Counted from the stretch's first letter, positions 1 to 64,000 are shown. The stretch is DNA of 64,000 bases from Arcobacter aquimarinus (GCF_013177635.1 NZ_CP030944.1:1364001-1428000); one strand, 5' to 3'. Program-made: numbers and translations. The notes: a model not told the origin generated them from the letters alone.

Positions 1-767
1 CTATGGCTTGGAATTCCTGCATATTCTTTATCAATTGCATAAATATTATCACCTTTACTTGCATTTATAGGTAACTTTTTCCACGAATTAATAATGCTTT
101 CCAGCTCTTTAAGATTTCCCTCTAAAAATGGTGCTAATAAAACTATTATATCTGGATTCATATTTATAATTTTTTCTGTATTTACAACAGGTTGTGCTTG
201 AGAAGTGGAAAAATATGCGTTTTGATTTCCACTTGCTTTTATAATATCTTCAAAATATAAAAAATTTCCAGTTACATAAATATCATTTGACAATGTCTTT
301 TTAGGGCTGATTACTATCAAAATTCTTTTGTTTTTTACTATATTATCCAAAGAAGCTAAAGCATTGTCTATATTTGAAATAAGTATTTTTGCATTTTCTT
401 CTTTTTTGAAAAAAGTTCCCAATTCAAAAATAGTATTTTTAATCGATGAAATTGTATTTGTTTTATAAATCAAAGTCTCTATTTCTAAAGCTTTTAGATT
501 AGAATTTAACTTTTCATCATAATCTTGACCTATAACAACAGTAGGTCTAACACTTAAAACTTTTTCTAATGAAATATTGTTATATCCACCAAGTTTTGGA
601 ACATCTTTTGATTCTATTGGAAAATCACAATGTTTAGTATTTGCAACTACACTATTTCCTACACCTAAAGCAAATACAATCTCATTTACAGAAGGAGAAA
701 GAGTAACTACTCTTTCTTCGCCTGATAAATTTATACAAAAAAGGAGTATAAATAGTAGCTTTTTCAT
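1..767 (-). CDS. Periplasmic substrate-binding protein of an iron/B12 ABC transporter (partial)
   Basis: The protein carries a metal chelate (cobalamin or ferric complex) from the outer-membrane receptor to an inner-membrane ABC permease. Translation from the ATG at 765-767 gives a signal peptide (MKKLLFILLFCINLSGE), then a BtuF-like fold start (RVVTLSPSVNEIVFALG, CDFP, PKLGGYNN) and later PDIIVLLAPF and AGIPSHR. The gene runs off the left edge, so roughly the last part of the C-terminal lobe is missing. The start lies one base after the stop of the TonB receptor, which suggests translational coupling and a shared substrate. BtuF versus ferric-siderophore binding cannot be decided from sequence alone; the permease and ATPase genes should follow outside the window. 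Confidence 0.85.
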   Translation of the reverse strand, partial: MKKLLFILLFCINLSGEERVVTLSPSVNEIVFALGVGNSVVANTKHCDFPIESKDVPKLGGYNNISLEKVLSVRPTVVIGQDYDEKLNSNLKALEIETLIYKTNTISSIKNTIFELGTFFKKEENAKILISNIDNALASLDNIVKNKRILIVISPKKTLSNDIYVTGNFLYFEDIIKASGNQNAYFSTSQAQPVVNTEKIINMNPDIIVLLAPFLEGNLKELESIINSWKKLPINASKGDNIYAIDKEYAGIPSH

Positions 768-768
768 T

Positions 769-2592
769 TTAGAAATTAGCCTTTAATCCAACATACGCAC
801 TTCTTTGAGCTGTTGCATATCCATCAATTGTTTGATAATATTTATTGAAAATATTGTCAACTTTTAAATATGTAGAAAATGTTTTATTTATTTCATAATT
901 TATCACTGAATTCCATAGTGTATAGTTTCCAGTTTCTCTACCTGTTTTATTTGCACCATCATATCTTTCACCAATATATTGTCCATTAATATTAAAATGT
1001 AAATTACTAATACCATAATAATCAACACCAAAACCAACTTGATTTTTTGGTCTTCTTGCTAATTCTCTTTCTTGACTATCTTTAGCACTTAAATATGTGT
1101 AGTTTAAATTTAATAATAAATCTTCAATTATTAATTTACTATATTTAGCTTCATATCCTTCAATAGTTGATGTTCCATCAATATTAACATACTTTGATGA
1201 TTGCCAATTCATAAGATTATCAATTTTATTTTTAAAATATGTAAGTGTAAAATCTTTATATGTTGAAGATATATCAAATCCTTTGATTTTTTCTGGCTCT
1301 AAATCTGGATTTGAAATACCCCAAGGATTTAATATATTTATTATATTAGGTGCATTATAAGCTGTTCCATAATTTGCATTAAAAGATAAATCTTCATTTA
1401 CATTATATTTAACTCCGATTTTTCCAGTATATTTTGAACCAAAATTAGAATAATCATCTCTTCTTAAAGATTCAGTAATTGCAAAATCACCTAAATAATT
1501 TGTATTTGTTATATAAATTGCTTTATTTGTATTATCATCTTTATTTGTAGCATTATTACCTTTTATGTAATCAACCTCTGTTTTTTCATGAGAAAATCCA
1601 ATTAACAAACTATCTTTATCAAAATAAGAGATATTATCTGTCAAATCTAATAATTTAACTTTTCCATTATAATCTCTTACTTGCCAAGAATTAGTTGCTT
1701 CTAATTCTTTCTTTTCAAATTCTGATATGTCATATTTTAATTTTATATTATGATTTTTATAATTTTTGTTGTAACCTAAAGAATATAGATTTGATTCATT
1801 ATCTGAATGTAAATTTGCATTAGGAGCATTCCAATCATCATATTCAACAAAACTATTTATGTGATGATAACTTAAATTAATGCTATCTTCATCTGTGATA
1901 TTATAAGAACCTTTTAAATTAACTGTTGTATTTCTATATCCATCTTTTTCATAATCATCAACTCTATCACCAAAAGGAGTTTGAGAAGAAAAACCATCAG
2001 TTAAAATTCTATCAGCAGATAATTTTACACTATATTTATCAGTTTTATTAGATACACTCATTCCATATTTTTTTGTTTGAAAACTACCAAATTCACTATT
2101 AAAATTTACATGTACACCATTTTTAGCTTCTTTAGTAATTATATTTATAACACCAGCACTTGCATCAGCACCCCAAACACTTGATTGTGCACCTTTTATT
2201 ACTTCTATTCTTTCAATATCTGAAATCATAAGATGAGAAAAAGCCGCTCCACTTGTATTTGAAGGATCTTGATATTTTACTCCATCAATTAATACTAATA
2301 TTCTTTTAGAATCCATACCTCTTAAAAAAACTGAACTTGTATTTCCCATTCCACCATTACTTACGAATGAAATTCCAGGAAGAGTATTTAAAGCTTCAAC
2401 AACTGTAGTAAACTTTCTCTCTTCTATTTCTTGAGCTGTAATAACGTCAACATTAGAAGTAACATCTTTGATTGATTGAGTTGTTTTTGTAGCACTTGTA
2501 ACTGTAATTGTTTCTAAGTTTTGAGCCGAAAAAAGGTTTGTTGTTGCTAGAAGAAAGCTTGCAACTAAGCTTATAGATAATTTTTTTTGCAT
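769..2592 (-). CDS. TonB-dependent outer-membrane receptor, BtuB-like
   Basis: This is a 607-residue ligand-gated outer-membrane channel powered by TonB-ExbBD. A signal peptide is followed by a clear TonB box (ETITVTSA, about residues 27-34). The plug domain follows (LPGISFVSNGG, FLRGMDSKRILVLIDGVKY, IERIEVIKGAQSSVWGADA) and then a barrel ending in KANF with the expected terminal Phe. The plug pattern with RILVLIDGV and SSVWGADASAGVINIIT is that of BtuB and its relatives. The binding-protein gene starts one base after its stop, so receptor and binding protein form one uptake unit. A good Shine-Dalgarno (AGGAA) precedes the ATG. B12 is my preferred substrate but other chelates remain possible. 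Confidence 0.88.
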   Translation of the reverse strand: MQKKLSISLVASFLLATTNLFSAQNLETITVTSATKTTQSIKDVTSNVDVITAQEIEERKFTTVVEALNTLPGISFVSNGGMGNTSSVFLRGMDSKRILVLIDGVKYQDPSNTSGAAFSHLMISDIERIEVIKGAQSSVWGADASAGVINIITKEAKNGVHVNFNSEFGSFQTKKYGMSVSNKTDKYSVKLSADRILTDGFSSQTPFGDRVDDYEKDGYRNTTVNLKGSYNITDEDSINLSYHHINSFVEYDDWNAPNANLHSDNESNLYSLGYNKNYKNHNIKLKYDISEFEKKELEATNSWQVRDYNGKVKLLDLTDNISYFDKDSLLIGFSHEKTEVDYIKGNNATNKDDNTNKAIYITNTNYLGDFAITESLRRDDYSNFGSKYTGKIGVKYNVNEDLSFNANYGTAYNAPNIINILNPWGISNPDLEPEKIKGFDISSTYKDFTLTYFKNKIDNLMNWQSSKYVNIDGTSTIEGYEAKYSKLIIEDLLLNLNYTYLSAKDSQERELARRPKNQVGFGVDYYGISNLHFNINGQYIGERYDGANKTGRETGNYTLWNSVINYEINKTFSTYLKVDNIFNKYYQTIDGYATAQRSAYVGLKANF

Positions 2593-2615
2593 TTTTTATT
2601 TTCCTAATTTTTTAT

Positions 2616-2801
2616 TTATATGTTGTTTGTTGAATATAATTTGATTGGTTTTAATACTTTTGATAATAAAAGTTTTATGATTTTTGGTAGATTATTACTA
2701 ATAATAGAATCCATACTACAGTAAAAAGATTGCATTTTTCTATCTACAGTTGCAGCTAAAATCCCAAAAAAACTAAAGTATTTTTTATATTTACTAATCA
2801 T
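2616..2801 (-). CDS. Small hypothetical protein upstream of the BtuB-like receptor
   Basis: A 61-residue reading frame fills most of the gap between the SafE-type gene and the receptor and lies on the same strand as both. Its ATG has one of the strongest ribosome-binding sites in this part of the window (AAAGGAGG six bases upstream). The product is basic and hydrophobic, has one Cys (FYCSMD), and resembles nothing I recognise. No membrane helix is clear. It may be a real small protein, or a translated leader that controls the receptor. Its stop is 24 bases before the receptor ATG. Confidence 0.45.
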   Translation of the reverse strand: MISKYKKYFSFFGILAATVDRKMQSFYCSMDSIISNNLPKIIKLLLSKVLKPIKLYSTNNI

Positions 2802-2834
2802 TATTTTCCTCCTTTGTAAAATATATTTTTTATT

Positions 2835-3545
2835 TTAAATATGACAGTTTAAGATAGTTTTAGTAGGATCAACTAAATATTCATAACCTAAATAAGCTAT
2901 ATAAATTCCAAAAGCTATCACTAAAATAGAAGCTAACTTTATGAATAAATCTCTTAAATTTGATTGTTTAAATATTCCTACGAAAAACCCCAAAGAAAAA
3001 AGTGCTGGAACTGTGCTAAGTCCAAATATCAACATCACAATAGCACCCCAAAATGCACTTCCTGTACTTGCTGCTGTGATTGCAAAAACATATACAAATC
3101 CACATGGAAGTAAACCATTTAACATACCTAAAAGGTAAAAACTAAAAAGTGATTGAGAACCTAAAAGTGCTTTAAATGTATTTTGATAAAGTGGAGATTT
3201 TGAACAACTATGTTCTAAAATAGTTAAAAATTTAATCTTACCAAGTAATGAAAGTCCTACTAAAACCATCATCAAACCAGTTAAAAGCAAAAATATTCCA
3301 CTTGTTAGATTATCAAAGGTTACAACTCCACCAACAAGCCCAAATAAAGCTCCTAAAATCATATAAGTAGAGATTCTTCCAAAAGAGTAAAGTAAATGAG
3401 CAAGTGCTTGGACTTGTTTTGTCCATTCACTTTTTATTTTTGTACTTGAATATGCTATTACAATTCCACCACACATTCCAACACAATGACCAAAAGAGCC
3501 TAAAAAAGCTATTGTAATAATAGAAATAATACTTATTGTTTCCAT
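2835..3545 (-). CDS. SafE/UreH-type membrane protein, probable metal handling
   Basis: The 236-residue protein has about six membrane helices. The start contains the signature GHCVGMCGG (about residues 19-27), and a central helix contains NGLLPCGFVY. These paired Cys/Pro-Cys motifs are typical of the UreH_2/DsbD-like 'sulfite exporter TauE/SafE' annotation group. In Campylobacterota and other proteobacteria such proteins are linked to copper handling and cbb3 oxidase assembly. The gene overlaps the stop of the NosL-like gene by TAATG, so the two are coupled. The link to copper is inferred from that neighbour; no substrate can be read directly. Confidence 0.75.
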   Translation of the reverse strand: METISIISIITIAFLGSFGHCVGMCGGIVIAYSSTKIKSEWTKQVQALAHLLYSFGRISTYMILGALFGLVGGVVTFDNLTSGIFLLLTGLMMVLVGLSLLGKIKFLTILEHSCSKSPLYQNTFKALLGSQSLFSFYLLGMLNGLLPCGFVYVFAITAASTGSAFWGAIVMLIFGLSTVPALFSLGFFVGIFKQSNLRDLFIKLASILVIAFGIYIAYLGYEYLVDPTKTILNCHI

Positions 3546-4048
3546 TATTTACCTAATAATTCTTTTTTATAAATTGGATTTGCCATAGTTTCACCTCGAA
3601 GCATTTTTAAACTCATCTCTTCAAAAGTAATAAATCCATCTTGTTTTTGTTCATAAGCACCAAAACCATATCTCATAGGAGTAATATCTGTTTGGCTATA
3701 CCAAGCTGTTCTTCCATCTATATACTTTTTTGTGTCAACTGTTCTAACCCAAATTTTTGCATCATCTTTGAATGCTTTATCTTTTAACCAGTTTGCCATA
3801 CCACCATGGTCATGAAAAAACCATGTTTTTCCATCATTTGAAATAACTTGAGAAGCATAATCTAAAGTATCAATAATCATCCCACAATCACTATCTTGAT
3901 ATTTTCCCAAAATTATTTCAAGTGGTGTTTGAGCTTTATTACCCTCTTTTAAAACAACCATTTGTTTACTATTTGACATAGATAAAAATATTATAACAAT
4001 TATTGCAATTATTATGATTATTGTAAAAAAAGGTAACATCTTTTTCAT
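3545..4048 (-). CDS. NosL-like copper-binding periplasmic protein
   Basis: The 167-residue protein has an N-terminal membrane anchor (about residues 4-24) without a lipobox, then a periplasmic domain. The motifs match the NosL family: DCGMIIDTLDYASQ (CxM), WFFHDHGGMANWL, VRTVDT and ARTAW-like DGRTAWY, then TPMRYGFGAY. NosL proteins bind Cu(I) and deliver it to nitrous-oxide reductase, but relatives occur without nos genes, as here. The next gene, overlapping by TAATG, is a SafE-type membrane protein, which supports a two-gene copper trafficking unit. Confidence 0.72.
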   Translation of the reverse strand: MKKMLPFFTIIIIIAIIVIIFLSMSNSKQMVVLKEGNKAQTPLEIILGKYQDSDCGMIIDTLDYASQVISNDGKTWFFHDHGGMANWLKDKAFKDDAKIWVRTVDTKKYIDGRTAWYSQTDITPMRYGFGAYEQKQDGFITFEEMSLKMLRGETMANPIYKKELLGK

Positions 4049-4112
4049 GAAAAACTCCCGATATTTTGCGGTATTATATTCAGTTGTATATAAATTTTAG
4101 ATTATTGGTGCA

Positions 4113-4233
4113 TAAAAAAAGGCTTTACAGAGGGAAAAACTGTAAAGCCCACATTCAAATATATTTCATAGTATAGGATAAGAACTTATATGTATTTAGT
4201 AGTAGGAGGATTTAATACAGATATCCTATGAAA
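4113..4233 (-). ncRNA. Candidate small RNA with exposed CCUCCU and Rho-independent terminator
   Basis: The gap between the thioredoxin and NosL-like genes holds an RNA-like layout on the minus strand. An extended -10 (TGCTACTAT, hexamer at 4236-4241) lies just upstream. It is followed by a stem made of TTTCATAGGATA (4222-4233) and its partner TATCCTATactATGAAA (4164-4180). The region enclosed contains CCTCCT (4204-4209), complementary to a Shine-Dalgarno. A 10-bp terminator hairpin with a UUUUUCCCU loop and a run of seven T follows. No good reading frame is present. It could also be the 3' UTR of the thioredoxin mRNA. A C/U-rich terminator loop is a known feature of Helicobacter RepG, but I cannot establish homology. 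Confidence 0.55.
4114..4149 (-). terminator. Rho-independent terminator of the candidate small RNA
   Basis: Perfect 10-bp arms GGCTTTACAG (4121-4130) and CTGTAAAGCC (4140-4149) enclose a 9-base loop. Read on the minus strand they are followed by seven T (4114-4120). Confidence 0.85.
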
Positions 4234-4293
4234 GAATAGTAGCACTAGAAAAATTAAAATAAGATAAAATCTATCCTCTTTTTTAAATCTTTT

Positions 4294-4800
4294 TTATTTT
4301 TTAAAATATTCTATAAATTTCATTCTAAAATAAAGACCAAAAGTTGAAGTATAACCTACTTCACTAAATCTTAGATTTTTATTCTCATCATAAATAAAAG
4401 TTGTTGGAAAAGCTTTTATATTAAAATTTTGTGAATAAGTACCATCTTCATCGTTTACAACATTAAAAGTAAGATTGTGTTCTTCTAAATATTTTTCTAT
4501 CTCTTCTTTTGTTCCTGATTGAACAGCTATTGTTATAACTTCATAATCTTTTGATAATTTTTCAATATTAGGTGCTTCAAATTTACAAGTAGGACACCAT
4601 GTCGCCCAAAAATGAATAATCAATGGTTTATCTTGTAAAACTAAATACTCTTTGTCATTTAAAAGTGTAAAATTATTTATTGATAATTTCTCTTTATTTA
4701 AATTTTGTGAATTAAAATAACTCATTACATTTGTAGCTACTAATAATATTAAAATAAAAACTATTATCTCTTTTAAATATTTTTTTATTCTATTTTTCAT
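4294..4800 (-). CDS. Membrane-anchored thioredoxin-like protein, TlpA/ScsD type
   Basis: The 168-residue protein has one N-terminal membrane helix (about residues 10-28) and a periplasmic thioredoxin fold. The active site is WATWCPTCKFE (CPTC, about residues 68-71), and the cis-Pro segment is AFPTTFIYD. The ending SEVGYTSTFGLYFRM resembles ScsD, the protein disulfide oxidoreductase of the copper-sensitivity suppressor locus. It likely reduces or isomerises disulfides, for instance in cytochrome c or copper-protein maturation. The nearby NosL-like and SafE-like genes fit a metal/thiol theme, but they are 250 bases away and not obviously co-transcribed. Confidence 0.85.
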   Translation of the reverse strand: MKNRIKKYLKEIIVFILILLVATNVMSYFNSQNLNKEKLSINNFTLLNDKEYLVLQDKPLIIHFWATWCPTCKFEAPNIEKLSKDYEVITIAVQSGTKEEIEKYLEEHNLTFNVVNDEDGTYSQNFNIKAFPTTFIYDENKNLRFSEVGYTSTFGLYFRMKFIEYFKK

Positions 4801-4906
4801 CTTTTTCCTTTAAGTAAAAAAGTAGTATACATAATTTTTTATTGTTAAGTACTATTATGTTATGCTATTTCTTATTAAAAATATCCATAATAAAATAAGG
4901 AAATAA

Positions 4907-5530
4907 ATGCGTTTAATAATGTTCGATATGGACGGAACACTAATAGATAGTGGTTATGCTATCACAAATACTATAAATTATGTAAGAGAAAATCTAGGTT
5001 TTGAGAAATTAGAAAAAAATCATATTTTAGAAAAAGTAAATGACCCATCTATAAACTCTGCTGAGTTTTTTTATGGAACAAAAGAGTTCACAAAACAACA
5101 AACTAAGCTTTTTGAAGAGTATTATAATGAGCATTGTTTGAGTGATTTGGTTGTTTATGATGGTATTTCTAAATTGATTGATGATTTAAAAGGTGATTTT
5201 ACTTTAGCAGTTGCAACAAATGCAAATTCTGCTTATGCTTACAAAATGTTAAATCATGTGGGATTAGCAAAATATTTTTCAACTATTTTAGGATATGACA
5301 GTGTAAAAAATCCAAAGCCACATCCTGAAATGGTTTATAAAATCTTAGATAAACACAATATAGAAAAACAAAATGCCCAACTAATTGGGGATTCACACAA
5401 AGATATTATGGCAGCTACAAAAGCAGGTGTTGATTCTGTTTTAGTAAATTGGGGTTTTTCAAATCATGAAAAAGATGCAATAGAAACAGTTTTAGAATTA
5501 GAAAATAAAATAAAAGCAAAATTTAGTTAA
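4907..5530 (+). CDS. HAD-family hydrolase, phosphoglycolate phosphatase-like
   Basis: The 207-residue protein is a cytoplasmic HAD subfamily IA phosphatase. Motif I is FDMDGTLIDSG (nucleophile Asp8, acid/base Asp10), motif II ends in ATNANS, the motif III Lys is in KNPKPHP, and motif IV is GDSHKDIMAA. The helical cap lies between motifs I and II. The family includes Gph (2-phosphoglycolate) and pyrophosphatase-like PpaX; the substrate cannot be fixed by sequence. The start is supported by an AAGGAA site. A small 54-residue gene follows after 7 bases. Confidence 0.85.
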   Translation: MRLIMFDMDGTLIDSGYAITNTINYVRENLGFEKLEKNHILEKVNDPSINSAEFFYGTKEFTKQQTKLFEEYYNEHCLSDLVVYDGISKLIDDLKGDFTLAVATNANSAYAYKMLNHVGLAKYFSTILGYDSVKNPKPHPEMVYKILDKHNIEKQNAQLIGDSHKDIMAATKAGVDSVLVNWGFSNHEKDAIETVLELENKIKAKFS

Positions 5531-5537
5531 AGAAAAG

Positions 5538-5702
5538 ATGATGTTTGAAACTATAAAAAATCTATTTAAAAAAGAAGAAACTTTTTCATGCATCATTTTT
5601 GATGGAAAAAAAATGAAATATCTTGATTTAACTCAAAAAGAGATTGATAGACTAAAACAAGAGCATAAAGATTGGACTATTACAAAAAAAGAGGAGTGTT
5701 AA
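5538..5702 (+). CDS. Small hypothetical protein (54 aa)
   Basis: A reading frame of 55 codons follows the HAD phosphatase by 7 bases and ends by overlapping the stop codon of rsuA on the other strand. The product begins MMFETIKNLFKKEE and has a central CIIFDGKKMKYLDL and a charged helical tail ending KKEEC. It contains two Cys and no membrane segment. I do not recognise the family. The full use of the space between the HAD gene and rsuA and the normal codon composition argue that it is real. The Shine-Dalgarno is weak (AAAGAAAAG). Confidence 0.65.
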   Translation: MMFETIKNLFKKEETFSCIIFDGKKMKYLDLTQKEIDRLKQEHKDWTITKKEEC

Positions 5703-6385
5703 AGTTCTATGAACTTATACTCTCCTTCTTTTAAATCATCTATTTGAAATCCTGCAAAACTAACTCTGTGAAGTTTAATCACCCTATTTCCAACTGCTGC
5801 GAACATTCTTTTTACTTGATGATATTTTCCTTCAACTATTTCAAGTCGTACTAATGTTGGAGATATAATTTCAAGCATAGCTGGAAGTAAAGGTTTTTTT
5901 TCACCATTTAACATCAGTTCACCGCTTGCAAAAATTTGTGATTCATCACCTTTTAAAGGCTCAGCCAATGTTGCTTCATAAACTTTTATAACATCACTTT
6001 TGGGACTTGTTAGTTTATGGTTTAAGTCTCCATTATCTGTTAAAATAATTGCTCCTGTTGTATCAACATCAAGTCTTCCAACTGTTGAGATTTTTGGATT
6101 TCTTCTATTCCAACGTTCGGGTAACAACGAATAAATCAAACTTCCTGCATCGTTGTGAGAACATATATAACCGCTTGGTTTATTTAATAATATTGTAATT
6201 GTTTGGGCATCTAGTGGTTCATTATTTATAAAAACATCTTCATGATTAGCCTTTAAAGATACATCAAAAACTCTTTTATCTTTTACAAAAACTTCAAAAA
6301 TTTTCAAAAACTTCTTTGCTTCACTTCTTGTACAATATCCTAAACTTGACAGATGTGCATCTATTCTTTTATAACTATTTGCCAT
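5699..6385 (-). CDS. rsuA: 16S rRNA pseudouridine synthase RsuA
   Basis: The 228-residue enzyme makes pseudouridine in 16S rRNA (position 516 in E. coli). An S4 RNA-binding domain comes first (RIDAHLSSLGYCTRSEAKKF). The catalytic core carries GRLDVDTTG with the catalytic Asp (about residue 102) and the RsuA-type GKYHQVKRMFAAVGN (about 186-200). The length is close to E. coli RsuA (231). The related RluB/RluE group acts on 23S rRNA, but the GKYHQVKRMFAAVGN form favours RsuA. The stop overlaps the end of the convergent 54-residue gene. Confidence 0.87.
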   Translation of the reverse strand: MANSYKRIDAHLSSLGYCTRSEAKKFLKIFEVFVKDKRVFDVSLKANHEDVFINNEPLDAQTITILLNKPSGYICSHNDAGSLIYSLLPERWNRRNPKISTVGRLDVDTTGAIILTDNGDLNHKLTSPKSDVIKVYEATLAEPLKGDESQIFASGELMLNGEKKPLLPAMLEIISPTLVRLEIVEGKYHQVKRMFAAVGNRVIKLHRVSFAGFQIDDLKEGEYKFIEL

Positions 6386-6448
6386 AAATTCCTATCTTTT
6401 TCTTTTAAATTGGTCGGATATTAACATTTTTTTCAATAAAATACAAAC

Positions 6449-7120
6449 ATGAAAATACTTGACAAAAAAAATAAAATATATTTACTTGATGATGAAAACT
6501 TTGATTTTCCAACTTTAGAGATGATGAAAGATGATTTAGTTGCTGTTGGTGGTGACTTTCATCCTCAAAGACTAATAAATGCTTATGAAAATGGAATTTT
6601 TCCTTGGTATGTTGATGATTATGGTTATATCCATTGGTTCTCACCAAATAAAAGAATGGTTTTAAATCCAAGTGAGATGAAAATATCTAAAAGCCTAAAA
6701 AAATCCATTACAAGCAAAGGTTTTGTAGTTAAATCAAATGAAAACTTTGAAAAAGTTATGCGTGAATGTGCAAATATAAAAAGAAAACATGAAGATAGCA
6801 CTTGGATAAGTGAAGAATTCATAGAAGCTTATACAAATTTATTTGAACTTGAGATTGCCTTTTCTATTGAAACATATTTAAATGATGAGTTAGTTGGTGG
6901 ACTTTATGGACTTGTTATTGGTGATGTTTTTTGTGGAGAAAGTATGTTTTCAAAGGTAACAGATGCTTCAAAAGTTGCTTTTTATCACCTTTGCCAATGG
7001 GCAAAAGATAATGAAATCAAAATTATAGATTGTCAAGTTTATAACGACCATTTAGCTAGTTTGGGAGCTAGTGAAATAAGTAGAGTTGAATATTTTAATA
7101 TATTAAAAAGTGATTCTTAA
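6449..7120 (+). CDS. aat: Leucyl/phenylalanyl-tRNA-protein transferase
   Basis: The 223-residue LF-transferase adds Leu or Phe from tRNA to N-terminal Arg or Lys of proteins, marking them for the ClpS/ClpAP N-degron route. Family motifs are present: FDFPTLEMM, DDLVAVGGDF, LINAYENGIFPWY, IHWFSPNKRMVL, TWISEEFIEAY, GGLYGLVIGDVFCGESMFS and IDCQVYNDHLASLGA. The Shine-Dalgarno is weak. The gene stands alone between rsuA (divergent) and the diguanylate cyclase (convergent, stops overlap). Confidence 0.93.
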   Translation: MKILDKKNKIYLLDDENFDFPTLEMMKDDLVAVGGDFHPQRLINAYENGIFPWYVDDYGYIHWFSPNKRMVLNPSEMKISKSLKKSITSKGFVVKSNENFEKVMRECANIKRKHEDSTWISEEFIEAYTNLFELEIAFSIETYLNDELVGGLYGLVIGDVFCGESMFSKVTDASKVAFYHLCQWAKDNEIKIIDCQVYNDHLASLGASEISRVEYFNILKSDS

Positions 7121-8286
7121 TTTTTCTGATAAATTTGGATGTTATTTCTACCCTTCTTTTTAGCTTCATAAAGGGAAATATCTGCTAATTTAAAAGCTTC
7201 CATAAAATTTTTTGATTTTGAAGGAAATAGATTTACTCCAATAGAAACTGTTAATTTTAAAAAATTCTCTTCATTATAATAAAACTTATGTTCTTCAATA
7301 ATTTTTAAAATTCTTTCAATAACATTTAAAGCACTTTGATGTTGATTATTTTTTACTTTTGTAAGAATAATAAACTCTTCCCCACCATATCTAATAACAA
7401 TATCTTCTTTATCTCTAACCGATAATAATATTGTATTAGCTACTTCTTTTAGTACCTTATCGCCTACATCATGTCCGAAAGTATCATTTATTTTTTTAAA
7501 AAAATCAATATCTAAAGTAGATAATATATAATCATTTAAATTTAAATTATTTTGAAGTTCATGAAGATAATTTCTATTATACACATTTGTTAATTTATCA
7601 ATAAGTGAACTCTTTTTTATATTTAAATATTTTATAGTTTGAATGATTAAAATAAAAAGAAATAATATAACTATAGAAACAATCAAAATTATTCCATTTT
7701 TCATTAAAGTTATTATTTCATTTATTTCTTCAATTTTTTTAATAGAAAAGTCAATAACTAGTATAAGCTCAACATCTTTCTTATTATTTAAAATAGGAAA
7801 TAAATAACTAATAGATAATTCTTGTAAGTATTTATGCTCAATACTTAAAGGTTTTTTATTTGTATAAATATCTAACCATTGAGATGTTTCAATATCAAAC
7901 TTTTGATTTGGGAAAGCTTTTTCTTTTGAAGAAGCACCATCTGCTAGAAAACGAAAAACTCCTCTTGAATCTTTATATAAAAGATAAGCATATTTTATAT
8001 TAGGAGTAATTAATAATTCTAATTTTTTCTCTATTTTATTTTGTAAATTTTCATCATTTAAAATTTGCTCTGATAAATTTTGATTTTTATCCAAAGTATT
8101 TTGAATTAAAGTAGCACTATTTTTTACTATCGCTAAAACATCAATTGTAGAAATAGAAACCATTTTAGTTTCAATCTTTTCTTCTAATTTTATTGTTCCA
8201 TACAATAATAACAGCAACAAAAAAGATACAATAACACTTAAAACTATCAAATAAAAAGATCTTGTCATATTGAATATTTTTTTCAT
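7117..8286 (-). CDS. Membrane diguanylate cyclase with periplasmic sensor domain
   Basis: The 389-residue protein makes cyclic di-GMP. A first helix (about residues 11-30) and a second (about 192-212) bracket a periplasmic domain of about 160 residues of the Cache/4-helix sensing sort. The C-terminal GGDEF domain has DIDFFKKINDTFGHDVGDKVL and the active motif RYGGEEF (about 300-304), followed by TVSIGVNLF. It starts by ATGA overlap with the small periplasmic protein gene, itself coupled to a TonB-receptor-like gene. The operon order suggests that signals at the envelope control the cyclase. Whether an RxxD inhibitory site is functional cannot be judged. Confidence 0.9.
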   Translation of the reverse strand: MKKIFNMTRSFYLIVLSVIVSFLLLLLLYGTIKLEEKIETKMVSISTIDVLAIVKNSATLIQNTLDKNQNLSEQILNDENLQNKIEKKLELLITPNIKYAYLLYKDSRGVFRFLADGASSKEKAFPNQKFDIETSQWLDIYTNKKPLSIEHKYLQELSISYLFPILNNKKDVELILVIDFSIKKIEEINEIITLMKNGIILIVSIVILFLFILIIQTIKYLNIKKSSLIDKLTNVYNRNYLHELQNNLNLNDYILSTLDIDFFKKINDTFGHDVGDKVLKEVANTILLSVRDKEDIVIRYGGEEFIILTKVKNNQHQSALNVIERILKIIEEHKFYYNEENFLKLTVSIGVNLFPSKSKNFMEAFKLADISLYEAKKKGRNNIQIYQKN

Positions 8287-8741
8287 CTTATATCTTCAAT
8301 AAATTTTTCATAATCAGAAGATAAGTTTATATTCTCTTTCAATAACCTATTTTTTACTAAAATTATATTAGGTCTACTTTTATTCCAAAAAAATGCCCCT
8401 ATGTATGATTTGTTATGTAAAAGTTTTTGATAATTATTTGTAAAAAATAACTTATTTTCATCTTCACAATAAGAATCTTTTCCAAAACTTCTCTTTTCAA
8501 AAATAAAATTTGCATCTTTACAATCATCTACTATAGTAAAAAATTTTGAATATATATCTCTTTCAACATTCGAAATTTTTGGTATAAAAAGTTTTATCTT
8601 ATCTTTTTTCAAAGCTGTAGAAATATTTGAAATAATTTTTGCTTCCAATTCCATTTCTTCATCATATTTATCTATTAAAAAAGTATATTGGCTAGAAAAA
8701 CCAAAAGTTATTAGAGATATCAAAAATAGTATATTTTTCAT
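8283..8741 (-). CDS. Small secreted protein between receptor-like barrel and diguanylate cyclase
   Basis: I choose the ATG at 8739-8741, which overlaps the barrel gene stop as TAATG; a frame-matched ATG four codons earlier has no better ribosome site. The 152-residue product has a signal peptide (MKNILFLISLITFGFSS) and a mixed domain with two Cys (DDCKDANFIF, DSYCED) that could form a disulfide. It ends AFFWNKSRPNIILVKNRLLKENI. I do not recognise a named family. By position it resembles periplasmic regulators such as YfiR, which controls the cyclase YfiN, but the sequence does not show YfiR identity. Confidence 0.72.
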   Translation of the reverse strand: MKNILFLISLITFGFSSQYTFLIDKYDEEMELEAKIISNISTALKKDKIKLFIPKISNVERDIYSKFFTIVDDCKDANFIFEKRSFGKDSYCEDENKLFFTNNYQKLLHNKSYIGAFFWNKSRPNIILVKNRLLKENINLSSDYEKFIEDIR

Positions 8742-10630
8742 TAAAACAACCATTTTAGCGAAGTTGTTACACTTGAAGAACTATCATTAAGTGTAAAATT
8801 ATTACCAGAATCATTATAGATAGATTGAGTAGAATCATTAAATATATTATTAGCTTTCAAACTCAATTTTAAATTTTTATTTATATTATAAGCAATTCCA
8901 AAACTCATATCATAAGAAGAATCAACAGTTAAATCCAAATATTTATAACCATTTCTATAATTCAGTGAAGTAAAATATTCAAATTTATTATAACTTCCCA
9001 TATATTTGATATATCCACCATTATTTGAATTATTAATATTTTGATTGATATCCGTCATAAAATAATTTAATTGTAATTTATTATAATCAGAAAACAAATA
9101 CTCATAACTAAATATTAATCCAGAAGTTTTTATTTTATCTTGTATATTTACAAAACCTACATTTGAATCAAAATATATAAAATCATCAATTTTAACATTA
9201 TGATAAGTGATTCCAAATTTAGATTTTTCTGTGGTATAAACCGTTTCTATCGTATAAAATTTATACTTTTGTACATTTAAATTTTTATTTACTAATGAAT
9301 AATCAATATTAAAAAAAGAAGGTGGTAAATAACTTTTTGTATAAAAAGTTTTTAAACCAAAATTTTCAAATGGTGTATAAATAGCCCCTATTCTATAAAG
9401 TTCTTCATCAATATTTTCTAAAAATCCATTTCTTTTATATTCATCAAACTTGGCATTTGCTACTAGTATCAAATCATCTTTTACTTTATAATCATTCTGA
9501 AAAATTACAGATAAAACATTTTCTTCATCAAAATTTGTATATTGAGGAATAATTGTATTTTGATTTATAACAATATTTTCAGTATTGTATTTTTTCTTTG
9601 AAAAATTTAATCCAGTTAAAAAATTATTATTTTTATATTCGAAAGATTTTGTTATACCTGCTTTAAATTTAGTAGATTTTAAATCCTCTTCAATTTTATT
9701 TGGATAATTATTCATAATTGGAAAGTTTAATACTGGTATGAAATTTAAACCTGTAGCATTTGATTCTTTATAATCTATTTCATTTACATCAACTGAAAAA
9801 TTTATTTTTAAAGATTTATCATATAAAAAATATTTAGACACATCAATATAAAAATCTTTTGTTAAAACTTCACCATCATCTGGTATAGAATCAAGAGAAA
9901 AACCTATATAGTTGTCTTTTTTTAAGTCTGTATATGCAAGGTTGATATTTGTGTTTTCATCACTAATATCCAAAAATAAATATCTTTTTTTGGCATCATT
10001 TAACAATTTAGTATTTTTATAATCAGTGTGGTCTTTTTGATTTTCATTATTTAAATATAATAAATATGACCATCCATTTTCAAGTAATTTGGAATTCATA
10101 ATAGATTGAGAATTTGAACCTTGTGATGATACTTTCAAATTTACTTCACTACCATTTTCTTTAACAGCTTTTTTTGTATAAAGTTTTATGAAATAAATAC
10201 CTGTTTCAGTTCCTGTGGTAAAAGAACTTTCACCATAATAAATTTCTAAATAATCAATAAAATCTAAAGGCAAATCACCCCAAGAATTTGAAGAATTTTT
10301 ACTATATGCAGAACTTATTTCATGGTCATTTATAAAAACTCTATAAAATCCACTAATATTTCCCTTTGAGCCTGCAATAGCTAAATTATTTGTACCAAAT
10401 CTATTTTTATTTAAATTTAGTAAAGGAAGTTCTTTTAAAATATCGTTTAATTTATGATATTGCATTTGTTGAATATCTTTTTGAGAATAGATAAAAACAT
10501 GTCCTAGTTTTTCATCTACTGTTTTTAATGATTTATTATTATTTGAATCATATTGTTGGAGTAAATTATCCAAAGAATTTGAAAATAAGAAATCAGCTAA
10601 TAAAAGCACAGAGAAAAAAACAAATTTCAT
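8741..10630 (-). CDS. TonB-receptor-like outer-membrane barrel lacking a clear TonB box
   Basis: The 629-residue protein has a signal peptide, a plug-like domain (FIYSQKDIQQMQYHKLNDILKELP, VFINDHEISSAY, FIDYLEIYYGESS) and a long barrel ending in TSLKWLF. The segment after the signal peptide (NSLDNLLQQYDSNNNKSLKTV) has no ETxxV-type box, unlike the other two receptors in this window. The plug sequence is also far from the usual RGxxxxRxLxLxDG form. The first gene of an operon with a periplasmic protein and a diguanylate cyclase, it may act as an outer-membrane sensor instead of a transporter. The family assignment is firm only at the level of plug plus barrel. Confidence 0.8.
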   Translation of the reverse strand: MKFVFFSVLLLADFLFSNSLDNLLQQYDSNNNKSLKTVDEKLGHVFIYSQKDIQQMQYHKLNDILKELPLLNLNKNRFGTNNLAIAGSKGNISGFYRVFINDHEISSAYSKNSSNSWGDLPLDFIDYLEIYYGESSFTTGTETGIYFIKLYTKKAVKENGSEVNLKVSSQGSNSQSIMNSKLLENGWSYLLYLNNENQKDHTDYKNTKLLNDAKKRYLFLDISDENTNINLAYTDLKKDNYIGFSLDSIPDDGEVLTKDFYIDVSKYFLYDKSLKINFSVDVNEIDYKESNATGLNFIPVLNFPIMNNYPNKIEEDLKSTKFKAGITKSFEYKNNNFLTGLNFSKKKYNTENIVINQNTIIPQYTNFDEENVLSVIFQNDYKVKDDLILVANAKFDEYKRNGFLENIDEELYRIGAIYTPFENFGLKTFYTKSYLPPSFFNIDYSLVNKNLNVQKYKFYTIETVYTTEKSKFGITYHNVKIDDFIYFDSNVGFVNIQDKIKTSGLIFSYEYLFSDYNKLQLNYFMTDINQNINNSNNGGYIKYMGSYNKFEYFTSLNYRNGYKYLDLTVDSSYDMSFGIAYNINKNLKLSLKANNIFNDSTQSIYNDSGNNFTLNDSSSSVTTSLKWLF

Positions 10631-10708
10631 AATAAACCTATTTAAAATAATTAGTTAAAGATTTTAATTAAATTATATTTAAGAAGTAATTATTTTATTT
10701 AATATTTT

Positions 10709-11638
10709 TTAAATTTTAAATTTTTTTTGCTCATCTTTAGATAAAAAAGTCCAAGCTACTATTCGGCTTATTTTTTGACCGTGTGCCATTTCTATTGTTT
10801 TTACTTCTACTGCTTTTATATCTTTTAATGCTTTATAAATAAAAGGAAGATTCTCTTTTTTTGATACAAGAGTTGTAAACCAAAGACAATTCTTTGAAAA
10901 CTCCAAACTCTCTTTTATCATATTTTTAATAAATGTTATTTCTCCACCTTCACACCAAAGTTCATTGTTTTTTCCACCAAAATTCAAAGCACTTTTTGTA
11001 CTTTTTTGTTTTGTGAGGTTTTGAACTTTTCTTTTGTTTCCTGCTAATGCTTCATCTAATGATTTATGAAAAGGTGGATTGCACAAGGTAAAATCATATT
11101 TTTCATCTTTATTGATAATATTTACAAAAATATTAGAAGGATTTTCTTGCTGTTTTACTTTGATATTTTCTTTTAAAATTTCATTTGAATTTATGATATT
11201 TAAAACTGATTCAATAGAAACTTTTTCTATATCACTTCCTAAAAACTGCCAACCATAAATGCTAACACCAATAATAGGATAGATACAATTTGCTCCAACT
11301 CCAACATCTAAACCTTTTATAGCTTTTCCTTTAGGAATTTTTCCATTGTTATTTGAAGCTAACAAATCAGCAATATGATGAATATAATCAGCTCGTCCAG
11401 GAATTGGAGGACATAAATATCCTTTTGGAATTTCCCAATTTTTGATTCCATAAAAATGCGATAATAAGGCTTTATTTAAAGCAATAACAGCATCAGGATT
11501 GGCAAAGTCTATTGATAAATCACCATATTTATTTGGTTTTACAAACTCTTTTAGACTATCTTGAGATTTTATTAAAGTAGTAAAATCATACCTATTATTA
11601 TGAAAATTTCTGGGATGTAGTGTTTTTGTATTTGACAT
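10709..11638 (-). CDS. rlmF: 23S rRNA (adenine(1618)-N(6))-methyltransferase RlmF
   Basis: The 309-residue enzyme methylates A1618 of 23S rRNA using SAM. It opens with the RlmF signature [13 protein letters not shown] and has [26 protein letters not shown]. The SAM motif is [16 protein letters not shown] and the catalytic motif is CNPPFHKS (NPPF). [13 protein letters not shown] is another family block. It is a single-gene unit. The 78 bases downstream of the stop, up to the receptor-like gene, hold no further reading frame. Confidence 0.92.
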
Positions 11639-11746
11639 ATCTTATTTTATCCTATTGATAATGAAAATTGTATTATTCATTTTATAAGTATTTGCAACTT
11701 TTTATTTTAATAGTGTAATATTTCTTACCAATAATAAGGAGAATAT

Positions 11747-12349
11747 GTGGATTATAAAAAATTTAGTGAAATTTCACCTTGTGACTATGCAGGAACTTTA
11801 AAAAGAGAAAGTTTTATGGATGCTGGAATAAAAGAGCTTTGGTCAAATATTCCTAGAATCTCAGGTCCTGCATTTACTGTAAATATGGTTGCAGGAGAAA
11901 ATCTAGCACTTCATAGAGCTATTTATGAAGCACCAGTTGGTTCTATAATCGTAGCACAATCAAATACAATGGATTATGCAGTAATTGGTGGAAATGTAGC
12001 AATGATAGCTTATAAAAGAGGAATTGTAGGTTTTGTGATTGATGGAGTTGTAAGGGATATCGCAGAGATTAGAGAAAATAAAATTCCAGTGTTTGGACGA
12101 GGTGTTTTAGCAATGCCAGGAACAAAAAAACAAGCTGTTCCAGTAAACACACCAATAATTGCAGGTGGAATAAATGTAAATCCAGGAGATATAATAGTTG
12201 CTGATGAGGAAGGTGTAGCCGTTATTCCAAAAGAAAAAGCTGAAGAGATATATCAAGAGTGTAAAGAAAAAGTTAAAAAAGAGTCTGCTTTGAGTTTTGA
12301 AGAGTGGGCATCTAGACACAAAAAAAATATAGACTCTTTTTATGAGTGA
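11747..12349 (+). CDS. RraA-family protein
   Basis: The 200-residue protein belongs to the RraA / 4-hydroxy-4-methyl-2-oxoglutarate aldolase fold. Motifs are ISGPAFTV, GGNVAMIAYKRGIVGFVIDGVVRD (with the conserved D-x20-R pattern) and VNPGDIIVADEEGVAVIP. Longer members like this one are often metal-dependent aldolases or decarboxylases, whereas the shorter E. coli RraA inhibits RNase E. The start is GTG at 11747, set by AAGGAG five bases upstream. An ATG two bases before it is in another frame and closes after seven codons. A hairpin terminator follows. Confidence 0.82.
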   Translation: MDYKKFSEISPCDYAGTLKRESFMDAGIKELWSNIPRISGPAFTVNMVAGENLALHRAIYEAPVGSIIVAQSNTMDYAVIGGNVAMIAYKRGIVGFVIDGVVRDIAEIRENKIPVFGRGVLAMPGTKKQAVPVNTPIIAGGINVNPGDIIVADEEGVAVIPKEKAEEIYQECKEKVKKESALSFEEWASRHKKNIDSFYE

Positions 12350-12358
12350 TTTTAACTA

Positions 12359-12393
12359 TTAAGAAAAGATTAGATTTTGCTATCTTTTCTTAA
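12359..12393. terminator. Bidirectional hairpin between RraA-like and DCC genes
   Basis: Arms TTAAGAAAAGAT (12359-12370) and ATCTTTTCTTAA (12382-12393) form a 12-bp stem with an 11-base loop between two convergent genes. It overlaps the stop codon of the DCC gene. Confidence 0.65.
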
Positions 12394-12741
12394 AATAAAA
12401 AGTATAAATTTTCTCAAAATAAAAAGGATTTTATATAAAAGCTTTGAAAAAGTATTGTCATAAGCAAAGAAAAAATGCAATTTTCCCAAAATCGTAGTTT
12501 TATCAACTGCACTATTTAAAAACTCTAAAGCTTTAGCTCCTTGAAAACAATCATCTTTATATACAACTATGAAACCCTCGTTTATATCTAAGTTTTTGCA
12601 AATATTTTCTAGTTCTATTTTATTTTTTCTAGCATCTATTAGTTTTAAATCAAAATTCTTTTTTAACTTCAAAAAATTTGTATAGTTTTTACAAAAAGGA
12701 CACTCTTTATCGTAAAATATGATTATTTGATTAGTTTTCAT
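12370..12741 (-). CDS. DCC-family thiol-disulfide protein (DUF393)
   Basis: The product has about 123 residues. The DCC motif at the N-terminus is FYDKECPFCKNY, a thioredoxin-like CxxC with the family's D-x-E-C form. It is followed by FDLKLIDARKN and GAKALEFL. The C-terminus is hydrophobic and basic (LYKILFILRKFILFILRK) and may contact the membrane. I use the ATG at 12739-12741; the TTG two codons earlier has no good site. It overlaps the S24 gene by 11 bases, so the two are translated together. The function of DCC proteins is largely unknown. Confidence 0.82.
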   Translation of the reverse strand: MKTNQIIIFYDKECPFCKNYTNFLKLKKNFDLKLIDARKNKIELENICKNLDINEGFIVVYKDDCFQGAKALEFLNSAVDKTTILGKLHFFFAYDNTFSKLLYKILFILRKFILFILRKDSKI

Positions 12742-13108
12742 TTTCAAAATATATTAAAACTTTTGCGATGATTCTACAATCCTCTTTTTTATAAACAAGA
12801 TGAGAAAAATCAGGATTTATAGATACAAAAAACTCTTTTTGCTCTATAAGACTAGCTTTTTTTATCCACATATTTTCATCTTTGTGAATCAAAAATATAG
12901 CTTCATCTTCAAACTCTTTTTGAGATAAATCAGCAACAACCAAAGAGTTATCAAGAATAACTGGTTGCATAGATTTACCCTCAACTTTTGAGACAAAAAG
13001 TGAAGTTTTAGAGTATGGAACTTTTATCAAATCCTCTTCAAACTCTAACTCTTTTTTTACTATTTTATTGTCTATTTCTTGGTGATATTCTAGTTTTATT
13101 TTAGACAT
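12731..13108 (-). CDS. Stand-alone S24 (LexA-like) peptidase domain protein
   Basis: The 125-residue protein is the autoprotease half of a LexA/UmuD/CI-type protein with no helix-turn-helix. The nucleophile is in VEGKSMQPVI (Ser about residue 46), and the paired Lys is in MWIKKAS. The N-terminus (LEYHQEIDNKIVKKELEFEED) is not a DNA-binding domain. It sits between a nucleotidyltransferase gene and a DCC gene, overlapping both. Possible roles are signal-peptidase-like cleavage or a UmuD-like partner function. No DNA polymerase V subunit is nearby. Confidence 0.8.
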   Translation of the reverse strand: MSKIKLEYHQEIDNKIVKKELEFEEDLIKVPYSKTSLFVSKVEGKSMQPVILDNSLVVADLSQKEFEDEAIFLIHKDENMWIKKASLIEQKEFFVSINPDFSHLVYKKEDCRIIAKVLIYFENEN

Positions 13109-13397
13109 ATTTTACTTCTTTTAAAACTTCATCTTTTAGAAGAGGTTTTAGATATTTTTCCCTTGCAATATCTACTTTCTTATCAAATGCTTTTTCCATA
13201 ATCTCTTTTAATAAAGATTTTTTTTCATAAATATCTGTTAAATCTTTTTTCAATTCGATTAATATATCTATATCACTATCATTTTTAGCTTCATTTCTAG
13301 CGTATGAGCCAAAAAGACCAATTTTTGTAATACCAAAATCTTTTTTGAATTGCTCTTTATGTTCTGTTAAATAGTTAATGATTATATCTTGAGTCAT
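13101..13397 (-). CDS. MNT-type nucleotidyltransferase (MntA-like), no HEPN partner
   Basis: The product has about 98 residues and a minimal nucleotidyltransferase fold. The active site is GLFGSYARNEAKNDSDIDILIE (GS plus DxD). Such proteins are often MntA antitoxins that AMPylate a HepT toxin. Here no HEPN gene is adjacent; the following gene is an S24 protein that overlaps by 8 bases. I take the ATG at 13395-13397, six bases after AAGGA; a TTG two codons upstream is less likely. Confidence 0.82.
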   Translation of the reverse strand: MTQDIIINYLTEHKEQFKKDFGITKIGLFGSYARNEAKNDSDIDILIELKKDLTDIYEKKSLLKEIMEKAFDKKVDIAREKYLKPLLKDEVLKEVKYV

Positions 13398-13462
13398 TTT
13401 CAATCCTTATATTGGGCTATTATATCTAATTTGATTTTATATTTACGATTTTCAAATATATT

Positions 13463-13483
13463 ATAATTGTAAGTTACAATTAT
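13463..13483. promoter_or_regulatory. 21-bp perfect palindrome upstream of the nucleotidyltransferase operon
   Basis: ATAATTGTAA (13463-13472), a central G, and TTACAATTAT (13474-13483) form a perfect inverted repeat. It lies about 65 bases upstream of the minus-strand operon and just before the small RNA-like units on the plus strand. It could be a repressor site or an RNA hairpin. Confidence 0.5.
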
Positions 13484-13532
13484 GTTCTAATTCCTACGGG
13501 ACGACTCATCTTTTTAGATGAGGTTTAAATAA

Positions 13533-13560
13533 TTGACAAGAATATAAAGTTTTATATAAT
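13533..13560 (+). promoter_or_regulatory. Consensus sigma-70 promoter
   Basis: TTGACA (13533-13538), a 16-base spacer and TATAAT (13555-13560) match the full consensus, unusual in this window. It points to a transcript that would begin near 13567 and reach a terminator about 50 bases later. Confidence 0.75.
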
Positions 13561-13566
13561 TCTCGC

Positions 13567-13616
13567 ACGACACCCAGTAAGCCTTAAAACTTTGAGTTTA
13601 AGCTTGGTTTTTTTTA
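13567..13616 (+). ncRNA. Candidate very short RNA (about 50 nt) ending at a terminator
   Basis: Downstream of the consensus promoter, the sequence contains ACGACACCC and then an imperfect hairpin (CCAGTAAGCCTTAAAAC against GTTTAAGCTTGG, 13574-13607), followed by eight T (13608-13615). There is no room for a protein of note. A related layout precedes it: TCTAATTCCTACGGGACGAC followed by the CTCATC/GATGAG hairpin at 13505-13522. The gene on the other side (antitoxin, minus strand) ends at 13628, so read-through would be antisense to it. Function unknown. Confidence 0.5.
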
Positions 13617-13627
13617 TGCCTAATTTT

Positions 13628-13909
13628 TTATACAGTTGCTTTTAAATGAATGCCTAATGAATTTAAAACTCTTACAACTGTATCAAATCTTGGTTTTGCA
13701 CCTTTATTAAAAGTTTTATATAAACTCTCTCTTCCAAGTCCTGAATCTTTTGATATTTGAGTTAGTCCTTTTGCTTTTGCAATATTTCCAATAGCCATCA
13801 TCAATTCATCAATATCACCATCTTCTAAAACTTGAGTTAAGTATTCTGCAATTACTTCTTTATTGTCTAAATATTGTGATATATCAAAATCTGTTAATTC
13901 ATTTTTCAT
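13628..13909 (-). CDS. Antitoxin of a RelE/HigB-type addiction module
   Basis: The product has about 93 residues and matches the 'probable addiction module antidote' family: LTDFDISQYLDNKEVIAEYL at the start, then a helix-turn-helix (GLTQISKDSGLGRESLYKTF) and the ending FDTVVRVLNSLGIHLKA. It should neutralise the toxin encoded just upstream and repress the operon. I use the ATG at 13907-13909 because AAAGGAG lies at ideal spacing; the upstream TTG is rejected. It overlaps the toxin gene by 11 bases. Confidence 0.9.
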   Translation of the reverse strand: MKNELTDFDISQYLDNKEVIAEYLTQVLEDGDIDELMMAIGNIAKAKGLTQISKDSGLGRESLYKTFNKGAKPRFDTVVRVLNSLGIHLKATV

Positions 13910-14201
13910 TTGAATACTCCTTTTCAAGTTCTTTTGCTTTTTTTATATCTTCACTTTGTGTAGATTTATCTCCAGCAATTAATAAAAGAATTATTTCATC
14001 TTCAACTTTTGTATAATAAACTCTATAAGCTGGTCCAATAGTAAATCTAAGCTCAAATATATTTCCGCCAACAGATTTATAGTCTCCAAAATTGCCTTTT
14101 CGGATTCTGTCAATTCTTCTAAAAATTGAAACTTTTCCTTTAACATCTTTTAGTTTTGATAACCAAGATGAAAATTGATTAGTTTGTCTTATCTGATACA
14201 T
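13899..14201 (-). CDS. RelE/ParE-superfamily toxin (addiction module killer protein)
   Basis: The 100-residue toxin has the family landmarks MYQIRQTNQFSSWLSKLKDVKGK, IRKGNFGDYKSVGGNIFELRF, GPAYRVYY and LLIAGDKSTQSEDIKKAKEL. This subfamily is HigB-like: the toxin gene comes first and the antitoxin second. Members usually cleave mRNA on the ribosome. An inverted-repeat operator covers the region upstream of its ATG. Confidence 0.9.
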   Translation of the reverse strand: MYQIRQTNQFSSWLSKLKDVKGKVSIFRRIDRIRKGNFGDYKSVGGNIFELRFTIGPAYRVYYTKVEDEIILLLIAGDKSTQSEDIKKAKELEKEYSNEK

Positions 14202-14224
14202 TTATTGTATCCTATTAGATACAA
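14195..14224 (-). promoter_or_regulatory. Operator with three half-sites in front of the toxin-antitoxin operon
   Basis: GATACA (14195-14200), TGTATC (14206-14211) and GATACA (14218-14223) alternate in orientation with 5- and 6-base spacing, and overlap the toxin start codon. A TTGACA -35 lies just upstream on the minus strand (14228-14233). This is typical of autoregulation by an antitoxin or a toxin-antitoxin complex. Confidence 0.6.
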
Positions 14225-14336
14225 AAGTGTCAATAGTAATTTTCATTTCAAACCCCTATTTTAAATAATTTTATAGATTATATAAAATATTTAAGATTGA
14301 GGTTAAAAGTATTACAGATTGAAATGTTTATTAAAA

Positions 14337-15827
14337 TTATTCTCTATTTATTATCTGAATACACTTTTTATATACTTTTTCATTATTAATAATTACTAAT
14401 TTAAGTTTTTTTCTAGTACGTGTTATTGCTTGAAACAATGTCTCCAAAGGGTTATAATAATATCTTGCATTGTAACTAAGTTTTAATTGTTCAGTATAAT
14501 AAAAATATTCATTTATAACTATTACAACATTATCATACTCTTGTCCGATGGCTTGATGAGAACTATTATTTGATGAAAATTTCACATTATCCAATGGTTC
14601 AGCTGTTCTTAAACTATTGGTTAAATAAATATGTTCCCAACCTATAGATTTTAAATATTCAACATATAATCTTGCATCATCTAACTCATTAGTAAAATAA
14701 AATGAAATATTTTTATAATCATCTTTTGATAATTCATCAATTTTTATTGTGCTTAAATCAAAAAACTTTTTTAAAAATGAAGCAAGATTTTTATTATGTC
14801 TTACTTTATTTGTTAAAATATATTTATTTGCAATTTTTTCAATATAAGATACAACTTCTTCTGCTTGGTTTGAAGTGTTTAATTTTTGATTAACATCATG
14901 TGAAAAAATTATATAATTTTGTTCATTTTTTAGAATGCTATCTAATTGATATTTACTAATCCTTTGAGATTCATCAAAAATAATTACATCAGATGTTAAT
15001 GTTCCAACTTTATATTCTTTTATAGCTTTAATATTCCATCCATTTTCTATTAAATCATAAATGCCATTGTTTTTCTGTGCACAATGAATTACAGTAATAT
15101 TTTTACCAAGATTTTTTAACTCTTTAGCTATATCATAAGTAAGTAAAGTTTTTCCAGTTCCTGCTGCACCTGAAATAGAAAATATTTTATTTTGACAATT
15201 TTCATCAATTTTTTTCAGAATTGTATTTTTAATCTGTTCTTGTTGTTTAGTTAAAAAATATTCACCTTTTAAAAACTCTGCAGTTTTATTAAATGGAGAT
15301 ATTAAATAATTACTTGGATTAAATAACCCATCAATATTAATATCATCAAAGTCATTAATTTTTATTAAATTAACTATTAAATTACTTATTTCCACTTCAG
15401 TTATTGTTTTTATATTTTCATCATAATAATATAATTTATCAATAGAATTTTCAGTTACAAAAGTATAACAATGAATTTCTTTTTTCAAAAAAGATAGATA
15501 GTAATAGTTTCTTTCTAACTGCTTTAAAATATCTTCATTACTAATTGCTTCTGATTTTAGTTCAATATTAATTACTAACTTATCACTAATTCTTAATAAA
15601 TCAAATTCTTTCCCAATTTGAGGAATTTGATAATTCAAGTAATAATTTTCAAAAAAATGATGATGAAATTTTGTACCTTTTATAATATTACATAATCTAT
15701 TTATTGTTGTTTTTTCTTGTTCTTTTAAATCTTCTAAATTTAAATATTCTTTAACTGAATTTTTTAATAATATTTCAGGATTTGAAACAAAAATATTGTC
15801 CAGCATTAATAAATTTATTTTCTTCAT
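14337..15827 (-). CDS. Single-protein nuclease-helicase (PD-(D/E)XK plus DUF2075-type SF1 helicase)
   Basis: The 496-residue protein joins two activities. The N-terminal part has a PD-(D/E)XK-like core (GKEFDLL, then VINIELKSE, about residues 70-93). The C-terminal part is a superfamily 1 helicase: Walker A SGAAGTGKTLL (220-227), Walker B DVIIFDESQR (280-289), a GQEYDNVVIVINEYFY block and a motif-VI-like QAITRTRKKLKLVI. Similar nuclease-helicase proteins act alone as anti-phage factors (for example Nhi), but this one may be a different family. It lies between the toxin-antitoxin pair and sbcCD, is even richer in A+T than its neighbours, and has a clear AGGAA site. Confidence 0.75.
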   Translation of the reverse strand: MKKINLLMLDNIFVSNPEILLKNSVKEYLNLEDLKEQEKTTINRLCNIIKGTKFHHHFFENYYLNYQIPQIGKEFDLLRISDKLVINIELKSEAISNEDILKQLERNYYYLSFLKKEIHCYTFVTENSIDKLYYYDENIKTITEVEISNLIVNLIKINDFDDINIDGLFNPSNYLISPFNKTAEFLKGEYFLTKQQEQIKNTILKKIDENCQNKIFSISGAAGTGKTLLTYDIAKELKNLGKNITVIHCAQKNNGIYDLIENGWNIKAIKEYKVGTLTSDVIIFDESQRISKYQLDSILKNEQNYIIFSHDVNQKLNTSNQAEEVVSYIEKIANKYILTNKVRHNKNLASFLKKFFDLSTIKIDELSKDDYKNISFYFTNELDDARLYVEYLKSIGWEHIYLTNSLRTAEPLDNVKFSSNNSSHQAIGQEYDNVVIVINEYFYYTEQLKLSYNARYYYNPLETLFQAITRTRKKLKLVIINNEKVYKKCIQIINRE

Positions 15828-15850
15828 AACTAAAATTCCTTTTTTATAAT

Positions 15851-18220
15851 TTATACTTCCAAAACCCGTTCAAACATCTCTTTTATCTCCATTTCATGGC
15901 TGATTAAAAATATTTGTCTATATTGTTCTTTGATTGTATGAAAGGCTTCAAGTATTTCCATTCGTCTTGTATCATCTTGACTTCCAAAAACTTCATCAAA
16001 AGCTAAAAACTCTACACTATTTGCACCACTTAGTTCGCTCAAGGTTTTTGAAATAGCGATTCTTAAAACCAAGTTTGCAAGGTCGATTTCTCCACCACTA
16101 AATCGCTCTATTGGATATTTTTTTCCTTCATCATAGATATAAAAGTCAAACTCATTTGAAACTTCTATGTGTTGGTATTTTCCTTTTGTGATTTGTACAA
16201 ACATATTTGAAGCAATATCAGAGATTCGTGGAGCTACTTTTGAGTTTAATTTTGTTTTAAACTCTGCTAGATTTATTTTGATTTTTTCATAGTCATTTAG
16301 GTCATCTTTTTTTGTTTGTACTTTTTTTAGTTGAGTTTCATTGTTTTGTAAACTCTCACTTATAGTCTTGATTTGCCCTTCAATAGTTGCTATTTTTACT
16401 TTTAAATCATTTATGAGAGTTACTAAAGCATCTTTTTGTTTTTGTACCTCATCAAACTCTTTTGATTTTTCTTGATGTTTTACCTCATCATAGTTTATAG
16501 CTTTATACTCTAAATCTTTTTGTAGAAGTTCTAAGTTATATTTATCTTGATTTTGTATTGAAGTTTGTAATTCCTCTTTTATAGTATCAACTCTTTTTAG
16601 CATAGTTTCAAGTGAGAGTATATACTCATACTTAGTTTTTAATTCTTTTTGTTTTAAAAGCAGTTCTTCATGTAAGTTCTTATCATAACTATAGATTTCA
16701 AGTTTTGCTAACTCTTCTTTGTTTTTTACTCCCTTTTGTGTCACTTTTTCAAAGTGTTCTTTTTGGACTTCTAAATCTCTTTTTTTATTTTCTATTAGAT
16801 TTATTTTTTTAGAGATTTCAAAATGCTCTTTTATATATGCTTTTTGTAGTTCTTCTAGTTTTTCTTTTTCGTCTTTTATATTTGCTAATTGCTCTTTAGA
16901 AAAATCAATCTTTGTATTTTGTGTATTTAGCACTATTTGTTCTAGTGAGAATATAACACTATCATACTCATCTAAAAGTGGTCTTGTACAAGTTGGACAG
17001 TTTGATTCTTTGCCTAACGTTGTGATATTTTCAATTTTCTTTTTTATATCAGCTATTAGTTTTTCTTCACCTGCTATTTCTTGTAATACTCTTTTTTCAT
17101 CTAACTCTTTGTTTGTTAGAAGTTGTTTATATTTTTCTATACTCTTATCTAACTCTTTTTCTTTTTCTACTAACTCTAAATGCTCTTTTGTTTCAAACTC
17201 TAATACTTTTATACTATCCTTTGCTTTTGTGTATTGTTCTCTTAACTCTTTTTGCTCTAAAAGTAATCCATCTTTTCTTAAACTATACTCTTTTAGCTTA
17301 TCTTGCTCTTTTAGAGTTTCATGTAGATTTATATACTCTTGCTTTATAGTTTGTAAGCCTTTTAACTCTTCTTGTTTTGTATATAAAGTATTTAGTTCAT
17401 TTTGTAGTTTTTCTTGAGTTTTTTGGTGAGAGTTTATTGTATTTGTTAGAAGTTCACATCTAGCTTTTAAACTTTGTTTTTGCTCTTTTGTTTTTGTAAA
17501 TAGTTCTAACTCTTGTTTTATTGTAGAAACTTTTTGATTTAACTCTTCTAAAACTAAACTTTGTTTATCTATCTCTTTTAAAAACTCTTCTTTTTGAGAT
17601 GTTTGCTCTTTTATATTCTCTTTTTTTATAGTTATATCTTCACTACTTAATAATACTTCTTTAAAAGCATCTATTTCTCTTTTTAGCTCCCTACTCTTTT
17701 CTATTAACTCTTTTTCTACAAAATCAATCTTTTCAAGCCCTAGAAGTTTTCTAATCATCTTTTTTCTATCTTCTGGTTTACTATTACTTAAACTTGTTAA
17801 TTCTTTTTGACTAGCAAATAAAGTATGCATAAAAGCATCTTTACTCATCTTTGTTAGATTATATATAGCTGTTGTTACTTCTTTTGCTCCAGTTGTTATA
17901 AGTTCTTCATTTTTATATAGTTTTGCATTTGCACTTAATGTCTTTCCTCTAAACTCTCTTATTATCTTGTATAAACTTTCACCTATTTCAAACTCTAGTT
18001 CAACACTTACTATATCTTTTTGTGAAGCATTTGCATTTCTTACTACTTCTTTATCACCTTTGTTTTTTAGTTCTCCATATAAGGCAAATAAGATAGCTTC
18101 AAAAATAGTTGATTTTCCACTACCATTTTTCCCTATGATTCCTATAAGTCCTAAATCAAAAGAGATTTCAAATGAACTATACTTTTTAAAGTTTTCTAGT
18201 TTTAGTTTAGTTAGTATCAT
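15851..18220 (-). CDS. sbcC: Exonuclease subunit SbcC (SMC-like ATPase)
   Basis: The 789-residue SMC-like ATPase works with SbcD to cut hairpins and blocked DNA ends. Walker A is GIIGKNGSGKST (about 30-41), followed by a Q-loop (FASQKE). Two long coiled coils flank a zinc hook, SNCPTCTRPL (about 405-414). The C-terminal half has the signature FSGGEIDLANLVLRIA and Walker B FLAFDEVFGSQD, then LISHEME. It is shorter than E. coli SbcC (1048), as is common in Campylobacterota. The start overlaps the end of sbcD by 14 bases with a GAGGT site. Confidence 0.9.
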   Translation of the reverse strand: MILTKLKLENFKKYSSFEISFDLGLIGIIGKNGSGKSTIFEAILFALYGELKNKGDKEVVRNANASQKDIVSVELEFEIGESLYKIIREFRGKTLSANAKLYKNEELITTGAKEVTTAIYNLTKMSKDAFMHTLFASQKELTSLSNSKPEDRKKMIRKLLGLEKIDFVEKELIEKSRELKREIDAFKEVLLSSEDITIKKENIKEQTSQKEEFLKEIDKQSLVLEELNQKVSTIKQELELFTKTKEQKQSLKARCELLTNTINSHQKTQEKLQNELNTLYTKQEELKGLQTIKQEYINLHETLKEQDKLKEYSLRKDGLLLEQKELREQYTKAKDSIKVLEFETKEHLELVEKEKELDKSIEKYKQLLTNKELDEKRVLQEIAGEEKLIADIKKKIENITTLGKESNCPTCTRPLLDEYDSVIFSLEQIVLNTQNTKIDFSKEQLANIKDEKEKLEELQKAYIKEHFEISKKINLIENKKRDLEVQKEHFEKVTQKGVKNKEELAKLEIYSYDKNLHEELLLKQKELKTKYEYILSLETMLKRVDTIKEELQTSIQNQDKYNLELLQKDLEYKAINYDEVKHQEKSKEFDEVQKQKDALVTLINDLKVKIATIEGQIKTISESLQNNETQLKKVQTKKDDLNDYEKIKINLAEFKTKLNSKVAPRISDIASNMFVQITKGKYQHIEVSNEFDFYIYDEGKKYPIERFSGGEIDLANLVLRIAISKTLSELSGANSVEFLAFDEVFGSQDDTRRMEILEAFHTIKEQYRQIFLISHEMEIKEMFERVLEV

Positions 18221-19325
18221 AACTTACCTCTTCATACTTAGAAAATAACTCTTGTGTCTTTTGTTTTAGTCTTTCATACTCTAGGTCATTACAACTCTCT
18301 TTTATATGCTCTAAAAAATACTCTTCAAGTGATATAGCTTCAAGATTGTCAATATTTGATGAGGTAATATCTTTTTTAAACTCTCTTTTTATACTAACAC
18401 TTAAAGCAGTTGGAAATAACTCTTTGATTTGTTTGTTTTGAATATCTATTGAACCAAGTGGTGTAAGATTTGTTAGTTTTACTTCTACTATTGCATTTTG
18501 GCAATCACTTGTATCTAAAGCTTGTATTGAAGCTTCCAAATCACTACAATCTATCTCTTTTTGTCTAATAGTTCTTATGTTTATCTCAATGTAGTCTATA
18601 GTAAGTGTATCTTTTATATTTGCAACAATAAAACCTTTTGAATTTCGTTTATCATTTAGACTGGTTCGCTCAACGCTTCCACTATAGTAAACATTTTCAT
18701 GTTTTCCAACTTTTCCAAAACCATGCCAATGACCAAGAGCCACATAATCCATCTTTTCAAATATATACTCTTTGTTTGATGGATATACCCACTCTCCAAA
18801 CTCACTCATCAAATACCAAGCACCAACGCTACAATGCATCATCATAATATTTCTTTTGTTTTCATCTATATTTGCTTCACATGAGTTTATTTGCTCACAT
18901 GCAATATTTTCATCATTCATATGTGGCAAAGTATGAAATACTACATCTTCAAACTCTATTTTTTTATACTCTTGATTATATGAAACATAGATATTTTTAA
19001 AGTTCTCAAATATCTTTAAAATAGGAGAACTTAGATTTGTTCTTGGTGTTGAGTGATTTCCAGCTATTAAAATAAATGGAATATTTAAAGCATTTATTTC
19101 ATTAAACTTTTCAAGTGCATAAGTAATAGCTCTATTACTAGGACTTGCTCTATGAAATAAATCTCCTGTATGGATAATATAATCAGGTTTGATTAGTTTT
19201 ATTTGCTCAACAACTTGAGTAAAAGCATCATAAAAGTCCGCTTCTCTTTGGTTGATATTGTTTTCATTTATAATATCTAGGTCATTAAAACCTAAATGAG
19301 TATCGCTAAAATGTAATATTTTCAA
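18207..19325 (-). CDS. sbcD: Exonuclease subunit SbcD
   Basis: The 372-residue nuclease is a calcineurin-like metallophosphoesterase that works with SbcC in Mre11-Rad50 fashion. All metal motifs are present: FSDTHLG (about 6-12), HTGDLFHRASPS, IAGNHSTPR, MMHCSVG and LGHWHGFG. The cap domain follows. It precedes and overlaps sbcC, giving the usual sbcDC operon. Confidence 0.92.
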   Translation of the reverse strand: MKILHFSDTHLGFNDLDIINENNINQREADFYDAFTQVVEQIKLIKPDYIIHTGDLFHRASPSNRAITYALEKFNEINALNIPFILIAGNHSTPRTNLSSPILKIFENFKNIYVSYNQEYKKIEFEDVVFHTLPHMNDENIACEQINSCEANIDENKRNIMMMHCSVGAWYLMSEFGEWVYPSNKEYIFEKMDYVALGHWHGFGKVGKHENVYYSGSVERTSLNDKRNSKGFIVANIKDTLTIDYIEINIRTIRQKEIDCSDLEASIQALDTSDCQNAIVEVKLTNLTPLGSIDIQNKQIKELFPTALSVSIKREFKKDITSSNIDNLEAISLEEYFLEHIKESCNDLEYERLKQKTQELFSKYEEVSYDTN

Positions 19326-19392
19326 AGTTTGTTCTTTCTTTTTTAAAATTGTTAAAAGATTATAACAAACAAATTCCTCACAAATAGCTTTT

Positions 19393-20121
19393 TTAGATTA
19401 ACTTATACTCTATTGGAATTTGAATTTCTATAGTTTTATTTGTTTTAGGAAAATTTCTTGAAGCCTCTTCAATAGCTTCGATTGTTGCATTTTGTAAAAA
19501 TTTATGACCATCAACTATAATAATATTTTCAACTGTACCATTTTCATTGATTTTAAATCTTACTGTTACAACTCCTTGAATTGATAATTTTCTAGCTTTC
19601 AAAGGATATTTTACATTTTGATTTATCAAATCTCTAATAAGTGCTAAATGTTTTTCTAAATACTCTTTTTTTTCATCAATTACTGGTTTTGGAGTAACTA
19701 ATTCTTTTGTTTCTTTTTGTATATCATTATTTATTATATTTTCTTTTACAACTTTTTCTTTTGTAGAATTTTTCTGTTCTTTAACTTCCTCTTTTTTAAC
19801 TACTTTTTCTTTTTCTATTTTTTTCTCTTTTGGCTTTTTTTGAACCTTTTTCTTTTCTTCTTTTTTAACTACTTTTTCTATTGGTTCTGGTTTAATTTCT
19901 TCTTTAATTTGCTCTTTTTTTTCTTCTTGTATAATATTTTCTTCTTTTATTTGATTAACAACTGGCTCAGGTTTTAACTCAATATGATTTAAAGATATTT
20001 TTTGATCTATTTTAGAATCTTTTGTAATCATCTTTTTATCTATGAAAAAATAGAAAATTCCAAAAGCAAAAGAACAATAAACAACTAATGCAATAATAAA
20101 AGAATTAAAATATCTTTTCAT
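19393..20121 (-). CDS. tonB: TonB energy transducer
   Basis: The 242-residue protein couples the proton gradient to outer-membrane receptors. It has an N-terminal membrane helix (about 8-26), a long Pro/Lys/Glu-rich periplasmic spacer of KKEEKKKVQKKPKEKK type, and a C-terminal TonB domain with VKYPLKARKLSIQGVVTVRFKI, NIIIVDGHKFL and IPIEYKLI. Its ATG overlaps the ExbD stop as ATGA. The operon also encodes ExbB, ExbD, a polyferredoxin-like membrane protein and a receptor, so this TonB probably serves that receptor first. Confidence 0.92.
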   Translation of the reverse strand: MKRYFNSFIIALVVYCSFAFGIFYFFIDKKMITKDSKIDQKISLNHIELKPEPVVNQIKEENIIQEEKKEQIKEEIKPEPIEKVVKKEEKKKVQKKPKEKKIEKEKVVKKEEVKEQKNSTKEKVVKENIINNDIQKETKELVTPKPVIDEKKEYLEKHLALIRDLINQNVKYPLKARKLSIQGVVTVRFKINENGTVENIIIVDGHKFLQNATIEAIEEASRNFPKTNKTIEIQIPIEYKLI

Positions 20122-20495
20122 TTTTTAGTCACAATTGAAATATTTGAATATTCGTATCTTTTTAACATATCTAAAACAGATACAAAAATTTCAAATTTTG
20201 AATTTTTATCACTATTTATATGAATTGGTGTATCTTTAGAAAATTGTAAAATATGTTCTTCTATATTCTTTAAACCCTCTATATTATTATTACAAAATAG
20301 AGTTCCATCCTCTTTTATTACTATAATTATCTCTTTGTTTACTTTTAAATTTTCAGCATTTGATGCTTTGGGAAGAGATATCGGAATTATTCCTTTTGTA
20401 ATAAAAGTTGATGTCATTAAAACAATAGTTAATAAAACAAGTAATACATCAATAAATGGTATTACATTTATTGAATCATATTTCTTTAGTTTCAT
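20118..20495 (-). CDS. exbD: Biopolymer transport protein ExbD
   Basis: I set the start at the ATG 20493-20495 (MKLKKYDSINVIPFIDV), which has GGAA upstream and gives the standard length of 125 residues; the longer open frame is not needed. One membrane helix carries the key Asp in FIDVLLVLL, followed by a periplasmic domain (VVIKEDG-like IVIKEDGTLFCNN). It overlaps exbB by 20 bases and tonB by 4. Confidence 0.92.
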   Translation of the reverse strand: MKLKKYDSINVIPFIDVLLVLLTIVLMTSTFITKGIIPISLPKASNAENLKVNKEIIIVIKEDGTLFCNNNIEGLKNIEEHILQFSKDTPIHINSDKNSKFEIFVSVLDMLKRYEYSNISIVTKK

Positions 20496-20901
20496 AATGA
20501 CTTTCCAAAACTTCAGCATAACGTCCCAAAATATTATAAAAAATCTGAGAACTAATAGCAACTACAAGTCCAATAGCAGTTGCTTTTAAAGCAAGTGCTA
20601 ACGAACTCATAATTTTTGATGCATCAATATCTCCACTTCCCATAGTCATAAAAGTTAACATAATAGCCAACACCGTTCCAAGCAATCCAATATATGGTGA
20701 ATTTGAAGCTATCGTTCCTATGATTGTTAGATGTTTTGTTAATGCAACATCAAGTTGTTTTTTGTTTTTAAAACTTTTTACATCCAACTTTTTATAAAAA
20801 ATTATTCTTTCAATAAAAAACCAAAATGAGATAAAACTCATAAAAAGTAAAAGAGCAATAACTCCATAATCTATAAGATTTTTTAGAACTTCAATATCCA
20901 T
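20476..20901 (-). CDS. exbB: MotA/TolQ/ExbB proton channel protein ExbB
   Basis: The 141-residue protein forms the proton channel of the TonB motor with ExbD. Three membrane helices are visible. The conserved loop is NSPYIGLLGTVLAIMLTFMTMG and the third helix segment is LALALKATAIGLVVAISSQIFYN. It follows the polyferredoxin-like gene by 3 bases and has an AAGGAA site. Confidence 0.92.
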   Translation of the reverse strand: MDIEVLKNLIDYGVIALLLFMSFISFWFFIERIIFYKKLDVKSFKNKKQLDVALTKHLTIIGTIASNSPYIGLLGTVLAIMLTFMTMGSGDIDASKIMSSLALALKATAIGLVVAISSQIFYNILGRYAEVLESHYETKEI

Positions 20902-20904
20902 TTA

Positions 20905-22335
20905 TTATTCCTTAATTTTTATTTGATGAGATGAATGATTATGAGCATTTTTATTTACACCATAAGTTTTAAATACATAGCCTGTATAAAAATTTAGAAA
21001 CATATAAAAAATAATTACAATACTTACAAAAGGATAAGCAATAATTTTTAGAAATCTTTTTGTTTCAATCAATTTTAATCTATAATACATCAAAACAAAA
21101 GCCCAAATATAAGCAATATGTGTAAATATTTTAAAGATAAATAACCAAGATTCACCTCTATTTGCCAATGGTTTCATAGTTTCAAATCCTAGAAAAAATG
21201 CTTGATTAACTCCATTTATAATATTCGAAGCATAATTAGTGAAGAAAAACTGCAAAATATGAGATAAACCACCAATTATAAAAAGAGGAGTTAGTGCATA
21301 ACCTAAAGTATAAAAAGTTTTTTCATATTCTACTTTCATTATTTTAGAACCTATAAACATTCCAATAATATTTAAACCTAGCACAAAGAAAATAGAAAAA
21401 AATAAAACTGAGAAGCCATCTATACTTATGAAATCACTATTTATAAATGATTTTAAATAAACTGAAATTTTATTCCATATAAATTCATCTGCTATTGCTG
21501 TTCTATTTAAAGAGTGTTTAAATGTCATTGCAAATGATAAAATAGAAGTTAAAATCAATATTGTCCATACTTCCACTTTTTGAGTTTTAAACTTCTCAAA
21601 TAAAGTTGAAGAAGGTTTTTTTAAGTTAAAAGCTACATTTTCACAAGATAAGGCACAATCCATACATAAAGTACAATCTTCCATAGAGTTCTTTTTAACA
21701 AAAGTAAAAGGTTTTAGATTATAACTACAAGCCTTTGAACAATCAAAGGTTTTACAAGTTCCACAACCATCTGTATAAGTTTCAAGTTTTGTAAAACTAA
21801 CTTTAGAAAATGCTTTTGTTACAGTTCCCAATGGGCAAATATATTTACAATATGCCATCTCATCATATAAATAATAAATTACAAAAGATAATAAAGTCAA
21901 AACAGCAAAAAATAAAGCTGTATTATAAGGAATTGAATAAGTTCCTGGAAATAAAAATACAATCATCCAATATCCAATAAGGATAACTCCTAAACCAATA
22001 AAAGGGTTTGCTAAAGCTTTTGGAATTTTTCTTTTAAGTCCAATTTTTGTAATAAATTTACCTATGAATCCATGGGGACAAATACCACAAAATACCCTAC
22101 CTAATGTACTTAAAGATAAAACCATAAAAAATGACCAAAAAAGACTCCAAAATAGTGCTGTTGTAAATAGATTTTGCTCTTTTGTAGGATATAAAAAACC
22201 TAAAAAAATTGCATAAAAAAATAAAAAACTGATAGTTAATCTAAGTAAAAATAGAAACATCTTGTTTTTAAATAAAAAATTAAACAAAGCAAAAGAAAAT
22301 AAATCTCTTCTACTTTTTTGTATTATATTTTTCAT
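20905..22335 (-). CDS. Membrane-bound 4Fe-4S polyferredoxin-like protein (NapH/CcoG/NosR-like)
   Basis: The 476-residue protein has about nine membrane helices and several iron-sulfur Cys clusters: CGICPHG (about residue 83), CKYICPLG (about 164), a CGTCKTFDCSKAC set and CTLCMDCALSC (about 220-235). The last two resemble two 4Fe-4S ferredoxin sites. The C-terminus is His-rich (NKNAHNHSSHQ). It sits between a TonB receptor and exbB-exbD-tonB in one operon with gaps of 3 to 12 bases. I infer electron transfer to release or reduce iron after uptake. The family includes NapH, NosR and CcoG/RdxA, but none matches in full. Confidence 0.78.
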   Translation of the reverse strand: MKNIIQKSRRDLFSFALFNFLFKNKMFLFLLRLTISFLFFYAIFLGFLYPTKEQNLFTTALFWSLFWSFFMVLSLSTLGRVFCGICPHGFIGKFITKIGLKRKIPKALANPFIGLGVILIGYWMIVFLFPGTYSIPYNTALFFAVLTLLSFVIYYLYDEMAYCKYICPLGTVTKAFSKVSFTKLETYTDGCGTCKTFDCSKACSYNLKPFTFVKKNSMEDCTLCMDCALSCENVAFNLKKPSSTLFEKFKTQKVEVWTILILTSILSFAMTFKHSLNRTAIADEFIWNKISVYLKSFINSDFISIDGFSVLFFSIFFVLGLNIIGMFIGSKIMKVEYEKTFYTLGYALTPLFIIGGLSHILQFFFTNYASNIINGVNQAFFLGFETMKPLANRGESWLFIFKIFTHIAYIWAFVLMYYRLKLIETKRFLKIIAYPFVSIVIIFYMFLNFYTGYVFKTYGVNKNAHNHSSHQIKIKE

Positions 22336-22347
22336 TTTAAAATCCTA

Positions 22348-24228
22348 TTAAAATGATATATTCATACCAGTATAATAAAATCTCTCACCAGGATCATTTG
22401 GAGTTCCTCTTGATGTCATATTATAAGGCATTTGTCTATTTTGAATATTATCAATTCCAATAAACCACTCTAACGTTTTTGTAAATTCATAGTTTAATTT
22501 TAAATCAGCAACAGTATAATCACTATTTACATTTACTCTATTTTCATCTGTTCCATAATAGTTGTTATATCTTTTTATATTTATATAAACTCCTAAGTCA
22601 TTTATTTCATAAGATAAATTCATTTTTAAAGCTGTTTTTGCACTTCCTGTTAATCTATCATTTGTAGTTTCATCTTTTGTATCTAAATATTCATATCCAA
22701 GATTTATTCCAAAACCATTTTCAAAAAGATATTTTGATGAAATCTCTGTACCATTTATTTGTGCTTTATCTATATTTTTATATGAAGTGTAACTTGTTCT
22801 TGTTCTTGGATTATAACTTTTAGTATAAGAATTTATTAAATTATCTAGTTTTGTTCTATGATGGATAATCTCAAAATCAAAACCATTTTTATTATAATTT
22901 ATTGCAAATTCATAAGTTTTTGATTCTTCTGGTTTTAAGTTCTCATTACCTGAAATATCATAAGTAATAGGTCCTGATGATCTTGTAAAATGACTATACA
23001 TATTTGTAAAACTAGGAGCTTTAAACGCTTCTCCATAACTTGTTCTAAAATTAAAATCTGAGAATTTATACATAATAGAAGCTTTTGGATTTAAAGTATC
23101 TCCAAAATCGCTGAAATCATCATATCTTAATCCAAAATTTGTGATTAAAGATTGAGTTAAATAGTATTCATTTTGAAATAAAAGATTTATATTATCCCTT
23201 GAAGCTTTTTTTGAATACATAGAAACATCAATTTTTTCATTTTTAAATCCTGCACCTAAAATATTAGTCATTTTATCACTTGTATAATGTCTAAAATAGT
23301 TATTAAATTCTAATTGTTTAAAATCAGTTTTTTCAGAACCACTACCTCTATTAACATCTGTATCACTATATCCGTAAGCTAAATTAGAATCAAAAATAAA
23401 GTCTTCGTTTATATGGTTATATTGAGTTGTAAATTGATATCTATTCTCTTTTTCGTATGTTTTTATTCTTGCATAATTTAAACCTTCATCATCTTGTCTT
23501 GAATACTCAATTCTTGTATTTAATCTATCATTATCACTTAAATTTATTCCGTTTGCATAACTTAAAAATTGTTTTGACTCATCTTTTAAATCAGTTGCAA
23601 CTGAACTCTTATCAAATCTATACTCATCTTTTTCTCTTAGTTCTACAGAATAATTGTGAGTTATATTTTTTCCAATAGTTGCACCATTTAGTTTTGTAAT
23701 ATAAGTGTCTCTTTGCCCATTTTGAGCAACTCCTCCAAGTAATGTAAGTTTTAGATAATCTTTTTTAGGATTTTTGTTTGTTATAACATTTATAACTCCA
23801 GCCATTCCATCAGCTCCATATAAAGCAGACATAGGACCTCTTACAATCTCTATTCTTTCAATATCTTCTAGTTGAACAGAAGTTAAATCAGAATTACCAT
23901 ATTTTCCTGTTCTTCTTAATCCATCAACTAGTATTAAAGTATGAGCACCTGAAAACCCTCTAATACTTATTGAAGATGTACTTCCTGTATCGTTTACATC
24001 AACTCCTAAAGCATTATTTAAAAGTTGAGGAACACTTCTTGCATTTGAATTTTCAATAAAACTTTTATCAATTACTTCAATTGAAGCTTGAACATCTTCT
24101 ATATTTTTTTCTTCGCCTAAAGATGTTGTTGTAACTTTTATTGTTTCAAGATTTACCATATCATTTGCATAAAATTGTGTAGATATCAAAAACGTAGATA
24201 AATAAAAAGAGAGTTTTTGTAGTTTCAT
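22348..24228 (-). CDS. TonB-dependent ferric-siderophore-type receptor
   Basis: The 626-residue receptor has a signal peptide, TonB box LETIKVTTT (about 27-35), a full plug (SISIRGFSGAHTLILVDGLRRTGKYGN, IERIEIVRGPMSALYGADGMAGVINVIT) and a barrel ending YYTGMNISF. The form resembles CfrA/FepA-like enterobactin-type receptors of Campylobacter. It is the first gene of an operon with the polyferredoxin-like protein, ExbB, ExbD and TonB. Iron control by Fur is expected, but I could not identify a convincing Fur box in the 64 bases upstream; only a TTAACaaaaaGTTAA repeat is seen. Confidence 0.9.
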   Translation of the reverse strand: MKLQKLSFYLSTFLISTQFYANDMVNLETIKVTTTSLGEEKNIEDVQASIEVIDKSFIENSNARSVPQLLNNALGVDVNDTGSTSSISIRGFSGAHTLILVDGLRRTGKYGNSDLTSVQLEDIERIEIVRGPMSALYGADGMAGVINVITNKNPKKDYLKLTLLGGVAQNGQRDTYITKLNGATIGKNITHNYSVELREKDEYRFDKSSVATDLKDESKQFLSYANGINLSDNDRLNTRIEYSRQDDEGLNYARIKTYEKENRYQFTTQYNHINEDFIFDSNLAYGYSDTDVNRGSGSEKTDFKQLEFNNYFRHYTSDKMTNILGAGFKNEKIDVSMYSKKASRDNINLLFQNEYYLTQSLITNFGLRYDDFSDFGDTLNPKASIMYKFSDFNFRTSYGEAFKAPSFTNMYSHFTRSSGPITYDISGNENLKPEESKTYEFAINYNKNGFDFEIIHHRTKLDNLINSYTKSYNPRTRTSYTSYKNIDKAQINGTEISSKYLFENGFGINLGYEYLDTKDETTNDRLTGSAKTALKMNLSYEINDLGVYINIKRYNNYYGTDENRVNVNSDYTVADLKLNYEFTKTLEWFIGIDNIQNRQMPYNMTSRGTPNDPGERFYYTGMNISF

Positions 24229-24292
24229 TCTGTTCCTTAAAAGTAAATTTTTAAAATCATAGAATGAAACTGTTAACTTTTTGTTAATTTTT

Positions 24293-25135
24293 CTAAAATT
24301 TATAGTTTAATGCAATTGATGTAAATTTAGATTTTACATCGTCTCTATTTTCAGGTAACTCATCACCTTTTGAATAAATATATCTAGCTATGATGTCAAT
24401 ATGTTTAAATTTTTTTCCAAGATTTAAACTATAAGTCTCATTTTGTCTTAAAGCATGATGCTCAACTTTTAATCCATCATCAAAAACTGTAAATAATCTA
24501 TCACCTTTTATAAAACCAAAACCAGCAATAAATCCTTTATAATTTCCATTTATATTAAAAAAAGTGCTTAAAAATTCTTTATCTTTTAAGATATAATTAC
24601 CATATTTTTCACCATTTATATTTGTATATTTACTTCCTAAAGAAGCTTGAAAATTTATCTCTTTTATTTTGAATTTTTTAATAAATGTTAAATCATATTG
24701 ATTTACATTAAAATCCTCATAATCACTTAAATATGTATCTATTTTTATATCAAAAAAACTATTTTTATTTATTATTCCTATACCATAAACTTTTCCATCA
24801 TCAGTTGGAGCTAAATTATCTTCTATATTTAAAAAAGAAGTTTTTACTGAATAATTCTCATTTAAATCATAAAGATATTTAAAGCTTAGTTTTTCAACTT
24901 CTAGTGAAGTAAGTTTTACTTTAGTTATTTCATTCTCTCTTTTAGTCAAACTATCTTCAAAATTTATAATTATTTGACTATTTTCAAAATTATGTAAAAA
25001 TCTGTAATCAAAAGTTTTTCCTTTCGTTTTAGTTTTTGAATTTGTATAATTCTTATAAATATAATTTGTAGAAATCTCACTATTTGCAAATAAATATGAA
25101 CTTAAAAATGCTGTCATTAAAATGATTTTTTTCAT
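24293..25135 (-). CDS. Outer-membrane beta-barrel protein, hypothetical
   Basis: The start at 25133-25135 (MKKIILMTAFLSSYLFANS) is fixed by GAGGGA at good spacing; the longer open frame begins at a weak TTG. The mature protein of about 260 residues is rich in alternating strands with aromatic residues and ends SKFTSIALNYKF, with the terminal Phe of barrel proteins. There is no plug domain. It lies just upstream of the iron-type receptor operon on the same strand and shares a divergent control region with the membrane protein at 25277. I do not recognise a family. Confidence 0.72.
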   Translation of the reverse strand: MKKIILMTAFLSSYLFANSEISTNYIYKNYTNSKTKTKGKTFDYRFLHNFENSQIIINFEDSLTKRENEITKVKLTSLEVEKLSFKYLYDLNENYSVKTSFLNIEDNLAPTDDGKVYGIGIINKNSFFDIKIDTYLSDYEDFNVNQYDLTFIKKFKIKEINFQASLGSKYTNINGEKYGNYILKDKEFLSTFFNINGNYKGFIAGFGFIKGDRLFTVFDDGLKVEHHALRQNETYSLNLGKKFKHIDIIARYIYSKGDELPENRDDVKSKFTSIALNYKF

Positions 25136-25180
25136 ATATTTCCCTCTGTTTTTTGGAATATTAACCAAAAAAAGTTTATA

Positions 25181-25195
25181 TGCAACTTAGTTGCA
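25181..25195. promoter_or_regulatory. Palindromic operator candidate between two divergent genes
   Basis: TGCAACT (25181-25187), a central T, and AGTTGCA (25189-25195) form a perfect 15-bp palindrome, about 46 bases upstream of the barrel gene and 80 upstream of the membrane protein gene. It does not look like a Fur box. The regulator is unknown. Confidence 0.5.
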
Positions 25196-25276
25196 ATATA
25201 ATAATAAATTATAATTTATTCATAAGTTTTTAATATAATATTATGTAACATAAGAAAAAATTTATTAAGGATTGAC

Positions 25277-26437
25277 ATGATTTTAAGAGAAAAATTCTCA
25301 CCAACTTGTTTTTTATCAGCACTTGGTGCTGGAGGATTAAGTGTTTCATTTTTTATGTATTTGATGTTTTTAGTTCCTCACCCAACTACTCCAATGGCAA
25401 CTTATGATTATATAATGCCTGCTTTATTAAAAGCAGATTGGTTATCTTTTGTAATATCTTTTTCATTGGTTTTTATAATTGCCTTTGCTTTTTTGCATTT
25501 CAAACTTTTGATTTGGAATACAAAACAATATAATTTATATAAAAAAACTGATGCTTATAAAAGCTTGATTAACTCAAATGCACAAATAAGTTTGATGACT
25601 CTACCATTAACTTATGCTATGACAATAAATGTTTGTTTTGTTTTAGGTGCTGTTTTTATTCCTGGTCTTTGGGGTATTATTGAGTTTTTATTTCCTTTTG
25701 CTTTGATTGGATTCATTGTTGTTGGATATTTTGCTTTAAAAATATTTTTTGAATATTTCTCAAGACTTTTAACAACAGGTGATTTTGACTTTACAAAAAA
25801 CAATAACTTATCTCAAATGATTTCAATATTTGCTCTATCTATGATAGCTGTTGGATTTGCAGCACCAGGAGCTATGAGTCATAATATTGTTGTTAATTCT
25901 ATTGGTATATTTGGAGCTTTATTTTTTGCTTCATTAGCTATTTTATTAATGTTAATAAAACTAACTATTGGTTTTAAAAGTATGTTAGAACAAGGTTTAA
26001 ATCTTGAAGCAGCACCATCTATATGGATTATTATTCCAATTTTAACCCTATTAGGAATTACATTTATTAGAGTATCTTTTGGACTTGACCACAACTATAA
26101 TACACCTTTAGATAAATCATCTTTATTTGTATTTACATCATTTGTTTTATCTTTACAAATTATCTTTGGAATTTTAGGTTATATGGTTATGAAAAAAATG
26201 GGATATTTTGAAAAATTCATAGAATCAAATGACAAATCAGCTCTTTCTTTTGCACTTATTTGTCCTGGTGTTGCATTCTTTGTTTTTGGTATGTTTTTTG
26301 TAAATTTTGGACTTTCATTTAATGCAATTGTTGCTAAATATTCTATTGCCTATTTTATTTTAATGATTCCATTTATTTATATTCAAATTAAAACTATTAT
26401 CTATTTCTTCAAACTATACAAAAAATTTTCATTCTAA
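25277..26437 (+). CDS. Polytopic membrane protein, possibly TsoY/TDT-like
   Basis: The 386-residue protein has about ten membrane helices and a short cytoplasmic end. It opens SPTCFLSALGAGGLSVSFFMYLMFLVPHP, which resembles the TehA/SLAC1 (TDT) carriers in length and helix count. A Campylobacterota group I recall as 'TsoY family' would also fit, but I cannot confirm this. A DsrE-like periplasmic protein follows 108 bases downstream on the same strand, beyond a terminator, suggesting a role in sulfur or selenium compounds. The function is otherwise open. Confidence 0.6.
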   Translation: MILREKFSPTCFLSALGAGGLSVSFFMYLMFLVPHPTTPMATYDYIMPALLKADWLSFVISFSLVFIIAFAFLHFKLLIWNTKQYNLYKKTDAYKSLINSNAQISLMTLPLTYAMTINVCFVLGAVFIPGLWGIIEFLFPFALIGFIVVGYFALKIFFEYFSRLLTTGDFDFTKNNNLSQMISIFALSMIAVGFAAPGAMSHNIVVNSIGIFGALFFASLAILLMLIKLTIGFKSMLEQGLNLEAAPSIWIIIPILTLLGITFIRVSFGLDHNYNTPLDKSSLFVFTSFVLSLQIIFGILGYMVMKKMGYFEKFIESNDKSALSFALICPGVAFFVFGMFFVNFGLSFNAIVAKYSIAYFILMIPFIYIQIKTIIYFFKLYKKFSF

Positions 26438-26464
26438 AAAAGAGAAGTAATTTACTTCTCTTTT
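26438..26464. terminator. Terminator after the polytopic membrane protein
   Basis: AAAAGAGAAGTAA (26438-26450), T, TTACTTCTCTTTT (26452-26464): a perfect 13-bp inverted repeat ending in T, right after the stop codon. Confidence 0.8.
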
Positions 26465-26545
26465 ATCTTTATATAAGTTAAAACTATCTAAACTATATAA
26501 GTTTTAATTATTTTATTAAAACAATTTATTATAAGGTTTTCTAAT

Positions 26546-26974
26546 ATGAAAAAAGGTTTATTAGTTTTATTATCATCTTTAGTTTTATCAACTGCTGCTG
26601 TTTCAAATGAAAATAGTGCAAAAGGTTTAAATGTTTTAGTAACTGCAAAAGAGACTCAAACTCAAATGATGGCTATGGTCTTATCTACAATGGCATTAAA
26701 ACAAAACAAAGAAGTAAATGTAACATTATGTTCAGATGCAGGTGATTTAGCTGTAAAAGGTATGGAAAGTTCTACTTTAAAACCTCAAGATAAATCTCCA
26801 AAAATGTTACTTGAAGGGTTAATCAAACAAGGAGCAAAAGTTCAAGTTTGTCCTTTATATTTACCAAATGCTTCAAAAGATGAATCTGTATTACTAGAAG
26901 GTATTACGGTTGCAAAACCAGCTGAAGTTGCAGCTAGATTATTAGATAAAGATTATCAAAATATAAGTTATTAA
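26546..26974 (+). CDS. Periplasmic DsrE-like protein
   Basis: The 142-residue protein has a signal peptide (MKKGLLVLLSSLVLSTAAVS). The mature part follows the DsrE/DsrF fold: LNVLVTAKETQTQMMAMVLSTMALKQNKEVNVTLCSDAGDLAV, then GLIKQGAKVQVCPLYLPNA with a conserved Cys at the expected place, and ending in AARLLDKDYQNISY. DsrE proteins relay sulfur atoms. Here the export signal places the protein in the periplasm, which is less common. It lies between two terminators and is probably transcribed alone. Confidence 0.75.
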   Translation: MKKGLLVLLSSLVLSTAAVSNENSAKGLNVLVTAKETQTQMMAMVLSTMALKQNKEVNVTLCSDAGDLAVKGMESSTLKPQDKSPKMLLEGLIKQGAKVQVCPLYLPNASKDESVLLEGITVAKPAEVAARLLDKDYQNISY

Positions 26975-26975
26975 T

Positions 26976-27000
26976 AAAAAGAGTGAAATTCACTCTTTTT
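26976..27000. terminator. Bidirectional terminator between the DsrE-like gene and the convergent gene
   Basis: AAAAAGAGTGAA (26976-26987), A, TTCACTCTTTTT (26989-27000): a perfect 12-bp inverted repeat with T runs on both strands. It touches the stop codon of the minus-strand gene. Confidence 0.82.
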
Positions 27001-27361
27001 ATGCAGTTTTTTGTTTACTTTTTTTTCTTTTTTCCCAAAAATCTGCTTTTATTTTTCTTCTAGCTTCTACTTCTTCTTTTACTGCGAAAGCTTTTGTAGA
27101 ATCTACTTCTGGTCTTTCAATGACAGTAATTTTTCCTTTTAGTTTAGGATTTAATCTAAAAAATTCATCAAAATCAATCTTATAAACCATGTCTTTATTA
27201 TGTAATTCTGCATGTTTTGGATATTTTAGTATATAACAGTCACTAAAATCTTTATTTATTATTCCTTTTTCAGCAAGTCGTTTAAATATATCATATTTAA
27301 AAATTAAATAACCCATAGTAAAAATACTCATTGAATAAAAAACTTCCCTAATATGTTCCAA
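26999..27361 (-). CDS. Hypothetical protein with N-terminal hydrophobic segment
   Basis: The frame of 120 residues starts at a TTG; an internal ATG at 27329-27331 (MSIFTMGYLIFKYD) is a fair alternative, and neither has a strong ribosome site. The N-terminus is hydrophobic and could anchor the protein. The rest is highly charged (LKGKITVIERPEVD, then a KKSKQKTA tail). I do not recognise the family. It stands alone between a terminator and the nfeD gene. Confidence 0.6.
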   Translation of the reverse strand: MEHIREVFYSMSIFTMGYLIFKYDIFKRLAEKGIINKDFSDCYILKYPKHAELHNKDMVYKIDFDEFFRLNPKLKGKITVIERPEVDSTKAFAVKEEVEARRKIKADFWEKRKKSKQKTA

Positions 27362-27418
27362 ATCACACCCATTTAAAAATTATTTTTTTAGAATTCTAAT
27401 GATTTTCAACTTAAACAT

Positions 27419-27844
27419 CTATCTTTTCTCAATAGTTGCATGATTTTTTGAAGTTTTTAAAACTATAACTTTTTCACCTTCTATAAACTCTTTTTCATCA
27501 ATTTTTGAATCGATTTCCCAATATGTTCCTTTATAAAAAACTTTTGATTTTTTTATTTCACCTACTCCTTTTTCATTTAAAAAATCATCTGTAAGCTCCA
27601 TTTTTGATTTTAAAAATGACTCTAAAGCCTTTTTTCTTAAAAAAATTATTAATATTAAAGAGAGTAAACAAACCATTGCTATTTGCCAAATAGCATCAGA
27701 AAAAGGATAAATATAACTAATTATTCCAACTAAAATAAAGCCTATTCCAAACCAAATAACTATAAAAGAGACTATTAAAGCTTCTAAAGCTATAAAAGCA
27801 ACTCCTAAAGCTATGAGTATATATGGATCTATAACACTAAGCAT
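27419..27844 (-). CDS. NfeD-family membrane protein
   Basis: The start at 27842-27844 (MLSVIDPYILIALG) has AAAGG at good spacing and overlaps the SPFH gene stop. The product of 141 residues has about three membrane helices (ALGVAFIALEALIVSFIVIWFGIGF, and SLILIIFLRK) and a C-terminal OB-fold (GVGEIKKSKVFYKGTYWEIDS, EGEKVIVLKTS). NfeD proteins work with SPFH proteins in membrane microdomains. The neighbour at 27837-28766 is such a partner. Confidence 0.87.
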   Translation of the reverse strand: MLSVIDPYILIALGVAFIALEALIVSFIVIWFGIGFILVGIISYIYPFSDAIWQIAMVCLLSLILIIFLRKKALESFLKSKMELTDDFLNEKGVGEIKKSKVFYKGTYWEIDSKIDEKEFIEGEKVIVLKTSKNHATIEKR

Positions 27845-28766
27845 TATTAGCCTTTGAATCACTTATTCCTTTAAAAAACGCATCTCCTAAAACAGAAGTA
27901 GAACCTATTATTTGTGTCACATCATAAGGTAAAATCATTTTATTAGTGCTATTACTTTTAGCTAAAGCTTCAAATGCTGCTACTCTATCTTTTGCTAGTA
28001 AAAATTCTGCTGCTTTTTCATTTTCCATCATAGAAATATTTATAAGTCTCATAGCCTCTTGTTGTCCAGCTGCTGTTTGTTCTTGTTCATATCTTTTTGC
28101 ATCTGCCATTCTTTCTATTGCTTCTGCTTTTAAAATTTCACTTTGTTTAAAAGCCTCTGCTTCTCTAATTTGTGCCTCTTTTTGTGCTTCTGCTTTTGTT
28201 TGAATAGCTCTTTTTTCTCTTTCTGCTTCCATTTGCATATTCATAGCTTTTTCAATAGAAGGAGGTACTGAAATATCGGCTATTTCAACTCTTGTTACTT
28301 TTATTCCCCAGTTTGTTGCTGCACTTCCTAGTTCTGTTTGAAGTTTTGCATTTAAAGTCTCTCTATTTGATAAAGTATCATCTAAATCCATCCCACCAAT
28401 TTCAGCCCTTAAAGTAGTCATTGCAAGATTTGCTATTGCATTTTTAAAATCTACTACATTATAAGTTGCTTGAACAGCATCATCAACTTTACAAAAAACT
28501 ATTCCATCAATAGAAATATTTACATTATCTTTTGTAATAACAGATTGTTTTTCAATATCAACTAACTGCTCTCTTGAAGTTAAAACGGCTCTTACACTAT
28601 CAATTATTGGAATTATTATATGAAATCCACCATGTAAAACTTTGTGATATTTTCCTAATCTTTCTACTAAAAATAGATCAGATTGTGGAACTATTTTGAC
28701 ACCTTTTATGATTATTATTACTGCAAAAAATATTATTGCAATAGCAAGAGCTAAACTTTCTTCCAT
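27837..28766 (-). CDS. SPFH/band 7 membrane protein, QmcA-like
   Basis: The 309-residue stomatin-like protein has one N-terminal membrane helix (about 4-20). The SPFH domain follows (VPQSDLFLVERLGKYHKVLHGGFHIIIP, EQLVDIEKQSVITKDNV), then a helical segment with MEAEREKRAIQTKAEAQKEAQIREAEA. It organises membrane microdomains and may influence proteases such as FtsH. It is paired with NfeD, which overlaps its 3' end by 8 bases. Confidence 0.88.
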   Translation of the reverse strand: MEESLALAIAIIFFAVIIIIKGVKIVPQSDLFLVERLGKYHKVLHGGFHIIIPIIDSVRAVLTSREQLVDIEKQSVITKDNVNISIDGIVFCKVDDAVQATYNVVDFKNAIANLAMTTLRAEIGGMDLDDTLSNRETLNAKLQTELGSAATNWGIKVTRVEIADISVPPSIEKAMNMQMEAEREKRAIQTKAEAQKEAQIREAEAFKQSEILKAEAIERMADAKRYEQEQTAAGQQEAMRLINISMMENEKAAEFLLAKDRVAAFEALAKSNSTNKMILPYDVTQIIGSTSVLGDAFFKGISDSKANNA

Positions 28767-28803
28767 TTGAAATCCTTTTTCTTAATCTAAATAACATTAT
28801 ATT

Positions 28804-29655
28804 TTAAATAATTATATTTTTCAAATTTAAATTAAATTTATTTCCAAATTCTAAAGTTTCTATATTTATAGTAATTTTATTTTTATCACAAAACTCTTTT
28901 ACCATAGCAAGTCCTAATCCAAAACCATCATTTGAAGGATTTTCTTGAAAATATTTTTCAAAAACTATAAATAGATTTTTTGTATCAATTTTTTCACCAT
29001 TATTATAAATAGATAAAATAGAATCTTTAAAAGTAATTTCAACAAAAGGATTATCTTTTGAGTTATATTTTATGGCATTAGAAATTAGATTATCAATTGT
29101 TTTTTCAAAACCATTCAAATCGCTTAAAAGAATTTTGTTTGGAACATTTACAATAATCTTTGTATCTTTTTTTATATCATCAAATTTATCACAAGATTTA
29201 AAAATTATTTCATCAAGATAAAACTCTTGTTTTTCTATTTTATCTATCTCTTTTTTTATATTATATTCCATAGTTTCGTAGAGTTTTAAAAGGTTATTTG
29301 AAGCTTGTTTTATTCTTTCAAGGCGTTTAATACTTTTTTCATCTTTTATTGTTTTTTCTAAAAGTTGTATGTTCATTTGTATAGTTGAAACAGGAATATT
29401 TAGTTCATGAATTGTCTCTTTTATACTAAGTTCTAATTTTTCATCACTTTTAAAAAGTGGTTTTAAAATAGAGATTGAAAAACTTAAAAAAATTGCTAAT
29501 CCTAAAAATATTAAAGGAATAATTACATAAATGAAATTCTCTTGATTAAGTCCAAATTTTGAGATAAAAAAATAATTTAAATATAAAACAACAACTAAAC
29601 AAAAAGTAAAAATTATGGAAATAGAGATTAAAAAATCTTTTTTCTTAGAATTCAA
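28804..29655 (-). CDS. Sensor histidine kinase
   Basis: The 283-residue kinase has two membrane helices (about 11-30 and 43-64) with almost no periplasmic domain, so it probably senses within the membrane or inside the cell. The H-box is ETIHELNIPVS, with His followed by Glu-Leu-Asn instead of the usual ELRTP. The ATPase domain has NLISNAIKYNS, YNNGE and GFGLGLAMVKEF. The start is TTG at 29653-29655, overlapping the response-regulator stop by 11 bases, after AGGA. Confidence 0.85.
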   Translation of the reverse strand: MNSKKKDFLISISIIFTFCLVVVLYLNYFFISKFGLNQENFIYVIIPLIFLGLAIFLSFSISILKPLFKSDEKLELSIKETIHELNIPVSTIQMNIQLLEKTIKDEKSIKRLERIKQASNNLLKLYETMEYNIKKEIDKIEKQEFYLDEIIFKSCDKFDDIKKDTKIIVNVPNKILLSDLNGFEKTIDNLISNAIKYNSKDNPFVEITFKDSILSIYNNGEKIDTKNLFIVFEKYFQENPSNDGFGLGLAMVKEFCDKNKITINIETLEFGNKFNLNLKNIII

Positions 29656-30307
29656 TTTTATATCCTACACCTTTGATATTTAATATACTCTCCTTATTTT
29701 CAAAAAGTTTTTTAATTTGATTAATATAAACTCTAATAGAACCTTCACTATAATCTTCACTTGTTGCCCAAAGTTTTGAAATAATCATCTCTTTAGTAAC
29801 TATTTCACCTCGATTTTCAATAAAAAGTTCCATTAATTCCAATACTTTAACAGGAAGGTTTAAATCTATATCATTTTCATAAACTCTTTTATTTAAAGGA
29901 TTAAAAGTTAAAGTATTAGATAATTTGATGATATCAAATCTCTTTTTATTTCGTTTTAATAAAGCTTTTATTCGTAAAAGTAACTCATCTAAATCAACAG
30001 GCTTTTTTAAATAATCATCACAGCCTTTTAAAAAAGCATCTTGTAAAGTATCTTTATCTTTATATGAAGTTAAAAATATAGTAGGAGTATTATCAGAACT
30101 ATTTCTTAGTTGTTGAAGTAAATCTAAACCATTTATTTTGGGAACATTTATATCAAAAATATATAAATCATAATTTTTTTCAAAATTTAAATTTAAGCAT
30201 TCTTGTCCATCATTCGCAATATCGACTTCAAACTCCTCATCATTCAAAAAATCTTCTAAAGTTGAAGCAAAAAGTTCATCATCTTCTAAAACTAATATTT
30301 TATACAA
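29645..30307 (-). CDS. OmpR-family response regulator
   Basis: The 220-residue regulator has a receiver domain (LEDDELFASTL, phosphorylated Asp in LYIFDINVP, TSYKD, KKPVD) and a C-terminal winged helix (NLPVKVLELMELFIENRGEIVTKEMI, GSIRVYINQIKKLFE, GVGYKIEF). It is transcribed before the kinase gene. The target genes are unknown. Confidence 0.9.
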   Translation of the reverse strand: MYKILVLEDDELFASTLEDFLNDEEFEVDIANDGQECLNLNFEKNYDLYIFDINVPKINGLDLLQQLRNSSDNTPTIFLTSYKDKDTLQDAFLKGCDDYLKKPVDLDELLLRIKALLKRNKKRFDIIKLSNTLTFNPLNKRVYENDIDLNLPVKVLELMELFIENRGEIVTKEMIISKLWATSEDYSEGSIRVYINQIKKLFENKESILNIKGVGYKIEF

Positions 30308-30417
30308 TAACTATCCTTTTTTGTAAGAGTATAGTAAAAAAGAATTAAATTTGTGTTAAATTAATTATTTTTATATCTTATTTTAAGTTTTTTAATATAT
30401 AATTCTACTCTGTTTTT

Positions 30418-30494
30418 GCTGGTGTAGCTCAGTTGGCTAGAGCAGCTGATTTGTAATCAGCAGGTCGGGGGTTCGACTCCCTTCACCAGCTCCA
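30418..30494 (+). tRNA. tRNA-Thr (TGT)
   Basis: A full cloverleaf with encoded CCA is present. The acceptor arm GCTGGTG pairs with CACCAGC, the D-arm has AGCTCAGTTGG, the anticodon loop TTTGTAA carries TGT (30452-30454), and the T-arm has GGTTCGACTCC. A TATAAT (30398-30403) upstream is the likely -10. It is a single tRNA gene with no neighbours in an rRNA operon. Confidence 0.97.
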
Positions 30495-30505
30495 TCAAAA
30501 AAATA

Positions 30506-30850
30506 TTAATTATTTGGATTTTCGAAGAAAATATAGTTCGTTGAATAATCTGAAAATTCAAAATATACTTTTTTCTCATTTTCATCTTTTTTAAAATTTA
30601 AATTTTCATCTAAGTAACCATAACCATACCTATAAGGTCTAGCTAATTTATCTTCAGTAGCATTTGCAGTTGATAGTTTATCAATAGCTATGAATCTTTT
30701 TACAAGTTTTTCACCAGCGTAAATTTCTAAAACTCCATTTACGCCAGTCCAATTTTGAACATATCTACTTATCTTATTTTGTTTTTCTTCACAACCTGTA
30801 AAAAATAAACCTAAAATACTAAATATTAAAATCAGTAAAATATTTTTCAT
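30506..30850 (-). CDS. Hypothetical lipoprotein downstream of glyS
   Basis: The 114-residue protein has a lipoprotein signal peptide with lipobox FTGC (Cys20). The mature part contains WTGVNGVLEIYAGEKLVKRFIAID, then RPYRYGYGYLDENLN and KKVYFEFSDYSTNYIFFENP. No known domain is recognised. It begins 2 bases after the glyS stop without its own strong site, so it is probably translated by coupling to glyS. Confidence 0.78.
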   Translation of the reverse strand: MKNILLILIFSILGLFFTGCEEKQNKISRYVQNWTGVNGVLEIYAGEKLVKRFIAIDKLSTANATEDKLARPYRYGYGYLDENLNFKKDENEKKVYFEFSDYSTNYIFFENPNN

Positions 30851-30852
30851 AT

Positions 30853-32868
30853 TTAAATTGTAATCTCTTTAATATCAGCTATTTTTCTAAATCCTTGATA
30901 AACTAAACCAATTAGATTTTTTCTATTTGTTTTAATTTTTTCATTTTCATGATTTACAAATACATTATCAAAAAAGTTATCAAGTTGTGGTTTTAAAGCA
31001 AATAAAGCTTCTAATTCTTCATCTACAGTAACGTATTTTTTAAATTGTGCTTCATGGAATTTTGTATATAACTCTTTCTCTTCTTTATTTTCTAATAAAT
31101 CTTCATCAATTGTAAGTTTAACTGATGTATCAATATCCTTGATAATATTTGCAACTCTTTTAAATGTTGCTACATAATCTTTAAAGTTGTCACTTTGCAC
31201 TATTGGATTTAATGCACAAATTTTTTCAGAAATTTTATAAATATCTGTTTCTCCACTTGCAAGAACTGCTTTTAATACAGTTGGATTAACTTCAAAAATT
31301 TTAAATAATCTTTCATTGAAAAATTCAACTAATACTTTTTTATCTAAATTTTTATAGTTATAAGATAATTCATCAATAATTTTTGATAAATCAATTGATA
31401 ATTTATGTTCCATTGCAATTTTTACAATTCCAGCTGCTGCTCTTCTCAATGCAAAAGGGTCTTTTGAACCTGTTGGAATTTTTCCAACACTAAATAATCC
31501 CATTAAATTATCAAGTTTATTTGATAAAGCAACTATTGAAGAAAATAGATTTGATGGAAGTTCAGAATCTTCACCATCTGGTAAATATTGCTCTTTAAGT
31601 GATGTATAAACTAATTCATCTTCACCTGCAAGTTTTGCATAGTAATATCCCATTAATCCTTGAAGCTCTGTAAATTCATAAACCATTTCAGACATCAAGT
31701 CAGCTTTTGAAAGCATTACAGCTTTTTGTAAAAGTTCTTTTTCTTTTAATTCAAAAATATCCGCTAAATAAGAAGCAATTTTTGCTTCTCTTTCACATTT
31801 TTCATACATAGAACCAAGACCTTCAACAAACACAAGTTTTTTAAGTCTTTCATTTGATAAACCATTTTTAATATCATTTTTATAAAAGAACATAGCATCA
31901 GCAAGTCTAGGTCTTAATACTTTTTCATTTCCAGCAATTATATATCCAAAATCATCTGTTTTTGAGTTTGAAACAACTATAAAATTGTTTGTTAAATTTC
32001 CATCTTTATAAACTGCAAAATATCTTTGATTTTCTTTCATAGAAGTTACGATTACTTCAGGTGGAAGCTCTAAAAACTCCTCATCAAACTTTCCAATTAA
32101 AGCTGTTGGATACTCTGTTATTGCCACAACTTCTTCTAATAATTCAATATCAATTTCTATTTTAATATTATGTCTTTGTTCAATATCTTTCATTTGAGAA
32201 AGAATTCTCTCTCTTCTTTCATCTGGATATAAAATAACTCCATTTTTATCAAGTTTGCAGAAATAATCACCTGCAAAAGAGTAAGAAAATGGCTCATAAG
32301 AAACCATTCTATGTGCAAATGAAAAATTAGAAGATTTAACTCCAAAAAGTTCAGCATCAACTATTTCTTCACCTAAAATTATAGATAAACTTCTGATTGG
32401 TCTAATAAAACTATCAGTTCTACTTGCCCATCTCATAGATTTTCCAAAGTTTAAAGAAGCAATAAATTCATTTACCATATCATTTAGTAAAGTTTTTGAT
32501 TCACTACCAACTACTTCTTGCTTAAAATATAGAACTTCTCCTTTACCTAAATCAATTTTGTCTAAAGCACTAATATCAACTCCACATTTAGCAGCAAAAC
32601 TAATAGCTGCTCCAGTTGGAACACCATCTTTATAAGCTATTTTAACAGGAGCTCCATATTGTTCAACTATAGAATCTTCTTGTTTAACTTGAAATTCTCT
32701 ATGCCATAATACTAATCTTCTTGGTGTATAATAGAAATCAAAATCACATAAAAGTCTATTTTTTTCTAAAATATCACTCCACTTTTTTTCAATATTTGGT
32801 AGTTCATTTAAAAATGGAATCGCTGGTAATTCTTCTACACCAATCTCAATTAATAATGGTTTATTCAT
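30853..32868 (-). CDS. glyS: Glycine--tRNA ligase beta subunit
   Basis: The 671-residue beta subunit pairs with GlyQ to charge tRNA-Gly. Family blocks include LLIEIGVEELPAIPFLNELPNIE, GAPVKIAYKDG, KSMRWASRTDSFIRPIR, PEVIVTSMKENQRYFAV, RLADAMFFYKNDIKNGL and KLDNLMGLFSVGKIPTGSKDPFALRRAA. The C-terminus carries the anticodon-binding region. glyQ is elsewhere, as in other members of this group. A 51-residue membrane protein gene overlaps its start. Confidence 0.96.
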   Translation of the reverse strand: MNKPLLIEIGVEELPAIPFLNELPNIEKKWSDILEKNRLLCDFDFYYTPRRLVLWHREFQVKQEDSIVEQYGAPVKIAYKDGVPTGAAISFAAKCGVDISALDKIDLGKGEVLYFKQEVVGSESKTLLNDMVNEFIASLNFGKSMRWASRTDSFIRPIRSLSIILGEEIVDAELFGVKSSNFSFAHRMVSYEPFSYSFAGDYFCKLDKNGVILYPDERRERILSQMKDIEQRHNIKIEIDIELLEEVVAITEYPTALIGKFDEEFLELPPEVIVTSMKENQRYFAVYKDGNLTNNFIVVSNSKTDDFGYIIAGNEKVLRPRLADAMFFYKNDIKNGLSNERLKKLVFVEGLGSMYEKCEREAKIASYLADIFELKEKELLQKAVMLSKADLMSEMVYEFTELQGLMGYYYAKLAGEDELVYTSLKEQYLPDGEDSELPSNLFSSIVALSNKLDNLMGLFSVGKIPTGSKDPFALRRAAAGIVKIAMEHKLSIDLSKIIDELSYNYKNLDKKVLVEFFNERLFKIFEVNPTVLKAVLASGETDIYKISEKICALNPIVQSDNFKDYVATFKRVANIIKDIDTSVKLTIDEDLLENKEEKELYTKFHEAQFKKYVTVDEELEALFALKPQLDNFFDNVFVNHENEKIKTNRKNLIGLVYQGFRKIADIKEITI

Positions 32869-33016
32869 CTATTTTATCCTTATTCAAATTCTTTTTTTCA
32901 TTTTCTTCAATTCTATCAGTATGTTTTTTTATTTGTTGTCTATTAAAATTGATTATAAACATAGCAACCATAATAATAAACATAATAAGTATCACTGTAT
33001 CTAATATATCTTTCAC
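32861..33016 (-). CDS. Small single-pass membrane protein upstream of glyS
   Basis: A frame of 52 codons starts at GTG (33014-33016) after AGGA with a 5-base spacer. The ATG two bases upstream closes at once. The product has one membrane helix (VILIMFIIMVAMFIINF) followed by a basic/acidic tail (RQQIKKHTDRIEENEKK). The stop overlaps the glyS start by 8 bases, so both are likely in one operon. No family recognised. Confidence 0.7.
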   Translation of the reverse strand: MKDILDTVILIMFIIMVAMFIINFNRQQIKKHTDRIEENEKKNLNKDKIDE

Positions 33017-33064
33017 ATTTATCCTATTTTTTATCTCTTAAAAGGTAAAGATTTTACCTAAAAA

Positions 33065-33442
33065 TCACTTATTGCTAAGTAAATCTCTATAAATCACACC
33101 ATCTATTTCATTTTTAGAAATATTTTCTAACTCTTCATTTGAATCTATAATTGCCAAAATTTTAGAATCATACATATAATTGTCTGCTATTTTTTGTAAT
33201 TTTTTTGCAAGTTTCTTCTTACTAATTATATATTTAGCATTTAAACTATTTGAATATATAGCTTCTTTTATATCATGTACAACCACTGCAAATGATAATT
33301 GATTTTCATAACAATACTTTAATAAACTATCTTTATACACAAATAAAAGAATACTATTTGCTTTTGTATTTTTTATATCTTCAATTTCTTTTATATTAGA
33401 AAAATTTTCAAAAGGAACTAATTTATCACCGATTATAATCAT
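33065..33442 (-). CDS. Hypothetical protein conserved in gene order with rsmG-ribA
   Basis: The 125-residue soluble protein starts MIIIGDKLVPFENFSNI and alternates beta and alpha segments: ANSILLFVYKDSLLKYC, SFAVVVHDIKEAIYSNSLNAKYIISKK, KILAIIDSNEELENI, IDGVIYRDLL. There is no signal peptide or membrane segment. The pattern suggests a small Rossmann-like or PLP-less fold, but I cannot name a family. It follows the PP0621-like gene by 10 bases and has AAGGAA upstream. Confidence 0.7.
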   Translation of the reverse strand: MIIIGDKLVPFENFSNIKEIEDIKNTKANSILLFVYKDSLLKYCYENQLSFAVVVHDIKEAIYSNSLNAKYIISKKKLAKKLQKIADNYMYDSKILAIIDSNEELENISKNEIDGVIYRDLLSNK

Positions 33443-33452
33443 ATTTTTTTCC

Positions 33453-33671
33453 TTATTTATTTAATAAACACTCTTTAGAACAATAAAATTTTCCATTACT
33501 TAAAATAGCTTCTTTTTGAGAAACATAAGTTTTACAAGTAGGACATTCAACCATTTCATCTTCTATTTTTTCATCTTTTTTAGTAATAACATCTTTTTCT
33601 CTACCCTTTTTAAATAAAAGAATATAAGCTAAAAATCCTACTACAATAACTGCTAATATTTTTAAAATCAT
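33453..33671 (-). CDS. PP0621-family zinc-ribbon membrane protein
   Basis: The 72-residue protein has an N-terminal membrane helix (ILAVIVVGFLAYILLF) and a C-terminal zinc ribbon made by CPTC and CSKEC (VECPTCKTYVSQKEAIL, KFYCSKECLLNK). This is the PP0621 family layout. Its start overlaps the rsmG stop. Function unknown; the four Cys should bind zinc. Confidence 0.82.
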   Translation of the reverse strand: MILKILAVIVVGFLAYILLFKKGREKDVITKKDEKIEDEMVECPTCKTYVSQKEAILSNGKFYCSKECLLNK

Positions 33672-34252
33672 TATTTACCTTTTACATATAAATAGTTTCT
33701 ATCTTTTCTATTTACTATTTTATAATTATTTACTTTAGCACTTTCAATCTCAACTTCTAGCATACTACCTTTGTAAAAAAGGTATGAGCTATTCTTTTTT
33801 TTGATATTTTTTGTAATATCTAAAAGTAAAGAAGTATTTGTTACTGCTCTTGAAGTTATCAAATCAACTTTTAAATCTTTAACATCTTCTACTCTATTAC
33901 ATAATACAGTTAAATTATCAAGTTTTAAACTAGCTTTTACAAAATTCAAAAAAGAAACTCTTTTTATTCTTGGCTCGATTAAATAAGATTTTACATCTCT
34001 TAAAGCAATTGCAAGTATAAGTCCAGGATAACCTGCACCTGTTCCAATATCTGCAAAACTTTCATATTTATCTATAAAAGTTAAAGGGTATAAAGAATCT
34101 AAAATATTTTCATTTATATCCTCTTTTGTTAATCTTCCACTTAGATTATGAACACTTCCCCATTGTTGTAAAAGTTTTGTAAAAACTTCACAATCACTAT
34201 AAAATTTTTCATCAAATTTTAAATTATTTGATTTAAGTAATTCTTTTAACAT
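33671..34252 (-). CDS. rsmG: 16S rRNA (guanine(527)-N(7))-methyltransferase RsmG
   Basis: The 193-residue SAM enzyme makes m7G527 in 16S rRNA; loss gives low-level streptomycin resistance. Motifs are NLSGRLTKEDINENILDSLYPL, FADIGTGAGYPGLILAIAL, LIEPRIKRVSFL and TSRAV. It is shorter than E. coli RsmG (207), as usual in this group. The ATG overlaps the ribA stop (TAATG). Confidence 0.93.
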   Translation of the reverse strand: MLKELLKSNNLKFDEKFYSDCEVFTKLLQQWGSVHNLSGRLTKEDINENILDSLYPLTFIDKYESFADIGTGAGYPGLILAIALRDVKSYLIEPRIKRVSFLNFVKASLKLDNLTVLCNRVEDVKDLKVDLITSRAVTNTSLLLDITKNIKKKNSSYLFYKGSMLEVEIESAKVNNYKIVNRKDRNYLYVKGK

Positions 34253-34827
34253 TAAAGTAAATGCCCCATTTTCTCTTTTTTTGTTGCTAAATATTTTTCA
34301 TTGTATTTATTTGCTTCGATTATTGCTGGAATTCTTTCAACTATTTGTATTCCTAAGCTTTCAATATAATTTATTTTTTTAGGATTATTTGTAATCAATT
34401 TTAATTTTTCAACACCTAAATCTTCTAAAATATATCCAATAATAGAATAATCTCTTTCATCTTCTTTAAAACCTAATTCTAAATTAGCTTCTATTGTATT
34501 TCTTCCTTGGTCTTGCAGAGAATAAGCATTTACTTTGTTAAATAGACCAATATTTCGACCTTCTTGTTTGTGATAAATCACTAAACCACCATTTTTAGCT
34601 ATAAAATCCAATGCTAAATTTAACTGTGCTTGACAGTCGCATTTTAGGCTTCCAAGAGCATCTCCTGTTAAACATTCTGAGTGAATTCTCACATATGGAA
34701 TTTCAATTTTTTCAAAATCTTCACTCATGATTGCTAAATGTTCTTGAATACCATCTTTATATGCTTTTATCTTAAAATTTCCATGTTTTGTTGGTAATTT
34801 AGCAATATTTGACTTTTCAATATTCAT
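34252..34827 (-). CDS. ribA: GTP cyclohydrolase II
   Basis: The 191-residue enzyme opens riboflavin synthesis from GTP. The zinc ligands are in HSECLTGDALGSLKCDCQ (CxxxxxxxxxxCxC), and KQEGRNIGLFNKVNAYSLQDQG is the active-site segment. The C-terminus has LITNNPKKINYIESLGIQIVERIP. It is a stand-alone RibA without a RibB fusion. It overlaps rsmG and is divergent from hemB. Confidence 0.95.
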   Translation of the reverse strand: MNIEKSNIAKLPTKHGNFKIKAYKDGIQEHLAIMSEDFEKIEIPYVRIHSECLTGDALGSLKCDCQAQLNLALDFIAKNGGLVIYHKQEGRNIGLFNKVNAYSLQDQGRNTIEANLELGFKEDERDYSIIGYILEDLGVEKLKLITNNPKKINYIESLGIQIVERIPAIIEANKYNEKYLATKKEKMGHLL

Positions 34828-34886
34828 ATATATTTAAACCTTAAACTGTTAAAATCCAAAGATTATAACCAAAAGAGGTAAATAGA

Positions 34887-35861
34887 ATGTTTAAACGATT
34901 TAGAAGATTAAGAATTAATGAAACACTAAGAAATTTAGTACAAGAGACTGTTTTGACGCCTGATGATTTCATCTATCCATTATTTGTAAGAGAAGGTCAA
35001 AATATAAAAACTGAAGTTGCATCAATGCCTGGTGTTTATCAAATGAGTATTGATGAAATTTTAAAAGAATGTGAATATTTAGTAAGTATAAATTTAAAAT
35101 CAATTATTCTTTTTGGAATTCCTGATACTAAAGATTCAGTTGGAAGTGAATGCTTATGTGAGGAGAGTATAATTGCAAGAACTATTAAAGCAATTAAAGC
35201 AAAATTCCCTCAAATGTTTATCGTAACTGATTTATGTTTTTGTGAATATACAGACCATGGACATTGTGGTATTTTAGACCCAAAAACAGGAAGTGTTGAT
35301 AATGATAAAACATTAGAAATTTCAGCTCAACAAGTATTAGTTCATGCACGTGCAGGTGTAGATATGATTGCACCTTCAGGAATGATGGATGGAATTATTA
35401 CAACTTTAAGAAATACACTTGATGAAAATGGATTTAGAAATCTTCCAATCATGGCATATTCAACAAAATTTGCTAGTGGATATTATGGTCCATTTAGAGA
35501 TGTTGCTGAATCAACTCCAAGTTTTGGTGATAGAAGAACATATCAAATGAATCCAGCAAATAGACTTGAAGCAATTGAAGAATCACTTGAAGATGAAAAA
35601 GAAGGTGCAGATATTTTAATGGTAAAACCAGCACTTGCATTTTTAGATATTGTAAGAGATATTAGAAACCAAACAAATCTTCCTTTATGTGTTTATAACG
35701 TAAGTGGAGAGTACGCTATGCTTAAACACGCTGGAGCTCACGGATTGATTGACTATGAAAGAGTTATGATGGAAACAATGATTGCATTTAAAAGAGCGGG
35801 TGCAAATATAATCATCTCTTACCATGCAAAAGAGGTTTGCAAAATCTTAAGAAACAACTAA
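34887..35861 (+). CDS. hemB: Porphobilinogen synthase (delta-aminolevulinate dehydratase)
   Basis: The 324-residue enzyme condenses two ALA molecules in heme synthesis. Present are RRLR at the start, [17 protein letters not shown] (metal-binding Cys/His), [27 protein letters not shown] with a Schiff-base Lys, and [12 protein letters not shown] with the second Lys. A GAGGT site fixes the start. The histidine kinase gene begins 2 bases after its stop. Confidence 0.96.
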
Positions 35862-35863
35862 AA

Positions 35864-37078
35864 ATGAGCACAACTTATCAAGAAGCAATTGAAAATTCAA
35901 ATATTGTATCAAAAACTGATATAAATGGAATTATCACTTTTGTAAATGATGAGTTTTGCAAAATCTCTGGATACTCTTATGATGAATTAATAGGTCAAAA
36001 CCATAACATCGTAAGACATCCAGATGTTGAAAGTTCTAGTTTTGAACTTTTATGGAAAACTATTTTAAATAAAAAACCATATAAAGCAACTGTAAAAAAT
36101 CTTACAAAAGATGGGAAAACTGTTTACTTAAATACTACAATAACCCCTATTTTAGATGAATCTGAAAATATTATTGAATTTATTGCTATAAGATATGATG
36201 TAACTTTTGAGGTTGAGCTCAAAAAAAGTTTAGAGCAAAAAGAAAAAGAGCTTGAAGAGTTAAATCAAAATCTAGAATTAAAAGTAAAAGAACAAACTAA
36301 ACAACTAAAAGACTTAAACAAAACTTTAGAAAAAAGAGTTCAAGAAGAGATAGCTAAAAATGATGAGAAACAAAAACTTCTTTTTTGGCAATCAAGAATG
36401 GCAAGTTTAGGACAAATGATAGGGAATATTGCCCATCAATGGAGACAACCTCTAACTGAGTTAAATCTTACTTTATTTAATATGAAAAAAGCCTCTTTAA
36501 AAAAAGATGAAAAAAAAGTTGAAGAGTTATATAAAGAGAGTAAAAATCTAATTTCAAGTATGTCAACAACTATTGAAGATTTTATGAACTTTTTTGACCC
36601 TAAAAAAGAGAAAAAAAGTTTTGAGATAAAAGATAGTATCAATGAAGCATTAACTATTATGAAAAAATTAATCCAACAAGAAAATATAAAAATCAAGGTT
36701 GATGTTCCAACAAACTACAAAGTTTTAGGTGTTTCAAATGAACTATCACAAGTTATAATAAATCTAATTCAAAATGCGAAAGATGCTTTTAAAACAAATG
36801 GTATAGAAGATAAAAATATTTTAATAACTCTAAAAGAAAATTTAGACCAAAAATATCTTCTACTTGAGATTGAAGATAATGCAGGTGGAATTAAAGAAGA
36901 AAACTTAGATTCTATCTTTGAACCTTACTTTACAACAAAACATAAATCACAAGGCACTGGACTTGGATTATTTATGTCAAAAATGATTGTAGAAAAGAGT
37001 TTAGAAGGAACTTTGAGCCATAAAAATAGTGAAAATGGCTCAATCTTTACAATAACAATTTCAAATGAGAAAGAGTAA
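35864..37078 (+). CDS. PAS-domain soluble histidine kinase
   Basis: I use the ATG at 35864 (MSTTYQEAIENSN); the longer frame begins inside hemB at a TTG. The product of 404 residues has an Aer-like PAS domain (FCKISGYSYDELIGQNHNIVRHPDV, TPILDESENIIEFIAIRYDVT), a coiled coil (about 115-175), then a kinase core with IAHQWRQPLTELNL (His191) and NLIQNAKDAF, DNAGGI and GTGLGLFMSKMI. There is no membrane helix, so it senses inside the cell. It is transcribed with the next response regulator. Confidence 0.9.
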   Translation: MSTTYQEAIENSNIVSKTDINGIITFVNDEFCKISGYSYDELIGQNHNIVRHPDVESSSFELLWKTILNKKPYKATVKNLTKDGKTVYLNTTITPILDESENIIEFIAIRYDVTFEVELKKSLEQKEKELEELNQNLELKVKEQTKQLKDLNKTLEKRVQEEIAKNDEKQKLLFWQSRMASLGQMIGNIAHQWRQPLTELNLTLFNMKKASLKKDEKKVEELYKESKNLISSMSTTIEDFMNFFDPKKEKKSFEIKDSINEALTIMKKLIQQENIKIKVDVPTNYKVLGVSNELSQVIINLIQNAKDAFKTNGIEDKNILITLKENLDQKYLLLEIEDNAGGIKEENLDSIFEPYFTTKHKSQGTGLGLFMSKMIVEKSLEGTLSHKNSENGSIFTITISNEKE

Positions 37079-37080
37079 AA

Positions 37081-37758
37081 ATGCAAGATATATTAAAAAC
37101 TCTAAAAATCTTAATAGTTGAAGATGAAAAAAGGTTAGCCCAACTTTTAAAAGAGGCTATAAGTGATTCATTTTACAAAGTAGTTATTGCAAAAGATGGA
37201 GTTGAGGGTCTTAAAAAATATAAAACTTTTAAACCTGATATTATAATCACTGATATTATGATGCCAAAACTTGATGGTTTGGACATGACTATAAAAATCA
37301 AAGAGATTGATTCTACTATTCCAATTATTATATTGAGTGCACACTCAGATAAAGAAAAACTTCTAAAAGCTATAGATGTTGGTATAAATAAATATTTTAT
37401 CAAACCTTTTGACCCAGATGAGGTAATAGAACATATAAAAAAGCTCTCAACAAAAATAGAAAAACAAAAGATTTCAATATTAAAAGATGATTTTGTTTTT
37501 GATAACAATAGCTTTTCTTTACATAAAAATGAACTATTAATAAATCTAACAAAAAGGGAAAAAGAGTTTATATATCTTCTTATAAAAAACAAAAACTCAA
37601 TAGTTAAAACCCAAACTATAAAAACTTCTCTTTGGAATGAAGAGGTAAATGATGAAAGATTAAGAACTTTTATAAAACGATTACGTCTAAAAACTTCTAA
37701 AGATTTGATAGAAAATATTTCAGGACAAGGTTATTTAATTTCTGTATTGAATAGTTAG
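37081..37758 (+). CDS. OmpR-family response regulator
   Basis: The 225-residue regulator has a receiver domain (IVEDEKRLAQLL, ITDIMMPKLDGLDMT with the phospho-Asp, LSAHSD, KPFDPDEV) and a winged helix (INLTKREKEFIYLLIKNKNSIV, RLRTFIKRLRLKT, SGQGYLISV). It starts 2 bases after the kinase. Its 3' end overlaps nrdG on the other strand by 24 bases. Confidence 0.9.
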   Translation: MQDILKTLKILIVEDEKRLAQLLKEAISDSFYKVVIAKDGVEGLKKYKTFKPDIIITDIMMPKLDGLDMTIKIKEIDSTIPIIILSAHSDKEKLLKAIDVGINKYFIKPFDPDEVIEHIKKLSTKIEKQKISILKDDFVFDNNSFSLHKNELLINLTKREKEFIYLLIKNKNSIVKTQTIKTSLWNEEVNDERLRTFIKRLRLKTSKDLIENISGQGYLISVLNS

Positions 37759-38439
37759 ATTTTTACTATCAATTAAACTTTTATCTATAGCCCTACTTTT
37801 TTTGATATTTCCTATATTTGATGAGGTTTCTATAAAATTTTGTAAATAGTAAATACCTTTATAATCTAAACAACTAATAGTTTTTATCATATCATTTATA
37901 TCTTTTTCATCTAAAAGCCTTGTATTTATCGTAGTTCTTAGTTCAAAATCAAAACCTATTTTTATTAGATATTTTATAGTAACTATAACTTTTTCATAAA
38001 AATTTGTAGCTGTAATTTGAAAAAATTTATATTTTGGTGCTTTAAAATCAATAGCTATAAAATCAACTAAACCTTTTTTTGTTAGATTTTTTACTAGATT
38101 TAGATTTGTTCCATTTGTATCAAGTTTTATTTTAAAACCTAACTCTTTTATCTTTTTACAAAAGATTTCTAAGTCATATAAACTAGCTTCTCCACCACTT
38201 AAAACAACTGCATCAAGTAAACCAACCCTTGATTTTAAAAACTCTAAAATCTCAGAAAAACTATAATTTCCCTTTTTTGTATAAACTAAACTATTATTAT
38301 AACAATACAAACATCTAAAATTACACTTTATAAACCAGATTATGCATGATATTTGTCCTACATAATCTGTCGTTGTAAATTTTGTAAAATCATAAATTAG
38401 TTTTTGATTCAGTAAATTTAACTCTTTGTTTATGTTCAC
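37735..38439 (-). CDS. nrdG: Anaerobic ribonucleotide reductase activase NrdG
   Basis: The 234-residue radical-SAM enzyme makes the glycyl radical of class III ribonucleotide reductase. The 4Fe-4S motif is CNFRCLYCYN (CxxxCxxC, about residues 39-46) and the SAM-binding part contains VVLSGGEASLYD and KLDTNGTN. It starts at ATG after AAGGTG. It overlaps the small glycyl-radical gene by 50 bases in another frame. This close packing fits activase and radical domain being made together. Confidence 0.9.
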   Translation of the reverse strand: MNINKELNLLNQKLIYDFTKFTTTDYVGQISCIIWFIKCNFRCLYCYNNSLVYTKKGNYSFSEILEFLKSRVGLLDAVVLSGGEASLYDLEIFCKKIKELGFKIKLDTNGTNLNLVKNLTKKGLVDFIAIDFKAPKYKFFQITATNFYEKVIVTIKYLIKIGFDFELRTTINTRLLDEKDINDMIKTISCLDYKGIYYLQNFIETSSNIGNIKKSRAIDKSLIDSKNLTIQYRN

Positions 38440-38554
38440 CTTTTTTTCCTATATTAAAGCTTTCAATTGGTCTATGATAACCCATAACTCTAGTATATAT
38501 TATACATTTAGTTCTTTTTTGGCTATTTTTCTCAAGCAATTCTTGATTTGTCAT
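38390..38554 (-). CDS. Separate glycyl-radical domain of class III ribonucleotide reductase (54 aa)
   Basis: The product contains TRVMGYHRPIESFNIGKK (residues 21-38) and RVKF, which is the C-terminal block normally fused to NrdD (SRVxGYxRPxxxWNxGKxxEF). Gly25 would carry the radical. The gene has its own ATG after AAGGAG at 7 bases, and its frame is closed by TAA two codons before the ATG, so it is not simply nrdD with an error. It overlaps nrdD by 23 bases and nrdG by 50. The large NrdD ends after CPKC and lacks this motif. I infer a two-piece reductase, similar in logic to GrcA for pyruvate formate-lyase. Confidence 0.85.
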   Translation of the reverse strand: MTNQELLEKNSQKRTKCIIYTRVMGYHRPIESFNIGKKGEHKQRVKFTESKTNL

Positions 38555-40646
38555 CTTTTAACTCCTTTTTTAAAATCTCTTCATCACATTTTGGGCAAAA
38601 CTCATGCTCACCCTCAATATATCCATGAATTTCACAAATAGAAAATACAGGAGTTACTGTTATATAAGGCAATCTAAAATTTGAAATTACATTTTTTACA
38701 AATTTTCTACAAGCTTCTGTTGATGAGATTTTTTCTCTCATATAAAGATGAAGTACTGTTCCACCAGTATATTTACATTGTAACTCATCTTGTAACTCTA
38801 AGGCTTCAAATGGGTCTTCAGTAAAATCAACAGGAAGTTGTGAAGAGTTGGTATAATAGATATTTTTATCAAAGCCAGCTTGAATAATATCTTTGTATCT
38901 TTTTTTATCCTCTTTTGCAAATCTATAAGTAGTTCCTTCAGCTGGTGTTGCTTCAAGATTATATAAATTTCCTGTTTCTTCTTGAAATTTGAGCATTTTA
39001 TCTCTCATAAAATCTAATATTTCAATACAAAATTGATTTCCTATTTTTGTAGAAATATTAATATTTTCTCCAAAATAGTTTTTTAACATCTCATTCATAC
39101 CATTTACTCCAATAGTTGAAAAATGGTTGTTAAAACTCTTTAAATACCTTTTTGTATAAGGATAAAGTCCTCTTTCATACATACTATTTATAAATTTACG
39201 TTTTATTTCTAGACTCTCTTTTGCTAAATCCATCAACTCTTCTAATCTTTTTAATAAACCATTTATATCATTTTTATATAAGTATCCAAGTCTTGCCATA
39301 TTAATTGTAACAACTCCAATACTTCCAGTCATTTCAGCACTACCAAACAAACCTCCACCTCGTTTTAGAAGTTCTCTTAAATCAAGTTGCAATCTACAAC
39401 ACATACTTCTTACATGTCCTGGTTTGTATGCATGAATATTTTCTATCAAATTCCCTTTTTCATCTTTTTTATATTGACTTCCTATAAAATTTTGAAAATA
39501 AGAACTTCCTATTTTTGCAGTATTTTCAAAAAGTAAATCTGTATTTTCTCCATACCAATCAAACTCTTCAGTTATATTTACTGTTGGAATTGGAAAAGTA
39601 AAAGGTTGTCCTGTTTTATCACCTTGTGTCATTATTTCATAATAGGCTTTATTTATTAAATTCATCTCTTTTTGAAAATCTTTATAAGTTAACTGTTCAA
39701 ATGAAGTTAAACCTTTTTTTTGAATCTCTAAAAGTAGTTCTTCATCATAAAAGTTTTTAAATAGATGTTTTTGATTTCTTGTTGGAATTTGCTCTTTCAA
39801 ATCACTTGGAACCGTCCAATCAATAGTAATATTTGTAAAAGGACTTTGTCCCCAACGTGCAGGAACGTTAAGATTGTAAATAAAACTTCTAATTGCTTTT
39901 TTTATCTCTTTATATTCAAGTTTATCTTTGAAAACATAAGGAGCAAGATATGTATCAAAAGAGCTAAAAGCTTGAGCTCCTGCCCATTCACTTTGAAGTA
40001 TTCCTAAAAAATTTGCCATTTGACCTAAAGCTTCTCTAAAATGATTTGGTGCATCACTTTCTACTCTTCCTCTCACCTTATTAAATCCTTCATCAAGGAG
40101 AAGTCTTAAACTCCAACCAGCACAATATCCACTCAAACAATCCAAATCATGTATATGATAATCACCATTTCTATGGGCGTATCCTTGCTCTTTAGTGTAG
40201 ATTTTATCAAGCCAATAATTTGCTATTATTTTTCCAGCACTATTATTTATAAGTCCAGCGTGAGAATATCCTGTATTTGAATTTGCTTTTATTCTCCAAT
40301 CACTTCCAGATATATACTCTTGTATTGTTTGTGTTGAGTTTATATATGTTGTATCATCATTTATCTGTAAAATTTGTTCTCTTTGGATTTTATGGAGATG
40401 TCTATATAAAATAAAAGATTTCATAACTTCAAAATATCTAGCTTTAAATAACTCTTTTTCAATAATATCTTGAATATCCTCAACAGCAACTACTCTTTTA
40501 CACTTTAATTCAAATAGAACATTAAAAAATACCGAAATATCATATTTGTTATTTACACTTTTAAAAGCCTTTTTTATGGCATCTTCTATTTTATAAGATT
40601 CAAATTTTTGTTTAGTTCCATCTCTTTTTAGTATTTCAACAATCAT
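38532..40646 (-). CDS. nrdD: Anaerobic ribonucleoside-triphosphate reductase large chain (NrdD without glycyl-radical tail)
   Basis: The 704-residue class III reductase has an N-terminal ATP-cone (VEILKRDGTKQKFESYKIEDAI). The catalytic barrel includes HIHDLDCLSGYCAGWSLRLLLDEGF, VRSMCCRLQLDLRELLKRGGGLFG and LEATPAEGTTYRFA. It ends SICEIHGYIEGEHEFCPKCDEEILKK and a short charged tail. The usual RVxGY radical motif that should follow is absent here and is found on the next gene. It is divergent from argF across a region with a strong palindrome. Confidence 0.92.
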   Translation of the reverse strand: MIVEILKRDGTKQKFESYKIEDAIKKAFKSVNNKYDISVFFNVLFELKCKRVVAVEDIQDIIEKELFKARYFEVMKSFILYRHLHKIQREQILQINDDTTYINSTQTIQEYISGSDWRIKANSNTGYSHAGLINNSAGKIIANYWLDKIYTKEQGYAHRNGDYHIHDLDCLSGYCAGWSLRLLLDEGFNKVRGRVESDAPNHFREALGQMANFLGILQSEWAGAQAFSSFDTYLAPYVFKDKLEYKEIKKAIRSFIYNLNVPARWGQSPFTNITIDWTVPSDLKEQIPTRNQKHLFKNFYDEELLLEIQKKGLTSFEQLTYKDFQKEMNLINKAYYEIMTQGDKTGQPFTFPIPTVNITEEFDWYGENTDLLFENTAKIGSSYFQNFIGSQYKKDEKGNLIENIHAYKPGHVRSMCCRLQLDLRELLKRGGGLFGSAEMTGSIGVVTINMARLGYLYKNDINGLLKRLEELMDLAKESLEIKRKFINSMYERGLYPYTKRYLKSFNNHFSTIGVNGMNEMLKNYFGENINISTKIGNQFCIEILDFMRDKMLKFQEETGNLYNLEATPAEGTTYRFAKEDKKRYKDIIQAGFDKNIYYTNSSQLPVDFTEDPFEALELQDELQCKYTGGTVLHLYMREKISSTEACRKFVKNVISNFRLPYITVTPVFSICEIHGYIEGEHEFCPKCDEEILKKELKDDKSRIA

Positions 40647-40678
40647 TTTTCTTTCCTTATGTAATTGTTTTGTAATTC

Positions 40679-40742
40679 TATGGGAGTTGTTCTTAATGAC
40701 TAATAAGCACTTTTGTCACAAAAGTGTCATTTTATGGGAGTT
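40679..40742. promoter_or_regulatory. Palindrome flanked by direct repeats upstream of nrdD
   Basis: CACTTTTGT (40708-40716), C, ACAAAAGTG (40718-40726) is a perfect 9-bp inverted repeat. TATGGGAGTT occurs on both sides (40679-40688 and 40733-40742). It lies between nrdD and argF. It does not fit the NrdR box consensus; an anaerobic regulator of the CRP/FNR sort is possible. The rest of the 213-base gap holds no gene. Confidence 0.5.
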
Positions 40743-40859
40743 TTTAAAATTCAAATTTTTAAATTGGATATTTTTCATAGGTATTTTTTATAATTTTTAA
40801 GAATTTCTAAAGTTAAATTAAATAGAATGTTTGTTTTTATTAATTACAGAGGAAATAAA

Positions 40860-41789
40860 ATGAGACACTTCTTAACATTAGCTGACTATTCAAAAGAGGA
40901 AATCTTAGAAATACTTGCTTTAGCTAAACAAATCAAAGATGAAACCAAACGAAGAGAATTTAAAGATTATATGCCTAAAAAAACATTAGGTATGATTTTT
41001 GAAAAAAGCTCTACTAGAACAAGAGTATCTTTTGAAACGGGGATTTATCAGTTAGGTGGTATTGGTTTATTTCTTTCATCAAATGATATCCAATTAGGTA
41101 GAGGTGAACCTATGAGTGATACATCTAGAGTAATTTCTAGAATGGTAGATATGGTGATGATTAGAACTTTTGAACAATCTAAAATTGAAGAATTTGCAAA
41201 ATATTCAAAAGTTCCTGTAATAAATGGTTTAACAAATGAATACCACCCTGTTCAACTTATGGCTGATTATATGACTATCCAAGAAGCTGGTCTAACTGAA
41301 GATTTAGTTGTTGCTTATGTTGGTGATGGTAATAATATGGCTCATTCATGGCTAAATATGGCTGCAAAACTTGGTTTTGAACTTAGAATTGCAACGCCTA
41401 AAGGTTATGAAGTAGATGCAAATATTTTAGAAAAAGCTCTTGAAATGGCAAAAAATAGTGGTGCAAAAATCATTATAACAAATGACCCAAAAGAGGCTAT
41501 TAAAGACTCAACAGTTGTTACAACAGATACTTGGGTTTCTATGGGTCAAGAAGATGAAAAAGAGAAAAGAGTAAAAGATTTTGCTGGTTATATGGTTGAT
41601 AGTGAAATGATGAAATTAGCACAAGAAAAAGCTATTTTCTTACATTGTTTACCTGCATATAGAGGCTATGAAGTTAGTGATGAAGTAATGGAAAGTTCTC
41701 AAAGTCTTATTTTTGAAGAAGCTGAAAATAGATTACATGCACAAAAAGGTGTAATGGTTTGGCTTGATAGAAAAAGAGATGAAAAATAA
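40860..41789 (+). CDS. argF: Ornithine carbamoyltransferase
   Basis: The enzyme has about 309 residues and makes citrulline from ornithine and carbamoyl phosphate. I use the ATG at 40860 ([14 protein letters not shown]), which follows GAGGAA; a longer frame from 40827 adds an unlikely tail. Motifs are [13 protein letters not shown] (carbamoyl phosphate), [26 protein letters not shown] and [13 protein letters not shown]. hemN starts inside its stop (TAATG). Confidence 0.95.
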
Positions 41790-43156
41790 TGATAGATTTT
41801 GTTAAATTTATCAAATATTCAAAACCAGGACCTAGATATACTTCATATCCAACAGCCCCTGAATTTAGTGAAACTTTCACACAAGAAGATTTAAAAGAGT
41901 ATTACAAAAATCAAAGTGATGATAGAGCTTTATCACTTTATATTCATATGCCATTTTGTAGAAGTGCATGTTATTTTTGTGGTTGTAATACAATTTTTAC
42001 TTCAAAAGAAGATAAAAAAACTAGATATATTGAGTATTTAAAAAAAGAATTAAATATCTTAAAAAATCATCTAAATACAAAAAGAGTTGTAACGCAAATG
42101 CATTTTGGAGGAGGAACACCTACATATTTTTCTCCTTCTCAATTAGAAGAAGTTATAACTGTAATTAAAGAGATTTTTCCAAATTTTAGTTCTGATGCAG
42201 AAATCTCTTGTGAAGTAGACCCAAGATATTTTACTGTTGAACATATGAATGTTTTAAAAGCTGGTGGTTGTAATCGTTTGAGTTTTGGAGTTCAAGATTT
42301 AGATGAAGAAGTTCAAAAAACTATTCATAGAATTCAACCTTTTGAATTAACTCAAAATGTTATAAAAATTGCAAGAGAAGCTGGAATTCACTCTGTAAAT
42401 ACTGACTTAATTTATGGATTACCACATCAAACTAAAGAAAGTTTCAAAAAAACTTTAGAAAAGATGATTACACTTAATACTGATAGATTTGCAGTATTTA
42501 ATTATGCTCATGTTCCTTGGCTTATGAAGACTATGAGAAAATTTGATGAAACAACTTTTCCACAACCTCAAGAAAAACTAGAGATGTTAAAAGATACTAT
42601 TGATTTCTTTACATCAAACGGTTATAAAATGGTTGGAATGGACCACTTTGCAAAACCAGAAGATGAATTATTTAAAGCAATTGAAAAAGGTGAATTACAT
42701 AGAAATTTTCAAGGATATACAACTAAAGGTGGAGCTGATTTAATAGGAATTGGACTTACATCTATTGGAAATGGTGTTGATTATTATGCGCAAAATTTCA
42801 AAGACTTAGAGCCTTGGGAAAATGCAATTGATAATGGAGATTTACCAGTATTTAAAGGTTATAGATTAAGTGATGATGACCAATTAAGACAATTTGTAAT
42901 CATGGAACTTATGAGTAACTTCTCTTTGAATATAAAAAGAGTTGAAGAACAATTTAAAATAGACTTTAAAGATTATTTTAGTGATGCACTAGAAGCTTTA
43001 AAAGAGTTTGAAGATGCGCAACTTCTAAAAATAAGTGATGATAAAATTGAAGTTTCACAAACAGGAACTATGCTTATTAGAAATATTTGTATGCCATTTG
43101 ATGCATATTTAAATAAAATTCCTGAAGAAAAAAGAAGATTTTCTAAAACTATTTAA
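41789..43156 (+). CDS. hemN: Oxygen-independent coproporphyrinogen III oxidase
   Basis: The 455-residue radical-SAM enzyme decarboxylates coproporphyrinogen III without oxygen. The Fe-S motif is CRSACYFCGCN (CxxxCxxC with the HemN extra Cys). Others are PGPRYTSYPTAPEF, MHFGGGTPTYFSP, CEVDPRY, DLIYGLPHQTKESF and FQGYTTKGGADLIGIG. The PGPRYTSYPT opening separates true HemN from HemW. A hairpin follows the stop. Confidence 0.94.
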   Translation: MIDFVKFIKYSKPGPRYTSYPTAPEFSETFTQEDLKEYYKNQSDDRALSLYIHMPFCRSACYFCGCNTIFTSKEDKKTRYIEYLKKELNILKNHLNTKRVVTQMHFGGGTPTYFSPSQLEEVITVIKEIFPNFSSDAEISCEVDPRYFTVEHMNVLKAGGCNRLSFGVQDLDEEVQKTIHRIQPFELTQNVIKIAREAGIHSVNTDLIYGLPHQTKESFKKTLEKMITLNTDRFAVFNYAHVPWLMKTMRKFDETTFPQPQEKLEMLKDTIDFFTSNGYKMVGMDHFAKPEDELFKAIEKGELHRNFQGYTTKGGADLIGIGLTSIGNGVDYYAQNFKDLEPWENAIDNGDLPVFKGYRLSDDDQLRQFVIMELMSNFSLNIKRVEEQFKIDFKDYFSDALEALKEFEDAQLLKISDDKIEVSQTGTMLIRNICMPFDAYLNKIPEEKRRFSKTI

Positions 43157-43176
43157 AAGTAGCATTTGCTACTTTT
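43155..43176 (+). terminator. Terminator after hemN
   Basis: AAAAGTAGC (43155-43163), loop ATTT, GCTACTTTT (43168-43176) followed by more T. It overlaps both convergent stop codons. Confidence 0.8.
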
Positions 43177-43372
43177 TTACTCTTTGTCCTCTTCCAAAAA
43201 CCAAATATAACAGAGCTCCTAAAATAGGAAAACAAATGATTACTATTATCCAAATAATTTTATTATAACCTGTAAACTCATGTCTTAAAATATCTATTAA
43301 AATATAAATATATAAAACGAAAGAGAAAACTACAAATATCATCAAAAAAGAAGAGACTAAAATTCCTGTCAT
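43169..43372 (-). CDS. Small membrane protein with PLDc_N domain
   Basis: The 67-residue protein has two membrane helices and the PLDc_N signature (YIYILIDILRHEFTGYNKIIWIIVIICFPILGALLYLVFG). This domain is found at the start of cardiolipin synthases and also alone. It follows lpxK with the ATG at its stop. Function unknown; a membrane role is likely. Confidence 0.85.
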   Translation of the reverse strand: MTGILVSSFLMIFVVFSFVLYIYILIDILRHEFTGYNKIIWIIVIICFPILGALLYLVFGRGQRVKK

Positions 43373-44326
43373 TTAAAACTCCTTTTCAAAACTTTTTAAA
43401 TATTCATCTAATAAAGAAAAATCTACATTCGATGAAATCTCTATTTCTAAATCCATTAAATATAGATTTTTTATTTTAAACTCTTTTAACTTTACCAAAT
43501 CTTTTCCTGTTGTAAGAAATGAGAAATCTTTATACTCTTCTTGAATATTAGAAATATCTTCTTTTGTAAAAGTATAATGATCTGGAAATGAAACCATTTT
43601 TATATCTTTTGGTAAATACTCAAGCAATCTTTTAGGTTTTGAAATTGCTGTTAATAAAAGAGTTCTAGAAGGAAGTTCACAAACTTTTCCATCTTTTTTA
43701 ATAGTTATAACTCTTTTAAAATCTCTTCCTTCAAGTAATTCTAAATCAGCACTTGCATAAAAACTTTTTGGTTCTCTATATCCACCACTTGGTAAACAAA
43801 AAATATTTGTTGGTTCATCTTTTGGTCGAAGTAAAATATTAAATTTTGAGATTTGATATTTAGAAAATCCATCATCCAAAAATACTATTTTACAAGCTAA
43901 CTCTTTTGCTTTTAAAATAGCTTTTACTCTATCTTCACTCACAATTACTGTAGCTTTTGGTAAAGAATTTGCTAAAAGCATTGCCTCATCTCCACTTGAT
44001 TTTACGTCAAGTAAGATTTTCCCTCTTAAACTAACAATTTGCAATCCCTTTGAAGCTCTTCCATAACCTCTTAAAATTACACAAACATCTTCATATTTTG
44101 ATGCAAGATTTATTGTAACTGGAGTTTTTCCACTTCCTCCAACAATTATATTTCCAATTGAAATAACAGGAATTCCAAACTCTATCTCTTTAGCCATTGC
44201 TCTTTTTGTAAGAATAATTAGCATATAAATAAAAGTTAGAGGAATTAGTAAAAACGAGATAATTTTTTGAAAGTTATTTGGAAAGAAGAGATACTCTTCA
44301 ATCCATAGATGTAATTTTTGTTTCAA
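43373..44326 (-). CDS. lpxK: Tetraacyldisaccharide 4'-kinase
   Basis: The 317-residue inner-membrane kinase phosphorylates the lipid A disaccharide. It has an N-terminal hydrophobic region, IPVISIGNIIVGGSGKTPVTINLA (P-loop GGSGKTP), DEAMLLAN, ILDDGF-like VFLDDGFSKYQISKFNILL and LLTAISKPKRL, FPDHYTFTKEDI. It lies 6 bases after the DegT-family gene. Confidence 0.93.
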   Translation of the reverse strand: MKQKLHLWIEEYLFFPNNFQKIISFLLIPLTFIYMLIILTKRAMAKEIEFGIPVISIGNIIVGGSGKTPVTINLASKYEDVCVILRGYGRASKGLQIVSLRGKILLDVKSSGDEAMLLANSLPKATVIVSEDRVKAILKAKELACKIVFLDDGFSKYQISKFNILLRPKDEPTNIFCLPSGGYREPKSFYASADLELLEGRDFKRVITIKKDGKVCELPSRTLLLTAISKPKRLLEYLPKDIKMVSFPDHYTFTKEDISNIQEEYKDFSFLTTGKDLVKLKEFKIKNLYLMDLEIEISSNVDFSLLDEYLKSFEKEF

Positions 44327-44332
44327 ATTATT

Positions 44333-45469
44333 TTATATCCAAGAAGATGCAACTTCAATAACTTTATCACAAACATAATTTGCTTCTTCATCAGTTAAAC
44401 TTGCATAAATTGGTAAAGATAAAATTTGTTGATAGTTATTTAAAGCATTAGGGAATGCTGTAATTTTAATAGAATATTTTGTTTTATAATAAGATAAAAG
44501 ATGTAAAGGTATATAGTTAAGTCCTGTTGAAACACCTCTTTCTTTTAAAGCTCTAGCAAAAGCATCTCTATTTCTTGAAACTTTTATGATAAATTGTGTA
44601 AATATATTATCGTCCGTATAAGCTGGAATTTCTATATGCTTCACACCCGTTAATCTTTTTTTATATAAAGCAGCTATCTCTTTTCTTCTTTTTACAAACT
44701 TATCAGTTTTATTTAACTGAGCTAAAGCATAAGCAGCATCAAGTTCTGATAAATCATATTTATGTCCAATATCAACAACATCATAAACATAATCTAAATT
44801 TCCATAACTATCATATGTTGTTGTAAGAGCATGAGTTCTTAAAAGTTTTGCTCTATTTGCTATTTCTTCATTATTTGTTACAATTAAACCTGATCTACTA
44901 ACTGCATATCTTGAGATAGAAGGATTTGTTGAAAAAATCGTCATATCAGCTCTTAAATTACCAACCATTTTACCTTTATAAGTTGCACCTAAACTTGATC
45001 TACAATCTTCAATTAATATAATTCCATATTTTTCAACAATATCATATAATCTATCTAAATCAGGAGTTTGACCACCAACAAAAGTAATAATAGCACCTCT
45101 TAATTTTTTTGAATCATTCTCTTTTAAAACTTCTTCAAATTTATCTAAATCAATATTCATATCATCAGGATTTATATCAACAAAAATAGGTTCTGCATCA
45201 AAATGTCTAACAACTTCAGGTAAATTTACAAAAGAGTTTACAGACATAAGTATCTTATCACCTCTTTTAAGTTTTATAGCACTTAAAGCAAGATGAATAG
45301 CAGCTGTTGAAGTTGCAGTTGCAATAGCATATTTAGCACCAATGAATTTTTCGATACTCTCTTCAAATTCTAAAACTTTAGATAAAAACTCTTTTGAATC
45401 AAGTACTTGTTTTAATTGATTTAATTCATCACTATCAACTGATGCTCTAAATATAGGTATTTTTTTCAT
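44333..45469 (-). CDS. DegT/DnrJ/EryC1/StrS-family protein lacking the PLP lysine
   Basis: The 378-residue protein follows the sugar aminotransferase fold (MKKIPIFRASVDSDEL, ATSTAAIHLALSAI, IIEDC-like ILIEDCRSSLGATYKGK, DLSELDAAYALAQL). Where the family has FSFHxxK(N)xTTGEGG, this protein has FSTNPSISRYAVSRSG (179-194). The residue at the Schiff-base Lys position is Ile185, and the GEGG is replaced. It may be a non-transaminating relative or a structural protein. It lies between nadE and lpxK, which suggests some envelope-related role, but no sugar partner genes are next to it. Confidence 0.8.
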   Translation of the reverse strand: MKKIPIFRASVDSDELNQLKQVLDSKEFLSKVLEFEESIEKFIGAKYAIATATSTAAIHLALSAIKLKRGDKILMSVNSFVNLPEVVRHFDAEPIFVDINPDDMNIDLDKFEEVLKENDSKKLRGAIITFVGGQTPDLDRLYDIVEKYGIILIEDCRSSLGATYKGKMVGNLRADMTIFSTNPSISRYAVSRSGLIVTNNEEIANRAKLLRTHALTTTYDSYGNLDYVYDVVDIGHKYDLSELDAAYALAQLNKTDKFVKRRKEIAALYKKRLTGVKHIEIPAYTDDNIFTQFIIKVSRNRDAFARALKERGVSTGLNYIPLHLLSYYKTKYSIKITAFPNALNNYQQILSLPIYASLTDEEANYVCDKVIEVASSWI

Positions 45470-45476
45470 TATTAAT

Positions 45477-46238
45477 TTAACTCCATTTTATTTTTGCTAT
45501 TGTTGGTAATTTACCTTTAAAAGCATTTGCTTTAACTCTATGGTTAATTTTATCTATAAACTCTTCTTCAAAGCCTAATTTTATTAACTCTTCTTTTGAT
45601 TTATTTTCATCAATCATTAATTTCAATAAATCATCCATTTGTTTATATGTATGGCCAAGTTCTGCTTCATCACTTTGACCTTCCCATAAATCAGCACTTG
45701 GAGCTTTATTTAAAATTGCATCTGTAACGCCTAATATTTTTGCAAATTCAAACTCATCACTTTTATAAATTTCCCCTATTGGATTAATAGCACAAGCCGT
45801 ATCTCCAAAAATAGTTCCATATCCTAAAAGTATCTCACTTTTATTTGAAGTTCCAACAACTAAAGATTTTTCTCTTGAAGATACATCATATAAAACAGCC
45901 ATTCTCATTCTTGCAGAGAAGTTTCCAATTCTAAGCTTATCTTCATTCATATTTTTTATAAAACTACTAACCATTGGTTCTATTGAAATAATCTCATACT
46001 TAATATCAAACTTTTCACAAAGTTCAATAGCATCATCAATTGAACTTTGTGAAGAGAATTGTGAAGGCATTAAAACACAATTTAAATTTTCTTTAAATGC
46101 TTCTTGACATAAAACAGCAACAACAGCTGAATCTAAGCCACCAGATAAGCCAACAGTTACTTTATTAAGTCCTGCATTAGAAACTTCATTTTTTAAGAAA
46201 AATATTAAATCCTCCTTAATTTTTTTCCAATTTTTCAC
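45477..46238 (-). CDS. nadE: NH3-dependent NAD+ synthase
   Basis: The 253-residue enzyme amidates nicotinate adenine dinucleotide to NAD. It has the ATP-pyrophosphatase motif VGLSGGLDSAVVAVL (SGGxDS), MPSQFSSQSSIDDA, NFSARMRMAVLYD, GTSNKSEILLGYGTIFGDTACAINPIG and KAPSADLWEGQSDEAELG. No glutaminase domain is present, so it uses ammonia. The start is GTG at 46236-46238, six bases after AAGGA. Confidence 0.94.
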   Translation of the reverse strand: MKNWKKIKEDLIFFLKNEVSNAGLNKVTVGLSGGLDSAVVAVLCQEAFKENLNCVLMPSQFSSQSSIDDAIELCEKFDIKYEIISIEPMVSSFIKNMNEDKLRIGNFSARMRMAVLYDVSSREKSLVVGTSNKSEILLGYGTIFGDTACAINPIGEIYKSDEFEFAKILGVTDAILNKAPSADLWEGQSDEAELGHTYKQMDDLLKLMIDENKSKEELIKLGFEEEFIDKINHRVKANAFKGKLPTIAKIKWS

Positions 46239-46259
46239 TCTTAATCCTTTATTAAGTAA

Positions 46260-46472
46260 TTATATCTCATCTTTTTTTGTTTTTTGATAAATTTCATCTA
46301 AATAATTATTACTTATTTGTGAAATGTCATTTTTTCTTGTTTCTAATTTTTTTTGAATATCCAATAACTCTTCTTCATCAAAATACTCTAAATACTTTGG
46401 ATTTATCTCTATAGTTTCTTCAGGATTTATTTTTATTAATTCTTTTATATTTTCTATTATTTGTTGTTTCAT
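46260..46472 (-). CDS. Small hypothetical charged protein
   Basis: The 70-residue product is rich in Glu, Lys and Ile with predicted helices (QIIENIKELIKINPEETIEIN, YFDEEELLDIQKKLETRK). It has no Cys and no membrane segment. It follows the first BFD-type gene by 2 bases in the same operon. No family recognised. Confidence 0.65.
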   Translation of the reverse strand: MKQQIIENIKELIKINPEETIEINPKYLEYFDEEELLDIQKKLETRKNDISQISNNYLDEIYQKTKKDEI

Positions 46473-46474
46473 TT

Positions 46475-46705
46475 TTATTCTTTGTTAAATTTATTTAAAA
46501 TTGTTTCTATATAAAGCTCCATTTTCTCTACACCAATATCACTTTGTGAATTTTTACAAGACTTACAACAAGTTCCTGCATCTGTAATATTTTCTATATC
46601 TTCTAAGGTTTTAGCACCTTTTTCTTTTATTGCATATATTATTTCACCTAAAGTTACATGTTTACAAGTACAAACTTCAAATGAATGTGGAAAACTTTTA
46701 GCCAT
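46475..46705 (-). CDS. BFD-like [2Fe-2S] protein (second copy)
   Basis: The 76-residue protein has the BFD ferredoxin pattern: VCTCKHVTLGEII (CxC) and DAGTCCKSCKNSQSDIG (CCxxC), four Cys for a 2Fe-2S cluster plus one extra. It overlaps the other BFD-type gene by 8 bases, and the two are paralogues. In other bacteria BFD releases iron from bacterioferritin or serves NirB/NifU-type proteins. Confidence 0.85.
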   Translation of the reverse strand: MAKSFPHSFEVCTCKHVTLGEIIYAIKEKGAKTLEDIENITDAGTCCKSCKNSQSDIGVEKMELYIETILNKFNKE

Positions 46706-46937
46706 TAATCATCTCTTTTTTTATTTCATTTAAAATATCTTTACAATAAATCTTTTTTTTCATTTTTCCAAAATCACCCTCAGGAAAAATACAAAACCTA
46801 CACTCTGTTCCTGCTGTTGTTATATCTTGTATTTCACTAAGAGTTAAAGCATTTTTATTAATAATTGCATCTTTGATTTGATTTATTGTCACTTTTTTAC
46901 AATTACAAACTTCATAAGATTTTTTAAACCCTAACAA
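46698..46937 (-). CDS. BFD-like [2Fe-2S] protein (first copy)
   Basis: The 79-residue protein has VCNCKKVTINQIKDAI (CxC) and ITTAGTECRFCIFPEGDFG (CxxC), the four cluster ligands in BFD spacing. The start is TTG at 46935-46937, one base after the J-domain gene stop, with AGAGGT upstream. Sequence similarity to the next gene suggests a tandem duplication with divergence of the C-terminus. Confidence 0.82.
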   Translation of the reverse strand: MLGFKKSYEVCNCKKVTINQIKDAIINKNALTLSEIQDITTAGTECRFCIFPEGDFGKMKKKIYCKDILNEIKKEMING

Positions 46938-46938
46938 A

Positions 46939-47694
46939 TCATATACCTCTATCTTTTTTGATTATTTCATAAGCTTCATTTATCTCTTGAAGTTTTTGTG
47001 TTGCTTCATCAATAATACTTTGAGTTGCCCCCTGCCCCGAGATAATATCAGGATGATGTTTTTTTACTAAATTTCTATAATTTTTCTTTAGTGTTGCATC
47101 ATCATCTGAAGGTTTTGACCCTAAAATATCATAAGCATTTTCTAAACTTAATGACTTATTCATAGCTTGTTGAGCATAAAAAGATTCAAAAGTTTTGATT
47201 AAATTATCAAAATCTTCCAATTTAACCTTTAAAGCATTTGAAATATCTTCAGTAATCATCTTTTCTGTATTTGAAAACTCTTTATCAATAAAGGCTAAAT
47301 TCAAAAGATATTCCATAATTTTAACTCGTTTATTATAATCATGTTTTGTTAAACTGTATAATTTATTACAAATATCTATTAAATTATCAAAACTTTGCTT
47401 CTCTTTTTCATATAAAACTTTTAGTTTTTCTCTTATTTCTTCTTGATTTTCAAAGTGATTTGAAATATCAGTAAATGTATGTTTTAAAACTTCAGCTTCT
47501 AACTCACAAACTTTCCCATCTGCTTTTGAAACTTTCGCCATTAATGCAACTAAAAGTCCAGCTTCATGATGCATCAAATCACCTTGAAAAATCTCTTTTC
47601 TTTTCAAATTTATATTTTTAAATTCTTCAGTTTTATAATTTTTTCCTATTAGAAATAAAATTGCTATAACAACTATTAAAACTATAATTTCCAT
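46939..47694 (-). CDS. DjlA-like membrane protein with J-domain
   Basis: The 251-residue protein has an N-terminal membrane helix (IIVLIVVIAILFLIG), a TerB-like helical domain in the middle (HHEAGLLVALMAKVSKADGKVCELEAEVL, FIDKEFSNTEKMITEDI) and a C-terminal J-domain (NAYDILGSKPSDDDATLKKNYRNLVKKHHPDIIS) with the HPD motif. It should recruit DnaK at the membrane. It heads an operon with two small 2Fe-2S proteins, a hypothetical gene and nadE. Confidence 0.86.
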   Translation of the reverse strand: MEIIVLIVVIAILFLIGKNYKTEEFKNINLKRKEIFQGDLMHHEAGLLVALMAKVSKADGKVCELEAEVLKHTFTDISNHFENQEEIREKLKVLYEKEKQSFDNLIDICNKLYSLTKHDYNKRVKIMEYLLNLAFIDKEFSNTEKMITEDISNALKVKLEDFDNLIKTFESFYAQQAMNKSLSLENAYDILGSKPSDDDATLKKNYRNLVKKHHPDIISGQGATQSIIDEATQKLQEINEAYEIIKKDRGI

Positions 47695-47784
47695 TTTTTC
47701 CCTTATGATTTGTTTTTAATTTTTGGTTGATTTTAACAAATTTTAGGTAAAATCTTTCCCTTTAAATAGATACGGGAGTTACAA

Positions 47785-48198
47785 ATGTTTGGAATGGGCT
47801 TTATGGAAATTTTTTTAATTGCAATAGTTGCAATTATTGCATTAGGACCTGATAAACTACCTACAGCTATGGTTGAGATAGCAAAATTTATCAATAAATT
47901 TAAAAATGGACTTGCAGATGCAAAGACAACCTTGGATAATGAATTAAATATTTCAGAAATGAAAGCTGAAGCTAATAAATTTAAATCACAAATTGAAGAA
48001 ACAAAAGCTTCTTTATCAATGGATTCAAAAGTAGATTTAGGATTAAATGATATTCTAAATGATGATATAAAATCATCTACAAATGAAAAAACAATTGAGA
48101 AAGAGCTTGTTGAAGAAAAAAAGAGTGAAAAAGTATCTTTCAAAAAAGAGGATAAATTCAAAGTAAAATTAGATGAAAAAAAAGAGGATAATGCTTAA
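47785..48198 (+). CDS. tatB: Sec-independent translocase subunit TatB
   Basis: The 137-residue protein has a short amphipathic start, MFGMGFMEIFLIAIVAIIALGPDKLPTAM, with the typical FG and GPDKLP motif, an amphipathic helix (FINKFKNGLADAKTTL) and a long charged tail. The larger size and tail favour TatB over TatA. tatC follows with an ATG overlap. A tatA gene is not in this window. Confidence 0.9.
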   Translation: MFGMGFMEIFLIAIVAIIALGPDKLPTAMVEIAKFINKFKNGLADAKTTLDNELNISEMKAEANKFKSQIEETKASLSMDSKVDLGLNDILNDDIKSSTNEKTIEKELVEEKKSEKVSFKKEDKFKVKLDEKKEDNA

Positions 48199-48926
48199 TG
48201 TTTGAAGATTTAAAACCACATATAGCAGATTTGAGAAAAAGATTAGTTATTTCAAGTTTAACTGTTATTGCTATGTTTTTTGTATGTTTTGCTTTTTATG
48301 AACCAATTCTTAGTTGGATGATGATTCCTGTTAAAACTATTTTGCCTGAAAATTCTCACATGGTTGCTGTTGAAATCCAAGAGACATTTTTCACAGCTTT
48401 AAAAGTTGCATTTTTTGGTGGTTTTGTTATATCTTTACCTGTTATATTTTGGCAATTATGGTTGTTTTTAGCACCTGGACTTTATGACCACGAAAAAAAG
48501 CTTGTAATTCCTTTCGTATTTTTTGCAACACTTATGTTCTTAATTGGGGCATCTTTTGCTTATTATATAGTTGTTCCTGTAGGATTCGAATTTTTAGTAA
48601 ATTTTGGTTCTGCCGTTGTTACAGTATTACCAAGTATTGGTAAGTATGTTGGGTTTTTCACAAAACTTTTAATTGGTTTTGGAATTGCTTTTGAGTTACC
48701 AGTTATAACATTTTTCCTTGCAAAAATAGGACTTGTTGATGATAGAATGTTAAAAAACTTTTTTAGATATGCAATAATTCTTATTTTTATTCTTTCAGCA
48801 CTTTTAACTCCTCCAGATGTTATTAGTCAATTATTAATGGCTGCACCATTAACTTTACTTTATGGTATTTCTATTTACATAGCAAAAGTATTTAATCCAG
48901 CTCCAAAAGAAGAAGAGGAAGAGTAA
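48198..48926 (+). CDS. tatC: Sec-independent translocase subunit TatC
   Basis: The 242-residue protein has six membrane helices and exports folded proteins with TatA/B. Signatures are KPHIADLRKRLVISSL, ETFFTALKVAFFGGFVISLPVIFWQLWLFLAPGLYDHEKK, FELPVITFFLAKIGL and ALLTPPDVISQLLMAAPLTLLYGISI. Glu-rich tail. The gene overlaps tatB by one base. Confidence 0.95.
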   Translation: MFEDLKPHIADLRKRLVISSLTVIAMFFVCFAFYEPILSWMMIPVKTILPENSHMVAVEIQETFFTALKVAFFGGFVISLPVIFWQLWLFLAPGLYDHEKKLVIPFVFFATLMFLIGASFAYYIVVPVGFEFLVNFGSAVVTVLPSIGKYVGFFTKLLIGFGIAFELPVITFFLAKIGLVDDRMLKNFFRYAIILIFILSALLTPPDVISQLLMAAPLTLLYGISIYIAKVFNPAPKEEEEE

Positions 48927-48928
48927 AA

Positions 48929-49951
48929 TTGCTAGATCCATTAAAAACTTCAAGTTATGACTATGATTTACCAAAAGAATTAATTGCAACCCATCCAGTA
49001 AGTCCAGCTGATTCCGCTAGGCTTTTGGTCTATGATAGAAAAACAAACAAAATCACTCATTCAACTTTTAAAAATCTTATGGATTTTTTACCTGATGATT
49101 TATCTATATTTTTAAATGACACAAAAGTTATAAAAGCTAGAATTTTTGGTACAAAAGAAACTGGTGGAAAAATAGAATTATTACTTAATAAACCATTATT
49201 TATGGATAGATATTTAGTAATGATCGGTGGAAAAGTAAAAGTAGGAACAAAACTATTTTTTGATGAGAATTTAACAGCTTTAGTTTTAGAAATCAATGAA
49301 GATGGTAGTCGTGTAGTGGAGTTTTTTCAAAATGATAAAAAACTTGATTTTTTAGAAGTTGTGGAAATTTTAAATAAAATAGGTCATCTTCCTCTTCCTC
49401 CTTATATGAATAGAGCTGATGAAAAAAAAGATGAACAAGATTACCAAACTTTATTTGCTAAAAATTATGGAGCAGTAGCAGCTCCTACAGCATCACTACA
49501 TTTTACACCTGAACTTCTAGAAAAGATAAATAATAAATATAATGTAAATTATCTAACACTTCATGTGGGAGCTGGAACTTTTAAACCAGTTGATGCTGAA
49601 GATATTTTAAATCATCCAATGCATAGTGAATATTTTGAAATAGGAATAGATGCAAAAAAAGCTTTAGATAATGCCTCAAAAGTTTTAGCTGTTGGAACTA
49701 CAGTAACAAGAACAGTTGAGTATTATGTAAGAACAAACAAAATACAAGGTGAATGTGATTTGTTTTTAAATCCAGCAAATAAACCTATAAAAGTTGATTG
49801 CTTACTTACAAACTTTCACTTACCAAAATCTACACTTATAATGTTAATAGCATCATTTGTGGGATTAGAAAAAACACTTGAAATTTACCACGAAGCCATA
49901 AAAGAAAAATATAGATTTTACTCTTATGGTGATGGTATGTTGATACTTTAA
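48929..49951 (+). CDS. queA: S-adenosylmethionine:tRNA ribosyltransferase-isomerase
   Basis: The 340-residue enzyme makes epoxyqueuosine in tRNA. Motifs are YDYDLPKELIATHPVSPADSARLLVYDR, TKVIKARIFGTKETGG, LPLPPYMNRADEKKDEQDYQT, VAAPTASLHFTPELLEKI, LHVGAGTFKPV and NFHLPKSTLIMLIASFVGLE. The start is TTG at 48929, after AGGAAGAG; no ATG fits in frame nearby. The gene begins 2 bases after tatC. Confidence 0.94.
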   Translation: MLDPLKTSSYDYDLPKELIATHPVSPADSARLLVYDRKTNKITHSTFKNLMDFLPDDLSIFLNDTKVIKARIFGTKETGGKIELLLNKPLFMDRYLVMIGGKVKVGTKLFFDENLTALVLEINEDGSRVVEFFQNDKKLDFLEVVEILNKIGHLPLPPYMNRADEKKDEQDYQTLFAKNYGAVAAPTASLHFTPELLEKINNKYNVNYLTLHVGAGTFKPVDAEDILNHPMHSEYFEIGIDAKKALDNASKVLAVGTTVTRTVEYYVRTNKIQGECDLFLNPANKPIKVDCLLTNFHLPKSTLIMLIASFVGLEKTLEIYHEAIKEKYRFYSYGDGMLIL

Positions 49952-49964
49952 AAGGAGATTTATT

Positions 49965-50708
49965 ATGGCATATTACGTTTTATTTGATACAGAAACAACA
50001 GGAAATCAAGAAGAAGATAAAATTATTCAATTTGGTGCAATGATTGTTGATCAAAAAGGAAAAATTGAAGCTTTTGATGAGTTGTGTTCAACTGATATTG
50101 ATATAAAACTTGAAGCTATGGAAGTTCATAATATTACTCCTAATTTATTACTTGGAAAACCAAAGGCAACCCAAACAAATTTTTATAAAAGATTAGAAGA
50201 GTTAAATTCAAATGAAAACTATTTAATTGCTCATAATATCTCTTTTGATTTAGGAATGATAAAAAAAGAGGGATTTATAAACCAATATCAAATAATTGAT
50301 ACTTTGAGATGTGCAAAACATTTATTTCCAGAACTTCCTTATCATAGACTTCAATATATAAGATATGCTCTTGAACTTTACAAAGTTGAAGAAATAGAAG
50401 CAGCAAAACATAATATAACCATAAAAGCTCATGATGCAATCGGTGATGTGCTTGTAATGAAACTATTTTTAACAAAACTTGTAGGTAAATGTAGAGAAAT
50501 TTATCCTGATTATAATCCAATAGAAAAACTTGTAGATTTAACAAAAACTCCTGTATTTATCAAAACTTTTAGATTTGGAAAATATAAAGGGAAAGATATT
50601 GAAGAAGTAGCTACTTTAGACAGTAACTATCTTAATTGGATGAGAACATCTATGAATGATTTAGACGAAGATATGAAATATACATTAGATAAGGTTTTAA
50701 AATCTTAA
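49965..50708 (+). CDS. DEDDh 3'-5' exonuclease with C-terminal DUF3820/ExoX-like domain
   Basis: The 247-residue protein has an epsilon/RNase T-type exonuclease domain: FDTETTGNQEED (DxE), IAHNISFDLGMI and HDAIGDVLVMK with His before Asp, plus HNITPNLLLG. The C-terminal domain (FRFGKYKGKDIEEVATLDSNYLNWMRTSM) is the DUF3820/ExoX C-terminal type found in exodeoxyribonuclease X. It likely trims single-stranded DNA in repair. The gene has AAGGAG upstream and ends 12 bases inside the comEC remnant on the other strand. Confidence 0.87.
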   Translation: MAYYVLFDTETTGNQEEDKIIQFGAMIVDQKGKIEAFDELCSTDIDIKLEAMEVHNITPNLLLGKPKATQTNFYKRLEELNSNENYLIAHNISFDLGMIKKEGFINQYQIIDTLRCAKHLFPELPYHRLQYIRYALELYKVEEIEAAKHNITIKAHDAIGDVLVMKLFLTKLVGKCREIYPDYNPIEKLVDLTKTPVFIKTFRFGKYKGKDIEEVATLDSNYLNWMRTSMNDLDEDMKYTLDKVLKS

Positions 50709-51521
50709 ATATAAAAACAGATTAAATAAAATCATCAAAACATTCAAAATATAAAAACCCTTTTTATAAAATATTGATAAAAAAGAAAAAATTATAAAAA
50801 TAATAAAAAAATAAAAGGGTGTTTTTACTTCATAAACATACATTTTGTACTCTAAAAAATATCTAATATACTCATCAAAATATATTGCAAAATCAAAAAT
50901 ATGAGCAACTATTTCAAATGGATAAAAAATTGTAAAAAATATAGTAATTATTATTGACAAAAATTGCACATAAGAAGTTGCTGGAAAATAAAAATGTACT
51001 ATTGGATTAAAAATCAAAAACATCCAACTATTAAAAAAAATAAGATGAAATATTTTATTCTTGAAAGTAAAATATTTAATATACAAAAAGATATAAAAAA
51101 CAGCCATTATTGAAAACCAAAAACCCAATGAAAATAAATATTTAGGGAAAAGTGCTATAACAATTAAAAAAGTAAAAAACAGAGTTTCGAAAGAAAATAT
51201 TTTTATATTTGAACGTAAAAGAAAAATTCCTAAACAAAACATCACAAATGCCCTTAATAAAGAAGGAACTATTCCTGTTAAAAGTAAATAAAAGAAAAGT
51301 AAAAATATAGTAATAATCAATAAATCATATTTTTTATTGCGATATGGAAAATATTTTTGATGAAAAAAAGAGTATGGATAATAAAAAATCCAATAAATAA
51401 TAAAAGATAAAACAACTAAATGAAAACCACTTAGAGCTATTAAGTGATTAATTCCATAGTTTGTACAAATATCTCTTAACTCTTTTGAAATAGGAATTGC
51501 TAAAAAAAGTGTTAAAACGCA
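50697..51521 (-). pseudogene. comEC: comEC 3' fragment, cut by the prophage
   Basis: This is the C-terminal part of the ComEC/Rec2 DNA-uptake channel. The open frame runs from 51521 to the stop at 50697 and reads VLTLFLAIPISKELRDICTN, then YGINHLIALSGFHLVVLSF and LLLTGIVPSLLRAFVMF, classic ComEC competence-domain motifs. The N-terminal part (OB fold and first helices) is missing: in frame upstream there is a TAA at 51522-51524 and then phage DNA. No start with a ribosome site precedes the conserved part. The cell should therefore be unable to transform unless the phage excises precisely. Left of the cut only the last segment remains, ending FNLFLYLRF. Confidence 0.85.
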
Positions 51522-51532
51522 TTAGAAATGTT

Positions 51533-51613
51533 AATATTTTGCTTATGAAATGTATGTGTCTAAAGAAAACAGTACTTTTTAGGCTTTTTTACTTACATTT
51601 CACAAGCAAAATT
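51533..51613. repeat. Two inverted copies of a 20-bp prophage-end motif
   Basis: CATACATTTCATAAGCAAAA (minus, 51537-51556) and TTACATTTCACAAGCAAAAT (plus, 51593-51612) share TACATTTCAYAAGCAAAA. A third copy, CTACATTTCACAAGCGAAAA (52272-52291), lies upstream of the repressor. The first is about ten bases from the host junction. They may be transposase-binding end sites, as in Mu, or repressor operators. The 80 bases between the junction and the repressor stop hold no gene. Confidence 0.65.
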
Positions 51614-52259
51614 AAATCTTATTAATTACTCCTTTTACTCTACCTATTACAACTAATTCATCTACTTTTACATTTATATCTTTATAATCACAATTAAAGC
51701 TTTTTAGAGTGAATGAATTATCTTGATAAATAATTTGTTTGATAAATAGTTCACCATTCACATTAACTACAAATATATCTTTATTGTTTATATCTTTATT
51801 TGAAGTATCAACAAAGATTAAACTATCTTCATGAATAAAAGGATACATACTATCACCATGAGCTTTTATTAGTTCTGTATATTTATAGTTACTATTTATG
51901 TAATCTAATACTTGAGTATCAATAATAAGTGGTTTTTGATCTAAGTGATAGTTTATAGTTCCAAGACCAGCTGAGCCTGTTACATTATTGTAATACTTTA
52001 AGATAATGTAGTTAGATGTATTTTCAATAAGGCTCTCTGGAAGTTGATTAAAGAAGAACCAATTAATAGATATATTTCTTTTAGCTAGAAATTGCATTAT
52101 ATCCAAATATGGAATTCTATTATATTGTTTTGCTTTTCTAAACACATCATAGTTTATATTTAAAGCTTGAGCTATATCTTTATTAAATACTTTTTTATTA
52201 TCAAGTTCTTTGGAAAGAATATCTTTTAATTTTTCTAGAATTTCGTTATAGTTTTGCAT
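51612..52259 (-). CDS. CI/LexA-type phage repressor
   Basis: The 215-residue protein has an N-terminal helix-turn-helix of the CI type (FNKDIAQALNINYDVFRKAKQYNRIPYLDIMQFLAKRNISINWFFF) and a C-terminal S24 autoprotease domain with AHGDSMYPFIHEDSLIFV (Ser nucleophile) and NGELFIKQII (Lys). It should keep the prophage silent and cleave itself with RecA during DNA damage. No Shine-Dalgarno precedes the ATG; a TATAAT ends 5 bases before it, so the mRNA may be leaderless. Confidence 0.9.
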   Translation of the reverse strand: MQNYNEILEKLKDILSKELDNKKVFNKDIAQALNINYDVFRKAKQYNRIPYLDIMQFLAKRNISINWFFFNQLPESLIENTSNYIILKYYNNVTGSAGLGTINYHLDQKPLIIDTQVLDYINSNYKYTELIKAHGDSMYPFIHEDSLIFVDTSNKDINNKDIFVVNVNGELFIKQIIYQDNSFTLKSFNCDYKDINVKVDELVVIGRVKGVINKI

Positions 52260-52264
52260 AAAAA

Positions 52265-52303
52265 ATTATACCTACATTTCACAAGCGAAAAATGAAATGT
52301 AAA
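52265..52303. promoter_or_regulatory. Repressor promoter and operator region
   Basis: TATAAT on the minus strand (52265-52270) lies just before the repressor ATG. It is overlapped upstream by CTACATTTCACAAGCGAAAA and an inverted TTTACATTTCA (52293-52303). This divergent region also lies upstream of the gene at 52323. Autoregulation is inferred. Confidence 0.6.
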
Positions 52304-52322
52304 TAAAACACAAAGGGTTTAC

Positions 52323-52985
52323 ATGAAAAACAAAATATCTTTAAGATTTGAAGATTTACTACAAGAAATTAATACAATAGAATCTTCAAAAATAAAAAAA
52401 GAAAATAGCTATTTTGGAAGCTATATAGAAATTAACAATGAATTACATAAAAAATGGGAATTAAATTTAAAGAATTTAATACTACTATTAAACTCTAATC
52501 CCGATAGTATGTATTATTCAGAACTGGTTAAAATTTCCGAATTAAAAAGTCATGAAGACCATGCGGATATCTTTGATAGACAAAAAGCATTATTTTTAGC
52601 TTTAAAAGATGATTATGAAAAGGGACTTTTATCTTCTATAAAATCTTTAATAGAAGCAGATGTTTTTGATACAGAGCTTGAACAAGCTAAAGAATTACTA
52701 TCTAATAAATATAAGTTAGCTGCTGCTGTAATTGCTGGAGTAGTTTTAGAAACGGCTCTTAGAAGCTTATGTGATAAAGAAAAAATACCACATGGAAAAC
52801 TTACAAAAATGAATGATGATTTAACAAAAGCTGGTGTTTATAATAAGTTCCAACAAAAAAGCATTACTGCATTAGCAGATATTAGAAATAGTGCTGCTCA
52901 TGGTAAAGATATTGAATTTACCCATGAAAATGTTGAAAATATGATAAGAGATATTGAAAGTTTTTTAGCTACGTATTTAAACTAA
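52323..52985 (+). CDS. HEPN/DUF4145-like prophage accessory protein
   Basis: The 220-residue protein is the only plus-strand gene at this end of the prophage and is divergent from the repressor. The N-terminal two thirds are helical without known motif. The C-terminal domain (LAAAVIAGVVLETALRSLC, ITALADIRNSAAHGK) has the DUF4145/HEPN look, with RNSAAH as an Rx4H motif. HEPN proteins of this form are often RNases in toxin or abortive-infection systems. A role in superinfection exclusion is possible but only inferred. An AAAGGG site lies upstream and a strong terminator follows. Confidence 0.65.
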   Translation: MKNKISLRFEDLLQEINTIESSKIKKENSYFGSYIEINNELHKKWELNLKNLILLLNSNPDSMYYSELVKISELKSHEDHADIFDRQKALFLALKDDYEKGLLSSIKSLIEADVFDTELEQAKELLSNKYKLAAAVIAGVVLETALRSLCDKEKIPHGKLTKMNDDLTKAGVYNKFQQKSITALADIRNSAAHGKDIEFTHENVENMIRDIESFLATYLN

Positions 52986-53010
52986 CTAAGAATTTCTTAG
53001 TTAGTTTAAA
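52976..53010. terminator. Strong bidirectional terminator in the prophage
   Basis: A perfect 17-bp inverted repeat: TTTAAACTAACTAAGAA (52976-52992), T, TTCTTAGTTAGTTTAAA (52994-53010). It separates the HEPN-like gene from the convergent hypothetical gene. Confidence 0.82.
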
Positions 53011-53012
53011 TA

Positions 53013-53588
53013 TTAATTGTGTGAATTATTCTGTTCATAATCTAATTTAAAATCATTCATAACTGCCATTGTTCTATCGGTAGGATAAGGGAAATATACT
53101 GGAGTTACCCCTGTATTTTGACAAAATCTCAAAACTTCATATCCTAATAATTCAATAGTTTTACCAGTTTGTCGATCAGATATATTACCTTTTCTCCAAT
53201 GGTTAAAATAAATCCTATCTTCAAAATTTGAAACAGCAAAACCAGAAACAGCTCTATATTTAGTAGTTGTTACTTCTGAGATATTAACATCAGGAAGACT
53301 ATTATTTAATACTTCATAAAAATGAGTAGGATCCCAACGTCCGTGATTTCTACATTGTGCTAATGCATTTAATGCTTCTTTATGATTAATATAAGTATTT
53401 GCATATGTACCGTTTAAGGAACATGTAAAACCAATATTTCTATCAACTATAGCAAATAAAAATTTTCTCATTGCTTTTGAATACACACACTCAATATTAC
53501 ACTCTCCATATCGAATAGTAAAAAAAGCAATTAAGACACTTTGTTTATCCATTTTAAATTCTAAAATTGGTATATTTGTAAAATTCAT
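53013..53588 (-). CDS. Hypothetical prophage protein
   Basis: The 191-residue product starts MNFTNIPILEFKMDKQSVLIAFF and includes two Cys (GECNIECVY), IGFTCSLNGTYANTYINHKEALNALAQCRNHGRWDPTHFYE and RAVSGFAVSNFEDRIYFNHWRKGNI. There is no signal peptide or membrane segment. No family is recognised. A clear AAGGAG supports the start. It lies between the HEPN-like gene and Dam methylase, where phages carry accessory genes. Confidence 0.7.
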   Translation of the reverse strand: MNFTNIPILEFKMDKQSVLIAFFTIRYGECNIECVYSKAMRKFLFAIVDRNIGFTCSLNGTYANTYINHKEALNALAQCRNHGRWDPTHFYEVLNNSLPDVNISEVTTTKYRAVSGFAVSNFEDRIYFNHWRKGNISDRQTGKTIELLGYEVLRFCQNTGVTPVYFPYPTDRTMAVMNDFKLDYEQNNSHN

Positions 53589-53675
53589 CTTATCTCCTTA
53601 AAAAATATAGTAAAGTATATCATCAATAAAAATAACATTTATTAAATATTACTTAAAAGATAGCATTTATTCTTG

Positions 53676-54458
53676 CTAATAATTAGTTATAAACACCTCA
53701 TTTACACTCTTTTTCTTACCATGCATATTTGCTCCAAGAGTGTATCTTATCTCTTTTGTAGATCTAATATTAAAACCTTTATATAGCTCTCGAACTATTA
53801 CACTATCATTATAAGAAAGTAGAAATTTACCTTTAATTTTTGATAGTAAATCTGCTAACTCTTCATGTTCCGCTATTCCAAATCCTCCTGTATTTTTATA
53901 GTAGCTTTCAGTTGATACATAAGGTGGATCTACATAAAAGAATGCATCATCTTTATCATATAAAGGTATGAGTTTATTAAAGCTCATATTCTCTATAGTT
54001 ACACCTTTTAATCTTTCACTTATTAGTTTAAAATTTCTATAAATATTTTTAGGTTTTCGTCCTGACTTTGCAGCCATAGCAAAGTTATCACCTTTAGAGC
54101 CAAAGCTTTGAGTTAATTGGTAAAAATAAAAGGCTGCTTTTTCAATATTATTTCTACCTCTTAAATGTTTTGATTTAATATCATTAAATATCTCTCTTGA
54201 GATAAGTAAATCATTTAAATAAATACTCAAGCTTTGTGGATTATTTCTTATGGCTCTGTGAAGATTTACAAGTTCACTATTTATATCATTAAACACTTCA
54301 AGTTTACTTGGTTCTTTTTGATAAAGAACACTTCCAGCTCCTCCAAAAACTTCTATATAAGTTTTATGATCTTGTGGAATTAGATCAATAATATCACGAG
54401 CAAGTTGAGTTTTGCCACCTACCCAACCAAATGGGGCTTTTAGTTTAGTTCTTTGCAT
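53676..54458 (-). CDS. DNA adenine methylase (Dam/DpnIIA type)
   Basis: The 260-residue methyltransferase has the D12 family motifs: PFGWVGGKTQLARDIIDLIP (SAM binding, about residues 9-28), YIEVFGGAGSVLYQK, FNDINSELVNLHR, and the catalytic DPPYVSTESYYKNTGGF (DPPY about 187-190). GATC is the most likely target. In Mu-like prophages a modification gene at the late end protects phage DNA. There is no partner restriction nuclease. Confidence 0.9.
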   Translation of the reverse strand: MQRTKLKAPFGWVGGKTQLARDIIDLIPQDHKTYIEVFGGAGSVLYQKEPSKLEVFNDINSELVNLHRAIRNNPQSLSIYLNDLLISREIFNDIKSKHLRGRNNIEKAAFYFYQLTQSFGSKGDNFAMAAKSGRKPKNIYRNFKLISERLKGVTIENMSFNKLIPLYDKDDAFFYVDPPYVSTESYYKNTGGFGIAEHEELADLLSKIKGKFLLSYNDSVIVRELYKGFNIRSTKEIRYTLGANMHGKKKSVNEVFITNY

Positions 54459-54563
54459 AATTATCCTTTGTGAAAAAACATCACTTTTTTAAAGCTAATG
54501 TTCTTTTTTTTGTAAAATTTTTATGCAGCTATCAGGGGTGGTGGCTGTGGTTTATTGTGAGAT

Positions 54564-55505
54564 TTAGTTTTCTATTTCTATTGATACTCTCCAACCAGAG
54601 ATTGTATCTATATCATGATTAACACTTTTAATATGATACTCTCCATCATCTTCTACTGTTCCAGATAGATTTAAAACTCCACCTGCATAACATACAAATC
54701 CAGCACAAGATATATTTCCAACTTTAGTTTGACTTGAAGCTTTTTGAAGAGCTGCAGTTGCTTTTGCTTTTGCATCTGCTTCATTTTGATATGAGCCTCT
54801 TATATGTTTAACTGGCTCACCATCACCAACTGTTACACTTTTTTGAATATTCTCTTTTGTGTCATGCCAAGAGGCTACACAAGAGTTATATTTTTCTTTA
54901 TTTGTATTTTCTATATCATACGAGCTAATATCTTTTATATTTAAACTATATCTAGGAAGTCCTTCTGATTTTTTATCACCTTTTACTTTTTGCTTAAAGA
55001 TTAAAGTATTATTTTTGATTGCAAATAAAGCGTTATATTCACTTGCTAACCTTTTTAAAAAATGTAAATCAGATTCGTTTGATTGTTCGATATGTATCAC
55101 ATATAAGTCATCATAATCACACTCTACTTTTAACTCTAATTTTTTAGCTATTTGAGTAACTACTTGCTTTATACTTAGGTTTTCAAAGCTTTTATTTCTT
55201 TTTACTTTTGCTCCACTTGAAAAGTCAACTGCAGTTGCACTTATCTCTATTTTGCTTCCATTACTTGTACTAATTTTAGAATTTTGAACAGCAAAAGTAC
55301 CACAAAACATCATGGCATTTTCATTACCTATCCAAAGTTTTATCTCATCACCAAACTTTGGTCTTCTAAAACTTCCTTCAACACTTAGCCTTATATCATC
55401 ACTACTTGTCCCATCTTCATCGTGGAAGCTTATTTTTGAAGCATTTTGATTTATAGTATCTGTTATATCTTTTCCATTTACAACAACTTTAAATCTAGGT
55501 TTCAC
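54564..55505 (-). CDS. Phage late control protein D (gpD, tail)
   Basis: The product has about 313 residues. The P2 gpD/Mu gp44-like baseplate hub fold shows in FKVVVNGKDITDTINQNASKISFHDEDGTSSDDIRLSVEG, FGDEIKLWIG, NLSIKQVVTQIAKKLEL and ESDLHFLKRLASEYNALF. I prefer the GTG at 55503-55505, six bases after AGGAGG and overlapping the X stop as GTGA; the TTG before it is too close. In P2 this protein forms part of the tail spike hub. Confidence 0.88.
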   Translation of the reverse strand: MKPRFKVVVNGKDITDTINQNASKISFHDEDGTSSDDIRLSVEGSFRRPKFGDEIKLWIGNENAMMFCGTFAVQNSKISTSNGSKIEISATAVDFSSGAKVKRNKSFENLSIKQVVTQIAKKLELKVECDYDDLYVIHIEQSNESDLHFLKRLASEYNALFAIKNNTLIFKQKVKGDKKSEGLPRYSLNIKDISSYDIENTNKEKYNSCVASWHDTKENIQKSVTVGDGEPVKHIRGSYQNEADAKAKATAALQKASSQTKVGNISCAGFVCYAGGVLNLSGTVEDDGEYHIKSVNHDIDTISGWRVSIEIEN

Positions 55506-55708
55506 CAAAGACCTCCTACTTCACTATATTCATCTTTTTTATCTTCTAGCTCTTCAAGTTCAGGAAGTTCTATAACATCACCTAAGTCTAAAAAAACTTT
55601 AGTGATACTGTTTAATTCTAAAACTTTTTGAAAATGCTCTAACGAGCCATAATGAGCATACACTATTTCATCTAATCTTTTATTTTCTTGTGTAACAGTT
55701 AGTATCAT
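55502..55708 (-). CDS. Phage tail protein X
   Basis: The product has about 68 residues and a LysM-like fold of the tail X family: ILTVTQENKRLDEIVYAHYGSLEHFQKVLELNS, then FLDLGDVIELPELEE. It binds peptidoglycan or joins the tail hub. The ATG at 55706-55708 overlaps the U stop as ATGA; an ATG three codons upstream is possible. Confidence 0.85.
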   Translation of the reverse strand: MILTVTQENKRLDEIVYAHYGSLEHFQKVLELNSITKVFLDLGDVIELPELEELEDKKDEYSEVGGLW

Positions 55709-56073
55709 TTGTACCATCTTTCGAGTTCCACACTAAAACCTTGCTCTATATATTCGCCTGTTTTTATAAACCTGCTCATATCTTTTCTAAGATTTTTTAT
55801 TACAACTAGTACAGGTTGAGTGTTTGTAAGGCTTAAAAGAACTGGTTCTTGAAGCTCTCCAATCTTTTCTAACTTATCAAAAGTATAAATAGATTTCATA
55901 ACTAAAGTACCAGATAATGTAAAACTAGTTTTTGGTTTAGTTGCTGCTTGATGGTATGAATAATTTGCTATTCTATCTGAGCTAATCCACCCAAAATCTA
56001 TCTGCTTTGAGAGTTGATTAAACTCTGATTTATTCATTTTAAAATCAAAATCACCTAGCATACCTAAAATCAT
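55705..56073 (-). CDS. Phage tail protein U
   Basis: The 122-residue protein matches the P2 gpU family (MILGMLGDFDFKMNKSEFNQLSKQIDFGWISSDRI, IGELQEPVLLSLTN, FIKTGEYIEQGFSVELERWY). It completes the tail end. It overlaps the tape measure stop and the X start, keeping the P2 order T-U-X-D. Confidence 0.88.
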   Translation of the reverse strand: MILGMLGDFDFKMNKSEFNQLSKQIDFGWISSDRIANYSYHQAATKPKTSFTLSGTLVMKSIYTFDKLEKIGELQEPVLLSLTNTQPVLVVIKNLRKDMSRFIKTGEYIEQGFSVELERWYK

Positions 56074-58088
56074 CAGTCTATATCCTCATACTGTTTATTT
56101 TTATTTTTTTGTTCTACTTTTTTCATTTCTTTTTCTATATCAAATCCATCAGATGGATTATTAACTGTTATATTATAAATTGGCGTGTTGTTTATAGTTT
56201 TTGTACCTGTTGTTTCATTTACTTTTGGAATAGTTGGTAAAGAACTTGGTTCTGTAGCTTCATCTTTTTTGCCATAAATTGATAAATAATATTTATATTT
56301 TTCTTCATCAAAATTTTCTTTTTCTGATTTATCTTTATCTTCTTTTTCTTTTGCGTTAGCAATTTCCTTTGCTTTTTGTTGCTTTGCATCTATCTCTTTA
56401 AAAGCTTTTAGTTCCTCTTTAGTTACCATTCCAAAAATATTACCTAGTTCCATTAGCATAGGTTTAGCCCATGCAAACTTTTCTTTTAACCCTTCCCAAA
56501 AATCATTTAGTGCTTTTGTTGGATTATCCCAAAGAGCACTCATAAATTTACTAATTGGCTCCCAATACTCATATACAAATCCAGCACCTATAAGTAAAAG
56601 ACCTATTCCTGTTGCTCCCATAAAAGCTCTAACTCCTATTTTTGCAAAATTTAAAGCAGCTGTTAATAGTAATAAACCTTTTCTAGCAATCAACAATCCA
56701 CTTAATGCAAAACTTCCCATAAAGCCTAAAGTAGAAAATGCAATACCTAAACCTATAACCCCAAATGTTGCACCAAACACAACTTTAGTAAGAACTGGAT
56801 ATTTAGTAGTGGCATCTGCTAAACTATTAGTCCCACTTCTTAGTGGAGTAAGAATAGAATTTAAAGCTGGTAATAAAACACTTCCAATATTTATACCAAT
56901 CTCAGCAATACCATTTTTAAAAAGTGTCATACTATTTGCTGTTGTTTTACTTCTAACATCAAACTCTCTTGTCATACTTCCCGCATACTTAGTCTTATCA
57001 GATAAATGTTCTATTGCATCTGTATAATTATGTAATCCTACTGTTAAAAGTGCTACATCATCAGCATACTCTTGTCCGAACATATCACTTAAAAGTCCTA
57101 GCTTTTCATCATCAGCTACATCTTTTATTCTTGTTAAAAAATCAACTATTGCACCTTGGGCATTATTTGAAATATTTTCCTTTAACTCTTCACTACTTAG
57201 TCCTATTTGATTTAGTGCATTTTGAAATTTTTCACCTTGTTTATCTGCTGTTCCAAGTTTTTGTAAAATAGCATTTATAGCAGTTCCTGCAACTTCAGCA
57301 GGTTTTCCCATAGCTAAAAATGCACTTGCTAAACTTGCTGTTTGTTCTGCACTTATTCCAAAAACTTTTGAAGTTCCACCTACTCTTGATAAAACATCTA
57401 CTAAATCTTTTGCTTTACTAGCACTCTTGTCTGATAAGTGATTTAAGGCATCTCCTAAACTTGAAATACCATCTAAACTTAAACCAAAAATATTCATAAG
57501 TGTGGCACTTGACTCACCAGCTTCTTTTGTGCTCATATCGAAAGCTGTACTCATTTTTGCAGTAGTTTTAGTAAAATCAAGCAACTTATCTTTTGTGATA
57601 CCTAACTGTCCACCAGCTGCAACTATTTCAGCTAAGCCTGTTGCATTTATAGGAATAGATCTAGTCATTTTTAAAATAGATTGTTCAAAAGCTTTTGCTT
57701 CATCAGATGAATCAAAATTAACCACTTTATTTACATCAGCCATGCTAGATTCAAAATCTATTGCTAGTTTCATAGGAACTGCAACTGTAGTACCAAAAGC
57801 CACTTTATCCATAATAGAACTTTTAAAATTGTTTCTATAATCTTTTAAAGCTCCTAATTGAAGATTTGCTTTATCCATCTTAGACTGAATAGATGAAAAC
57901 TTTTCTAAATCTTTTGTTGTATTTTGTATTTGAGAAGATGCCTTCTTAAAAGTATCTGTAATCCCTAGCTTTATTTTTCCTAGAGTTGATAATTTAGGAT
58001 TTAGTTCATCTATAGATTTAGTAGTATCTTTAAAAGCACCAAAACCTTTAAAAACAGCTCCTATTTCTATACCTAAACCTATTTTCAT
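56073..58088 (-). CDS. Phage tail tape measure protein
   Basis: The 671-residue protein sets tail length. The TP901-type core is present (FESSMADVNKVVNFDSSDEAKAFEQ, AAGGQLGITKDKLLDFTKTTAKMSTAFDMS, AGTAINAILQKLG), with hydrophobic segments in the middle (VVFGATFGVIGLGIAFSTLGF, ATGIGLLLIGAGFVYEYW). The tail part is charged. The ATG overlaps the E' stop (ATGA). Confidence 0.9.
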   Translation of the reverse strand: MKIGLGIEIGAVFKGFGAFKDTTKSIDELNPKLSTLGKIKLGITDTFKKASSQIQNTTKDLEKFSSIQSKMDKANLQLGALKDYRNNFKSSIMDKVAFGTTVAVPMKLAIDFESSMADVNKVVNFDSSDEAKAFEQSILKMTRSIPINATGLAEIVAAGGQLGITKDKLLDFTKTTAKMSTAFDMSTKEAGESSATLMNIFGLSLDGISSLGDALNHLSDKSASKAKDLVDVLSRVGGTSKVFGISAEQTASLASAFLAMGKPAEVAGTAINAILQKLGTADKQGEKFQNALNQIGLSSEELKENISNNAQGAIVDFLTRIKDVADDEKLGLLSDMFGQEYADDVALLTVGLHNYTDAIEHLSDKTKYAGSMTREFDVRSKTTANSMTLFKNGIAEIGINIGSVLLPALNSILTPLRSGTNSLADATTKYPVLTKVVFGATFGVIGLGIAFSTLGFMGSFALSGLLIARKGLLLLTAALNFAKIGVRAFMGATGIGLLLIGAGFVYEYWEPISKFMSALWDNPTKALNDFWEGLKEKFAWAKPMLMELGNIFGMVTKEELKAFKEIDAKQQKAKEIANAKEKEDKDKSEKENFDEEKYKYYLSIYGKKDEATEPSSLPTIPKVNETTGTKTINNTPIYNITVNNPSDGFDIEKEMKKVEQKNKNKQYEDID

Positions 58089-58527
58089 TTATCAACCTTT
58101 GGAATATAATTTTTACTGTCTTCTATAAAAAACATAAACTCGCTAACTTTCAACTTCATAATATCTTTAAAACTAAAGTGATAAATATATCCTATAAGCC
58201 CAGCACCTTGTAGGATATATTCTTTAGTCAAGCCTAAGACAAAAAAGGCTTAACTAATTCTCTCAATCTCATATAAATATGAGTTGGTATTTCATCCATC
58301 TCTTCGATAGTAAAACCACTTTTATTTGCTATTAATACAACTGTTTGTTCAAAATCATCATTTATGTGAGCAACTGCTTTTAAATCTTTTAAATTTGGTT
58401 CTTTTATTACAATTTCCGTTATCTCCTTACCACCAACAACCAATGGAGTAGAAAACTCCAATTTTTTATCACCAAGATAGGCAACAACTTTTTTCTTATC
58501 TTTTTGCGTTTCAATATTATTTTTCAT
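58085..58527 (-). CDS. Tail assembly protein E+E' (made by -1 frameshift)
   Basis: The long form joins gpE to an open -1 frame that ends at 58085. The extension begins about five codons after the slip site and reads GLTKEYILQGAGLIGYIYHF, then SFKDIMKLKVSEFMFFIEDS, ending VDK. This looks like normal coding sequence and matches the E' role in P2, where the long form is a tape-measure chaperone. The frame stays open across the E stop. The ATG of the tape measure gene overlaps its stop. Confidence 0.82.
58234..58527 (-). CDS. Tail assembly protein E (short form)
   Basis: The 97-residue protein belongs to the P2 gpE-like tail assembly family (LEFSTPLVVGGKEITEIVIKEPNLKDLKAVA, VVLIANKSGFTIEEMDEIPTHIYMRLRELV). 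It ends KPFLS at the TAG after the slippery site. Short and long forms should be made together. Confidence 0.86.
   Translation of the reverse strand: MKNNIETQKDKKKVVAYLGDKKLEFSTPLVVGGKEITEIVIKEPNLKDLKAVAHINDDFEQTVVLIANKSGFTIEEMDEIPTHIYMRLRELVKPFLS
58240..58246 (-). other. Programmed -1 frameshift site T_TTT_TTG
   Basis: On the minus strand the heptamer TTTTTTG lies in frame as T TTT TTG, two codons before the E stop. It is the slippery sequence described for P2 E/E'. The -1 frame is open for about 55 codons after it. Confidence 0.82.
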
Positions 58528-58539
58528 ATCTATTTCCTT

Positions 58540-59028
58540 TTATCCTCTTAAAATTCTTCTAACATCTGACATTAAATCTTTCCCATCAACCTCTACAATA
58601 AGATTATCATGGTCAATTCTTACTTTTGTTTGATTATTTACTTCATAAATATATTTTTTTAAACCTTTTTGAGATACTTTTACATCTAACATCTCACCTG
58701 CTTTACTATCTCCAAAACTTACACTAATTGCACCTGTAGAAATCCAAGTATGATTTTCTACTTTTGTTCCAGTTCTAACAGCTTTCTTTTGAATAATTTC
58801 TGCTTCATCAAGCTTTGATAAAGCATTAAAAATAGCCTCAGGCATAGAAGCAAAAGAACACTCACTATCTAGAGACTCAAACTGTCCTGTTGCATAGCTT
58901 CTATCTCCAACTCCAGTTGTACCACTAATAGTTTTTTGATTTAACTCTGGAGCTTTAAAACTTACTGTTTTTCCTAAATTTCCATAACCTTGTATAAAAG
59001 CATTCGTATCAACTATTGCACTTCTCAT
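58540..59028 (-). CDS. Phage major tail tube protein (FII)
   Basis: The 162-residue protein is the contractile tail tube subunit. Typical parts are VDTNAFIQGYGNLGKTVSFKAPELNQKTISGTTGVG and EVDGKDLMSDVRRILRG. The ATG follows GGAGG and one base separates it from the sheath stop. It precedes gpE as in P2. Confidence 0.9.
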   Translation of the reverse strand: MRSAIVDTNAFIQGYGNLGKTVSFKAPELNQKTISGTTGVGDRSYATGQFESLDSECSFASMPEAIFNALSKLDEAEIIQKKAVRTGTKVENHTWISTGAISVSFGDSKAGEMLDVKVSQKGLKKYIYEVNNQTKVRIDHDNLIVEVDGKDLMSDVRRILRG

Positions 59029-60213
59029 TTATGCCTCCTCAAACATTTTATAAATTTTCTCTGCACTTTGAGATACTTTGTTATATGTAACTTCAATCAA
59101 TCTTGGACTTGGCATATCATCACAATCAACTTCTAAATAAAATCTTCCTTCATCTATTGCTGTTTGTGTTGTAAGCTTCATATTTAGATAAACTTTGAAG
59201 CCATCTACCATTACATTTTGTCCTACCAAATCAGCCATAAAGTTTTCTAAAGCTCTTTTACAAGCCATTAATTCATCTATATCTTTATCAACTGATTCAA
59301 ACAAAGCATCAACTGTTGCTTTAGCTGCTAAGTCAAAAATTCTAACTCTTCTTGCATCTTTCCAAATAGTATTTGTACAAGTTGCATACTCCCAAGAACG
59401 AATACCATTGTAAGATATAAAACTCATAATTTGTTTTTCTGTTAAACTATCTGTCTCATCTTGTTTACCTGCTATAAATTCAACTGGGTATTTAACACTT
59501 GAAAAAGGCAAAATTCGATTTGAAATAGATTTTGAATAACCAACTGTGCTTTGTCCATCTATATAAACTCTTAAAAATGCTAAAACAGCACTTGCACAAT
59601 AAAAATCTGTTTGATTTAAAGTTATGTTCCATTTTCCTAAACCACACTTAGCTAAAGTAATCCTATCTGAAGTAAAGTTTGCTCTAAAAGCTAAAGCTTC
59701 AGAGTTTAGTTCTGCATCAGCATCAAAAAAAGTTCTAGCACCTAAATATGTACAAACTGTATTAATAGAATTACAAATATCTAAATCTCCAATATGATAA
59801 TCAGGAACAACAATAATATCTGGCTTATATGTAATTGGGTCACCTTTTTTACTTGCTTTATTTATAGTACTTGAAGCTTTTCGTAAAGCATTAACTGCTT
59901 CTATAATAGAACTTTTCATAAGCTCTTTATCTTCATTGTTTTCATTATCCAGTTTGATATTTACAACAGATACTATAATAGGCACTATTACAGGAAATTC
60001 ATTTACTCCAAGCTCTAAATATTTTTTTAAATTTCCAGTTTCAACATCTTCGAAAAACTCACTTTTTAGTGCATCTTCTGGACTATCAAAACAATATATT
60101 CCCTCTTCACATTCAGCTGTTAATACCATTGCCAAAGGTAATGTTGAACTAACTTTGATTATGTAGGGATTATCTGCTTTGTATTTTGCTACTATTCCAC
60201 GATTTAAACTCAT
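59029..60213 (-). CDS. Phage tail sheath protein (FI)
   Basis: The 394-residue protein is the contractile sheath subunit. It contains NRGIVAKYKADNPYIIKVSSTLPLAMVLTAE, PDIIVVPDYHIGDLD, NRILPFSSVKYPVEFIAG, SFISYNGIRSWEYATCTNTIWKDARRVRIFD and LNMKLTTQTAIDEGRFYLEVD. An AGGAGAG site precedes the ATG. Presence of sheath and tube shows a myovirus-type tail. Confidence 0.92.
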   Translation of the reverse strand: MSLNRGIVAKYKADNPYIIKVSSTLPLAMVLTAECEEGIYCFDSPEDALKSEFFEDVETGNLKKYLELGVNEFPVIVPIIVSVVNIKLDNENNEDKELMKSSIIEAVNALRKASSTINKASKKGDPITYKPDIIVVPDYHIGDLDICNSINTVCTYLGARTFFDADAELNSEALAFRANFTSDRITLAKCGLGKWNITLNQTDFYCASAVLAFLRVYIDGQSTVGYSKSISNRILPFSSVKYPVEFIAGKQDETDSLTEKQIMSFISYNGIRSWEYATCTNTIWKDARRVRIFDLAAKATVDALFESVDKDIDELMACKRALENFMADLVGQNVMVDGFKVYLNMKLTTQTAIDEGRFYLEVDCDDMPSPRLIEVTYNKVSQSAEKIYKMFEEA

Positions 60214-60240
60214 AATTCTCTCCTTTTTAAAATTTATTTA

Positions 60241-60486
60241 TTACTCACCTATGCTTTTAGCACAGTGGTTATCTTCGATTTTTTTAAGCAAACAACAAAG
60301 TTTTTTATCAAACCAAGTTGCACGACCAGACTCAATTCTTCTATGAATATGAGAGCTTATAGTTTCATCTTGGCTACCATTCCAAAAAAGTACATTTCCT
60401 AACTGGTCAAGAGCCAATAACAACCTCATAAATCTAGTTCTTTTTTTTACATCATTTTCAAATTTTTCTATTAATTTATCATTCAT
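60241..60486 (-). CDS. Conserved prophage protein of unknown function
   Basis: The 81-residue product contains FMRLLLALDQLGNVLFWNGSQDETISSHIHRR and ends FDKKLCCLLKKIEDNHCAKSIGE. I recognise the GSQDETIS and D..HC..SIGE pattern from small proteins found in other phages, but no function is known to me. It overlaps the DUF4376 gene by 8 bases in the tail operon. Confidence 0.75.
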   Translation of the reverse strand: MNDKLIEKFENDVKKRTRFMRLLLALDQLGNVLFWNGSQDETISSHIHRRIESGRATWFDKKLCCLLKKIEDNHCAKSIGE

Positions 60487-61081
60487 TTGTTACTATCTCT
60501 CCTACTTTTTGTATTGATAAAGCTAAAGCTTCTTTTAGTTCATTTAAAGATATCTCTTTAACTGTATTATCAGCTAATTTCCAGTTGCTAGAAATCTGTC
60601 CTAAAAGTTCTGCTGATTGGATTGCACTAACCATGTTTAACCTTGCTGTTTCATTTCCATCAAAAGTATTTCCCTGTGAAGTTATAACTACTAAAGTACT
60701 TAACTGCTCAACTTTTTCAGCCTTTTTTTGTATAGTTAAATATTCATTTTTAAGAATTTCATCTTCTATCCAGCTTTGAGTATCTTCACTCCATTTGTCA
60801 AATTGCTTAGGAACTAAAAGAGTATGTTCAGCTTTCAAAGTACCTAAATAATCAACTTCTAAGCTACCTTTTGTAGTTTTTGAATAAACAGTTTTATCTC
60901 TGTTATCTTCTACATATTCCCACTTTTGAGAAGTTTCATTAAAACATTGTGTAAAACCATTTTTATTTTCTAAAGGTTTAATAGAAGTTGTAAAAGGTAA
61001 ATTTGTTCCATAGTTTCTATTTATCTCTAACTCTTCTCTAAGCTCTTTTGTATTTATACTATATTTATAAACTTTATTCAT
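60479..61081 (-). CDS. DUF4376-domain protein, probable tail fibre partner
   Basis: The 200-residue protein has a C-terminal DUF4376-like helical domain (VITSQGNTFDGNETARLNMVSAIQSAELLG, SLNELKEALALSIQKVGEIV). The N-terminus repeats short strand segments (YVEDNRDKTVYSKTTKGSLEVDYLG). Such proteins follow tail fibre genes in many phages and may help fibre assembly or attach to it. It lies 3 bases after the fibre gene. Confidence 0.78.
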   Translation of the reverse strand: MNKVYKYSINTKELREELEINRNYGTNLPFTTSIKPLENKNGFTQCFNETSQKWEYVEDNRDKTVYSKTTKGSLEVDYLGTLKAEHTLLVPKQFDKWSEDTQSWIEDEILKNEYLTIQKKAEKVEQLSTLVVITSQGNTFDGNETARLNMVSAIQSAELLGQISSNWKLADNTVKEISLNELKEALALSIQKVGEIVTNE

Positions 61082-61084
61082 ATT

Positions 61085-62104
61085 TTAAACTTCTCTTGCT
61101 ACTATTAAAGGTTTTTGAGCTGTATTTTTTATTTTATTTTCTGGTGCTGTTGGAACAACATTAGAGGAATCAAAATCAATAACATCTAAATTTATAGTGG
61201 AACTGTCTGTCAAAATAGACGAAGCACCTGTATTGAATCCTCTTCTACTATAGGTGTAAGCACCCGTAGCATTTACAATTCCTCCACCTTCAAGATACAA
61301 ACTACTACGAGAATAGAGTGTCCCTGTTATCTTCCTAATAGCATCACCCTCAAAACTCCCGACAGGACGACTACTAAACTTAACTGTTGCTCCATCGAGG
61401 TTTGGTACCCTAAAATTTAAACTATCTACTTCACAGTAATAGTCGCATATTCCATTATTTACTGCTGCTTCAGCATCCCATTGGGCTAAAGTTTTAAACC
61501 TGTGAGGATGAGTTTGCACATAAGCCCATAAATCTGGATAATCACTTTTTTTAAAAGTCCCTCCAAAAGCTACTATAAAATTTGGATTTGTATCTTCATA
61601 TCCACCAAAAACTGTACCTATTGGTAGTAAAACAGCAGATAATTTTTTAAGTTCATTTTGTACATAATTTCTAGTTGCTAAAACTACACTATCATCTACT
61701 TTTAAGACAATATTATCTGTATTTGATACTTCTATAAACATTTTTATAGTTAAATCTTTTGCACTACCTTCGTCTAATAATGGTTTATAAGTTTTTGGAA
61801 GATTTCCTACAGCATAAAAAGTATTATCATCTAAATATATACCTATTTCAGATATTTCAAATCCACCTACATTTGAAGGAATTACACCTTCCACTATTAA
61901 ATGGTTTGGATTAGTCTCACTTTGTAAAATAGAATTTATATTAAATCTATATTTTTCACTTTTTAGGCTTGTCATGGATTGTGTAGGAGTTATCTCTCCA
62001 CTTCCAACTGCCATTTTTGATAGATTTATAGAACTACCATTTTGTTTAGATAGTATCTCTTTTTGTATTCCTGCATTTGTTAGGATACTATAGTAGTTAC
62101 TCAT
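61085..62104 (-). CDS. Phage tail fibre/collar protein (gpH-like)
   Basis: The protein has about 339 residues. The ATG at 62102-62104 (MSNYYSILTNAGIQKEIL) overlaps the gpI stop as ATGA; the longer frame is not needed. The N-terminal part is the DUF3751 attachment domain (SKMAVGSGEITPTQSMTSLKSEKYRF, VGGFEISEIGIYLDDNTFYAVGN). The middle and C-terminus resemble a collar domain (PNFIVAFGGTFKKSDYPDLWAYVQ, VPTAPENKIKNTAQKPLIVARE). It should bind the host surface. Confidence 0.85.
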   Translation of the reverse strand: MSNYYSILTNAGIQKEILSKQNGSSINLSKMAVGSGEITPTQSMTSLKSEKYRFNINSILQSETNPNHLIVEGVIPSNVGGFEISEIGIYLDDNTFYAVGNLPKTYKPLLDEGSAKDLTIKMFIEVSNTDNIVLKVDDSVVLATRNYVQNELKKLSAVLLPIGTVFGGYEDTNPNFIVAFGGTFKKSDYPDLWAYVQTHPHRFKTLAQWDAEAAVNNGICDYYCEVDSLNFRVPNLDGATVKFSSRPVGSFEGDAIRKITGTLYSRSSLYLEGGGIVNATGAYTYSRRGFNTGASSILTDSSTINLDVIDFDSSNVVPTAPENKIKNTAQKPLIVAREV

Positions 62105-62745
62105 CTTAATAATGCCTCCCGTTTTAAAGTTAAAGTGATACATTCACTCATTTTTATAGCTACCGCTACTTTGCTATTGTGTGTAAAATCTAAATTTCTT
62201 ACAGCATAAGGTAAGAGTTCTATTGTTTCACCTGTTATTGTTGCAAGTGCGTATTTTTGCTGTGCTTGAGTTTTTAGGTTGATGTTAATAAGCTCTAAGA
62301 TACTTTTTGTATTTTTGTAAATTTCAACAAACTCTTCAATAATTTTTAAATCTTTATCTTCAACAGGTCTATTTAAAAAATCAACATCTATTTTGAAGTG
62401 ATAAGGTAGCCCAGCATATTCAAACCACTCATAAAACTTAACATCAATATTTAATTTTTTTAGAACATCTTTTAAAGCAAATAAAGTTCCTTTTTTTCTA
62501 TGCAATAAAATACTATGATCTATAATTGCTCTTTTTTCATCTAAAGTAAGTTCATTACTCCAAAAATCAACTTGATGGCTATGTGCTAGATATGGCAAAT
62601 ACTTTTCATCAGCTAATTTTGGATGAGCTAAAGTAGATATCACTTGTAACTCTTCTTTTAGTTTTGCAACTCTTGTCTCATAAACTAAATCAATAGCTTT
62701 TAATTTTTCATCTTCATTAATAGGCAATAGAGATATCAAACTCAT
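62101..62745 (-). CDS. Phage tail protein I (baseplate)
   Basis: The 214-residue protein is P2 gpI-like (SLISLLPINEDEKLKAIDLVYE, HPKLADEKYLPYLAHSHQVDFWSNELTLDEKRAIIDHSILLHRKKGTLFALKDVL). It is a baseplate wedge subunit. It overlaps J by 29 bases and the fibre gene by 4. Confidence 0.9.
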   Translation of the reverse strand: MSLISLLPINEDEKLKAIDLVYETRVAKLKEELQVISTLAHPKLADEKYLPYLAHSHQVDFWSNELTLDEKRAIIDHSILLHRKKGTLFALKDVLKKLNIDVKFYEWFEYAGLPYHFKIDVDFLNRPVEDKDLKIIEEFVEIYKNTKSILELININLKTQAQQKYALATITGETIELLPYAVRNLDFTHNSKVAVAIKMSECITLTLKREALLR

Positions 62746-63892
62746 CGCACACTCCTATTTCATGTGATAATACTTCTACATTTTGCGTTGGATTTAAGAT
62801 AACTACCTCTTTAACTCCACCAACTCTTAAAAAATCATTTATTTCAGATAGTGTTATTTTCTCTCCAATCTTTCGTAAAGCTTTCAAATTCTCTTGTAGA
62901 TTTTCTAAAGCTTGAGTTTGAATAAGTCCATATTCTTGATTTCTCTCACAGTTTAAAACTGCTTTTATTTTAAATAGTTTTGGAGTTGCTTCTACAACTT
63001 TTACATAATCTGTAAGTGGTCTTACACTTTCACTATTTAAACTCTCTTCTATTCTTTGTTTCATAAGTTCATCTGCATTTTCAGAATAGTAGTAAACATT
63101 TACAGTACAAAATTCAGCTATTAAAGTTTTAATAGCTTCTAAAATCCCTACTTCATTTTTTCCTAAAAATAAAGGTATATAAGTAGAAAAGTCTTTTAAG
63201 CCATTTACTACTTTTATATCTTCTATTCTCTCATCAGCTTTATATGCATAAGATTTATAAGTATCTTTTGAACCTGCTGTTGATTTATCACTCATACTTA
63301 AAAGTATTCTAAATCTAAAGTCATCATCACTTTCTACATTTGAACCAGCTTTAAATTCAGAGTTTGCTTTTGCACTTAAAATGTAAGGAAGAGTTGTAAT
63401 AATATTATTTGTTTGAACATCACTACTTTGTGTATAAACTTGTAATTCTACTTTTCCAATAGCTTCAGTTTGTCCTTTTTTTATAATGATATCTTCAATC
63501 AATCTAGCCTCAAATTTACTCTCATCATCAGCTAAAGCCAAACCTTTGTTTATAGTAATATCTGTGGTTTTTGCTTCACTCAAAGAAAAAGTATAATTTG
63601 CCCAGGGCTTACTTCCTTCTAATCTTGTGCAATCAAAAGCTACTCCCCAATGATCTAAATCAGATTTTGTTGCTGTTGCTAAAAAAAATGCAAGAGCTAG
63701 TTGATTAAATTCTTGTCTTAAAAGTAACTCTCTGTATGCATTTGCTTCAATATTTGGCATAAAATCATCTGATTCAATATGTTCCCAATCAGGATATTTT
63801 TCTTTTAAAGTATCAATATTTTCTTGCTTAATTTTTAAATAATTAAGAACTTGTAGAACAGTAGGTATTGGCAAAGAATTTATATCTATCAT
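62717..63892 (-). CDS. Baseplate protein J
   Basis: The 391-residue wedge protein is P2 gpJ-like: MIDINSLPIPTVLQVLNYLKIKQ, ANAYRELLLRQEFNQLALAFFLATATKSDLDHWG, and ESDDDFRFRILLSMSDKSTAGSKDTYKSYAYKADERIEDIKV. GAGGATAAC precedes the ATG. It is upstream of I in the tail operon. Confidence 0.92.
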   Translation of the reverse strand: MIDINSLPIPTVLQVLNYLKIKQENIDTLKEKYPDWEHIESDDFMPNIEANAYRELLLRQEFNQLALAFFLATATKSDLDHWGVAFDCTRLEGSKPWANYTFSLSEAKTTDITINKGLALADDESKFEARLIEDIIIKKGQTEAIGKVELQVYTQSSDVQTNNIITTLPYILSAKANSEFKAGSNVESDDDFRFRILLSMSDKSTAGSKDTYKSYAYKADERIEDIKVVNGLKDFSTYIPLFLGKNEVGILEAIKTLIAEFCTVNVYYYSENADELMKQRIEESLNSESVRPLTDYVKVVEATPKLFKIKAVLNCERNQEYGLIQTQALENLQENLKALRKIGEKITLSEINDFLRVGGVKEVVILNPTQNVEVLSHEIGVCDEFDISIAY

Positions 63893-63899
63893 GTTATCC

Positions 63900-64000
63900 T
63901 CACATACTATATGTTAAAGTCGTTCTATCTTGAAAAGTAACTTCACAACTCAAGCTAGAATTTACTTCATCAAAATTTGTTACAATTACACCTTCAGGAA
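63900..64000 (-). CDS. Baseplate protein, probably W (partial, C-terminus only)
   Basis: The last 33 codons of a gene that enters from the right edge: PEGVIVTNFDEVNSSLSCEV, then TFQDRTTLTYSM and TGA. In P2 the gene before J is W (gp25-like wedge protein), so W is proposed from order only. The stop is 8 bases before the J start. Confidence 0.55.
   Translation of the reverse strand, partial: PEGVIVTNFDEVNSSLSCEVTFQDRTTLTYSM

Follow-up and report, generated by a model that had tools for sequence, protein, structure and literature searches.

A predicted signalling operon in Arcobacter aquimarinus joining a receptor-like outer-membrane barrel, a distant relative of YfiR and a diguanylate cyclase

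An operon of Arcobacter aquimarinus, located in a stretch of 64,000 nucleotides (NZ_CP030944.1:1364001-1428000; the window refers throughout to this whole stretch), probably encodes a YfiR-YfiN-type system for signalling across the envelope, with a barrel resembling TonB-dependent receptors in place of YfiB as the outer-membrane input. The operon occupies window positions 7117-10630 on the minus strand and contains, in this order, genes for a receptor-like barrel (BAR), a middle protein (MID) and a diguanylate cyclase (DGC). A path from the outer membrane to c-di-GMP with YfiBNR-like logic and a receptor barrel as input had been put forward in the original prediction, and it draws support from comparative genomics and structure prediction, in that the triplet is conserved, MID is a predicted distant YfiR and canonical YfiR genes also stand beside receptors. 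The features of the operon are as follows.

8741-10630, minus strand: BAR, a 629-residue receptor-like outer-membrane barrel with a plug, a C-terminal Phe and no canonical TonB box
10499-10573, minus strand: N-terminal stretch of BAR that is conserved among relatives, LDNLLQQY...S..T..E..G at residues 20-44, close to where a TonB box would be expected
10208-10504, minus strand: plug domain of BAR, residues 43-141 (Pfam PF07715)
8283-8753, minus strand: MID, 156 residues, or 152 when counted from the inner ATG (8741); predicted to be periplasmic with a YfiR fold
8466-8522, minus strand: the two cysteines of MID, C78 and C96, a probable disulfide
8364-8399, minus strand: signature of MID, GAFFWNKSRPNI, residues 119-130, made up of invariant or near-invariant columns, with I130 aligned to the strand by which YfiR binds YfiN and YfiB
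7117-8286, minus strand: DGC, a predicted 389-residue inner-membrane diguanylate cyclase with a GGDEF match at 4.2e-38 and an intact RYGGEEF motif
7741-8178, minus strand: predicted periplasmic sensor of DGC, Cache/PDC-type, approximately residues 37-182, between two transmembrane helices
7141-7605, minus strand: GGDEF domain of DGC, residues 228-382, lacking the EAL domain of most relatives

Layout and conservation of the operon

The three open reading frames were confirmed and overlap as originally described, with the ends of MID and DGC sharing ATGA and the TAA stop codon of BAR sharing TAATG with MID at 8741, the latter junction applying to the inner ATG start of MID. An alternative start 12 nt further upstream, which gives a 13-nt overlap with BAR, is kept in most close relatives. 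The upstream neighbour of the operon (10709-11638) is separated from BAR by 78 bp, and the gene downstream of DGC is convergent. No terminator-like site was seen at the operon, and promoter-like matches there occur at approximately chance frequency. The host genome contains a single MID and 36 GGDEF matches.

In a sample of 397 Campylobacterota genomes, a profile search identified MID in 88, spread over 24 of 68 genera. Within the host's own family, MID is found in 43 of 104 genomes. Following removal of identical MIDs, and with L035 and L036 counted once each, 88 loci entered the neighbourhood count, which as triplet loci are not independent samples. Across the phylum, 82 of these 88 loci have BAR immediately upstream of MID. 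The six loci in which no BAR was seen upstream comprise one at a contig end (L040), two with MID and an output gene only (L041, L147) and three with a solitary MID (L062, L148, L154). Output genes are likewise found downstream of MID in 82 of the 88 loci, and encode sensor-GGDEF-EAL proteins (55), sensor-GGDEF proteins (19, a count from which the window's own locus is left out), sensor-kinases (4), kinases without the same sensor (3; L057, L060, L061) and, in one locus, a sensor truncated where the contig stops. A receiver-PAS-EAL protein comes next after the kinase of L140. Absence of the output gene from L058, L128 and L132, together with the absence of BAR from L041 and L147, indicates that the parts are not strictly obligate. 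A GTDB-wide scan with a single barrel pattern, too narrow to show absence elsewhere, returned matches named almost only as Campylobacterota, along with one Proteobacteria MAG, and BAR had no match among the plasmids searched.

These counts come from the neighbourhood search that the original prediction had proposed as a check, and they contradict the outcome it had named as adverse, that the three genes would regularly be apart in other genomes. That the gene order reflects chance or hitch-hiking is exceedingly improbable, as BAR and MID are kept together in 82 distinct loci from a family of MIDs reaching 24 of the sampled genera, with flanking genes that vary widely, and no point supporting such an origin was found.

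MID as a predicted distant YfiR

Sequence searches of Pfam, NCBIfam and the PDB returned no relatives of MID, and the YfiR family profile PF13689 (DUF4154) matched neither the window MID nor any of 29 aligned MIDs. An AlphaFold2 model built with 19 sequences reached a pLDDT of 87.8. Foldseek searches with this model gave weak E-values (best 0.009; 0.08-0.16 for YfiR), with both YfiR and substrate-binding proteins among the leading matches. Alignment of the model with VIA-align gave Z scores of 9.1-10.2 against YfiR chains (rmsd 3.1-3.4 over 119-124 residues), including 9.9-10.2 against 4xjy, 4zhu and 4yn7 (rmsd 3.2-3.4, 121-123 of about 147 residues). Single-domain and ABC-type substrate-binding proteins scored 8.5-10.2, among them 3lkv (Z 10.2), 3lft (Z 10.1) and 5z6v of R. 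marinus (Z 9.8), and chains outside the group formed by YfiR and the substrate-binding proteins scored at most 7.1. Comparison of profiles by HHalign aligned 81 MIDs with 14 canonical YfiRs at 90% (P 1.6e-6) over 122 columns following the signal peptide, with column-shuffled, reversed and unrelated controls at 1.8% or below. With 29 MIDs only, the value was 38% (P 3.4e-4), and the result thus depends on alignment depth. As judged by predicted structure and profile comparison, MID is a distant YfiR homologue. Two candidate sequence links were discarded: the canonical YfiR of L197, which appeared to bridge to MID at 1e-4 with the first MID profile, was lost with a larger profile, and matches of that larger profile in L206 and L207 aligned the signal peptide and charged stretches.

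When MID is aligned to E. coli YfiR, its invariant I130 stands at the Phe of VRF, and the YfiR of P. aeruginosa carries a Phe at the same aligned position, which we take to be Phe162. Phe162 of P. aeruginosa YfiR is the proposed centre of the YfiN-binding patch (PMC3375315), and the interface with YfiB lies in the same region (PMC4655355). The position of the invariant I130 on the strand of YfiR reported to bind YfiN and YfiB was counted in favour of a YfiR-YfiN-type reading.

The signal-like N-terminus of MID and its content of exactly two cysteines (positions 78 and 96 of the 156-residue form) agree with the earlier description of a secreted protein with two Cys. Both cysteines are found in 59 of 81 homologues, neither in 18 and one alone in 4; their joint presence or absence in most homologues suggests a C78-C96 disulfide. 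This pair does not correspond to the two cysteine pairs described for P. aeruginosa YfiR (PMC4655355).

The receptor-like barrel and the cyclase

Pfam identifies a plug domain in BAR (PF07715, E 1.8e-7), and the BAR profile gives matches to the Cir and BtuB plugs; the Pfam barrel domain PF00593 was not matched. Outer-membrane barrels often end in Phe, and the C-terminal Phe shared by all 77 full-length BAR relatives, together with the length of the protein, fits an outer-membrane barrel. Approximately 25 residues precede the plug, and no domain, STN included, was found there by the Pfam search. This short region is well conserved, with 2.06 bits per column for residues 19-46, compared to 2.19 for the plug and 1.54 for the barrel; among the 77 relatives residue L23 is conserved at 0.95 and L24 at 0.99, and T37 and G43 are present in every one.

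The plug-like domain and the lack of an ETxxV box, both reported in the original prediction, were borne out, neither BAR nor its relatives having such a box where one would be expected. Also borne out was the difference from the other two receptors of the window, which carry the TonB boxes ETITV and ETIKV. No canonical TonB box was found at a constant place in the 77 BAR relatives, 15 matches to the TonB-box pattern being scattered in position and mostly inside the plug. Among other receptors of the host genome, six of the seven tested have a TonB box such as ETITV. By spacing, a [LIM]xxLLxxY motif (LDNLLQQY in the window) stands in BAR approximately where a TonB box would be expected. With hydrophobic residues at positions i, i+3, i+4 and i+7, the motif may form a short amphipathic helix, and the segment may be a diverged TonB box, the finding of which the original prediction had named as its other adverse outcome.

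DGC is assigned as a diguanylate cyclase by its intact GG[DE]EF motif, and the periplasmic sensor and GGEEF that had been claimed for it are both found, the sensor as a domain between two predicted transmembrane helices. In an AlphaFold2 model of the N-terminal part (pLDDT 87.1) this domain is Cache/PDC-like, and by VIA it scores Z 13.3 against the sensor domain of WalK and approximately 10-12 against DctB, CitA and others. CHASE8 was not matched in DGC by Pfam; in the control, E. coli DgcN, it is matched at 1.3e-33. The DGC sensor profile also matches the sensors of kinases in L122, L134, L137 and L140, from which it follows that the same sensor serves different outputs. A Cache-type sensor common to GGDEF, GGDEF-EAL and kinase outputs is what would be expected if the sensor receives the MID signal.

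Most output proteins have intact GGDEF and EAL motifs. One lineage (L138, L139, L150) has a degenerate GGDEF motif but retains the first EAL motif; L138 is a short protein without the second. In a tree built from the sensor and GGDEF sequences, the presence of EAL requires nine changes, at least seven of which are forced by well-supported branches; the single-domain form of the window thus arose in parallel with others, on a tree that gives no direction to the change.

Known systems, alternatives and wider reading

In YfiBNR (TpbB) of P. aeruginosa and E. coli, as here, the gene for a periplasmic protein of YfiR fold lies beside one for a GGDEF protein of the inner membrane that has a periplasmic sensor. 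The two differ in that YfiBNR includes YfiB, a PAL/OmpA-like lipoprotein, in place of which this operon encodes a plug-bearing receptor barrel, and in that YfiR belongs to PF13689 and YfiN carries CHASE8, whereas MID falls outside PF13689 and the DGC sensor is Cache-like. The system is not YfiBNR (it has no YfiB and no CHASE8, and MID is below the Pfam threshold) but would work in a similar way, and its middle protein is related. Most divergent Yfi systems have no YfiB, and their outputs differ (Malone et al., 2012; PMC3375315); the modular GGDEF-EAL and kinase outputs of the BAR-MID loci resemble them in this respect. The outer-membrane input of YfiR-YfiN systems without YfiB was left open in that study, the main text of which makes no mention of TonB. 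A receptor barrel as outer-membrane signal input, as proposed for BAR, is found in FecA-FecR-FecI; FecA-type receptors, however, carry an N-terminal STN domain, work with an anti-sigma/sigma pair and have a sigma factor as their output, whereas no STN was found in BAR, the operon lacks such a pair and its proposed output is c-di-GMP. NspS is a polyamine-binding periplasmic protein, and we know of no outer-membrane partner gene for NspS-MbaA. In this Vibrio cholerae system (named in PMC5646818), a periplasmic protein signals to an inner-membrane c-di-GMP enzyme, as proposed for MID and DGC. The Caulobacter HmrA system was considered as a counterpart and set aside, its arrangement being different.

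Canonical YfiR (PF13689) is itself found in 34 of the 397 Campylobacterota genomes, and 17 of 18 placeable loci include a TonB-dependent receptor in the cluster; GGDEF, GGDEF-EAL or kinase genes are usually present too, in varying order. The genome of A. aquimarinus holds one such locus (L196; G000:C1, about 1470055-1473712), in which a receptor is followed by a single YfiR-GGDEF fusion protein, and in L197 a receptor and YfiR are followed by a CHASE8-HAMP-PAS-GGDEF-EAL protein, whose CHASE8 sensor is of the same type as that of YfiN itself. Plasmids of the Pseudomonadota Pseudoalteromonas, Sphingobium (two), Indioceanicola, Caballeronia (two) and Paraburkholderia also carry a receptor gene, a YfiR gene and an EAL/GGDEF or kinase gene in that order; another Pseudoalteromonas (L222) has its receptor annotated as two fragments. 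Receptor-YfiR-output is thus a recurrent arrangement, and triplets of this kind appear to form a general class that holds BAR-MID-DGC. The triplets of both phyla have the same layers as BAR-MID-DGC, and those of Pseudomonadota the same order; in contrast to MID, their YfiR is recognised by profile, and several of their receptors keep VTS-type segments resembling a TonB box, unlike BAR. Among open-licence papers, searched by title and abstract, none describing operons of a receptor and YfiR was found.

The layers, folds and gene linkage of the proposed path are computed; for the binding of MID, the sign of control and a ligand, we infer the following course. BAR would sense an extracellular ligand or a state of the envelope, and its signal would pass by way of the plug and the conserved N-terminal segment to MID, so that MID is recruited or released. 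MID would use its invariant C-terminal strand to dock on the Cache domain of DGC and would set the activity of the enzyme, most simply by repression, as YfiR acts on YfiN. Most likely, to judge from YfiBNR, MID would restrain DGC until BAR draws it off, and c-di-GMP would then rise. DGC would in this way change c-di-GMP, and in related operons the same input may be passed to GGDEF-EAL proteins, to EAL proteins with degenerate GGDEF or to histidine kinases. The weak Foldseek E-values to YfiR, the lack of a PF13689 match, a Cache rather than CHASE8 sensor and the absence of BAR or of an output from some loci were counted against this reading, which with these included is still considered probable.

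Two other readings of the operon were weighed. BAR may import a solute for which MID is the binding protein, loaded MID then signalling to DGC at its Cache domain, in the manner of NspS and MbaA; such a relay is considered unlikely, and so, to the same degree, are the roles it would assign, BAR being a genuine transporter and MID either an activator or a carrier. The fold that MID shares with ABC-type substrate-binding domains (3lkv, 3lft, 5z6v), by which it could bind a ligand, is in keeping with a relay, as are the plug of BAR and the match of the DGC sensor to the Cache fold, Cache domains often binding small ligands. Against it, MID consists of one domain and lacks the two-lobed cleft seen in NspS-type proteins, its conserved features are those of the C-terminal strand with no obvious pocket, and no transporter gene recurs beside the inspected triplet loci. 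Less probable still is that BAR is an ordinary TonB-dependent transporter, transmitting no physical signal, and that the operon only coordinates uptake with lifestyle. The resemblance of its plug to those of Cir and BtuB would fit this, as would the position of the operon directly after tonB-exbD-exbB in L033 and L034, but BAR lacks a canonical TonB box, the barrel, the YfiR-like protein and the output remain adjacent phylum-wide while their neighbours change, and no metabolic gene is common to the inspected loci.

A wider form of the preferred reading, in which BAR signals through MID to DGC, is offered tentatively and with less confidence than the operon-level claim. Barrel transducers without TonB energisation might be found across the phylum, with the N-terminal [LIM]xxLLxxY helix replacing the TonB box and capturing a YfiR-type adaptor, so that an outside ligand would directly set c-di-GMP or a kinase; receptor barrels, rather than YfiB, would then be the common outer-membrane partner of YfiR. 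Since a receptor barrel shares an operon with a YfiR-type protein in two phyla, the question of the outer-membrane input is directly testable. If the scheme is true, receptor-type barrels would gain a route of c-di-GMP signalling distinct from the sigma-factor route of FecA, and extracellular ligands would be linked to biofilm or motility decisions in Campylobacterota.

TonB genes, a prophage-like block and a fused YfiR-GGDEF protein

Two further features lie in the window:

19393-20901, tonB-exbD-exbB cluster
about 51600-64000, prophage-like block (translations judged by eye)

At two of the inspected loci (L033 and L034), tonB-exbD-exbB lies directly upstream of the operon comprising the receptor-like barrel (BAR), the YfiR-like periplasmic protein (MID) and the output gene. 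The translations of the prophage-like block, judged by eye, include repressor-like and DNA adenine methylase-like proteins, as well as tail tape-measure, sheath/tube, and baseplate-like proteins. Beyond the window, the same genome contains a second receptor-YfiR-output system (L196, G000:C1:1467500-1476500), in which a TonB-dependent receptor is followed by a 515-aa protein carrying a canonical YfiR domain and GGDEF in one chain.

Partial operons and output variants

BAR-MID pairs with no adjoining output gene are found at L058/L109 and L132. Short solitary MID homologs, with neither BAR nor output and flanked by unrelated genes, occur at L062 and L154, in the same gene setting in both genomes. 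The output proteins of L138, L139, and L150 have a degenerate GGDEF and a conserved first EAL motif, and are probably a phosphodiesterase version. CAMCYD010000073.1 (L111) has receptor, MID and kinase genes in an operon with exactly the layout of L061 in G049, a genome of the window's family; its title, a Helicobacter pylori PMSS1 MAG, is probably wrong.

Intact cyclases beside broken partners

The cyclase gene is intact at several loci although MID or BAR is broken or absent (L035/L098, L036, L048, L055, L126, L145, L155, L041, and L147). MID is affected in L035/L098 and L036, with a single in-frame stop in each of L035 and L036, while the BAR reading frame is split in L048, L055, L126, L145, and L155, apparently by an insertion in L126. 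These interruptions may represent sequencing error. If genuine, the broken loci, with repressor or input lost and the cyclase kept, would recall yfiR loss in Pseudomonas.
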